The notes beneath the pieces were generated by a model. The model searched no databases. It was not told the origin of the DNA and worked only from the letters and a program-made list of their open reading frames with translations. This document shows positions 1 to 38,932 of a DNA stretch of 38,932 nt, one piece after another. The stretch covers positions 1 through 38,932 of the forward strand of contig JAGBLE010000007.1 in the NCBI GenBank assembly GCA_017635565.1. Reading direction: 5' to 3'. The translations under genes were made by a program, and so were the position numbers. Numbering within the stretch: the first letter of the stretch is position 1; every line of letters starts with the position of its first letter. This stretch comes from Bacilli bacterium. GTDB taxonomy: Bacteria; Bacillota_I; Bacilli_A; RFN20; CAG-826.

Positions 1-145
1 CTATCTTCTCTATAAGAGAATTACATTATATATCGCTTTCTTTCTTTTCCAGCGAGAAAGAATGCTATTAAGAAAGAAAAGCACCCTAATGTAGAACGAA
101 TAGATATCTTCTATTTCATTCATATATAGAGTACTAGGAGGATAT

Positions 146-469
146 ATGAGCAAGAAAAAGATTTATAACAAACACTTAGAAAAAGGACGTTTCTATATAC
201 ATAGCGATGAACATGGTGGCCATCCGGCACTTCTTTATAAGAAGAGCGATAAGAAAAACATTTATTTTGTTGTTGTTTTTACTTCATCTCCAGGTCCAAA
301 AAGAAAGCGGCTTAAACATAGTATAGAGCCAATTAAGATAAAAGTATCTTTTGTTCATAATACGCCAAAAATTAGTACTAGGCGTGAACTAGGCAGAAAT
401 CCAATGAACGGTTTAAAGATAGATAAAGAAGACAAACCTCTTATTGAAACCATAAAAAGAAAAAAATGA
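146..469 (+). CDS. Small basic hypothetical protein
   Basis: I do not recognise a named family. The 107-residue product is strongly basic (28 Lys/Arg), has no signal peptide or membrane segment, and contains the patches GGHPALLYKK and FVVVFTSSPG followed by a Lys/Arg-rich stretch. A conserved-looking HPA(L)hY core followed by a beta-strand and a threonine/serine turn recalls small proteins often found near mobile or regulatory loci, but that is only an impression. The start is well supported: ATG at 146 sits 4 bases after a perfect AGGAGG (136-141). It lies upstream of comFA in the same direction, separated by a hairpin that includes its TGA stop, so it may be its own transcription unit. A nucleic-acid-binding role fits the charge but is not shown. 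Confidence 0.65.
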   Translation: MSKKKIYNKHLEKGRFYIHSDEHGGHPALLYKKSDKKNIYFVVVFTSSPGPKRKRLKHSIEPIKIKVSFVHNTPKISTRRELGRNPMNGLKIDKEDKPLIETIKRKK

Positions 470-506
470 TTCACAAGACCGTTCAACGATCTCCATGTGC
501 GAATCA
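467..506. terminator. Hairpin at the end of the small ORF
   Basis: The outer arms TGATTC (467-472) and GAATCA (501-506) pair, ACA/TGT extends the stem past a GC bulge, and an inner CGTT-C-AACG (480-488) pairs too. The stem includes the stop codon of the upstream gene. No U-tract follows, so it may attenuate transcription or stabilise the mRNA end rather than act as a full intrinsic terminator. Confidence 0.4.
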
Positions 507-546
507 CTATATATATATTTAATCAAAAGGAAGGAGATGATGCAAT

Positions 547-1710
547 ATAGAAACTTATAAATGTCCTATTTGTGGTAACACAGATATTCATTCAATTGGA
601 TACTTAAACGGTAAGCCTTATTGTCGAAGATGTATCTCTTTTAAAGGTGAAGAAGTAGAACATAGGACATCCTATTCTAAAAAAGCACCTATTCACCTAG
701 AGTATGAACTATCCCCAGAACAGAAAGAATTATCCAATAAGTTAGTGGAAAATTACAAGAAAGGAATAGATAGTCTTGTTTATGCGGTGTGTGGTTCTGG
801 CAAAACAGAAATAAGCCTAAAAATTATTCAATATGTAATCAATTGCGGAGAAAAAATCGCATTTGCAATACCGAGAAAAGATGTATGTATTGAACTATAT
901 AGCAGGTTAAAAGATATTTTTAGCAAAAACAAAGTCATCGCTCTTTATGGAGGCCATACAAAAGAGAAATACGGCGATATAGTTGTTTTAACTACACACC
1001 AATTATTCAGATTTAAAAAATACTTTTCTTTAATTATTTTAGATGAAATTGACGCGTTCCCATTCAGTGGAGACCCGGTATTAAATTCAATATTTTATAA
1101 TGCTCTAAATGGACATTACATAATGATGAGTGCGACACCTTCAGAAGAGGTAATTAATCATTTTTCGGAGGAAAATAAAGATATATTAAAGCTGCAAACA
1201 AGATTTCATAGGCACCCTCTTCCAGTGCCAGAGTTAGTTATAGGGAACACACTATTTCTATTCGCTATTTTAATTAAAAAAATGTCATCTTATTTAAAAG
1301 AAAAGAAACCGATTTTTGTCTTTGCTCCAACAATAAAAGAATGTGAAAAATTGTTCTCATTTTTATCTATATTTTTTAGAAGTGGAAATTATGTTCATTC
1401 AAAGCGAAAAAATAGAGGCGAAATTATTGATGCGTTCCGATCTAGCGTGTACTCATTTTTAGTAACAACCTCAGTGTTAGAAAGAGGCGTAACTGTTAAA
1501 AATTTACAGGTAATTATTTTTAAAAGTGACAGTTTTGTCTATGAAAAAGGCGTTTTAGTTCAAATTGCAGGTAGAGTCGGTAGAAAGGCTGACGCTCCAG
1601 AAGGTGAGGTGATTTTTCTTGCAAATAAAAAAACAAAAGAAATGGAGCTTGCGGTCTCCAGTATTCAACGAGACAATAAAGCACTGCAAGATATGCTTCA
1701 ACGAGATTAA
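547..1710 (+). CDS. comFA: ComFA, competence DNA-uptake helicase/translocase
   Basis: ComFA is the cytoplasmic, membrane-associated ATPase that helps pull single-stranded DNA through the competence channel. Seen here: an N-terminal four-cysteine zinc finger (KCPICG then YCRRC), a Q-like motif LSPEQ, Walker A CGSGKT, DEID(AFP) as motif II, SATP as motif III and a C-terminal helicase half ending in QIAGRVGRK. The reading frame runs open from 541, but no ATG/GTG/TTG precedes the zinc finger. The best-placed codon is ATA at 547, 10 bases after AAGGAG (531-536). ATG codons at 537 and 540 are in another frame and hit a stop after a few codons. A GTG at 745 would remove the finger and the Q motif, so I reject it. 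The length of about 387 residues is short of the roughly 460 of Bacillus ComFA. The 3' end overlaps comFC. Confidence 0.85.
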   Translation: METYKCPICGNTDIHSIGYLNGKPYCRRCISFKGEEVEHRTSYSKKAPIHLEYELSPEQKELSNKLVENYKKGIDSLVYAVCGSGKTEISLKIIQYVINCGEKIAFAIPRKDVCIELYSRLKDIFSKNKVIALYGGHTKEKYGDIVVLTTHQLFRFKKYFSLIILDEIDAFPFSGDPVLNSIFYNALNGHYIMMSATPSEEVINHFSEENKDILKLQTRFHRHPLPVPELVIGNTLFLFAILIKKMSSYLKEKKPIFVFAPTIKECEKLFSFLSIFFRSGNYVHSKRKNRGEIIDAFRSSVYSFLVTTSVLERGVTVKNLQVIIFKSDSFVYEKGVLVQIAGRVGRKADAPEGEVIFLANKKTKEMELAVSSIQRDNKALQDMLQRD

Positions 1711-2302
1711 AGATTACTCGCTAACAAATGTTTTAAACCCGCATAACATTCTGTGTAAAAATTGCTTAAGTTTGTTAAAAGCAAAATTTATAAAATTCAA
1801 AATTGGATCAATTGAGGCTCTATCAATATATCACTACGATGAATCAATTAGAAAACTAATATACCAGTTTAAGGGATGCTATGATGTTGAACTAAAAAAT
1901 ATATTTCTTTTCCGATATGTAACTTTTCTTAAAATTAAATATTCAGGATATATAGTGATACCAATACCATCAAGTAAGGTAGATGATGAAAAAAGAGGAT
2001 TTAACCACGTCAAGGAAATGTTCTCAATTCTTAAAATGAACATGATTGATGAATTAGAAAAAATATCACAAGAAAAACAGTCATCTTTAACAAGCAAAAA
2101 TAGGTTAAATATTAATGATAAACTCATATTGAAAAACAAAGATTCAATAACAAGCAAAAAAATACTAATTGTGGATGACATATACACCACTGGAGCAACA
2201 ATGTTTAAAGCAATCGAACTGATTAAAAAAGCTAAACCAAAAGATATAAAAGTCTTAACAATTGCGAAAACGATTGATTTAGACAAAAGACAGAAAAAAT
2301 GA
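1619..2302 (+). CDS. comFC: ComFC, phosphoribosyltransferase-fold competence protein
   Basis: ComFC/GntX-family proteins join an N-terminal zinc ribbon to a type I phosphoribosyltransferase fold and are needed for natural transformation, acting with ComFA. Seen here: CKIC (about residue 23) and CKNC as the zinc ribbon, PIPSSK followed by RGFNHV, and the PRPP loop ILIVDDIYTTGAT near residue 180. The start is not certain. TTG at 1619 has an AAGGTGAGG-like ribosome binding site at 1601-1609, but puts about 22 extra residues before the first cysteine compared with typical homologues. No ATG or GTG lies nearer the zinc ribbon; an ATA at 1676 is the only close alternative and lacks a Shine-Dalgarno. 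The gene overlaps comFA by 92 bases, which favours translational coupling. Confidence 0.87.
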   Translation: MQIKKQKKWSLRSPVFNETIKHCKICFNEIKDYSLTNVLNPHNILCKNCLSLLKAKFIKFKIGSIEALSIYHYDESIRKLIYQFKGCYDVELKNIFLFRYVTFLKIKYSGYIVIPIPSSKVDDEKRGFNHVKEMFSILKMNMIDELEKISQEKQSSLTSKNRLNINDKLILKNKDSITSKKILIVDDIYTTGATMFKAIELIKKAKPKDIKVLTIAKTIDLDKRQKK

Positions 2303-2315
2303 ATATTTGCCAAAT

Positions 2316-2337
2316 TGTATTAGGTAAATCTAATACA
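2316..2337. other. Inverted repeat between comFC and secA
   Basis: TGTATTAG (2316-2323) and CTAATACA (2330-2337) form a perfect 8-bp stem with a 6-base loop. No U-tract follows, so it is either a weak terminator for comFC or an operator/leader structure for secA. In many Bacillota hpf sits in this gap; here only about 105 AT-rich bases are present. Confidence 0.4.
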
Positions 2338-2407
2338 TAAATGATATATTAATTATCGAACGCAAAATTATTCATTATTAATTATTAATAATTGGAGGAA
2401 ACAACAA

Positions 2408-4810
2408 ATGGGATTTTTTGACAAATTAGCAATTAACAAATATTCAAAAATCGCTGATAAAGTTATTGCATTAGAAGACTCCATGAAAGCTTTGAGTGAT
2501 GAAGAGCTTAGAGCGAAAACTACATATTTTAAAGAACAACTCGCTAACGGAAAAACTTTAGATGATATCAAGGTTGAGGCATTTGCTGTTGCAAGAGAAG
2601 CCGCAAGAAGAACCATTAACGAATTTCCTTATAAGGTTCAAATTATTGGTTCATTAGCGCTTCATGCTGGTGATGTTGCCGAAATGAAAACCGGTGAAGG
2701 TAAAACATTAACAGCAACTATGGCAGTTTACCTTAACGCCTTAGAAGGAAAAGGTGTACACGTTGTCACTGTTAACGAATATTTAAGTGAACGTGATGCT
2801 AACTGGATGGGTCAAATTTATAGATTCTTAGGATTAACTGTTGGAGTTAATTTAAGAGTTAAAACAACAAGTGAGAAAAAAGAAGCCTATTTATGTGATA
2901 TCACATATACCACAAACTCAGAACTAGGATTTGATTATCTTAGGGATAATATGGCCACAGATATGGCGCATAGAGTTCTTAGAGGACTTAATTTCTGTAT
3001 TGTCGATGAAGCTGACTCAATTTTAATTGATGAATCCAGAACCCCACTCATTATTTCTGGTGGGGCAAGAGCAAGTGCATCTCAATACACCGTCGCTGAT
3101 AGATTCGTTAAAGCACTTAAAAAAGGCGTTGATTTTGAAATTGATGTTAAGGAAAAAACAGTTAATTTAACCGATTCTGGAAACCAAAAAGCCGATAAAA
3201 TGTTTGGCATTAAAAACTTATACGATCCAGAATATGCCGATCTTGTTCATAGAATTCATAACGCTCTTCGAGCAAACTATATTATGGCGAGAGATGTCGA
3301 TTATCTTGTTGATGCCGAAGGACAAGTACAAATTATCGACCAATTTACAGGACGTGTCCTTCCAGGAAGAGAGTGGTCTGATGGTTTACATCAAGCTGTT
3401 CAAGCTAAAGAAAATGTTGAAATCAAACAAGAAACGGTCACAATGGCCACTATCACATACCAAAACTTCTTCCGTTTATATAAAAAGATGGCAGGTATGA
3501 CTGGTACCGCTAAAACCGAAGAAGAAGAATTTAGAAAAATTTATAACATGCGCGTTGTTTGCGTTCCAACAAATAGGCCTATCCAAAGAATAGATGCGAT
3601 TGATTATGTTTACGCTCACAAAGGACCAAAACTAGCCGCTTTAGTTAAAGAAGTTAAAGAGAGACACGAAAAAGGTCAACCAATCTTGATTGGTACTGTT
3701 TCAGTTGAATCTTCAGAAGAAATTTCTAAATTATTAACCGAAGCTGGTTTACCACATGAGATGTTGAACGCTAAAAACCATGCTCGAGAAGCAGAAATCA
3801 TCAAAGATGCTGGTAAAAAAGGCGCCATCACTCTTGCAACTAACATGGCAGGACGTGGTACCGATATCAAAATTGATGATGAAGTAAGAGCGTTAGGCGG
3901 ATTATGTGTTTTTGGAACAGAAAGACACGAATCAAGACGTATTGATAACCAATTAAGAGGTCGTTCAGGACGTCAAGGTGACCCAGGATTTTCAAGATTC
4001 TATGTCTCTTTCGATGATGAACTTCTCGTAAGATTTGCCGCTGATAATATGCGTAATTTTATTGAGAAGAACTTTGGTGATGAAGCTCTTGAAGCCAAAA
4101 TGGTGTCAAATGTTATCACCAGTGCTCAGAAGAGAATTGAAGGACAGAACTTTGATACACGTAAATCACTTCTTGATTACGATGATGTTTTAGCAAAACA
4201 AAGACAAATTGTTTATGACAAACGTGATCGAATCATCGAGGGAAAAGATATTAGTGATATCATCGATGAAATTTTCAAAACAACAGGTACATTCTTAGCA
4301 AATAAAGCAGTGCCAGTTGGAAATACAGATAAAGTAATTTCTGGAGAACTTCTTATTAAAGAAGTCGAACCAAGATTTTTGCCAGCAGGTTCATTAAAAG
4401 CGTCTTTATATGATGAGGCTTATGTAGATGATGTTGGACCAGATTTAGGTGAGGTTATTTACGATAGATATCTTGAAAAGAGAAAAGAATGGCCAGAAGA
4501 ATTGCAAGGTCAAATCGAAAGAAACTTTATTTTAAGATGCATTGACCAAAACTGGACCAAACATATCGACGCAATGGCGAGATTCCGTGAAGGAATTTAT
4601 TTAAGAAGCTACGCAAACGTCAATCCATTACAAGATTATGTTAACGAAGGATATAAAATGTTTAGAGAATGCTTAGACATCGCTTCTGTTGATGCAGTTT
4701 TGAATCTCGTTAACGTAAAAATCGAAAGAAAACCAGTAGAAGAAGCACCAAAACAAGAAGAAAATGTTGTTGATGCTGAAGCAGCTCCTAAAAAGGAAGA
4801 AGAAAAATAA
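2408..4810 (+). CDS. secA: SecA, preprotein translocase motor ATPase
   Basis: SecA drives Sec-dependent export and works with SecYEG at the membrane. Domains in order: NBD1 with Walker A MKTGEGKT near residue 95, motif II VDEADSILIDESRTPL near residue 200, the preprotein cross-linking region, NBD2 with TNMAGRGTDI near residue 480 and QLRGRSGRQGDPG, then the scaffold/wing region. The C-terminus ends in an acidic, Ala/Pro/Lys/Glu-rich tail and lacks the CxCxSxxKxxxCCG-type zinc-binding linker found in many SecAs, although the total (800 residues) is otherwise normal for low-GC bacteria. The start follows GGAGG (2394-2398) at good spacing. The stop TAA overlaps the ATG of prfB by one base, and this gene pair is conserved in Bacillota. 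The lipoproteins in this window are plausible clients. Confidence 0.98.
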   Translation: MGFFDKLAINKYSKIADKVIALEDSMKALSDEELRAKTTYFKEQLANGKTLDDIKVEAFAVAREAARRTINEFPYKVQIIGSLALHAGDVAEMKTGEGKTLTATMAVYLNALEGKGVHVVTVNEYLSERDANWMGQIYRFLGLTVGVNLRVKTTSEKKEAYLCDITYTTNSELGFDYLRDNMATDMAHRVLRGLNFCIVDEADSILIDESRTPLIISGGARASASQYTVADRFVKALKKGVDFEIDVKEKTVNLTDSGNQKADKMFGIKNLYDPEYADLVHRIHNALRANYIMARDVDYLVDAEGQVQIIDQFTGRVLPGREWSDGLHQAVQAKENVEIKQETVTMATITYQNFFRLYKKMAGMTGTAKTEEEEFRKIYNMRVVCVPTNRPIQRIDAIDYVYAHKGPKLAALVKEVKERHEKGQPILIGTVSVESSEEISKLLTEAGLPHEMLNAKNHAREAEIIKDAGKKGAITLATNMAGRGTDIKIDDEVRALGGLCVFGTERHESRRIDNQLRGRSGRQGDPGFSRFYVSFDDELLVRFAADNMRNFIEKNFGDEALEAKMVSNVITSAQKRIEGQNFDTRKSLLDYDDVLAKQRQIVYDKRDRIIEGKDISDIIDEIFKTTGTFLANKAVPVGNTDKVISGELLIKEVEPRFLPAGSLKASLYDEAYVDDVGPDLGEVIYDRYLEKRKEWPEELQGQIERNFILRCIDQNWTKHIDAMARFREGIYLRSYANVNPLQDYVNEGYKMFRECLDIASVDAVLNLVNVKIERKPVEEAPKQEENVVDAEAAPKKEEEK

Positions 4811-5914
4811 TGAAAGACCTAGTTACATTGAGACAAGAACTTGGTGCTGTTGGCGAGAGAATCCGTCAACTCGGGTCTTCTCTTTGACCTCGATCAGTTA
4901 AAAAAAGAAATTGATGATCTTCAAATAAAAAGCGAAAAAGAAGATTTTTGGAGTGACCAAAAGTCAGCGTTAGAAATCATTAATGATTTGAACAATAAAA
5001 AAAATACATTTGAAAAATACACATCACTACTTTCAAATTTAAACGACCTCACAGAATTAATCGATATGAATGGCGAATCACTTTTGGAGTCTCTTAATTC
5101 ATCCTTTGATGATTTAAAAGCATCGTTAAATGAATTTGAAATAGAAAGACTTTTTAGCGGTGAATTTGATCACCTTAACGCAATAATTGAAATTCACCCA
5201 GGCGCTGGAGGAACAGAAGCTCAAGACTGGGCTGATATGCTTTATCGCATGTATGTTTTATATGCTGAAAATCATAAATTCAAAATGCAATTAATTTCTT
5301 ATGAGCCAGCGGAAGATGCTGGATTAAAAAGCGTTACACTTAAGATAAGTGGAAAACACGCTTATGGGCTACTTAAGAGCGAAAAAGGTGTTCATCGACT
5401 TGTAAGAATATCTCCTTTTGATGCAAATAAAAGAAGACATACATCTTTTGCTTCAGTAAACGTTATTCCAGAATTTTTAGATAATTCAATTAATATTGAG
5501 ATTAATGAATCTGATTTAAAAGTCGATACATACCGAAGTGGAGGCGCAGGTGGACAAAACGTCAACAAAGTTGAAACTGCAGTTAGAATTACTCACTTGC
5601 CAACAGGAATCGTTGTTTCTTGTCAAATTGAAAGAAGTCAGCTTTCTAATAAAGAGACAGCGATGACAATGTTAAAAAGTAAACTTTACTTGTTAGAAGT
5701 AGAGAAAAGAAACGCCGAACTTAATTCAATTGTTGGCGAAAAGAAAAACATTGAATGGGGCAGTCAAATTAGATCGTACGTTTTTTGTCCATATACACTA
5801 GTTAAAGATAATCGTACAAATTATGAAGAAACCGATGTAAACAAAGTTATGGATGGAAATATTGATAACTTCTTATATGCATATTTGCAAATGGAGGCCA
5901 AAAACAATGCCTAA
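4810..5914 (+). CDS. prfB: Peptide chain release factor 2, with programmed +1 frameshift
   Basis: RF2 ends translation at UGA and UAA. The gene begins with ATG at 4810, inside the secA stop (TAATG), and reads 25 codons to CTT TGA. The ribosome must slip +1 at CTTTGAC (4882-4888) to continue from GAC at 4886. The full product is about 367 residues, the normal RF2 length. Seen downstream: the GGQ catalytic loop in [12 protein letters not shown] near residue 245, and the preceding dimer-like helical domain. The protein read only from the downstream frame would lack its proper N-terminus. This autoregulatory slip senses low RF2 and confirms that UGA is a stop codon here. The 3' end overlaps the next gene by 8 bases. 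Confidence 0.97.
4882..4888 (+). promoter_or_regulatory. RF2 autoregulatory +1 frameshift site
   Basis: CTT TGA C is the canonical slip site of prfB. The usual stimulator, an AGGGGG-type Shine-Dalgarno three bases upstream of CTT, is degenerate: only CGGG ending at 4875, six bases away, is visible. Confidence 0.95.
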
Positions 5915-6848
5915 AAAATATATTAGATATATCTTCAATTATTCCGCAATTGTGATAGGAACATTAATTCTTGCTTTTGGTTCGGTTATTTTTCTTGCTA
6001 AAAGTGAACTTGTTGCTGGTGGCGTTGCAGGTATTGCCGTCATTATTCAACACTTCATCAAAGAAAACATCTACGATTATCTCGTTGCAGGATTAACCGT
6101 AATATTTTGGATAATTGGTCTCATATTTTTAGGCAAAACATTTGCTTTTAAAACATTACTGTCCTCTTTGTTATATATCGGATTTACTTCACTTTTCTAT
6201 CGAATTCAATCATTCACCACTCTATCAGAATATTTCTCCGGAACATACGGTGGAGCAACCCCAGAAATTGGCAATTACATATTGTGTGGTGTCTTTGGAG
6301 GAGTGTTTGTCGGTTCCGGTGTTGCTTTAACCTTCCTTGGAGGTGGAAGCACTGGAGGAATTGATGTCTTACAGCTCTTGTTGAGTAAGGCAACAAAACT
6401 CAAAGAATCGGTCTCATCATTTGTTGTTGATGGGCTTGTTATCGTCGCTGGTATAATTTCTATTCAAATTGTTGGCGCTGCCAATGCAGTCGAATGGACA
6501 AAGGCATTATGTGGAATTCTTTCAGCGTTTGTCACCGCCGTTTTAATTGAAGTTGTTTACATTAAAAATCAAACAAGTTACCAAGTTGATATCATTTCAA
6601 GCGAGTGGCAAAAAATAAGTGAATTTGCGCAAAACGAACTTGAAAGAGGAGCAACCATTATTCGCGCTGAAGGCGGTTACAAAGGTGAGGAAAGAATTAT
6701 TCTAAGAGTTGTTTTCGATAAGACTCAATATGAAAAAATTAAGAACTATATCGCTGAAATAGATCCTAAAGCTTTCGTCACGTTTACACAAACTAACGCC
6801 GTATATGGTGAAGGTTTTAAAAATAATAGCAAAAATAAGAAAAAATAG
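5907..6848 (+). CDS. YitT family membrane protein
   Basis: This is an integral membrane protein of the YitT/YqfU/YpjC family (DUF161 membrane part plus C-terminal DUF2179), of unknown transport or sensing function. Seen: an N-terminal hydrophobic block from about residue 10, glycine-rich helices such as [11 protein letters not shown] and [19 protein letters not shown], and a soluble C-terminal part from about residue 220 ([17 protein letters not shown]) ending in a Lys-rich tail. An upstream in-frame start would give a longer protein, but ATG 5907 has GGAGG (5893-5897) at 9 bases and yields [10 protein letters not shown], a typical N-terminus. Length is about 313 residues, close to the family norm. 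It overlaps prfB by 8 bases and lies 8 bases before uvrB, so it probably shares their transcript. Confidence 0.9.
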
Positions 6849-6856
6849 GTTTTTGA

Positions 6857-8851
6857 ATGAAAAATTTAGATAATTCACACAAATTTGAGATAGTTTCGAA
6901 GTTTAAACCAACTGGTGATCAGCCAACCGCAATCAATCATTTGGTTGATGGACTAAACTCTGGAAAAAGACTTCAAGTCCTTTTAGGTGTAACAGGAACC
7001 GGTAAAACTTTTACGATGGCAAATATCATTGAAAGAGCACAACGTCCTGCTCTTATTTTGGTTCATAACAAAACTTTAGCGGGCCAACTTTATTCAGAAT
7101 TTAAAGAACTATTTCCAAATAACCGCGTTGAATATTTTGTTTCCAATTTCGACTTTTATCAACCTGAAGCTTATATTCCAAAAAGCGACACATATATCGA
7201 TAAAACCGCATTAATGAATGATGAGATTGAAATGCTCAGAACAAGCGCTATTAATTCAGTGTTAGAAAGAAGAGATACGATTGTTGTTGCTTCTGTTGCC
7301 TCAATATATGGCTTAACTGATCCAGATGAATATCGCAATCTTGTTTTCGATATTCGTGTTGGCGAAGAAATTAACCGACAATCGTTTTATAAGGCCCTTG
7401 TTGATGCACAGTATAAAAGAAACAATTTAGATACTCCACCAGGCTCATTCAGAGTAAGAGGAGATATTATTGAAATTGTTCCTGCTAATATGAACGAAAA
7501 CAATGTCATTCGCATTGATACTTTTGGAGATGAAATCGAAAAAATATATGAAGTTAACTCATTAACGGGAGAAATTCTTCACTCATATTATACTTATCCA
7601 ATTTTTCCTGCTTATGATCACGCTTCAACCAGAGAAAGAATTAAAGATGCGTGTGTTACCATCAAAGAAGAATTAAAGGAAAGATTAGAATTCTTTAAAG
7701 CCAATGAAAAATATCTTGAAGCAGAAAGATTGTCATTAAGAACAAATCAAGATATCGAAAACATGGAAGAATTTGGAATGTGCCCTGGAATTGAAAACTA
7801 TTCAAGACACATCGATAAACGTAAACCAGGACAACGCCCATTTTGTTTAATTGACTACTTCCCAGATGATTTTATTATGTTCATTGATGAATCACATGTC
7901 TCAATTCCTCAAATAAGAGGTATGTATAACGGAGACAGAAGCAGAAAACAAACACTTGTTGAATATGGCTTTAGACTTCCTAGTGCTTTAGATAATAGGC
8001 CACTTAATTTTGAAGAATTTGAATCTTTAATGCCTCAAACAATTTGCACTTCTGCAACGCCAGGTGATTATGAACTCAATAACACTGATAACGAATTAGC
8101 ACAGCAAATCATTCGTCCTACAGGTTTACTTGATCCTGTGGTTGAAGTTAGACCAATTAGAGGTCAAATAGATGACATCCTACACGAAATCAAAGAAAGA
8201 ATTGATAAAAATGAAAGAATTATGATTGTCACTTTGACAGTCAAAATGGCGGAAGATTTAACTCAATATCTTAAAGAACGCGGAATAAAAGTAGTCCACT
8301 TGCATCACGAAGTTAAGACTCTTGAAAGAACCGAAATTATTTATCAACTCCGCAAAGGAAAATATGATGTTTTGGTTGGTATCAATCTTTTAAGAGAAGG
8401 TTTGGATATTCCAGAAGTTTCATTAGTGGTTATTCTTGATGCTGATAAGGAAGGATTCTTAAGAAGCACAAGAAGCTTAATTCAAGTTATTGGTAGAGCC
8501 AGTAGAAATGCGCAAGGCAAAGTTATTATGTACGCCGATAACATGACCGATTCAATGAAAGAAGCGATTTCAGAAACAAATAGAAGAAGAAGTGTCCAAA
8601 TAGCGTATAACGATGAATATGGAATAGTTCCTAAAACAATCATTAAAGAAATTCGAGCACCAATTCACAATTCTGATGACGATGTTTCAGAGATGATTAA
8701 AGTTACAAAGAAAGGCTCAAGAAGCGAAATATTAGCCAGAATAAAAGAATTAGAAAAACAAATGAAACAAGCCGCTAAAGAATTTGATTTTGAAAGAGCA
8801 GCAGAATTACGAGATATAATCCTCGAAATGAAAGCGGATATTAATCAATAA
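6857..8851 (+). CDS. uvrB: UvrB, nucleotide excision repair helicase subunit
   Basis: UvrB verifies DNA damage delivered by UvrA and recruits UvrC. The product has 664 residues, the usual length. Seen: GDQPTAI Q-motif, Walker A GVTGTGKT at about 44-51, the beta-hairpin region at about 95-106, DESH box near 345, SATPG, helicase motif [11 protein letters not shown], and a C-terminal UVR domain ([12 protein letters not shown]) that contacts UvrC. The beta-hairpin that clamps DNA reads [11 protein letters not shown], whereas E. coli has SYYDYYQPEAY, so three of the four aromatic Tyr are replaced (N, F, F). The start ATG 6857 has only a weak upstream purine run. uvrA and uvrC are not in the window. 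Confidence 0.98.
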
Positions 8852-8879
8852 TCGTTATTTAAGAAATAATGATTGATTA
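8844..8879. other. AT-rich imperfect hairpin at uvrB stop
   Basis: AATCAAT..CGTTATTT and AAATAATGATTGATT pair with a three-base bulge and one wobble around the loop AAG. The stem contains the uvrB stop. No U-tract follows, so it is more likely an RNA-end or stabilising structure than a strong terminator. Confidence 0.35.
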
Positions 8880-8926
8880 AGACATCTAATTTAATTAAAA
8901 TAAACAACAGCGAAAGGAGAAAATGT

Positions 8927-9160
8927 ATGCTCGCTTGGTATGACTGGGTATTACTTGCTACTAGTATAATCATTATCGTTTTGTGCTTATTACAAGGCGG
9001 TAAATCTGAAGGTGCTTCTGGTGCTATTACTGGTGGTGGACTTAACGTTTTCGTTAAAACAAAAGAAAGAGGCGCTGAAAAAGTTATTTCCATTTTAACT
9101 CTTGTCATGGCGATCATCTTCTTCATCCTAGCAATCCTTATTAAAATTCTTAATGGATAA
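8927..9160 (+). CDS. secG: SecG, preprotein translocase subunit
   Basis: SecG is the small auxiliary subunit of SecYEG. The 77-residue product has the expected two membrane helices (about residues 4-22 and 52-73) joined by a Gly/Ser-rich loop with GGKSEGASGAITGGG, a SecG hallmark. The start ATG 8927 follows AAAGGAGA (8913-8920). An ATG four bases earlier is out of frame and ends after a few codons. A longer in-frame version starting at 8873 has no ribosome binding site and would add a charged stretch without homology, so I reject it. A terminator follows directly. Confidence 0.95.
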   Translation: MLAWYDWVLLATSIIIIVLCLLQGGKSEGASGAITGGGLNVFVKTKERGAEKVISILTLVMAIIFFILAILIKILNG

Positions 9161-9171
9161 AAATATAAAAT

Positions 9172-9193
9172 ACCTCGGCTGACGGGGTTTTTT
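9172..9193 (+). terminator. Intrinsic terminator after secG
   Basis: ACCTCG (9172-9177) and CGGGGT (9183-9188) form a 6-bp stem with one G-U pair and loop GCTGA, followed by a run of six T. It separates the housekeeping block from the sulfoglycolysis operon. Confidence 0.85.
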
Positions 9194-9215
9194 ATTGAAA
9201 CAAATAAATAATCAA

Positions 9216-9243
9216 TTACAAACTACTACTTTAGTAGTACAAT
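9216..9243 (+). promoter_or_regulatory. Promoter with operator-like dyad for the sulfoglycolysis operon
   Basis: A -35 like TTACAA (9216-9221) and a -10 like TACAAT (9238-9243) are separated by 16 bases. The spacer is filled by the perfect dyad TACTAC-TTTA-GTAGTA (9224-9239), which also overlaps the -10. A protein bound there would block RNA polymerase, the expected layout for substrate-induced derepression. The cognate regulator is not adjacent. The first gene starts at 9296 with AGAAAGG (9281-9287) as ribosome binding site. Confidence 0.55.
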
Positions 9244-9295
9244 ATATTCGTAAATTTTTAATAGCGATAAAAAGCTTTAAAGAAAGGTCATAGTA

Positions 9296-11275
9296 ATGAA
9301 CAGCAAAGAATTAAGAGAATTTTTTGTCTCTCAATTAACCAACGGTGATTGTATTTTTAAAGTGAGAAAAGTAAGCGCGAGATATAGGATGTCGCGTGGA
9401 TCATTCAAAACTAGCGAAATAGTGCGAGACCTACACACTTTAAAATATCGTACCACTGATAAAAATCGCTACATTTTTAGTGATGGCAAAGTTGAAGGCG
9501 AACTAATTCTCGATGACAATCCAGAAATTGTGAAATTTCATTTCCATGTCGATAATGGGTTCAACTATTTCTATTTAAGTTTCAAAACTTTTGAAGATGA
9601 ACACATTTACGGATGCGGAGAGCAATTCACAACCCTCGATTTAAAGGGAAAGAAAGTCCCTATTTGGGTCAGTGAACATCAACAAGTAATCAAAATTGCC
9701 GCTAAATTATTGCGATGGAAATTAAAAGGAAAGCCAGAACCTGATAGGGTAACAAAATACAAAAACCATCAGACATATTGTTCTTTCCCAATCTTTATTT
9801 CCAGCAGGAATTATGGTTTTTATGTTCACGATGATAGTTACGGGGTTCTTACATTCCTTAAAGATCGAGTTGAAATCAAATATCGAAGCATTCCTAAATC
9901 AGTAAGCATGCTCTGCGCTGATAGCCAACAAGAACTCATCCAAAAATTTGCAAAATTATTAGGTATCTCGCCAAAAACCCCTGATTGGGTTAATAATGGG
10001 GCTATTATTGCTATGCAAGGTGGAACCGATGTCCTCCGCAAAAAATATTATGAAGCCAAAGAAAAAGGAATTAAGATTGCTGCTCTTTGGGCTCAAGACT
10101 GGTGTGGACATGTCATCACTAGCTTTGGTTATCAAGTCTATTGGAACTGGTCCGTTGATAATGAATTATATAAAGGCATCAAAGAATTTATTGATGAACT
10201 CCACAAAGATGGAGTGAAATTCCTTGGATATATAAATACATTTCTTAAAGAAGGCGCTCCACTATATAACGAAGCAAAAGCAATGAATATCCTCGTTAGA
10301 AAAAAGAACGGAAGCGTATATTTAGTCAAGTCCACAACATTTAACGCTGGTATTGTTGATTTAACCAACCCAACTGGTTACGAATGGTATAAAAACATCA
10401 TTAAAAAGAATATGATTGAATTCGGCTTAGATGGTTGGATGGCAGACTTTGGAGAATATCTCCCAACTGATTCAATTGTTTATGGTGGAGAAGCAGATAA
10501 ACTTCACAATAAATGGCCAACTTTCTGGGCAAAATGTTGTTATGACGCAATTCATGAATCCGGAAAAGAAAACGATATATTCATCTTCTCAAGAGCAGCG
10601 TTTGGACATACTGTTCAATATTCAAATTCCATCTGGAATGGTGATAACCACGTTGACTGGAGTGATGAATATGGAATTGGATCAGTAATTCCAGCTTCTC
10701 TTTCATTAGCGTGCTGCGGAACAGGAGTTACACATAGTGATATCGGTGGATACACCACTGTCATGTTCATGAGAAGAAACGCTGAATTATTTAGAAGATG
10801 GAGTGAAATGAATATATTTACACCTGTATTCAGAACTCATGAAGGAAATAGACCAAAAGATAACGTTCAATTCAATGATCCAGAAGTCGTTGATGAATTT
10901 GCGGAAAATTCACACATCTTCGCAGAATTGAAGGAATATCGAATAAGTCTTCATAAAGAATACCAAGAATTTGGCAATCCACTCATCAGACCACTTTTCA
11001 TGCATTTTGATGATGCGAGAAGTAAGGTTGAGAAAAGAGAGTTTCTCTTTGGAAAAGATATACTTGTCTCTCCGGTTTTAAGAGAAGGAGAAACTAAGCA
11101 TAAAGTTTATCTTCCAAAGGGTAATTGGATTCAATTTTTCACGGGTAAAGAATATCCTGAAGGAAATCATGTCGTTGACTCTCCATTAGGGCTTCCTATC
11201 GCCTTCTATAACAAAGAAAGCGAATATAAAACATTATTTGAGCAAGTTACAAAGAATCATTACAAAGGAGAATAG
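9296..11275 (+). CDS. sftG: Sulfoquinovosidase (GH31, YihQ-like)
   Basis: This GH31 retaining glycosidase is predicted to release sulfoquinovose (SQ) from SQ-glycerol and other sulfolipid-derived glycosides. The sequence aligns by eye with E. coli YihQ along most of its length (659 residues): AMQGGTD (Q241), WAQDW (Q267), FWNW-like YWNW (W283), GGWMADFGEYLPTD-type WMADFGEYLPTD with nucleophile D384, GDNHVDWS with acid/base D450, and HSDIGGYTT, FRTHEGNRP. In YihQ the sulfonate pocket is Q262-Q288-R301-W304. Spacing here places Q241, Q267, Q280 and W283 at these sites, so the Arg is replaced by Gln. No signal peptide is seen, so it acts in the cytoplasm. It is first in a six-gene operon whose other members are sulfoglycolytic, which argues against a general alpha-glucosidase. 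Confidence 0.9.
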   Translation: MNSKELREFFVSQLTNGDCIFKVRKVSARYRMSRGSFKTSEIVRDLHTLKYRTTDKNRYIFSDGKVEGELILDDNPEIVKFHFHVDNGFNYFYLSFKTFEDEHIYGCGEQFTTLDLKGKKVPIWVSEHQQVIKIAAKLLRWKLKGKPEPDRVTKYKNHQTYCSFPIFISSRNYGFYVHDDSYGVLTFLKDRVEIKYRSIPKSVSMLCADSQQELIQKFAKLLGISPKTPDWVNNGAIIAMQGGTDVLRKKYYEAKEKGIKIAALWAQDWCGHVITSFGYQVYWNWSVDNELYKGIKEFIDELHKDGVKFLGYINTFLKEGAPLYNEAKAMNILVRKKNGSVYLVKSTTFNAGIVDLTNPTGYEWYKNIIKKNMIEFGLDGWMADFGEYLPTDSIVYGGEADKLHNKWPTFWAKCCYDAIHESGKENDIFIFSRAAFGHTVQYSNSIWNGDNHVDWSDEYGIGSVIPASLSLACCGTGVTHSDIGGYTTVMFMRRNAELFRRWSEMNIFTPVFRTHEGNRPKDNVQFNDPEVVDEFAENSHIFAELKEYRISLHKEYQEFGNPLIRPLFMHFDDARSKVEKREFLFGKDILVSPVLREGETKHKVYLPKGNWIQFFTGKEYPEGNHVVDSPLGLPIAFYNKESEYKTLFEQVTKNHYKGE

Positions 11276-11280
11276 GAAAA

Positions 11281-11961
11281 ATGAAATTCTTTTTAGACTC
11301 TGCCAAGATCGATGAAATCGATAAGGCATATAAATGCTACGGCATTGATGGGGTTACAACAAACCCAAGACACATTCAAAACAGTGGTAAACCTTTTTTA
11401 GAAGCGATTACCGACATTGCAAATTGGATTAAAGCAAATGATTTAGTAGGAATGGAAAAATTCCCAGTGTCAGTTGAAATTAATCCACATCTCGACAAAG
11501 CTGAAGACATGGTTAAAGAAGCCAAAAAAATCAGCGGTATTTGTGAAAACTTTGTCATCAAAATTCCTTGCACTCTTGAAGGGTTAAAAGCCGCGAAAGA
11601 ACTTGAAGAAAACGGAATTAGAACCAATGTTACTTTAGTTTTTTCGCCATCTCAAGCAATCCAAGCCGCACGAATTGGTGCTAAATACGTTTCACCATTT
11701 GTCGGATGGAAAGAAGCTAACGGAGAAGATGCAAGAGCATATATGGAAACCATTAGTAATATTTATCACGCAAAAGGTTATCCAACTGAAATTATTGGTG
11801 CTGCAATCAGAACTGGTAGAGAAATTTCAGTCATGGCAGAACTTGACATCGATATCATCACCTGCGGACTCGCAGTTATGGAAGATTCATTTACTCATCC
11901 ATATACCAAACATGGCTTAGGCATTTTCTGTGATGCTTGGGATAACACCAAAGGTAATTAA
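11281..11961 (+). CDS. sftT: 6-deoxy-6-sulfofructose transaldolase
   Basis: A class I transaldolase of the short TalC/Fsa-like type (226 residues). Known reaction of the sulfoglycolytic branch: 6-deoxy-6-sulfofructose plus glyceraldehyde-3-phosphate gives fructose-6-phosphate and 3-sulfolactaldehyde. Seen: N-terminal FFLDSA, GVTTNPRHI, the Schiff-base lysine in NFVIKIPCT at about residue 95, TNVTLVFSPSQA, and GADYVSPFVG-like GAKYVSPFVG. Ordinary family members usually have TTNPSLI; the Arg in TTNPRHI could touch the sulfonate, but this is inference. AAAGGAG precedes the start, and the gene lies 5 bases after the sulfoquinovosidase gene. Alone it could be a sugar-phosphate transaldolase; the neighbours make the sulfo-role likely. 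Confidence 0.88.
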   Translation: MKFFLDSAKIDEIDKAYKCYGIDGVTTNPRHIQNSGKPFLEAITDIANWIKANDLVGMEKFPVSVEINPHLDKAEDMVKEAKKISGICENFVIKIPCTLEGLKAAKELEENGIRTNVTLVFSPSQAIQAARIGAKYVSPFVGWKEANGEDARAYMETISNIYHAKGYPTEIIGAAIRTGREISVMAELDIDIITCGLAVMEDSFTHPYTKHGLGIFCDAWDNTKGN

Positions 11962-12797
11962 TGATGAAAGTTGCATTTATAGGATTAGGCATTATGGGCA
12001 TGCCAATGGCCACTAATGTCAGTAAAAAATATGATTTAATTGGCTATGATATCGTTAAAAAGGAAACACCATTCCCATTTGCGTCTTCTTATGAAGAATG
12101 CGCAAATTTTGCTGATGTCATTATTTCCATGGTTCCAAAAAATGAGCACTTTATTTCTTTAGTAAATGAAGCAAAACCATTTTTGAGAAAAGGAATGAAA
12201 TGGATTGATATGTCTACCATCTCTCCTGCCACATCTATTTCAATGAAAAAAGAATTAGAAAAATACGGAGTTGAACTTGCAGATGCTCCAGTTGTTAAAA
12301 GTCAACCTGCAGCAGTTAAAGGTGAATTAGGAATTTATTTTGGCGGTTCAAAAGAATTATTCGAATTAGTTAAACCAATCCTTCTATGTATGGGTAAAAA
12401 CGTCATATACATGGGAGAAAATGGAAAAGGATTAGAGATGAAAATCATCCATAACGCGTTAGTTGGACAAATCCAAAATGGTGTTAACGAAATTCTCGGA
12501 TTAGCGGATAAAATTGGTTTAGATCTCCACGATGTTGTAACCGCTTTAGGATATGGAGGAGCGCAGTGCTTCTACTTAGACACAAAAGCTAATAACATCA
12601 TGAATCATACCTACCCAACCGCATTCTCAGTTGAGAACATGAATAAAGATGTACACTTCGCTTTAGAAATTGCTGATTCAGTAAACGCAGAAGTTCCTTC
12701 TTTAAGAAACGTCGTTAAAGTTTACGAAAAAGCCATGGAAGAGGGATTAGCCAAAAGTGACTTCTCTAATTCCTATGAAATTGTCAATAAACAATAA
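11961..12797 (+). CDS. 3-sulfolactaldehyde reductase-like dehydrogenase (beta-hydroxyacid dehydrogenase family)
   Basis: A member of the 3-hydroxyisobutyrate/beta-hydroxyacid dehydrogenase family, predicted to reduce 3-sulfolactaldehyde to 2,3-dihydroxypropane-1-sulfonate with NAD(P)H, as YihU does. Seen: Rossmann motif GLGIMGMPMA at about residues 8-17, DMSTISP, a substrate loop PVVKSQPAAVKGELGIYFGG, and the catalytic lysine in GKGLEMKIIHN near residue 155-160. In YihU an Arg in the PVxR segment binds the sulfonate; the matching residue here appears to be Lys. Length is 278 residues, slightly below the usual 290-300. The start overlaps the preceding stop (TAATG); a second ATG follows immediately. 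It could reduce another semialdehyde, but the operon position supports sulfolactaldehyde. Confidence 0.82.
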   Translation: MMKVAFIGLGIMGMPMATNVSKKYDLIGYDIVKKETPFPFASSYEECANFADVIISMVPKNEHFISLVNEAKPFLRKGMKWIDMSTISPATSISMKKELEKYGVELADAPVVKSQPAAVKGELGIYFGGSKELFELVKPILLCMGKNVIYMGENGKGLEMKIIHNALVGQIQNGVNEILGLADKIGLDLHDVVTALGYGGAQCFYLDTKANNIMNHTYPTAFSVENMNKDVHFALEIADSVNAEVPSLRNVVKVYEKAMEEGLAKSDFSNSYEIVNKQ

Positions 12798-12814
12798 AGA
12801 AAGGCCATATTTTC

Positions 12815-14146
12815 ATGAAAAAAGCAAAAATTGGATTAGTGTGTTTAGTTAGAAAAACATTCGATTTTGAAACCGCTTTCAAACTCTATCAAGAAAGAAC
12901 AAATAAAGTTACTCAAGATGATTCGGTCGAATGGTTTAATTATCCAGAAATGGTCATCACACCTGAAGAAGCCACTAAAGCAAGCAATTATTTTTTGGAC
13001 AATAAAGTTGACGCAATTGTAATAGTAAGCGCAACATTCCACTTGGGTCATTTAGCGTTAATCATTAACGATTTATGTCGTAAGCCACTTTTACTTTGGG
13101 GATTCAATGAACTCCCATATGATGGAGGAAAAATTAGACTTAACGCAGTATGTGGAGTTAATTTAAACGCTTCAAACTTATTCAAGGGCGGAAATGATTC
13201 ATATATTGTTCATGTTGGAGATGAAATTGATCAAGACTTCATTAAAGCAATTAAAATGAAAGTTGCCATCGAAGGATGCAAAGTTGGCTTAATTGGTTAC
13301 CGTGCTGATGGATTCTTTAATGTCGGCGTCGATGAACTCCATTTATATAAAGAACTCGGCGTTTTAGTTACGCATTATGAATTAAATGATTTATTCTCAG
13401 GAGAAGCAAGCGAAGAAGAAATCACAAAAGAAAGAGAAAATGTTCTCAAAATATTTGATGCTTCTAAACTTAATGATTTCCAAATTAATCAAGTTGCAAA
13501 ACTTGTTGTCTTAGCGACCAAATTCACCACAAGAGAAGCTCTTGATGTCGTCGCAATTAGATGTTGGCCAGAATTTGCTAAAAATTATGGCGTTTCTCCA
13601 TGCGCAATGATGTCCATACTTCAATCAAGAGGAATCTTGCTTGCCTGTGAAGGAGATATTGAAGCTGCTATTAGTATGATTGCGGTTAAAGCTGCAGGAG
13701 AAGATACACCATTTATGGCTGATCTTTCCCAAGTTAATTATCAAGAAAATTTTGCTCTTCTTTGGCATGATGGAGTTGCTCCATGCAATTTATGGGATGG
13801 CGTTTGTAAACGTTCATTAGAAACATATTTTGCTGGAGGAAAAGGAGTTACTGCTGACTTTGTTCTTAAAAGTGGAAAGATGTCAATTTTAAGAATTGAT
13901 ACCGCAAGAGGAAAAACAAGACTCTTCTATGAAGAAGGCGAAGCCGTTAATATGAAAAAAGAATTATCTGGTACTTACGCGAAAGTTATTTTCAATCACC
14001 ACATCAGCGATGTAATTGACACAGTCGTATATACTGGAGTTGCCCACCACGTAATCATGGGTTATGTTCAATATTCAAAAGCGGTTAGATATCTAGCAAG
14101 AATTAAAGGCTGGGAAATAATCGATGTATCAGGAAATAGAATCTAA
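12815..14146 (+). CDS. sftI: Sulfoquinovose isomerase (L-fucose/L-arabinose isomerase fold)
   Basis: This protein belongs to the L-fucose/L-arabinose isomerase superfamily and is predicted to interconvert sulfoquinovose and 6-deoxy-6-sulfofructose, using a divalent metal. Seen: an N-terminal alpha/beta domain (KIGLVCLVRKTFDF), a second domain starting near residue 150 (VGLIGYRADGFFNVGVDE), RCWPEF near residue 250 and CEGDIEAA near residue 277, which hold the Glu and Asp metal ligands of the superfamily, and a C-terminal GVAHHVIMGY near residue 410 that supplies a candidate histidine ligand. The 443-residue length fits the shorter isomerases of transaldolase-type sulfoglycolysis clusters rather than the roughly 590-residue FucI. 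A purine-rich AAAGAAAGG precedes the ATG. It overlaps the next gene by 23 bases. Confidence 0.88.
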   Translation: MKKAKIGLVCLVRKTFDFETAFKLYQERTNKVTQDDSVEWFNYPEMVITPEEATKASNYFLDNKVDAIVIVSATFHLGHLALIINDLCRKPLLLWGFNELPYDGGKIRLNAVCGVNLNASNLFKGGNDSYIVHVGDEIDQDFIKAIKMKVAIEGCKVGLIGYRADGFFNVGVDELHLYKELGVLVTHYELNDLFSGEASEEEITKERENVLKIFDASKLNDFQINQVAKLVVLATKFTTREALDVVAIRCWPEFAKNYGVSPCAMMSILQSRGILLACEGDIEAAISMIAVKAAGEDTPFMADLSQVNYQENFALLWHDGVAPCNLWDGVCKRSLETYFAGGKGVTADFVLKSGKMSILRIDTARGKTRLFYEEGEAVNMKKELSGTYAKVIFNHHISDVIDTVVYTGVAHHVIMGYVQYSKAVRYLARIKGWEIIDVSGNRI

Positions 14147-14735
14147 AGAATTTCAAAAATATGGATATGTTTTGGAAGGTGACTATAGTGATATAGTTGC
14201 TTTCCTTTTAAAGCATAGTCCAATGCCTAAAGAAAATAATTTATATGTAAGAGATGACCAAAATATGGCAGATCTTACAAGTATTAACGTAATAAAAGAA
14301 AAAATATTTGGATTAACCGATATCGAAACCGGATATTGCAATGGCTATAATTCAAAATTAAATTGCTTAGAATATCACGCTTCAATTGAAGTCGATATCG
14401 CTGCGACTGATTTAGTTCTTTTACTTGCAACTCAAGACGATATCAAAGACGGCTTAATCGATTCAAAAGATGTCAAAGCTTTTTATGTTAAGAAAGGTCA
14501 ATGTGTTGTCTTAAATCCATTTGTTTTACATTTCTCACCTTGCAAGGTAAGTGATGATGGTTTTAAATGCGCTATCATATTGCCTCAAGGGACAAATCGA
14601 GATTTGAATAAAGTTCCAAGCGATCCTAAACTTTGGAAAGAAAATAAGTGGTTATATGCCCATAAAGAAAGTAAACAAGCATCTCTAGGAGCATATATTG
14701 GAATCACCGGAGAAAACACAGAAGTTAAATATTAA
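14124..14735 (+). CDS. sftX: DUF4867 family protein of the sulfoglycolysis operon
   Basis: I recognise the overall pattern of DUF4867, a cupin-like family that is a regular companion of the sulfoquinovose transaldolase gene cluster; its reaction is not established. Seen: 203 residues, no signal or membrane segment, a conserved SIEVDIAATDLVLLLA strand region in the middle, KKGQCVVLNPFVLHFSPCKV as the cupin-like second motif with a His and Cys, and a C-terminal KENKWLYAHKES segment. A cupin fold would allow metal binding and a role such as sugar epimerisation/mutarotation or lactone handling, but this is inference. The start ATG 14124 overlaps the isomerase gene by 23 bases with a poor Shine-Dalgarno, so translation is probably coupled. 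Confidence 0.8.
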   Translation: MYQEIESKEFQKYGYVLEGDYSDIVAFLLKHSPMPKENNLYVRDDQNMADLTSINVIKEKIFGLTDIETGYCNGYNSKLNCLEYHASIEVDIAATDLVLLLATQDDIKDGLIDSKDVKAFYVKKGQCVVLNPFVLHFSPCKVSDDGFKCAIILPQGTNRDLNKVPSDPKLWKENKWLYAHKESKQASLGAYIGITGENTEVKY

Positions 14736-14737
14736 TA

Positions 14738-15457
14738 ATGACTATTTTAGAAATTATATTTGTCCTTGTGGCGTTTCTTTCAAATATTATCCAAACCATT
14801 ACCGGCTTTGCTGGGACAGCTTTAGCAATGCCGTTTTCAATTAGATTAGTTGGATATGACATCGCAAGACAAATATTAAATTTCATTCCGATTTTAGTCT
14901 CATTAGTTGTTGTCGTTGTTAACTTCAAAAGCATTAATTGGAAAAGATTAGTATATATGCTTTTATTTGTTGGGATTGGTTTTGGACTTGGAACATCTTT
15001 CCAATTTTTGCCTCTCAACAAAACATTTTTAATGAGAGTTTATGGAACAATTATTTGCTTAATTGCAATAACTAACTTATTTATCAAAATTGATGCGAAT
15101 AAAATCCCAAAAATTGTTTTTCCTTTTATATTAGTTGTTGCAGGCGTAATACACGCGTTATATACGAGTGGAGGACCATTAATTGTCATCTTCGCCGCCA
15201 GTGTCATTACTGAGAAAAACGAATTTAGAGCGACTCTTTCATTGATGTGGATTCTCTTCAATTCAATTACATTTGGAATTAATATTGCTCATGGACAATT
15301 CACACCTCACGTTTGGATGATGACTGGTATTGTAACCTTAACCACTATTTTAGCAATGCTAATAGGAAAAATGATTGTTAAAAAAATCAACCGAGAAATG
15401 TTTATGAAAATATCTTATATGCTCCTATTCATTTCTGGTATGTTTGCGGTAATTTAA
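14738..15457 (+). CDS. TauE/SafE family (TSUP) sulfonate transporter
   Basis: A 239-residue integral membrane protein with about seven or eight hydrophobic segments. It belongs by pattern to the TauE/SafE family, which exports sulfonates and related anions. Seen: the N-terminal family motif ITGFAGTALAMPFSI near residues 20-35, and the repeated half-motif YTSGGPLIVIFAAS near residue 140-155. As last gene of the operon, two bases after the DUF4867 stop, it most likely exports the end product DHPS (or sulfolactate); TSUP members could in principle work in the other direction and bring in SQ. No other transporter is in the operon. A strong bidirectional terminator follows. Confidence 0.87.
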   Translation: MTILEIIFVLVAFLSNIIQTITGFAGTALAMPFSIRLVGYDIARQILNFIPILVSLVVVVVNFKSINWKRLVYMLLFVGIGFGLGTSFQFLPLNKTFLMRVYGTIICLIAITNLFIKIDANKIPKIVFPFILVVAGVIHALYTSGGPLIVIFAASVITEKNEFRATLSLMWILFNSITFGINIAHGQFTPHVWMMTGIVTLTTILAMLIGKMIVKKINREMFMKISYMLLFISGMFAVI

Positions 15458-15469
15458 TTGACTTCCTAC

Positions 15470-15502
15470 AAAAAAGATTTCAAATTTGCGAAATCTTTTT
15501 TT
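15470..15502. terminator. Bidirectional terminator between convergent genes
   Basis: AAAAAAGATTTC (15470-15481) and GAAATCTTTTTTT (15490-15502) form a perfect 12-bp stem. T-runs exist on both strands, so it ends the + sulfoglycolysis operon and the - metalloprotease gene, whose TAA stop lies at its edge. Confidence 0.9.
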
Positions 15503-17117
15503 ATCTTTTAATGCAAGTAACTGTGAGAGAATTTTCATTTACTTCATCAAAATATATTGCCCAACCAAGTTCTTTTTCGTTATTGAGTTTAGTTCGGTTA
15601 ACAAATTGTGAACGATATTGTTCAGTAGTGAAATAATCACCAGTAACAAATAAGTCATCTTCAGAGAGAACTGGATTTCTTACTGAAGGAATGACATCTC
15701 CATCTTCAGAAGGTTTGCGGAAATAATCTCTTCTAATAACTTTTAATTGGCGATATTTATCGCTTCCACCATAATCAACCGCTCGAGAACCAGAACTATT
15801 ACTTGTTGCAGGCATCAAACGTGATTTTGCAGGAAACTCAGTAATGATTTCACCAGCTTTGACTTCGCCAGTCAAAGTGTTAAATTTCGTAACATTAAAT
15901 AATCGCGAATCAATATGCCAAAGTCTCACTCCGGCTTTATTAGGACCAATTAGTCCACCATCTTGATATGCATTAGCGGTATCAAAAGCATTAAGTCCAG
16001 TTGGAGTATATAACTCAATAGCGATATATTCATCAAAAGCGGTACCAGAGAAATTTGAAGAAAGAATAATAAATTCTCCACTTTCCTCAATTGGTTTAAG
16101 AGTGATTTTTGTTGTTTCTTTTGGAACAATTGCTTTTGCCCAACCTAAAGAAAATCTTGAGAAAGGATCATGGGCTCCAACATTGTGATCTTGCATTGAA
16201 AAACCAAGAGCGGGAGATTCACCATTTTCTCCATAATCATAAAAATCAGGTAATCCAAACAAGTGACCTGCTTCATGAATAAAGGTATGAGAATCAATCT
16301 CACAATATTTTGTATCACCATATCCCCAAGAGGACTTATTGGTTCTACTCTTGGCCATTTCTCTTCCATACATGAAATCATAGCTTGCCCAGAAAAATGT
16401 ATTAGGACCAGGATTATTAATATCTTTCAAACTTGGATCCATGAGATAAGAAGTATAAGCCCATAAGTTGCCATTATCTCCTGTTTCTCCAGTATAATAA
16501 GCACCAACTTGTTCAAGAGCAGCGTAAATTAAGATAACTCCATCAATATAACCGTCTGAGTTACAGTCATATTCACTTAAATTTCCATATTTTTCTTTTG
16601 CCCAATCAGTTGCGTCCACCACTAATTTAATCGTGTTATATGATGAATTTGAACTGCGAAATGAAGATGTGCTTTTCCCACACTCATACCAATCAGTGAC
16701 AAAGCCATCAACAGAAAGCCTTCCAAAGGAGTCTTTCTCATAATATGTTTTAACGCTTTCCCAGCCCGTTTCTTCTTCAGAGCCAAAATAAGCAGTTTCA
16801 ATATCATCTTTAATATTATTTCTATAATCGATATCAATGTAATTAGTAGAATCAGTAAACCACACTGGAATAACTAAATATTTTGCGTTTCCAATAGAAG
16901 GAGAATATGCAGTGTCATAGCCATAATATGAATATAAGCTTTTCACTCCATAATCATAATAAGTATGCTTAGAATAAATTCCTTCAAGTTCTTTAGTTTC
17001 CAAATTATCGTATTTGTGATCATATTCGTAAGCATTAAAATAGACTTGCTGAGAACACGCTGCAACAGCAAGAGATAGAGTTAATATTGATAGTGAAACA
17101 AATTTAAACTTTGTCAT
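15501..17117 (-). CDS. M6-type metalloprotease lipoprotein
   Basis: A secreted, lipid-anchored zinc protease of the immune inhibitor A-like M6 family. Seen: signal peptide with lipobox VAAC near residue 20, a Tyr/Asp-rich N-terminal part, the M6 pattern with DCNSDGYID (a calcium-binding-like loop), the zinc site HEAGHLFGLPD (HExxHxxGxxD) near residue 280 followed by FYDYG, and a C-terminal region of about 200 residues after the catalytic domain. The start at 17117 (MTKFKFV) is preferred because it gives a normal signal peptide; upstream codons would add a non-signal stretch. A TATAAT lies only 7 bases before this ATG with no Shine-Dalgarno, so the mRNA may be leaderless or nearly so. It is a single gene between two terminators; its substrate is unknown. 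Confidence 0.85.
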   Translation of the reverse strand: MTKFKFVSLSILTLSLAVAACSQQVYFNAYEYDHKYDNLETKELEGIYSKHTYYDYGVKSLYSYYGYDTAYSPSIGNAKYLVIPVWFTDSTNYIDIDYRNNIKDDIETAYFGSEEETGWESVKTYYEKDSFGRLSVDGFVTDWYECGKSTSSFRSSNSSYNTIKLVVDATDWAKEKYGNLSEYDCNSDGYIDGVILIYAALEQVGAYYTGETGDNGNLWAYTSYLMDPSLKDINNPGPNTFFWASYDFMYGREMAKSRTNKSSWGYGDTKYCEIDSHTFIHEAGHLFGLPDFYDYGENGESPALGFSMQDHNVGAHDPFSRFSLGWAKAIVPKETTKITLKPIEESGEFIILSSNFSGTAFDEYIAIELYTPTGLNAFDTANAYQDGGLIGPNKAGVRLWHIDSRLFNVTKFNTLTGEVKAGEIITEFPAKSRLMPATSNSSGSRAVDYGGSDKYRQLKVIRRDYFRKPSEDGDVIPSVRNPVLSEDDLFVTGDYFTTEQYRSQFVNRTKLNNEKELGWAIYFDEVNENSLTVTCIKR

Positions 17118-17157
17118 GTGAGTAATTATAAGCACTTTATTTAAATAAAAGAACAAA

Positions 17158-17191
17158 AAAGTTAGAGACTGAATTCAAAATCTCTAACTTT
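17158..17191 (-). terminator. Terminator for the small membrane protein gene
   Basis: AAAGTTAGAGA (17158-17168) and TCTCTAACTTT (17181-17191) form a perfect 11-bp stem. Read on the minus strand the second arm is followed by a run of T (plus-strand A 17155-17160), as expected of an intrinsic terminator. Confidence 0.85.
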
Positions 17192-17213
17192 ATTTTCTCT
17201 ACTTGTGTAATTA

Positions 17214-17444
17214 TTAGGCCTTGCAAAGGAATAAATGCTTGAAGAGTAAGACCCAAATAATGTCTAACCATCCTAAGAAACCACCGGTGATAACCGCTAA
17301 GACAACACCAAGGATGTTTCTTAAATCTGGTTTCTCAAGTAATGCACTTACACGAACCACAACTTCAGTGATTAAGTTCACGATTGGGATTAAGAGTAAG
17401 AGGACTTGGACAAGTCTTGAGAGATTTTGGAATTTTTTTGCCAT
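17214..17444 (-). CDS. Small membrane protein, hypothetical
   Basis: A 76-residue product with two strongly hydrophobic segments (about residues 10-32 and 44-70), interrupted by a short polar linker (LLEKPDLRN). It starts with MAKKFQNLSRLV and ends with a single cysteine near the C-terminus. I do not recognise a family. The gene is real by its setting: AAAGGAGA 10 bases before the ATG, a good upstream promoter (17471-17498 on the minus strand) and its own terminator just downstream. A plus-strand reading of the same region has none of these. Possible roles such as a membrane-stress or holin-like protein cannot be separated from sequence alone. Confidence 0.7.
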   Translation of the reverse strand: MAKKFQNLSRLVQVLLLLIPIVNLITEVVVRVSALLEKPDLRNILGVVLAVITGGFLGWLDIIWVLLFKHLFLCKA

Positions 17445-17470
17445 GACAACAAATTCTCCTTTATAGATTA

Positions 17471-17498
17471 ATTATTGCATAAAGATTTATTTTTTCAA
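17471..17498 (-). promoter_or_regulatory. Promoter for the small membrane protein gene
   Basis: On the minus strand TTGAAA (plus 17493-17498) and AATAAT (plus 17471-17476) are separated by 16 bases, about 27 bases before the ATG at 17444 and ahead of the AAAGGAGA ribosome binding site. Confidence 0.55.
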
Positions 17499-17510
17499 CA
17501 ATTAGAAATC

Positions 17511-17801
17511 TTAGTTCTCATCACAATAATCATATAAGATGTGACAGAAGATAAAGAATTCAGGAATATTTAAATATTTACGATATTTTTCAACAATTGG
17601 TAAGACTACATCATCAATTTTTACTTGAACACGAGAATTTTTTGTGTACGCAATCATCACATTAAAATCAACGCATATTTCAAGCATAGGTTGAAAATTG
17701 AAATATAAAATATCTGGAAGTTGCCTATGGATAGCAACAGCAATCTCACGATGTAAATCGTTATTCTTCTCAAGCTTTTTAGCGATTTTACTGACTTTCA
17801 T
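17511..17801 (-). CDS. Hypothetical 96-residue protein
   Basis: No family recognised. The product is soluble, has a Lys-rich N-terminal helix (MKVSKIAKKLEKNN), a mixed alpha/beta middle with IHRQLPDILYFNF and a Cys/Tyr-rich C-terminus (FCHILYDYCDEN). It lies 32 bases after the acyltransferase stop on the same strand and so may be its co-transcribed partner. The Shine-Dalgarno is weak (TAAGAAAT before ATG). Coding bias looks like that of its neighbours, and there is no better competing frame. Confidence 0.55.
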   Translation of the reverse strand: MKVSKIAKKLEKNNDLHREIAVAIHRQLPDILYFNFQPMLEICVDFNVMIAYTKNSRVQVKIDDVVLPIVEKYRKYLNIPEFFIFCHILYDYCDEN

Positions 17802-17833
17802 ATTTCTTATAGGTTAATTTTACAGGATTATCT

Positions 17834-19093
17834 CTAATTTTTTAATAGTTTGCTTATTTCTTCAACCGCTAAACGAGTTTTAGCAGCAACATCAACTTCT
17901 TCTTTTGGGAAACAGTAATAAGTAATTTTTGGATCGCTAACCGCAATCATGTCTCCTAATTCATACCAATAATAATCAGAATATAAACTATATTGCGCTC
18001 TTGAAGAAACATTTACGTCGAGTTTTCCGTTAGCACCAGTTAGATGAAATCCGTTTTTATTATGGACAAGACGTCCTTCACCAATATTATATAGACATTT
18101 ACTGTCTTTAAATGCTCGAATGATAACGGGAATATCTAAAAGATATTTGTCAGAGATAATTTCCTCTTTCACACAATCTCTTTCCCATTTATACCAAGTT
18201 GGGATATGTGTAAAAGTTTCTTCATGATTCAAGCAGTGAAGTTCACCATTTTCTTTTAATTCCCATTTAGTGGAGCAAGATTGACATTCCAAATAAATCC
18301 CTTTCCCGCGTAAGAAACCCTCTTTTTTACATATTGGACACTTATATAAAACTCGGTTTAAATAATCCGCCCTAAAATGTTCATCAACAATAATATTGTT
18401 CTCGATTTGCCATTTGAAATTATCAAAAGTAAATTCTTTTTTTAAGATGTTGTTTAACTCATCTATTTCCATTTGAATGATGTCATCTCGAGATAATAAA
18501 TATTTCATCTCACAAGAAACATCAACGTCTCTAAGTTGAAGGTTATTGTATAAAGGATCTCTTTGAAACGCTCCAAAAGTTTTAATCATCACCACTGGAA
18601 CATCAAGTAATTTTAGTAATTTTCCAAGCGAATTAGGTATATCGGTTGCGGTTCCATCAAAAGAATAACTTGCTTCTGGATAAAGAAGTATTGATGAGCC
18701 TTTATTAATCGCATATTTCATATCATTAAACAAATGGAAATCAGTAACAAATTTCTTTGTTGGTATGCACCCCAAATGTCTCATTAGCCACTTCTTTCCA
18801 ATAAACCCATCTTCAGTACAAACAATGTTAAATGGACGAGGATAAAGAATTGTGGAAGCGATTTTTAAATCAATGAATGCGGAATGGTTCATCAAGAAAA
18901 GAGCGGGTTCCTTATCTCCTAATTTTTCCATTCCTATCTTGTTACATTTAAAATGAACGGCTTTTAATTCACCACCACTGACGATTTTAAGCAATGTCCT
19001 AAAAATGATAGATGGCTTAAGTGGCTTTTCTCTTTTTTCAAAAGGAAGAGAAAGAAATTTTTCATAAGAAATATCTTTAGTTTTGATTTTCAT
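17834..19093 (-). CDS. PlsC-like acyltransferase with C-terminal zinc ribbon
   Basis: The N-terminal half is a 1-acylglycerol-3-phosphate acyltransferase (PlsC/LPLAT) fold. Seen: motif I NHSAFID (Hx4D) near residue 70, GCIPTKKF in the substrate region, and motif III LYPEASYSFDG near residue 137. It would transfer an acyl chain to a lysophospholipid or related acceptor at the membrane face, though no clear membrane helix is visible. From about residue 250 a zinc ribbon CPIC-x18-CQSC follows, then about 130 residues of mixed beta structure with several Trp/Tyr. This extension is not part of standard PlsC (about 240 residues). The gene starts at 19093, divergent from lacI, with no Shine-Dalgarno; a TATATT about 10 bases upstream again suggests a very short leader. 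Its substrate is unknown. Confidence 0.75.
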   Translation of the reverse strand: MKIKTKDISYEKFLSLPFEKREKPLKPSIIFRTLLKIVSGGELKAVHFKCNKIGMEKLGDKEPALFLMNHSAFIDLKIASTILYPRPFNIVCTEDGFIGKKWLMRHLGCIPTKKFVTDFHLFNDMKYAINKGSSILLYPEASYSFDGTATDIPNSLGKLLKLLDVPVVMIKTFGAFQRDPLYNNLQLRDVDVSCEMKYLLSRDDIIQMEIDELNNILKKEFTFDNFKWQIENNIIVDEHFRADYLNRVLYKCPICKKEGFLRGKGIYLECQSCSTKWELKENGELHCLNHEETFTHIPTWYKWERDCVKEEIISDKYLLDIPVIIRAFKDSKCLYNIGEGRLVHNKNGFHLTGANGKLDVNVSSRAQYSLYSDYYWYELGDMIAVSDPKITYYCFPKEEVDVAAKTRLAVEEISKLLKN

Positions 19094-19142
19094 TGATATT
19101 AATATATCACAATTGATTCACTAAAATGACTAATGAGAACTT

Positions 19143-19173
19143 AGTTAACAAGTTAACCAATATTAAATATAAT
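19143..19173 (+). promoter_or_regulatory. lacI promoter with overlapping operator
   Basis: TTAACA (19145-19150), 17 bases, then TATAAT (19168-19173) form a near-consensus promoter. The dyad AGTTAACAAGTTAACC (19143-19158) covers the -35. The -10 ends 6 bases before the ATG at 19180, so transcription should start at or next to the start codon. The same dyad, with one difference, precedes the GH28-like gene. Confidence 0.75.
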
Positions 19174-19179
19174 AATCTC

Positions 19180-20196
19180 ATGTCAAAAAAAGTTACCATT
19201 TACGATATTGCTAAATATTTAAACGTTACTCCCGCGACTGTATCATACGCTTTGAATAATGTTTCAAAAGTATCAGAAGAAACACGTAAAAAAATACTTG
19301 AAACCGCTAAAGAGCTCGGATATTCAAGAGATTATAACGCTGTTAGTCTTTCAACAGGAAAGACACATTTAATGGCGTTATTTTTACCTTTTGAAGATAT
19401 TTCAAAACCATTTTTAGAAAATCCATTTTATGGAGAATTCATCGGTGGATTTGAAAAACAAATCATGAAACAAGATTATGACTTATTAGTGCAACCTGCT
19501 CTTCAAGAAAAAGATATGCTTCCATGGTTAAGAAAAAGAGGAGTGGATGCAATCGCGGTTATTGGAACATATCCAAAATATTTCATAAAAGCCTTTAAAA
19601 CATATAATAAACCTGTTGTGTTAGTCGATTCATACGGAGAAAAAGATAATGAATTTAACACTGTATTAACCGCAGACACTGATGGAGTTTTTGAATCAAC
19701 CTCATATTTAATTAATAATGGCCACAAACGAATTGCTTTTGTATCTGGATATAAAGAAAGTTCCCTTCTTGATATGAGAAGATTTCAAGGATATGTTTCC
19801 GCTTTAAAAGAACATGACATTCCTTTAGATGAATCGATCATATTTGAAAGAGGAATATCCATTGAAGAAGGATTAAAGCTTACTGATGAATTAATTAAAA
19901 AAGATATCACAGGCATTATATGCGCGGCAGATACGCTCGCCATAGGAATTATTAATGGTCTAAAACTCAAAGGAAAAAGAATTCCAGATGATTATTCAGT
20001 TATCGGTTTTGATGATATCCAATCCGCTAAATATATATCCCCAAGTTTAACAACCATTAGACAAGACATTACTGAAAAAGGTCGCCTTGCCGCCAAACTA
20101 TTATTAGATGATTTAAGAAATAACGAAAACAATCATAAGCAAATTTCACTAGCGCCAGAATTAATAATTCGTGATTCTGTCAAAAAAATTAGTTAA
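19180..20196 (+). CDS. LacI/GalR family transcriptional regulator
   Basis: A 338-residue regulator with an N-terminal helix-turn-helix (VTIYDIAKYLNVTPATVSYALNN, residues 4-27 approximately), a hinge with NAVSLSTGKT, and a periplasmic-binding-protein-like sensor domain (VIGFDDIQSAKYISPSLTTI near residue 275). The start at 19180 (MSKKVTIYDIAKYL) is chosen because it gives the exact family N-terminus; an earlier in-frame ATG at 19126 would translate the promoter and operator. No Shine-Dalgarno precedes it, and the promoter sits so close that the mRNA is probably leaderless. It likely represses itself and the downstream glycan locus until a sugar ligand, perhaps a pectin-derived one, binds. Confidence 0.93.
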   Translation: MSKKVTIYDIAKYLNVTPATVSYALNNVSKVSEETRKKILETAKELGYSRDYNAVSLSTGKTHLMALFLPFEDISKPFLENPFYGEFIGGFEKQIMKQDYDLLVQPALQEKDMLPWLRKRGVDAIAVIGTYPKYFIKAFKTYNKPVVLVDSYGEKDNEFNTVLTADTDGVFESTSYLINNGHKRIAFVSGYKESSLLDMRRFQGYVSALKEHDIPLDESIIFERGISIEEGLKLTDELIKKDITGIICAADTLAIGIINGLKLKGKRIPDDYSVIGFDDIQSAKYISPSLTTIRQDITEKGRLAAKLLLDDLRNNENNHKQISLAPELIIRDSVKKIS

Positions 20197-20248
20197 GGTT
20201 AAATTTATTTTAAAAATATATATAAATAATAAACGTAGTTTATTTTTT

Positions 20249-20308
20249 GGTTAACAAGTTAACCGATTAACTAAATTGGTTGAAAAGCCATTTTTCTTCG
20301 CCTAAGAT
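20249..20308 (+). promoter_or_regulatory. Operator cluster and promoter of the GH28-like locus
   Basis: GGTTAACAAGTTAACC (20249-20264) matches the dyad in the lacI promoter at 15 of 16 positions. An overlapping dyad centred on CG, AGTTAACCGATTAACT (20257-20272), fits the usual LacI-family operator form, with one mismatched pair. A third, AACCGATT...AATTGGTT, runs to about 20281. The best promoter is TTGAAA (20280-20285), 17 bases, TAAGAT (20303-20308), placing the dyads on and just upstream of the -35. The ribosome binding site is AGGA at 20321-20324. Confidence 0.65.
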
Positions 20309-20334
20309 ATAAGCGTAAATAGGACGTGAAAATT

Positions 20335-22374
20335 ATGAGAACAAAACATCTTTTTGGTTTGTCGGCACTTCTTTTTGCTATGTCAGTAGGAGCTTGTACC
20401 CCTTCAAGTAGCGAGCAATCAAAAGAAACTGACAACATTTACTATAACGAAGAAAATTTCGTCACATCGAATTCACCAGTGGAAGAAACGAAAATTGTTA
20501 CTTACGATGGACCTTCTTTATTAAAAACTAGTGAACAAGTTTCAGTGAAAGTAAATGGAAAAGATTTATTTGTTTACGAAACAAGAGTAAATGATAGAAG
20601 AAAATTTTCTTGGGAAACACCAACAAGAAAAGTTCCCCTTGTTAATTTTGATTTTGAAGGAAAAGTTCATATCGAAGTTAAGGTAAATACAGAAGAAGAA
20701 ATTAAGACCGCTAAAGTATCTCCTCTTGTTTATGGAATTAAACCAGTCATTTCTGGTAAAACCATTTCTTTTGATCTTGAATATAATGATAATTACGTCC
20801 TTGAATATAATGATAATTCAGATACATCAGTCCATATTTTCGCTAACGCATTAGAAACAGAAGTCATGAGTAAAGAAGAGGCTGATGCCGATCCTAAAAA
20901 AATATATGTTGGACCAGGCGTATATAACGCAGGGGCTTTTCCTCTTGAAGATGGTTCTGAAATATATTTAGCCGGTGGGGCTTATGTTTATGGTCAATTC
21001 TCTGGAGAAGATTTCAATAATATCAAAATATATGGAAGAGGAATCGTTTCTGGAGAAATTTATAACCGCAGAAGTGAAAGTGAATACACTCTTCCAGTCG
21101 TTTTAAGAAATTGTTCAAATATTACAATTAATGATGTTGTTTTCTTAGACCCAGCTGGATGGGCAATCACTTTATATAAATGCGAAAATGCAACATTAAA
21201 TAATGTCAAAATCATCACTGCGAGACAAAACGGAGATGGCATTTCCGTTCAAAGTAGTAAACACGTAAGAGTTAACAAAGGTTTTGTCAGAACTTGGGAC
21301 GATTCTCTTGTCGTCAAAAATAGCGATAGAGGCACCACCGATGATGTCATCTTTGATGGAGTCACCGTGTGGACAGATTTAGCCCAATCAATGGAAGTTG
21401 GATATGAAACTTATGGGGCAACCATGAATGACATTACATTCCAAAACATCACTGTCGTTCATAATTTCCACAAAGCATTAATTTCAATGCATAACTGTGA
21501 TGATGCAGTCATTACAAATGTCACATATAAAAACATCACTCTCGAAGATGGACATATGCTTGGAGATGATAGAGTCGATGGAGAAAATGATTTCTTAATT
21601 GATTTCACAATCGCTTATAACATTGACTGGACAAAATCAGAAGGTGACCGTGGTTCAATTGATGGAGTTAATATTGAAAACATTAACGTTTATCAAATGG
21701 AAGACACAATTTCATGCCGTTTCTTAGGCGAAAGTACAACTTCAATGATTAAAAACGTCACCATTAAAGGTGTCAAAATAAACGGAAATAATATCTCTTC
21801 TTTGCAAGCTTTAGATGTTGCGATGAACGATTATACCGAAAACATCACTTATCAAAGTTCTTCAAAAGTTTTAGGAGCAATTATTACTCTTCCATATAAC
21901 ATTGATTCCCTTACCGATAAAGTAACATTCACAAATAAAGAAGGCGTCTTCCAAGAAGGAATGCTCGTTCCATCTTTTGCTTATCAACAAGGTGGGCTTC
22001 CATATATCGGAGTTAAAGGAAATATTGAAACTCAAGTTTCTTCTTCTCACGGAGCAGGAACAAAAACAAACACTCCTGTTGATGATGGAAGCGGAGAATA
22101 TTCAGCGTCTGGATATAATGTTTCTTCCTTAACTAATGGAAGTAGCACTGATCTCTGGATGAGCAAAGAATATAAAGGCGAAGAAAACGAATTCATCGGA
22201 ATTACCATTGAAACACCAGAAATTCCAACAATAGGAAAGATTAGACTTAAGGGTAATGAAGAAAACGCATATTATCTCACTTATTCCATTGAAATTTGGG
22301 CGAGAAAGAATAAAACAGATGGAACAATGAATGAACGTTACACCAGATTAAGTGGCAACTCCTTATGTTTTTGA
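20335..22374 (+). CDS. GH28-like beta-helix lipoprotein, C-terminally truncated
   Basis: A predicted surface polysaccharide hydrolase. Seen: lipoprotein signal with lipobox VGAC near residue 20, a beta-sandwich N-terminal region, the cap sequence IYVGPGVYNAGAFPL, and a right-handed beta-helix. NGDGIS near residue 299 and WDDSLVVK near residue 322 match the GH28 pattern NTD...DD with identical spacing. The later GH28 motifs GHG and RIK are not found; SMEVGYE and HNFHKA occupy this region. The C-terminus begins an F5/8-type carbohydrate-binding domain but stops after about 85 residues (RYTRLSG), followed by a few unrelated residues to TGA at 22372. The DNA from about 22352 belongs to another gene, so the gene is cut. 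Start ATG 20335 is preferred to GTG 20326 because of spacing from AGGA. Confidence 0.85.
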   Translation: MRTKHLFGLSALLFAMSVGACTPSSSEQSKETDNIYYNEENFVTSNSPVEETKIVTYDGPSLLKTSEQVSVKVNGKDLFVYETRVNDRRKFSWETPTRKVPLVNFDFEGKVHIEVKVNTEEEIKTAKVSPLVYGIKPVISGKTISFDLEYNDNYVLEYNDNSDTSVHIFANALETEVMSKEEADADPKKIYVGPGVYNAGAFPLEDGSEIYLAGGAYVYGQFSGEDFNNIKIYGRGIVSGEIYNRRSESEYTLPVVLRNCSNITINDVVFLDPAGWAITLYKCENATLNNVKIITARQNGDGISVQSSKHVRVNKGFVRTWDDSLVVKNSDRGTTDDVIFDGVTVWTDLAQSMEVGYETYGATMNDITFQNITVVHNFHKALISMHNCDDAVITNVTYKNITLEDGHMLGDDRVDGENDFLIDFTIAYNIDWTKSEGDRGSIDGVNIENINVYQMEDTISCRFLGESTTSMIKNVTIKGVKINGNNISSLQALDVAMNDYTENITYQSSSKVLGAIITLPYNIDSLTDKVTFTNKEGVFQEGMLVPSFAYQQGGLPYIGVKGNIETQVSSSHGAGTKTNTPVDDGSGEYSASGYNVSSLTNGSSTDLWMSKEYKGEENEFIGITIETPEIPTIGKIRLKGNEENAYYLTYSIEIWARKNKTDGTMNERYTRLSGNSLCF

Positions 22375-22795
22375 TTCAAACACCACTGATGACCAAGTGA
22401 GAGGAATCCTTAAATTCTTTGATTATATTGGTCGATCACCAACTACAAACAAAACAAATATCGATGCGATTAAAGAAGGATATGAAGTTGCCCAAAACAA
22501 AAATCAACCAATCCTTCCTAAAATCATGCCTTGGAAAAACGAAGACTTTTTAGAGGTCGCAAAAGAACTCGAAAATCAATATATCTCAGTCGATATGGAT
22601 TACTTCAGCCCATTTTTCGATACAGTAATTGAAAATCAACACGCTGAAGTTCCTGTTGCGGCTCAAAAGATGTATGAATTTTTGGATACTGCGATTCAAA
22701 ACGTTTTCCAAAATCCAGATACCGCTAATGTGAATGCAATTTTAACAACTGCAAACGCAAACTTCCAAAAATATTTAACTGATAATAATCTTTAA
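22352..22795 (+). pseudogene. C-terminal fragment of an ABC sugar-binding protein
   Basis: Only the last 145 or so residues of an extracellular solute-binding protein remain. The frame opens next to an in-frame TAA and has no signal peptide, no Shine-Dalgarno and no N-terminal lobe. Visible family features are the C-terminal lobe pattern YFSPFFDTVIENQHAEVPVA and the end NVNAILTTANANFQKYL, typical of binding proteins of the carbohydrate uptake (CUT1) type, which run to about 420-450 residues. It starts inside the cut end of the GH28-like gene in another frame. Position just before a MalF-like permease fits the standard order. A non-functional remnant unless reads show a different junction. Confidence 0.75.
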
Positions 22796-22800
22796 TATTT

Positions 22801-23157
22801 ATGTACTTACGAAGAAAACAAAAATCTGAAGCCTTAAAAGGAAAAATAAAAAAGAATGTTCTCGCTTGGGCAATTATTCTCCCATCCATTCTTTTATTTG
22901 TTTTCTTTGTTTGGTACCCAATTTTATTCAATATTGGATTAAGTTTCTTCAAAGATAATACTTTCTCTGAATTTGTTTGGTTTGAGAACTACAAAGCAAT
23001 CTTTGAAGATATTAAGTTCATCACTGCTTTAAAAAATACATTCCTATATATTTTCTGGTCATTAATCATTGGATTTTTAGTTCCACTTTTCATCGGCTTC
23101 TTACTTTCAGAAACCGTTCACGCGAGAATATTCATCAAACGAAATGGTGTCTCTTAA
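22801..23157 (+). pseudogene. N-terminal fragment of a MalF-type ABC sugar permease
   Basis: The 118-residue product has the typical N-terminus of CUT1 permeases: a Lys/Arg-rich head, a first membrane helix (AIILPSILLFVFFVWYPI), the NYKAIFED extracytoplasmic loop and a second helix (FWSLIIGFLVPLFIGFLLS). The full family is about 290-300 residues with six helices and a C-terminal EAA loop that docks the ATPase; all of that is missing. Homology stops near IFIK, and five unrelated residues precede TAA. The downstream ORF starts 14 bases earlier in another frame. No MalG-type second permease is present. Spacing from the preceding fragment is 5 bases. Confidence 0.8.
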
Positions 23158-25285
23158 TGTTTTGGGTTTATATGACCAATATCAAGACAAATGGAGAGAA
23201 TCAATAAATCTTCCTAATCCTTTTTCTATTCATACTTATATTGACAATAGAGAACAAAATGTTTTAATTAATCCACCGCTTAATCATAAAATTTCTCTTA
23301 ATATTTTTGACGCAACTTTTTCTCGAGAAACTGAATTTGAAGACTCAATTATTAAATCAACAAGATTTGTTTCAAGTGATGAAAGAAATTTATTAGTGAA
23401 TAGATATGTCGTTACTTCTAAAAAAGAAGCAACAATAGATATCAATCTCAAAGTGGATTTAGACATTTATGAAATTAATGGTCCTCATTTTGTGTCAAAA
23501 GAGATTGAAATAAAAGATAACGTTATTCATTTCCAAGGTGTAAGTAACGAAAATAAAAAAATCAATACTTATACTTTGTATAAATCAAATGTTCCTCTTA
23601 TTTCTGATAATAACGGATTAAAAATTGAAAAAACTGTTAAAAAAGATGAAGAGATAATTATCGAAATATATTCATATATCGGAGAAAATCTTTCTTCTCT
23701 TCTTCATTTAGCAAATCTTGGATTTAAAGTTTTATTAGAAAATCACAAAAAGAAGTTCAATAAAGAATGGAAAATTTCAAGAGTGGAAATTGATGATGAA
23801 TCCGCTCAATTTGAAATCGATTATTCAATTTATCATCTTTTGATTTTAATGGATCCCGATAGTGTCAACTCCATCCCTGCTCGAGGATTGAGTGGACAAA
23901 CATATAAAGGGGCAATATTCTGGGATGTCTTTTTAAAGGCCGCTGAAGGGCTTAAACTCAAACCGAGTGAATGTTTAGTCATCGAAGATGCTTTCGCTGG
24001 AATTGACGCCGGAAAAGCTGGTCAATTCATCTCTATTGGAATTGGAGACGCTGCTAAATACGAAAAAGCAGATTATAAAATTGAAAAACTCAGTGAATTA
24101 GTCAAATTAGTGGAAGAAATAAATAACAAGCTTTCTCACAAAATTGACATCGAACATTTAGTAAAAATATACCCTAATAGTGATATTAAAGCAGTTAATG
24201 ATTTTAATCTCACCATTGATAACGAAGAATTCGTTGTTTTTGTCGGTCCTTCTGGATGTGGTAAATCAACCGTTTTAAGAATGATTGCAGGTCTTGAAGA
24301 AATTACCGAAGGAGAAATATATCTCGATGGAAGATTATTGAATAATTTAGATCCAAAAGATCGTAATATCGCGATGGTCTTCCAAAACTACGCTTTATAC
24401 CCTCATTTAAGCGTAAGAAAAAACATCGCTTTCCCTCTTGCTAACGAGAAAATACCTTTCAAATATTTCTTTAATTTCAAATGGAGAAAAGAAAGAAGGG
24501 AAAGAATAAATCAAATCGTCGAAGATACCGCTGCTAAAATTAATTTAAGCGAATATTTAGATAGGAAACCCGCTAATCTTAGTGGAGGACAACGTCAAAG
24601 AGTGGCTCTTGGTAGAGCGATTGTTCGTAATCCAAAAGTCTTCCTTTTAGATGAACCATTATCAAATTTAGATGCCAAAATGAGAGTCCAAATGAGAAGC
24701 GAAATCACTCGCTTACACCAACAATTAAAAACTGTTTTCATCTATGTTACTCATGACCAAGTAGAAGCGATGACAATGGGAACTAAAATTGTTGTTCTTA
24801 AAAGCGGAGTTATTCAACAAGTCGCATCTCCTGAAGAATTATTCATTAATCCAGTAAATATGTTTGTTGCTGGTTTTATCGGCACTCCTCAAATGAATTT
24901 CATTAAAGGAATAGTTCATAAAAAAGGAGATAAATATCTTTTAGATATGCTCGGTGTAAATTCAATTGAATTGCCAAGTGAAAGAATGAAGACTTTTAAT
25001 GAAGAATTCCTTGATAAAGAAGTTATTATTGGTGTTAGACCTCGCGCCATATCGGTTAAAGGCGATTTGGAATATGTCGAACAAGGATATACCGCTAAAA
25101 TATCTTTATTTGAACAATTAGGAGAAGAAACAAATGTCTATGCTTCTATTGAAGGCCACGACAAAGATTTAATCATCGCCACTACTGGATTAGGAAGATT
25201 TGAAAACGAAGAAGAAATTAATATTTCATTTAACTTCAAAGATATATGCCTATTTGATCCGATTTCGGAAAATAAATTACTATGA
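23144..25285 (+). CDS. Chimeric ORF: GH65 fragment - beta-phosphoglucomutase fragment - MsmK-type ATPase
   Basis: One open frame holds three unrelated pieces. Residues about 3-261 are the N-terminal beta-sandwich and the RGLSGQTYKGAIFWD motif of GH65 disaccharide phosphorylases, missing the N-terminal first 50 or so residues and the whole catalytic core with its general-acid Glu. Residues about 262-330 are the C-terminal end of a HAD-type beta-phosphoglucomutase (VFLKAAEGL, VIEDAFAGIDAGKAG). Residues about 331-713 are a complete MsmK/MsmX-type sugar ABC ATPase: Walker A GPSGCGKST at 368-376, signature LSGGQRQR, Walker B FLLDEP, H-loop VTHDQ and the C-terminal regulatory domain. No start codon remains for the ATPase; L331-S-H-K stands where M-S-x-K is expected. 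The GH65 and mutase parts cannot work; the ATPase might, if the long N-terminus is tolerated. Confidence 0.8.
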   Translation: MVSLNVLGLYDQYQDKWRESINLPNPFSIHTYIDNREQNVLINPPLNHKISLNIFDATFSRETEFEDSIIKSTRFVSSDERNLLVNRYVVTSKKEATIDINLKVDLDIYEINGPHFVSKEIEIKDNVIHFQGVSNENKKINTYTLYKSNVPLISDNNGLKIEKTVKKDEEIIIEIYSYIGENLSSLLHLANLGFKVLLENHKKKFNKEWKISRVEIDDESAQFEIDYSIYHLLILMDPDSVNSIPARGLSGQTYKGAIFWDVFLKAAEGLKLKPSECLVIEDAFAGIDAGKAGQFISIGIGDAAKYEKADYKIEKLSELVKLVEEINNKLSHKIDIEHLVKIYPNSDIKAVNDFNLTIDNEEFVVFVGPSGCGKSTVLRMIAGLEEITEGEIYLDGRLLNNLDPKDRNIAMVFQNYALYPHLSVRKNIAFPLANEKIPFKYFFNFKWRKERRERINQIVEDTAAKINLSEYLDRKPANLSGGQRQRVALGRAIVRNPKVFLLDEPLSNLDAKMRVQMRSEITRLHQQLKTVFIYVTHDQVEAMTMGTKIVVLKSGVIQQVASPEELFINPVNMFVAGFIGTPQMNFIKGIVHKKGDKYLLDMLGVNSIELPSERMKTFNEEFLDKEVIIGVRPRAISVKGDLEYVEQGYTAKISLFEQLGEETNVYASIEGHDKDLIIATTGLGRFENEEEINISFNFKDICLFDPISENKLL

Positions 25286-26931
25286 GAAAACATAAATTTC
25301 TTCCTTTAATGTTGCTTCTTACATTTTCTATTTTTTCTTGTGGATTAAATCCTCAAAATGTTCCAACAGAAAAAACATATGAAAAAGATGAAGATGGTTT
25401 TTATATTTTGGAAGAAGATTATTTTTCTTATAAAGAAGATAGTAGTGATACTAGAAATAAAAGCGCGGTTTATATTCCTAAATTACAATCTACAATTACT
25501 CAAAATAGCCAAATGAGATTATTTGTTGGTGATAAGCAAGTGCCAATTTATAATGTCTTGGCTAATAATTCACATTCTTGGACCCCAAATAATTATTCAA
25601 GAATAAATTGTGGATACGCTTCAATTGGATTAAAAGGAAGAGTGACTCTTAAGTTACAAACTTCTTTTAAAATTTTTGAAGATGCAAAAGTTACTCCGCT
25701 AAGTAGAGGCGTCAAACAAACAATCGATAACGAACGAAGAGTGCTTACTTTTGAAATTAATCAAACAGGTCAATACGTTGTCGAATTTAGAGGTGGAAGA
25801 ACTCTTCATTTGTTCGTTGAAGATATTGATATTATGAGTGAAAACACGCAAGGAACGATGTATTTTGCTCCAGGCGTCCACAATAAAGGAACAGTTTATT
25901 TAAATAGCAATGCATCTGTTTATTTAGCTCCTGGTTCCTTTGTATATGGTAAATTCATCGCTAATAACGCTTCTAATATAACTATCTCTGGAGCGGGATA
26001 TATTGATGGAAGTAAATATGATAGAGACGCTAGTAAAGGAACAGTAACTGTTCCAATTGAATTTAATAATTGCTCAAATATCACTCTTAAAGATTTTTCA
26101 TGTATCGATCCTGCTGGTTGGACATTTAATATGTATTTCTGTAATGAAGTAAATATTGATAATGTCAAAATTATTTCAAGTAGAAGTAATGGTGATGGAA
26201 TATCAATTCAATCATGTCAAAACGTTAATGTTACTAATTCTTTTATCAGGTCTTGGGATGATTCACTAGTGGTTAAAAATTATCCACAGTGGAGTAATCG
26301 CAATATCGAAGGAACAACAAGGTCAATTCATTTTAATAACTGTATATTATGGACTGGCTTAGCGCAGTCAATGGAAGTTGGATATGAAACAGTTGGACAA
26401 ATAATGGATGATATATCTTTTGAAAACATTACTGTCCTTCATAATTTCCATAAAGCTGTTTTCTCAATTCATAATGGCAATAACGCAAACATCACAAACG
26501 TGAGGTTTGAAAATATTACCGTTGAAGGCGCTAATATGGGAAGAGGAGATGGAAGCCGCTATTTAGTGGACATCCAAAACCTTCATTCATCAACGTGGTC
26601 TGACCAACATAAAATAACTGGCCTAGGTTCAATTGATGAAGTTACTTTAAAGAATATTAAAGTCCTTTCAGGCATAAAGAACCCCGCTATTTTATTAGAA
26701 GGATGTTTAGAAAATAGAGATGGTTTTCCTCACGAAGCTCACACTATTTCAAATGTAAAATTTATTGATTTTTATCTATATGATAAGGTAATTGATTCTA
26801 CATATGAAAACTACATCACAAACGAATATGTATCAAATGTTTCATTCTCTACTACTGGTAAAGAAATAACTGGAGCAATACTTGATTATAAAGATGTCTC
26901 GGATTATGGAAATAATTTGATATTTAAATAG
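25282..26931 (+). CDS. GH28-like beta-helix lipoprotein (intact paralogue)
   Basis: A 549-residue lipoprotein paralogous to the one at 20335. Seen: signal peptide with lipobox IFSC near residue 20, an N-terminal beta domain, YFAPGVHNKGTVYLNS as helix cap, NGDGIS near residue 303 and WDDSLVVKN near residue 325 with GH28 spacing, then LAQSMEVGYET and VLHNFHKAVFSIHN. As in the paralogue, GHG and RIK are absent. There is no F5/8 domain, and the end (DYGNNLIFK) looks natural before a terminator. Start overlaps the ATPase stop by 4 bases (ATGA), so the two are translationally coupled. The substrate is probably a plant glycan such as a pectin side chain; other beta-helix hydrolase activities remain possible. 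Confidence 0.87.
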   Translation: MRKHKFLPLMLLLTFSIFSCGLNPQNVPTEKTYEKDEDGFYILEEDYFSYKEDSSDTRNKSAVYIPKLQSTITQNSQMRLFVGDKQVPIYNVLANNSHSWTPNNYSRINCGYASIGLKGRVTLKLQTSFKIFEDAKVTPLSRGVKQTIDNERRVLTFEINQTGQYVVEFRGGRTLHLFVEDIDIMSENTQGTMYFAPGVHNKGTVYLNSNASVYLAPGSFVYGKFIANNASNITISGAGYIDGSKYDRDASKGTVTVPIEFNNCSNITLKDFSCIDPAGWTFNMYFCNEVNIDNVKIISSRSNGDGISIQSCQNVNVTNSFIRSWDDSLVVKNYPQWSNRNIEGTTRSIHFNNCILWTGLAQSMEVGYETVGQIMDDISFENITVLHNFHKAVFSIHNGNNANITNVRFENITVEGANMGRGDGSRYLVDIQNLHSSTWSDQHKITGLGSIDEVTLKNIKVLSGIKNPAILLEGCLENRDGFPHEAHTISNVKFIDFYLYDKVIDSTYENYITNEYVSNVSFSTTGKEITGAILDYKDVSDYGNNLIFK

Positions 26932-26942
26932 AGTAAATTAAA

Positions 26943-26966
26943 GGCCTCAAAGTATTGAGGCCGTTT
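26943..26966. terminator. Terminator between convergent genes
   Basis: GGCCTCAA (26943-26950) and TTGAGGCC (26955-26962) form a perfect 8-bp stem with a 4-base loop, then GTTTT. It ends the + glycan locus and lies just beyond the stop of the - strand ligase gene. Confidence 0.9.
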
Positions 26967-26968
26967 TA

Positions 26969-28162
26969 TTAATCTTGAGAATAATTAACGAAGTATCCCT
27001 GAACGAGAACAACTGGTGTTCCTTTATCTCCAGAACCACTTGTTAAGTCACATAACGAGCCAATGAGGTCTGTTAATTGTCTTGGAGTGGTTCCTTCGGA
27101 TGCCATCTTTCCAACAAGGTCTGCTTCTTTTTCTTTAATCTTATTTCTAATCGCTTCTTTTAATTCGTCGCCTTTAAGATCTTTGAATTCGTTATCAGCA
27201 AGGAATTTTAATTTGAGCTCATTAGGTGTTCCTTTTAATCCTTTAGTGTAGAATGGGGAAACGACTGGATCAGCGAGTTCCCAAATCTTTCCTTGTGGAT
27301 CTTTAAAGGCTCCATCACCATACACCATTACTTCAACACGTTTGCCTGTTTTTTCATATATTCTCTTTTGAATTTCTTCAACGAGTTCTTGTCCTGCTCT
27401 TGGGAATAATTTAACAGTTTCTTCAGTGGATTTGTTTGAGCCTAATAAACCATATTTTTCATTATATCCACTACCATTAATAGGAGCGGTAAGGATATCA
27501 TCCATTCCAAGAACAATTTTAGCGCCTTTTTCTTTTAAGATACGTTTCGTGCGGTTTCTTGTATGAATATCACAAGTTAAAACCTTATCAGTGTAATCCA
27601 AAATGGCTTTTGGTTGATTAGCAAATATTACTTCAACTTCGCAATTTTCTTTCTTAATTAAATCAACATAATAATCGATATAATCAACACCGGTGAACTC
27701 ATGAACTTTATGTCCAAATAATTCTCTATATTTTTCTAATGAAAGGACATCACTATAAGGATTAACATCTTTTTCATCTAATTCATCATAAGTTAGAAGA
27801 GCGTTGCCAACTTCATCACTCGGATAAGAAAGCATTAAGACAATCTTATCAACTCCTCTTGCCATACCTTTAAGTAAAATAGCAAATCTATTACGTGAAA
27901 GAATTGGGAAAATAACTCCAATCGTACCACCACCAAATTTGTCATGTACATCTTTTGCGATATCATCAACACTCGCATAGTTTCCTTGAGTTCTAGCAAC
28001 AATACTTTCAGTAATTGCAATGACGTCACGATCATTCAAGTTGAATGGTTCATTTTCTGCAGCAAGAAGAACGCTTTCGGTAACAATTTTAGCTAAATCA
28101 TCACCTTGTTTGACAATAGGTAAGCGAATTCCTCGACTGGTTGTTCCAACATATCTGGACAT
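26969..28162 (-). CDS. CofE-like (F420-0:gamma-glutamyl ligase family) protein
   Basis: Family by pattern: coenzyme F420-0:L-glutamate ligase (CofE), which adds glutamate to a lactyl-phosphate substrate in F420 synthesis. Seen: MSRYVGTTSRGIRLPIVKQGDDLA, ITESIVARTQGNYAS (the IxESIVAxxxG motif), PILSRNRFAILLKGMARG, and VMVYGDGAFKDPQGKIWELADP. At 397 residues it is longer than the roughly 250-residue archaeal CofE. No other F420 gene is seen here, so it may glutamylate another small molecule. An AAAGGAAAA ribosome binding site precedes the start, and the stop of the upstream gene is three bases away, so it is co-translated with the FAD enzyme. Confidence 0.8.
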   Translation of the reverse strand: MSRYVGTTSRGIRLPIVKQGDDLAKIVTESVLLAAENEPFNLNDRDVIAITESIVARTQGNYASVDDIAKDVHDKFGGGTIGVIFPILSRNRFAILLKGMARGVDKIVLMLSYPSDEVGNALLTYDELDEKDVNPYSDVLSLEKYRELFGHKVHEFTGVDYIDYYVDLIKKENCEVEVIFANQPKAILDYTDKVLTCDIHTRNRTKRILKEKGAKIVLGMDDILTAPINGSGYNEKYGLLGSNKSTEETVKLFPRAGQELVEEIQKRIYEKTGKRVEVMVYGDGAFKDPQGKIWELADPVVSPFYTKGLKGTPNELKLKFLADNEFKDLKGDELKEAIRNKIKEKEADLVGKMASEGTTPRQLTDLIGSLCDLTSGSGDKGTPVVLVQGYFVNYSQD

Positions 28163-28165
28163 ATT

Positions 28166-29581
28166 TTATTTTCCTTTCTTAATAATGTTTCTTGCAATAT
28201 AGACACCACAAGCACTAGCTTGGGCAAGTCCCCTTGTTAATCCCGCTCCATCTCCAGCAACATATAAATTTTTGATGCCTTCAACTTCGAGTTCGTTGCT
28301 CATTTGTGGGTGAGCACTATAATATTTTGCTTCGACTCCATAAAGAAGAGTGTGTTCTGTAGCAATACCTGGAGTGATTTTATCTAATACTTCAATCATT
28401 TCAATAATTGATCTCATTGTTTTATATGGAAGGCATAACGCTAAATCGCCAGGAACAGCCTCTTTTAATGTTGGTCTAACGAATCCTTCAGCAATACGTT
28501 TTACTGTACTTCTTCTGCCGAGTTTAATATCGCCATATTTTTGGATGATGACAGATCCACACGCTAATTGGTTTGCTAAAGAAGAAACTTTTAAAGCGTA
28601 TTCATTAGGTTTCTTGAATGGTTCTTCAAAATGATGAGAAACAAGCAAGGCAAAATTTGTATTTCCGCTAGAAAGGCTGCTGTCATTATATGAATGCCCA
28701 TTAACATTCATGACACCTTCATAATTTTCGACGACAACATGTCCTCCAGGATTAGAACAGAAAGTTCTCACTGTTGAGCCAACAGAAGTCTTATATAAGA
28801 ATTTTCCTTCATAAAGATTCTCATTAATTTCTTCCATAACCATATTTGGACATTCAACACGAACGCCGATATCAACTTGAGTTTGTGACATTGGAATTTT
28901 GTATTTATCAAAGAGTTCGTTTAACCACTTTGATCCTTCTCTTCCAACACCTAAAACAACGTAATTAGCCTCAAGAACCTCGTTATTTTCAAGTTTAACA
29001 CCTTTAATTTGTCCATTTTCAACGACAATATCAATTACCCTTTCGGAGAATCTCATTTCAACTTTATCTTTCATTGATTCATAAATTCTTGAAAGGATTT
29101 TAATATTTTCTTCTGTTCCTAGATGTCTGACTTTACTTCTTAAAAGCTTAACTCCAACGGACATTGCTCGACGTTCAATTTCTCTGACTTTTGGAGTGTC
29201 TGGATTAGTCAAAACTTCAGTCGCACCAAAAGAGAGATTGATTTTATCAACGTAATCAATAATTCTTAATAATTCATCTGGATCTATATAATCGGTTAAC
29301 CAACCACCAAATTCGGTTGTGATATTAAATTTTCCATCTGAATAAGCACCCGCTCCACCAAAGCCATTAGTAATTGAGCAAGCTGGATAACATTCACGAT
29401 ATCCTTTTGCGTTAATTGGGCACTTATCGAGTTTGTGTTCTAAAACAGGGCATTTTCTTTCGTAAATATTCTTACCTCGATCAAGAAGTAAAATTTTGAG
29501 ATTGCTATTTTTGTTAGCAAGTTCATAAGCACACATATATCCACTTGGACCAGCGCCTACAATAATTACGTCGTATTTCAT
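28166..29581 (-). CDS. FAD-dependent dehydrogenase (COG2509-type)
   Basis: A 471-residue flavoprotein. Seen: N-terminal Rossmann motif VGAGPSGYMCA near residues 8-18, a cysteine-rich segment with CPVLEHKLDKCPINAKGY and ECYPACSITNGFGGAGAYSDGKFN that marks this family, GVGREGSKW in the middle, and a C-terminal FAD motif LYVAGDGAGLTRG. Substrate and electron acceptor are unknown; other family members are assigned only by homology. A strong AGGGGG ribosome binding site lies 8 bases before the ATG, and a TATAAT about 30 bases upstream (minus strand, plus 29611-29616) is the likely -10; a -35 is weak. The gene leads a two-gene operon with the CofE-like ligase, suggesting a shared cofactor pathway, which is inference. 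Confidence 0.85.
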   Translation of the reverse strand: MKYDVIIVGAGPSGYMCAYELANKNSNLKILLLDRGKNIYERKCPVLEHKLDKCPINAKGYRECYPACSITNGFGGAGAYSDGKFNITTEFGGWLTDYIDPDELLRIIDYVDKINLSFGATEVLTNPDTPKVREIERRAMSVGVKLLRSKVRHLGTEENIKILSRIYESMKDKVEMRFSERVIDIVVENGQIKGVKLENNEVLEANYVVLGVGREGSKWLNELFDKYKIPMSQTQVDIGVRVECPNMVMEEINENLYEGKFLYKTSVGSTVRTFCSNPGGHVVVENYEGVMNVNGHSYNDSSLSSGNTNFALLVSHHFEEPFKKPNEYALKVSSLANQLACGSVIIQKYGDIKLGRRSTVKRIAEGFVRPTLKEAVPGDLALCLPYKTMRSIIEMIEVLDKITPGIATEHTLLYGVEAKYYSAHPQMSNELEVEGIKNLYVAGDGAGLTRGLAQASACGVYIARNIIKKGK

Positions 29582-29661
29582 TGGTTAGTCCCCCTAGAAA
29601 ACACGAAATGATTATATCATTATGGTGTCTACATTTAATTAATTTTTTGACGAAATTTATG

Positions 29662-29687
29662 AAAAAAAGACCACCTGGTCTTATTTT
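29662..29687 (-). terminator. Terminator after rpiB
   Basis: AGACCA (29668-29673) and TGGTCT (29676-29681) pair with a 2-base loop. On the minus strand a run of seven T (plus-strand A 29662-29668) follows. The stem starts at the rpiB stop codon and ends the prfA-prmC-tsaC-rpiB operon. Confidence 0.8.
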
Positions 29688-30118
29688 TCTAACCCACTGA
29701 TTAGGTCTACTCTAGTTTGATGGCGTCCGCCTTCAAATTCAGTAGATAAAAAGATATCAACTCTTCTAAGAACATCTTCTAAGGCCATAAAGGCTTGTCC
29801 AAACGATATGACGTTAGCGTTATTGTGTTGCCTCATTAGTCTTGCTACATCATCGTTATAAGCAATTCCACATCTAACGCCTTTAACCTTATTAGCGGCT
29901 ATTGCTATTCCTTCTCCAGAAGTACAAACAACCACTCCATAATCGCATTCTTTATTAGAAACTTTTTTAGCAACTTCAGCGCCATAGATTGGATAGTGGC
30001 AACTTTCTTTACTATAAGTCCCAACATCAACTACTTCGTGACCAAGTTTTTCTAAATGCTCTTTAATAGCGTTTTTATATTCAAGTCCACCATGATCACT
30101 ACCAACTGCAATTTTCAT
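29681..30118 (-). CDS. rpiB: RpiB, ribose-5-phosphate isomerase B
   Basis: RpiB interconverts ribose-5-phosphate and ribulose-5-phosphate in the pentose phosphate pathway. The 145-residue protein has the family features GSDHGG (residues 6-11), the catalytic cysteine C65 in VVCTSGEG, and DDVARLMRQHNNANV with the phosphate-binding Arg/His/Asn. It is last in the prfA operon, 5 bases after tsaC, an order known from many Bacillota. The alternative LacAB-type galactose-6-phosphate isomerase is less likely, because LacA/LacB normally occur as a pair. Confidence 0.93.
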   Translation of the reverse strand: MKIAVGSDHGGLEYKNAIKEHLEKLGHEVVDVGTYSKESCHYPIYGAEVAKKVSNKECDYGVVVCTSGEGIAIAANKVKGVRCGIAYNDDVARLMRQHNNANVISFGQAFMALEDVLRRVDIFLSTEFEGGRHQTRVDLISGLEK

Positions 30119-30123
30119 AGCTT

Positions 30124-30723
30124 TTATTTCCTTTCTATAGCCTTTAAAATGTCGGCAAGTTTAATATTGCCTTCTCTATAAATTTTAACTTGTTCTCCAG
30201 TAAGGTCAACTAAAGTTGATGGAACTCCACTTTTTGAATTGCTTTTAAAAACATAAGCGACTTCATCTTTAAAAATATTAATGACTTCATCATAAGTTAA
30301 AGCAGGCTTCTCACCGCTTTTATTAGCGCTAGGAACAAGAAGTGGCTTTCCTAAATAATTAATAAAATCACATAATTCAGGTAAATTAGGGACTCTTATA
30401 CCAATAACCCCTGTTCCATGAGTGACATAAGAAGGAACATTTTCTTTGCTTTTAAGTAAAACGGTTATCTCACCAGGCATAAAAGAATCAATTACTTTTT
30501 GAGCCCTTTCATCAATATAAGCGTATTTAGAAATATCGTTTTTATTACCAAGCATTAAAGTATATGGTTTTTCTTCTGGGCGACATTTAATTCTATTTAA
30601 AAGATTATAGGCATCAAAATCATCGAAATAGACACCAAGCCCCATAACTGTTTCAGTTGGAAACGCAACAACTTGAGAATTATCCAAACACTTTTTTGCT
30701 ATATCAAATTCACTACGCAACAT
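30124..30723 (-). CDS. tsaC: TsaC/YrdC, L-threonylcarbamoyladenylate synthase
   Basis: This enzyme makes threonylcarbamoyl-AMP from threonine, bicarbonate and ATP for the t6A37 modification of tRNAs. Seen: VAFPTETVMGLG (the YrdC start motif), KCRPEEKPYTLM (a KxRxxxKP variant), GTGVIGIRVP, PSANKSGEKP and PSTLVDLTG. The short form (about 199 residues, no C-terminal Sua5 domain) is normal. The start at 30723 follows a GAAGGA ribosome binding site; an earlier in-frame ATG at 30738 lies within that site, so it is less likely. It overlaps prmC by 11 bases. tsaB, tsaD and tsaE are not in the window. Confidence 0.92.
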   Translation of the reverse strand: MLRSEFDIAKKCLDNSQVVAFPTETVMGLGVYFDDFDAYNLLNRIKCRPEEKPYTLMLGNKNDISKYAYIDERAQKVIDSFMPGEITVLLKSKENVPSYVTHGTGVIGIRVPNLPELCDFINYLGKPLLVPSANKSGEKPALTYDEVINIFKDEVAYVFKSNSKSGVPSTLVDLTGEQVKIYREGNIKLADILKAIERK

Positions 30724-31573
30724 AAGTAATTCCTTCATCTTTAACTATATAAAGAAAACGAACTTTTCCATAAATATCTTTTTCAAATTTGTACATAATT
30801 CCTTGGTATTTAGTTTCAAGTATGTGGGTTAGTTCATCTTCCATATCTTCTCCGATTTCAAACGCCAAAAGAAATTTCTCTGACATCATTTGAGAATCAA
30901 TAGCAGTAAAAATTTCTTCATAGTATTTTGTTTTTGGATTTGCGAATAACGCTAAGTGCGGTTCATACTTTAAAGTCATTGGATCAACAGTAGAAGAATC
31001 GCCAATGTATGGAGGATTAGAAATGATGACAGAGACATCACTTTCATCCTTAATTGGCTCAAGCATATCACCAACTCTAAAATCAATTATCACATTATGA
31101 TTTTTTGCGTTTATCTTCGCAATTTTGATGGAATTTTCACTAATATCTGTGCAAATCACGGTTGAATGAGGAAAGTATTCTTTTAAATAAATACCTAATA
31201 TACCTGAACCAGTTCCAATATCGATTATCTTGATTTTTGGTTCTTTTCCAAACATCTTAACAATCATTTTTAAAGTAGCTACTGCAAGTTCTTCAGTTTC
31301 TTGTCTAGGAATTAAAACATCTTTATTAACTACGTAATTTGAATTAATGAAAAAAGCATATCCAAGTACATATTGAAGTGGTTCACCATTAAGAACACGT
31401 GAAACATTTTCATTTATTTGGTCGAGGTTTTTTACCTCTTCATCAAAATGCTTAATAAGGTTAAAAAAATCACTGAAACCACCATCATCTTGGAGGATGG
31501 ACTTTATAGCGGTTCCGTTAAGCAAATTATTTTTCTTTTTATCTAGTTGGAAATATAGTTCACGGTAAGTCAT
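30713..31573 (-). CDS. prmC: PrmC, release factor glutamine methyltransferase
   Basis: PrmC methylates the Gln of the GGQ motif in RF1 and RF2, using S-adenosylmethionine. The 286-residue protein has an N-terminal helical domain, IIDIGTGSGILGIYL (SAM site) near residue 120 and the catalytic NPPYIG near residue 185. It lies 2 bases after the prfA stop and overlaps tsaC. Its substrates RF1 and RF2 are both encoded in this window, at opposite ends. Confidence 0.96.
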   Translation of the reverse strand: MTYRELYFQLDKKKNNLLNGTAIKSILQDDGGFSDFFNLIKHFDEEVKNLDQINENVSRVLNGEPLQYVLGYAFFINSNYVVNKDVLIPRQETEELAVATLKMIVKMFGKEPKIKIIDIGTGSGILGIYLKEYFPHSTVICTDISENSIKIAKINAKNHNVIIDFRVGDMLEPIKDESDVSVIISNPPYIGDSSTVDPMTLKYEPHLALFANPKTKYYEEIFTAIDSQMMSEKFLLAFEIGEDMEDELTHILETKYQGIMYKFEKDIYGKVRFLYIVKDEGITYVA

Positions 31574-31575
31574 TA

Positions 31576-32652
31576 TTAATTCTCACCTGCGATTTTTTGT
31601 GATTGATCGTAATGGATAAGAGCCTCAATTATTTCTTCAAGTTCACCTTCCATAACTCTATCTAATTTTTGAATTGTAAAACCAATTCTATGGTCAGTAA
31701 CACGATTTTGAGGATAGTTATAAGTTCTGATTTTTTCACTTCTCTCGCCAGTACCAATTTTAAGTCTTCTTTCGTTTCCAATTTCTTCTTGTTGTTTTTC
31801 AAGCATTGTGGAATACATTTTCGCTCTAAGCATTTGCATAGCGATTTCACGGTTTTGGATCTGTGATTTTTCGGTTTGGCATGCAACAACAATGCCAGTT
31901 GGAATATGTGTGATACGAACAGCAGATTCAGTCTTATTAACGTTTTGTCCACCTGCTCCTTGAGAATGGTATGTATCAACTTGTAAATCGTTTGGATTAA
32001 TTTCAACATCAATTTCTTCAGCTTCAGGCATAACTAAAACAGTCGCGGTACTTGTGTGAATTCTTCCACTTGCTTCAGTTCTTGGAACTCTTTGAACACG
32101 ATGCGCTCCACTTTCAAATTTAAGTTTAGAATAAACTCTTTTTCCTTTAATCATGAAGGATACTTGAGAAAAACCGCCAGCTTCTGAAGGATATTGATCC
32201 ATCATTTGAATCTTCCATCCTTGTGTTTCAGCGTATCTTGTATACATTCTAAATAAATCGCCAGCGAAAATATTGGCTTCATCTCCACCAGCAGCCCCTC
32301 TAATTTCAACAATGATGTTTTTATCATCATTAGGGTCTTTTGGCAAAAGTAATTGTCTGAGTTCTTCTTCGAGGTCTTCAAGTTCTTTGGTTAATCTTTT
32401 TGCTTCTTCTTTACCCATTTCAGAAAGTTCAGGATCAGAATCATTTCCCATTTCAATTGCGTCATTTAATTCTTCTGTCATTTTTTGATAACGATTAAAA
32501 GCCTCAACTTGAGGTTCTAAGATTGCTCTTTCTTTTGAAATCTCACGAAAGTGTTTGATATCTTTCATTGTTTCTTCATTGAGGAGCTCTTGATCAATCT
32601 CTTCTAATCTTTTGCTTGCGACTGTTAGTCGTTGAAACATACTTTCTTCCAT
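31576..32652 (-). CDS. prfA: Peptide chain release factor 1
   Basis: RF1 ends translation at UAA and UAG. The 358-residue protein shows the usual coiled N-terminal domain, the RF1 codon-recognition loop in the middle, and the catalytic GAGGQNVNK loop near residue 230. GRIHTSTATV and EAEEIDVEI are RF1 hallmarks. The chosen start (MEESMFQRL) has GAGG at 6 bases; a second ATG four codons later (MFQRL) is the main alternative. An extended -10 TGGTATAAT (minus strand, plus 32675-32683) lies about 25 bases upstream. First gene of the prfA-prmC-tsaC-rpiB operon. Confidence 0.97.
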   Translation of the reverse strand: MEESMFQRLTVASKRLEEIDQELLNEETMKDIKHFREISKERAILEPQVEAFNRYQKMTEELNDAIEMGNDSDPELSEMGKEEAKRLTKELEDLEEELRQLLLPKDPNDDKNIIVEIRGAAGGDEANIFAGDLFRMYTRYAETQGWKIQMMDQYPSEAGGFSQVSFMIKGKRVYSKLKFESGAHRVQRVPRTEASGRIHTSTATVLVMPEAEEIDVEINPNDLQVDTYHSQGAGGQNVNKTESAVRITHIPTGIVVACQTEKSQIQNREIAMQMLRAKMYSTMLEKQQEEIGNERRLKIGTGERSEKIRTYNYPQNRVTDHRIGFTIQKLDRVMEGELEEIIEALIHYDQSQKIAGEN

Positions 32653-32785
32653 AAATACCTCGTTTGCCGGTGCAATTATACCATAATATTTATATATTAA
32701 GAAGAAAGAAAAAATAATCGTTAATATTCATATTAATTCTTCAAACTAAACAAACTCTAATGTATACTTAAATGCAGGTAGATTT
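32653..32785. promoter_or_regulatory. Divergent promoter region prfA / dnaX
   Basis: On the minus strand an extended -10 TGGTATAAT (plus 32675-32683) serves prfA; its -35 is weak. On the plus strand TTCAAA (32740-32745), a 17-base spacer and TATACT (32763-32768) serve dnaX, whose ATG lies 17 bases later with an AGGT ribosome binding site. I see no operator dyad. Confidence 0.6.
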
Positions 32786-34480
32786 ATGGCATATAAAGCA
32801 TTATATAGAACATATCGTCCTCAAACTTTTGAAGAAGTTGCTGGACAAGAACATATTGTAAGAACTCTCAAAAACGCATTAGCGACAGGAAAAATCGCTC
32901 ACGCATATCTTTTTGCTGGTCCTAGAGGAACAGGAAAAACAACAATGGCAAAGTTATTTGCTAAAGCTCTTAACTGTGAACACGGTATTGGTTGCCAATG
33001 TAATGAATGCAAAAATTGTGTCGCAATTACAGAAGGCAATCATCCAGATGTTTTAGAACTTGACGCGGCAAGTAATAATGGCGTTGATGAAATTCGTGAT
33101 TTAATTGACAAAGTCAAATATGGAACAATCCTCGGAAAATATAAAGTTTACATTATTGACGAAGTCCATATGCTTTCAACTGGAGCTTTTAACGCTCTCC
33201 TTAAAACACTTGAGGAACCACCAGAACATGTCATTTTCATTTTAGCGACAACTGAACCTCATAAAATTCTTCCGACCATTCTTTCAAGATGTCAAAGATA
33301 TGACTTTACTAAGGTAAGTGAACGAGATATCAAAGAAAGAATCAAAGCAATTTTGCTAAATGAAGGCGTTGAATATAACGAGGAAGCGGTAGAACTTGTT
33401 GTTAATCTTGCTGATGGAGGAATGAGAGACGCTCTTTCGATTTTAGAAAAAGTTTTAGCGTTCTCTGGCAATTCCTTAAATGTGAACGATATTTTAGAAA
33501 TCTTTGCTCTTGAAAGTAAAGAGGAGAAAATTCAGCTCATCAACTCAATCATCAATCATGATATGAATGATGTTTTAGCGAGATTAAATAACTACATTAC
33601 AAAAGGCACCGATATTAAAAGATTAACAGAGGACTTATTACTCATCTTTAAAGATATTGTCGTTTTTAATTCAGCAAGCAACGAATTATATCTTGAAATA
33701 TTGTCTGAAAGTGAAGCGTTAGAATTAACAAGAAATATCCCTACCGAAACTGCACTTAAGATGATTGATATTCTTATGAATACAGTGAAGGATTATAAAA
33801 ATGTCACTTCAATTAATCCGGTATTCGAAATATCTCTTATTAAGATGACTTCTATGGAAGATAGACCAACATTTAAACCAGCGCAAGAAGCACCAAAATA
33901 TATTGAAAAACCTATAAGAGAGCCTGTTAAACCAGTCGTTCAAGAAGCAAAACCACAAGAAGTAGTTATTCCAAAAGCTGAACCAAAGCAAGATGAGTCA
34001 ACTATAAATGTTCCATTCGATTCAGATATTAAAATAGTCGATGATGTTATATATCTTAAGGATGCAGAACAAGAAGATACATTCGATATAAATGATGACT
34101 TAATGGTTAACGTTATGGCGGTTTCAACAAAAGAAGCAAAACAAGAACTCACTGGTGGATGGTCAAATATTAAAAAATTATCCACTCATCCACTTGTTGG
34201 TAAAGCTGCGACATTATTAATCGATGGAAGACCATTAGTGGCATCCAAAAAATTTGTCATCTTAGCCTATGAAATGCCTAAACTTGCTGAAAAAGTTAAT
34301 TTAAAAGAAAATCAAGCAGAACTACAAACAGTGTTGCAACATATTTTCCACAGGAAAATGTTTGTTTATGCGGTTAGTAGGAATCGTTCTGTTGATTTAC
34401 AAACTTTATATATGAATCTTAAACAGATTGGAAGATTACCAAAACCTGGTGATGTCAACTTAGAATTTATCGGAGAATAA
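32786..34480 (+). CDS. dnaX: DnaX, DNA polymerase III subunit gamma/tau
   Basis: The clamp-loader ATPase that also couples polymerases at the fork. Seen: Walker A GPRGTGKT near residue 45, a four-Cys zinc module (C-E-H-G-I-G-C-Q-C-N-E-C-K-N-C) near residues 64-79, DEVHML (Walker B), the SRC motif with LSRCQRYDF near residue 165, then domain III, and a Pro/Glu/Lys/Gln-rich linker from about residue 370. The C-terminal domain (VGKAATLLIDGRPLV) is the tau part that contacts the polymerase. Length is 564 residues, normal for tau in Bacillota. No clear A-AAA-AAG slip site was seen, so only the full-length form is expected. Confidence 0.96.
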   Translation: MAYKALYRTYRPQTFEEVAGQEHIVRTLKNALATGKIAHAYLFAGPRGTGKTTMAKLFAKALNCEHGIGCQCNECKNCVAITEGNHPDVLELDAASNNGVDEIRDLIDKVKYGTILGKYKVYIIDEVHMLSTGAFNALLKTLEEPPEHVIFILATTEPHKILPTILSRCQRYDFTKVSERDIKERIKAILLNEGVEYNEEAVELVVNLADGGMRDALSILEKVLAFSGNSLNVNDILEIFALESKEEKIQLINSIINHDMNDVLARLNNYITKGTDIKRLTEDLLLIFKDIVVFNSASNELYLEILSESEALELTRNIPTETALKMIDILMNTVKDYKNVTSINPVFEISLIKMTSMEDRPTFKPAQEAPKYIEKPIREPVKPVVQEAKPQEVVIPKAEPKQDESTINVPFDSDIKIVDDVIYLKDAEQEDTFDINDDLMVNVMAVSTKEAKQELTGGWSNIKKLSTHPLVGKAATLLIDGRPLVASKKFVILAYEMPKLAEKVNLKENQAELQTVLQHIFHRKMFVYAVSRNRSVDLQTLYMNLKQIGRLPKPGDVNLEFIGE

Positions 34481-34484
34481 AATT

Positions 34485-34784
34485 ATGAACATGCAACAAA
34501 TGATGATCCAAGCACAAAAAATGCAAAGAGAACTTCAAAAAGCACAAGACGCTCTTGCAAAAAAAGAATTCACAATTAATAAAGCAGGACTTGTGAATAT
34601 TGTTGTTTTTGGAAATAAAACCATAAAAGAAATCAAAATCGAAGAAGATGGATTTGATCCAGACAATAAAGAAATGATTGAAGAATTAATTGTCAGTGGA
34701 TTAAATGAATTGTTTGAACAAATAACCGCTGAAAGCGATGCTATACAAGAAAGAATCACAGGAAGAACCGGATTAGGTTTTTAA
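34485..34784 (+). CDS. ybaB: YbaB/EbfC nucleoid-associated protein
   Basis: A small DNA-binding protein that acts as a dimer on the nucleoid. The 99-residue product has the family start MNMQQMMIQAQKMQRELQKAQ (written here as MNMQQMMIQAQKMQREL), a central beta-hairpin (NIVVFGNKTIKEIKIE) and a C-terminal helix with TGRTGLGF, close to the YbaB GLP-type end. It sits 4 bases after dnaX and 2 bases before recR, the conserved dnaX-ybaB-recR trio. Confidence 0.94.
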   Translation: MNMQQMMIQAQKMQRELQKAQDALAKKEFTINKAGLVNIVVFGNKTIKEIKIEEDGFDPDNKEMIEELIVSGLNELFEQITAESDAIQERITGRTGLGF

Positions 34785-34786
34785 TC

Positions 34787-35383
34787 ATGGAAAGACTTAA
34801 GTCACTCAATAACTTAATTGAAAACTTATATAAACTTCCAGGAGTTGGAAAGAAAAGTGCTGAAAGGATGGCGTATGCCATGCTTGATTTTCCTAGTGAA
34901 GATTTAGAAAGTATCGCTAAAGCGTTGACTGACTTAAAAGCCAAAATTCATTTCTGTCCAATATGCGGAATGATTACTGATATCGATGGCTGCTATATTT
35001 GTGATGATAAAAATAGGGATGAAACCACCATCATGGTTGTCTCTTATCCAAAAGATGTTATGTCAATTGAAAAAAGTAACTCATATAAAGGCCAATATCA
35101 TGTCTTAAATGGAGAATTATCAATTTCCAAGGGAATGAATACTGATTCTCTTAATATCAATTCTCTTCTCAAAAGACTCGATGATGGACATTACGAAGAA
35201 GTTATTTTAGCCACCAACCCAACAGTTGATGGAGAAACAACTTCGATGTATTTAGCAAAATTACTTGAAAAATATAATATTCGTGTCACCCGTTTAGCGT
35301 ATGGATTACAGATAGGGGGTAACCTCGATTATGTGGATCCATTGACTTTATCAAAAGCGCTTGAAGGTCGACACAAAATATAG
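34787..35383 (+). CDS. recR: RecR, recombination mediator
   Basis: RecR works with RecO/RecF to load RecA on gaps. Seen in 198 residues: an N-terminal helix-hairpin-helix LPGVGKKSAERMAY, a C4 zinc finger CPICG...CYICDD near residues 57-73, the Toprim domain beginning IMVVSYPKDVMSIE and ATNPTVDGETTSMYL, and a C-terminal GLQIGGNLDYVDP, all canonical. Its TAG stop overlaps the GGGAGG ribosome binding site of tmk. Confidence 0.97.
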   Translation: MERLKSLNNLIENLYKLPGVGKKSAERMAYAMLDFPSEDLESIAKALTDLKAKIHFCPICGMITDIDGCYICDDKNRDETTIMVVSYPKDVMSIEKSNSYKGQYHVLNGELSISKGMNTDSLNINSLLKRLDDGHYEEVILATNPTVDGETTSMYLAKLLEKYNIRVTRLAYGLQIGGNLDYVDPLTLSKALEGRHKI

Positions 35384-35393
35384 GGAGGCTTAT

Positions 35394-36014
35394 ATGTTTA
35401 TTACATTAGAAGGACCAGAAGGATCAGGAAAAACGACCGCGGTCGAGGCTGCAGTTAAAGCTCTTGAAGCAAAAGGTTATGAAATTGTTCGCACAAGAGA
35501 ACCAGGCGGAACTCCAATTGCAGAACAAATTCGTAATGTTATCTTGGATAAAGCAAATACCAAAATGGATCCAAGAACAGAAGCTCTCCTATATGCAGCA
35601 AGTAGACGACAACACCTCGTTGAAAAAGTATGGCCTGCTCTTAAAGAAGGAAAAATTGTCATTTGTGACCGATATTTAGATTCCTCTTTAGCCTATCAAG
35701 GTGGCGCAAGAGGATTAGGTGTTGATAATGTTTTGAACATTAATTTATTCGCTACTGAAAATACATGGCCAGATTTAACTCTTCTCTTTGATATCAAACC
35801 AGAAATCGGTTTACAAAGAATCGCCAGTAACGCTAATAGAGAAGTTAATAGATTAGATTTAGAAAAAATCGAATTCCACAATAAAGTAAGAGATACTTTC
35901 CTCTCTTTAGCAAAAAAATATCCAGATCGATATGTTATTATCGATGCTTCAATGGATAGGGAATCTGTTGCTAAAGCAACGTTAGATGCAATAATGAATA
36001 GACTATGCAAATAG
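35394..36014 (+). CDS. tmk: Thymidylate kinase
   Basis: Phosphorylates dTMP to dTDP. The 206-residue protein has P-loop GPEGSGKTT near residues 7-15, the DR(Y/H)-type motif VICDRYLDSSLAYQG near residue 90, and TREPGG near residue 37. The start ATG 35394 has GGGAGG (35383-35388) at 5 bases. A TTG-initiated version beginning at 35361 would overlap recR and lacks a ribosome binding site. The 3' end overlaps holB by 10 bases. Confidence 0.96.
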   Translation: MFITLEGPEGSGKTTAVEAAVKALEAKGYEIVRTREPGGTPIAEQIRNVILDKANTKMDPRTEALLYAASRRQHLVEKVWPALKEGKIVICDRYLDSSLAYQGGARGLGVDNVLNINLFATENTWPDLTLLFDIKPEIGLQRIASNANREVNRLDLEKIEFHNKVRDTFLSLAKKYPDRYVIIDASMDRESVAKATLDAIMNRLCK

Positions 36015-36997
36015 GGAAATATTTAAAAGAAAATCAACCAATCATATATCAAACATTTACCAATGCATTTAAGACACACACTCTTTCGCATGCTTATTTA
36101 TTGACCGGTAATCCTGGAACTCCACTGTATGAAGTTGCAAAATATCTCGCAAAATCAATTCTTTGTGATGATCCTTCCCCGTTAGCGTGTGAAAACTGTA
36201 TAACTTGTCTAAGAATCGATAGTGATAATTATCCAGACATCATCAAACTTGATGGAAGCAAAGAATCAATTAAAAAAGAACATATCCTAAATGTTGAAAA
36301 TAGATTTGAGAAAACTGCTTTTGAGTCAAAAGGAATAATGATTTATATTGTTAACCTAGTTGAAAATATGACTGTTGAGGCCGTCAATTCAATGTTAAAG
36401 TTCTTAGAGGAACCTGAAAGCGAAATATATGCTTTCTTAACTACTAACAATGTTAACAATGTTCTTCCAACAATTGTCAGCCGTTGCCAAGTGTTGCCTC
36501 TTAAAAGTATTCCTCGAGAAAGAGTAATTGATGAAGCCTTAAGCTACATGGTTGAACAGAGCGATGCAGAATTATTATCATATTTTTATAACGACGCTGA
36601 ACTCATCTATGATTTTTTGCAAAATGAAGAAGAATCCGATAATTATCAAGAAGCCAAAAAAGCTCTCAATGGATTATTAAATGAATTAAATAATGGCGAT
36701 TATCGTGATGTGATATATTATTCACAATCAACGATTATCCCAATGATTAAAACTAAACCAGAATTAAGATTTTTTATCGATTTATTATCTGAAGTTTATG
36801 AAGACATTTTAAACCTTAAATCAAATCGAGAAATCAGCCTAAAAAGTTATCGTGATATTTTGCTTAATTTAGTCGAAAAATTACCTCATATCGAAGACTC
36901 ATTAATCGAAATACTTAAAACAAGAAATGTTATAAATCTCAATGTCAATATTGGTCTATTAATTGACCATCTCATCATAAAAATTGTAAAGGAATAA
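36005..36997 (+). CDS. holB: DNA polymerase III subunit delta'
   Basis: The clamp-loader delta' subunit, partner of DnaX. In 330 residues: HAYLLTGNPGTPLYEVAKYL in place of a working P-loop, a CENCITCL zinc-like pair near residue 60, SMLKFLEEPESEIYAFLTT and IVSRCQVLPL (SRC motif), all typical. The C-terminal domain from about residue 190 is helical. It overlaps tmk and precedes ricT by 9 bases, keeping the Bacillota order tmk-holB-yaaT. Confidence 0.93.
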   Translation: MQIGKYLKENQPIIYQTFTNAFKTHTLSHAYLLTGNPGTPLYEVAKYLAKSILCDDPSPLACENCITCLRIDSDNYPDIIKLDGSKESIKKEHILNVENRFEKTAFESKGIMIYIVNLVENMTVEAVNSMLKFLEEPESEIYAFLTTNNVNNVLPTIVSRCQVLPLKSIPRERVIDEALSYMVEQSDAELLSYFYNDAELIYDFLQNEEESDNYQEAKKALNGLLNELNNGDYRDVIYYSQSTIIPMIKTKPELRFFIDLLSEVYEDILNLKSNREISLKSYRDILLNLVEKLPHIEDSLIEILKTRNVINLNVNIGLLIDHLIIKIVKE

Positions 36998-37006
36998 TAA
37001 GAAAAT

Positions 37007-37945
37007 ATGGAAGTATTAAACGCAGCGCAAAATAAATATTCTCACTATGTTGGAGTGAAGTTCCATTACTCCACTCATGCATACTTTTTCGGCTTCAAAG
37101 ATCTCGAATTAAAAATCGGTGATAAGGTCGTTGTTGAAACTACTCATGGACCAGAATTAGGGGAGATTGGATTTGAGCCAATTAGTATCAATCAATATAA
37201 GAGTTTATTAGAATTAAAACCAATCATTAGGAAGGCAACAGACGTCGATATCGAATTACACGACATAAATTTAAAAGATGCCGAATTTGCCCTTGAATTA
37301 TGCAAAAATGAAGTAAAAAAACTCAATATGGATATGAATTTAATATCCTGTGAATACACTCTTGATAAGGGAAAAGTCATCTTCTCATATGTCGCTGATG
37401 AAAGAGTGGACTTTAGAGAACTCCTCAAAGTTTTAGCCTCTAAATTACACACTCGAATTGAACTAAGGCAAATCGGTAGTAGAGACAAAGCAAAACTCAT
37501 TGGAGGAATCGGTTTATGCGGGCTCCCGCTTTGCTGCGCTACCTTCTTAAATGAGTTTGATGGAATATCTATTAACCGCGCTAAAAATCAAATGCTCGCT
37601 ATTAACATTCCTAAGCTTTCAGGACACTGCGGAAAACTTCTTTGTTGTCTTAAATATGAAGACGATGCTTATAGCGATCTCAAAAAAGATTTCCCACCCG
37701 TTGGAACTAAAGTTTTCATCGATAAAGTTGAATATGAAGTTACCGCTATCAACGTTGTCTCAAAGATGGTTAAAATTGATAACCCTAATGACTCGAAATT
37801 TTTACCTCTTGATGAGTTCATAAAACAAACCCATTATCGAGTTAAAAAATTTGAAGAAAATAGACCAGAAAAAGAAGAAGATGGTCAATTAAAAAACGGA
37901 AAAAACAAAAAGAAAGACAATGAAAAGAATAAAGTCGTACAATAA
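37007..37945 (+). CDS. ricT: RicT/YaaT, PSP1-domain protein
   Basis: A PSP1-domain protein; in Bacillus subtilis RicT (YaaT) with RicA and RicF forms an iron-sulfur complex that promotes RNase Y-dependent RNA processing. Seen in 312 residues: a PSP1 fold from about residue 15, the cysteine-rich patches GIGLCGLPLCCATF and GHCGKLLCCLKYE near residues 170-225, which carry the cluster ligands, and a Lys/Glu/Asn-rich tail of about 40 residues. yabA, which often follows, is missing: the next gene rsmI overlaps the tail by 26 bases. Confidence 0.93.
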   Translation: MEVLNAAQNKYSHYVGVKFHYSTHAYFFGFKDLELKIGDKVVVETTHGPELGEIGFEPISINQYKSLLELKPIIRKATDVDIELHDINLKDAEFALELCKNEVKKLNMDMNLISCEYTLDKGKVIFSYVADERVDFRELLKVLASKLHTRIELRQIGSRDKAKLIGGIGLCGLPLCCATFLNEFDGISINRAKNQMLAINIPKLSGHCGKLLCCLKYEDDAYSDLKKDFPPVGTKVFIDKVEYEVTAINVVSKMVKIDNPNDSKFLPLDEFIKQTHYRVKKFEENRPEKEEDGQLKNGKNKKKDNEKNKVVQ

Positions 37946-38759
37946 TTCACATCCTGTCTTATATCTTATTGCCACTCCTATTGGAAATTTAGGAGAGTTT
38001 TCTTCTCGCGCTATTGAAGTAATTAATGAAATGGATTTAATTGCAGCAGAAGATACAAGAAACTCATCTGAACTTTTGCATAAATTTGGAATTAAGAAAC
38101 CTTTCGTGTCACTCCGCGAACATAATGAAGTAGAAGCCAGCACTAATGTGATTAGCGAAATAAAAAACGGCAAAAAAGTTGCATATATGAGTGATGCAGG
38201 ATATCCAGGAATTAGTGATCCGGGATATCTATTGACTAAATTATGTTTGGAAAATGATATTGCGGTTTCAGTTATTTCTGGTAGCAGTGCTTTCATTAAC
38301 GCTTTGGTAAGTTCGGGAATTGATACTTCTCACTTCTATTTCCATGGTTTTTTATCCGCTAAGTCAAATGAAGCTAAAAATGAACTAGAAAAGCTAAAAA
38401 ACAAGAAAGAAACCCTGTGTTTTTATGAGAGCCCCCACAGAATTAAACAAACTCTTAATCTTTTATATGAAGTTTTAGGAAATCGATATGCATCTCTTCA
38501 AAGAGAATTAACCAAACTCAACGAAGAAAAAATATACGGTAATCTTTCAGAACTAATTGAAATTGATGAAACAACATTAAAAGGCGAGATGGTTATCATT
38601 GTAAGTGGTAATCACGAAGAAGAAACTTATTCTGAAAAAGAAATAATCGATAAAGTAAATTATCTATTATCAAAGGGATTAAGTAAAAAAGATTCCATAG
38701 AAATCGTTAGTGAATTATTCAAAATACGAAAGAATCTAATCAAGGATTTAGTAAATTAA
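37920..38759 (+). CDS. rsmI: RsmI, 16S rRNA C1402 2'-O-methyltransferase
   Basis: Methylates the 2'-OH of C1402 in 16S rRNA near the decoding site, with SAM. The 279-residue protein has LYLIATPIGNLGEFS near the N-terminus, AAEDTRNSSELL, SDAGYPGISDPGY near residue 90, and ISGSSAFINALVSSG, all from the tetrapyrrole methylase-fold family. The start ATG 37920 is inside the end of ricT. A terminator follows 0 bases after the stop. Confidence 0.96.
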   Translation: MKRIKSYNNSHPVLYLIATPIGNLGEFSSRAIEVINEMDLIAAEDTRNSSELLHKFGIKKPFVSLREHNEVEASTNVISEIKNGKKVAYMSDAGYPGISDPGYLLTKLCLENDIAVSVISGSSAFINALVSSGIDTSHFYFHGFLSAKSNEAKNELEKLKNKKETLCFYESPHRIKQTLNLLYEVLGNRYASLQRELTKLNEEKIYGNLSELIEIDETTLKGEMVIIVSGNHEEETYSEKEIIDKVNYLLSKGLSKKDSIEIVSELFKIRKNLIKDLVN

Positions 38760-38786
38760 AAGACCACATTAGTGGTCTTTATTTTT
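38759..38786 (+). terminator. Terminator after rsmI
   Basis: AAAGACCAC (38759-38767) and GTGGTCTTT (38772-38780) form a perfect 9-bp stem with loop ATTA, followed by ATTTTT. It closes the dnaX-rsmI operon. Confidence 0.93.
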
Positions 38787-38799
38787 GAAAAGGTGAATT

Positions 38800-38932
38800 T
38801 ACCGTTCAAGTGCAACACTTCTAGACAAAAATAAAGGCTCATATCAATCCTGGTGTAAGATATAGTTGCGACACTTATCTACAGGAGGTTCTTTATGAGC
38901 TATTCACATTTTACCATAGAAGAGCGAATAAA
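38800..38932 (+). mobile_element. Left end of an IS30-family element (partial)
   Basis: After the rsmI terminator the sequence changes to a non-coding lead with AAGTG-CAA-CACTT (about 38804-38816) and a related GTTGCGACACTT stretch near 38867, the kind of terminal repeat seen in IS30 elements. A transposase start follows. The exact left boundary and target-site duplication cannot be set because the other end is outside the window. Confidence 0.6.
38895..38932 (+). CDS. IS30 family transposase, N-terminus only
   Basis: ATG 38895 follows AGGAGG (38883-38888) and reads MSYSHFTIEERI, which matches the MSYxHLTIEER start of IS30-family transposases. The reading is cut by the window end after 12 residues, so the DDE domain and activity cannot be judged. 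Confidence 0.75.
   Translation, partial: MSYSHFTIEERI

Follow-up and report, generated by a model that had tools for sequence, protein, structure and literature searches.

The operon for carbohydrate uptake in the window, the whole 38,932-base contig analysed here, consists of colinear gene remnants separated by three junctions at which about 10 kb is absent in comparison with relatives, and it was probably, though by no means certainly, disabled by a real and recent deletion. The remnants keep the order and orientation of the intact operon and lack the parts between them. A fourth apparent break, between the β-phosphoglucomutase (bPGM) and the ABC ATPase that follows it, is an old conserved fusion outside the damage, to judge from its alignment with relatives. 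The contig belongs to a 1.07-Mb draft assembly of 31 contigs with an estimated completeness of 73%.

The preliminary description of this DNA suggested comparison with intact loci in relatives, and such loci are present in one fixed form. Family relatives carry, in order, a LacI-family regulator, a GH28 enzyme, a protein of ~916 aa, a solute-binding protein, permease 1, permease 2, two GH65 proteins, a bPGM-ATPase protein and a second GH28. This order, including LacI, is identical in G069, G137, G166, G205 and G094, and it is the same, as far as contigs reach, in G252, G253, G258, G276, G155, G189 and G131, so that at least 10 genomes hold a syntenic counterpart intact to that extent. Relatives were also examined for this set of fragments in this arrangement, and none carries it. 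A fragment search of the 196 genomes of the family finds the binding-protein piece in 15 (the window's own and 14 relatives) and the GH65 piece in 16, with zero matches in other genomes of the window's own genus. G069, the nearest relative that is intact at the operon, is the reference for most fragment comparisons.

In these relatives the first GH28 includes one or more F5/8 type C domains (at 634–752 in G069), the solute-binding protein is ~480 aa long (477 aa in G069), and both permeases are BPD_transp_1 proteins. The GPDEYH stretch lies in the second of the two GH65 proteins, past the window's break, and the bPGM-ATPase protein has 600 aa with HAD/bPGM and ABC ATPase domains. The 916-aa protein (L059:2408-5158), which is without a Pfam match, has a lipoprotein-like signal at its N-terminus and repeated segments, and occupies the same position in intact loci at ~30–40% identity. 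The intact operon is best explained as a system that trims a plant-wall oligosaccharide outside the cell and takes it up. As to the predicted substrate, GH28 suggests pectin-derived sugars, while GH65 and bPGM suggest an α-glucoside; "pectin-sugar", taken from GH28, is a guess. Importer operons of the GH65-bPGM-CUT1 type serve α-glucosides and likewise bring together a binding protein, two permeases, GH65, bPGM and an ATPase. Unlike them, the operon described here has two flanking secreted GH28 enzymes, a large protein without a Pfam match and two GH65 paralogues.

Table 1. Genes, gene remnants and junctions of the operon in the window.
Feature	Position	Strand	Description
LacI-family regulator	19126..20196	+	Intact; operon's first gene in relatives; Pfam LacI, Peripla_BP_3
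First GH28	20326..22355	+	Rhamnogalacturonidase/polygalacturonase-like; lipoprotein-type signal; Pfam PF00295
Junction 1, GH28 to binding protein	~22355 (22350..22360)		Out of frame; '...YTRLSG' to 'TPYVFD...'
Solute-binding protein	22358..22795	+	C-terminal 30%; matches residues 335-474 of 477 in G069 at 71% identity
Permease 1	22801..23127	+	N-terminal third; matches residues 1-109 of 306 in G069 at 74% identity
Junction 2, permease 1 to GH65	~23125 (23122..23128)		Out of frame; '...LLSETVHAR' to 'EYSSNEMVSLN...'
Second GH65 gene, fragment	23126..23926	+	N-terminal domain and first ~40 catalytic-domain positions
Junction 3, GH65 to bPGM	23926/23927		In frame; '...GAIFWD' to 'VFLKAAEG...'
bPGM	23927..24136	+	C-terminal third; positions 148-187 of TIGR01990
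MsmX/UgpC-type ABC ATPase	24137..25285	+	Intact; natively fused to bPGM; ABC_tran, OB_MalK
Second GH28	25282..26931	+	Intact; operon's last gene; Pfam PF00295

The features of the window are listed in Table 1. The regulator shares 63% identity with its positional counterpart in G069, and G137, G166, G094 and G205 also have one there. The first GH28 corresponds to residues 1–569 of the 769-aa G069 reading and retains its catalytic domain, while the F5/8 type C part at its C-terminus is cut off by junction 1. For the GH65 catalytic domain the Pfam match covers only positions 2–41 of 371, and the HAD domain is matched at its C-terminus only; the FDLDGV nucleophile loop of bPGM is absent from the window. 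The ATPase is 81% identical to that of G069 in an alignment that crosses the bPGM-ATPase fusion point, and the second GH28 is 64% identical over 46–575 of 575 residues.

Four breaks inside conserved domains had been described, and the gaps against relatives together with the partial Pfam domains uphold three of them. The first, placed earlier at 22352, lies at ~22355, where relatives have 4.2–4.6 kb between the joined parts: the absent stretch measures 4164–4567 bp in five relatives and holds the end of GH28, the ~916-aa gene and the N-terminus of the binding protein. The second, earlier at 23144, falls at ~23125; permease 1 ends after residue ~109 of 306, and the sequence picks up ~36 residues into the second GH65, leaving out about 3.9 kb (3859–3912 bp in five relatives) with the rest of permease 1, permease 2, the first GH65 and the start of the second. 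The third, given as 23927, is confirmed at 23926/23927, with about 1.6 kb missing (1593–1619 bp in five relatives) and bPGM picking up at residue 148–149 of 600. All the losses that had been listed, namely the binding-protein N-terminus, most of permease 1, permease 2, the GH65 core and the mutase N-terminus, are seen against relatives, and two more were not on that list, the ~916-aa protein and a second complete GH65 gene. Because junction 3 keeps the frame, positions 23144 to 25285 form one open frame, which encodes a GH65-bPGM-ATPase chimera of 713 aa.

The mutase/ATPase joint at ~24131 is not a break, and it was rejected as a fourth junction in favour of a native conserved fusion. From residue 261 to its end, the 713-aa frame aligns unbroken with single open frames of relatives, running across 24131 from bPGM into the ATPase, and this continuity holds in every relative that has the operon. 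The fusion lies at 24100–24160 in the window and at L059:12845-14647 in a relative. A bPGM and an MsmX/UgpC-type ATPase share one stop-free frame, from residue 1 to about 600, in 15 genomes of 10 genera and three families. Full-length fusions come from 13 additional family members, spread over eight genera, and from two more families of the class. The N-terminal 188 residues of the relatives' protein score 232.6 bits against TIGR01990, whose curated cut-off is 189.4. Both the FDLDGV loop and the Walker A motif GPSGCGKS are conserved in the relatives' fusion, and the linker is short and alignable. In NCBIfam the ATPase half is matched best by the UgpC subfamily model, and it matches the MsmX structure 6yir at 9e-106.

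Each half of the fusion protein has known counterparts. The ATPase half closely matches the multi-sugar importer ATPases MsmX and MsmK (6yir; S. suis MsmK, PMC4519317), but in contrast to these it is a C-terminal half, with bPGM as the N-terminal one. The relatives' N-terminal half is like bPGM (TIGR01990; L. lactis bPGM 1lvh) and keeps FDLDGV; unlike the L. lactis enzyme it has an ATPase fused on, and the window retains its last third only. A limited literature search found no report of a bPGM-ATPase fusion. In a Fastidiosipila genome (L140:9173-12112) these pathway genes are fused in another way: a 979-aa frame encodes GH65 and then the mutase, and a separate ATPase overlaps it by 4 bases. 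Long open frames of ATPase homologues were considered as other mutase fusions and, where checked, were not, the extension being C-terminal.

The preliminary description held that serial deletion or a collapsed assembly would both give the pattern; deletion relative to the intact operon is shown for three junctions, and collapse on repeats is not supported. The longest word common to the paired breakpoint flanks, taken as 60 bp from relatives, is 6–8 bp. Possible microhomology amounts to 0–3 bp per junction, as read codon by codon in alignment with relatives in place of the window species' own undeleted sequence. The breaks are thus nearly blunt and not at repeats, and repeat-mediated collapse was rejected. 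Any deletion would have removed blocks of about 4.4, 3.9 and 1.6 kb from an intact operon, presumably through illegitimate recombination with almost no homology, either successively or in one complex event, and in the dominant strain or in one strain of the population. A mixture in which one strain has the junctions and the assembler took its path would be a variant of this deletion. A search of 19 genomes of the genus gave no Ku gene, which leaves Ku-dependent end joining out as an explanation of the blunt joints.

The fragments also bear on the age of the junctions. Stops, frameshifts and extra divergence are expected only in old remnants, and a recent deletion would show none. The 1560 nt of leftover coding sequence contain zero stops and zero frameshifts, and the identities of the remnants to relatives are no lower than those among relatives, which indicates that the deletions are recent or artefactual. 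In a simple neutral simulation that assumes AT-biased mutation and one indel for every ten substitutions, sequence at 3% divergence would stay free of stops with a probability of 0.06, and at 5% with one of 0.01. All three deletions, if real, are therefore younger than roughly 3% neutral divergence, and the loss would be recent enough for the leftovers not to have decayed. Eroding fragments in reducing genomes (Rickettsia and M. leprae pseudogenes; PMC2374718) are likewise colinear remnants of a dispensable operon. Unlike them, the window remnants are without stops or frameshifts, have three joints in 1.6 kb and are known from an assembly alone.

The same operon is independently eroded in a second genome. 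G059, which belongs to another genus and is listed as 100% complete in about 10 contigs, carries it on the minus strand at L242:10751-12740 (G059:C3). There, LacI residues 19–184, from the first half of the gene and with a 1-bp frameshift, are joined into bPGM at about residue 90, and everything between is gone; the ATPase half is intact and the second GH28 is also lost. This independent erosion with real decay makes the loss in the window more credible, though it does not prove the three joints.

An assembly artefact, in which the cell keeps the whole operon and short stretches of it were put together with the sequence between them left out, is a substantial possibility that falls short of being probable. 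It could arise through scaffolding with gaps removed, chimeric reads, or a consensus over a poorly covered and strain-mixed region. It would fit a draft of this completeness, joints as near to blunt as those of pieces set end to end, and fragments that show neither decay nor excess divergence; moreover, the draft of G079 has contig breaks in the same GH65 gene, and the left block of the contig is inverted relative to those congeners that could be compared. Against it, there are no repeats on which a graph assembler could collapse, and the gaps of 1.6–4.5 kb exceed the reach of ordinary paired ends, which do not bridge such distances. N runs are absent from the assembly stretches sampled. A comparison of 376 kb of the assembly with 735 kb of a congener gives 76 orthologue-like genes, of which 74 are full-length and without any break like those in the operon; the two flagged as truncations proved to be matches to ATPase paralogues. 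With neither N runs nor a genuine truncation among the sampled genes, the assembly is not generally broken. The missing pieces, searched as a 1365-aa concatenate, are not found on other contigs, where only paralogues of 22–30% identity appear, although 27% of the genome is absent. Real deletion, for its part, is supported by missing lengths that are consistent across five relatives and by the parallel erosion in G059. What weighs against it is the tight time window implied by three kilobase-scale losses around 1.6 kb of undecayed sequence, the incompleteness of the draft, the lack of a Ku gene in the genomes of the genus that were searched, and the single deletion, not three, in G059.

Whatever caused the other two breaks, the 713-aa frame might be a new functional GH65-bPGM-ATPase fusion under selection, as the in-frame joint at junction 3, the open frame and the conserved ATPase domain would permit. 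This is very improbable: GH65 and bPGM both lack their catalytic parts, a joint falls in frame with a one-in-three chance, and the architecture is absent from all relatives.

Several features of contig ends were observed alongside the operon. Window positions 1–9157 (comFA-secA-prfB-uvrB) are inverted relative to 29684–38756 (prfA-dnaX-rsmI) when compared with congeners, and no inverted repeat that could account for this was found. In several congeners the genes at 146 and 29684 are direct neighbours, the former after the latter, which puts the contig's left end at the ancestral joint. The right end, window 38895–38932, reads MSYSHFTIEERI, which we take to resemble the start of an IS30-type transposase; this could explain the contig break. 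In G079, contigs C55 (L060 end) and C1 (L062) end side by side within the GH65 gene with ~6 bases in common. Contig ends in the sampled contigs share no terminal k-mers from which the assembler could be inferred.

As it stands in the window, the operon lacks the N-terminus and signal peptide of the binding protein, both complete permeases, the GH65 cores and the bPGM nucleophile loop, and from the functions of these families neither import nor phosphorolysis of its substrate can work from this locus. The regulator and the two GH28 enzymes, predicted to be secreted, could still be made, and so, perhaps, could the ATPase, at the tail of the 713-aa chimera. The chimeric frame starts at 23144, before the permease remnant ends at 23157, and this overlap would allow translational coupling. 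It is conceivable, if rather unlikely, that the bPGM-ATPase fusion is bifunctional and ties import to phosphorolytic catabolism, with an ATPase that also energises other importers and was hence kept when the operon was lost, once in the window and once in G059.

If the junctions are real, they capture a sugar operon in the middle of its loss, with the external enzymes and the ATPase kept while import and phosphorolysis are gone. If they are artefactual, the locus is a warning that colinear fragments of genes may stand on a single draft contig even where repeats and N runs are lacking. In both cases, any metabolic prediction for the operon's substrate from this genome is unsafe. Operon decay is of an ordinary kind. 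Of more interest is the bPGM-ATPase fusion conserved over three families, in which the joining of an importer ATPase with a metabolic enzyme can be put to the test.
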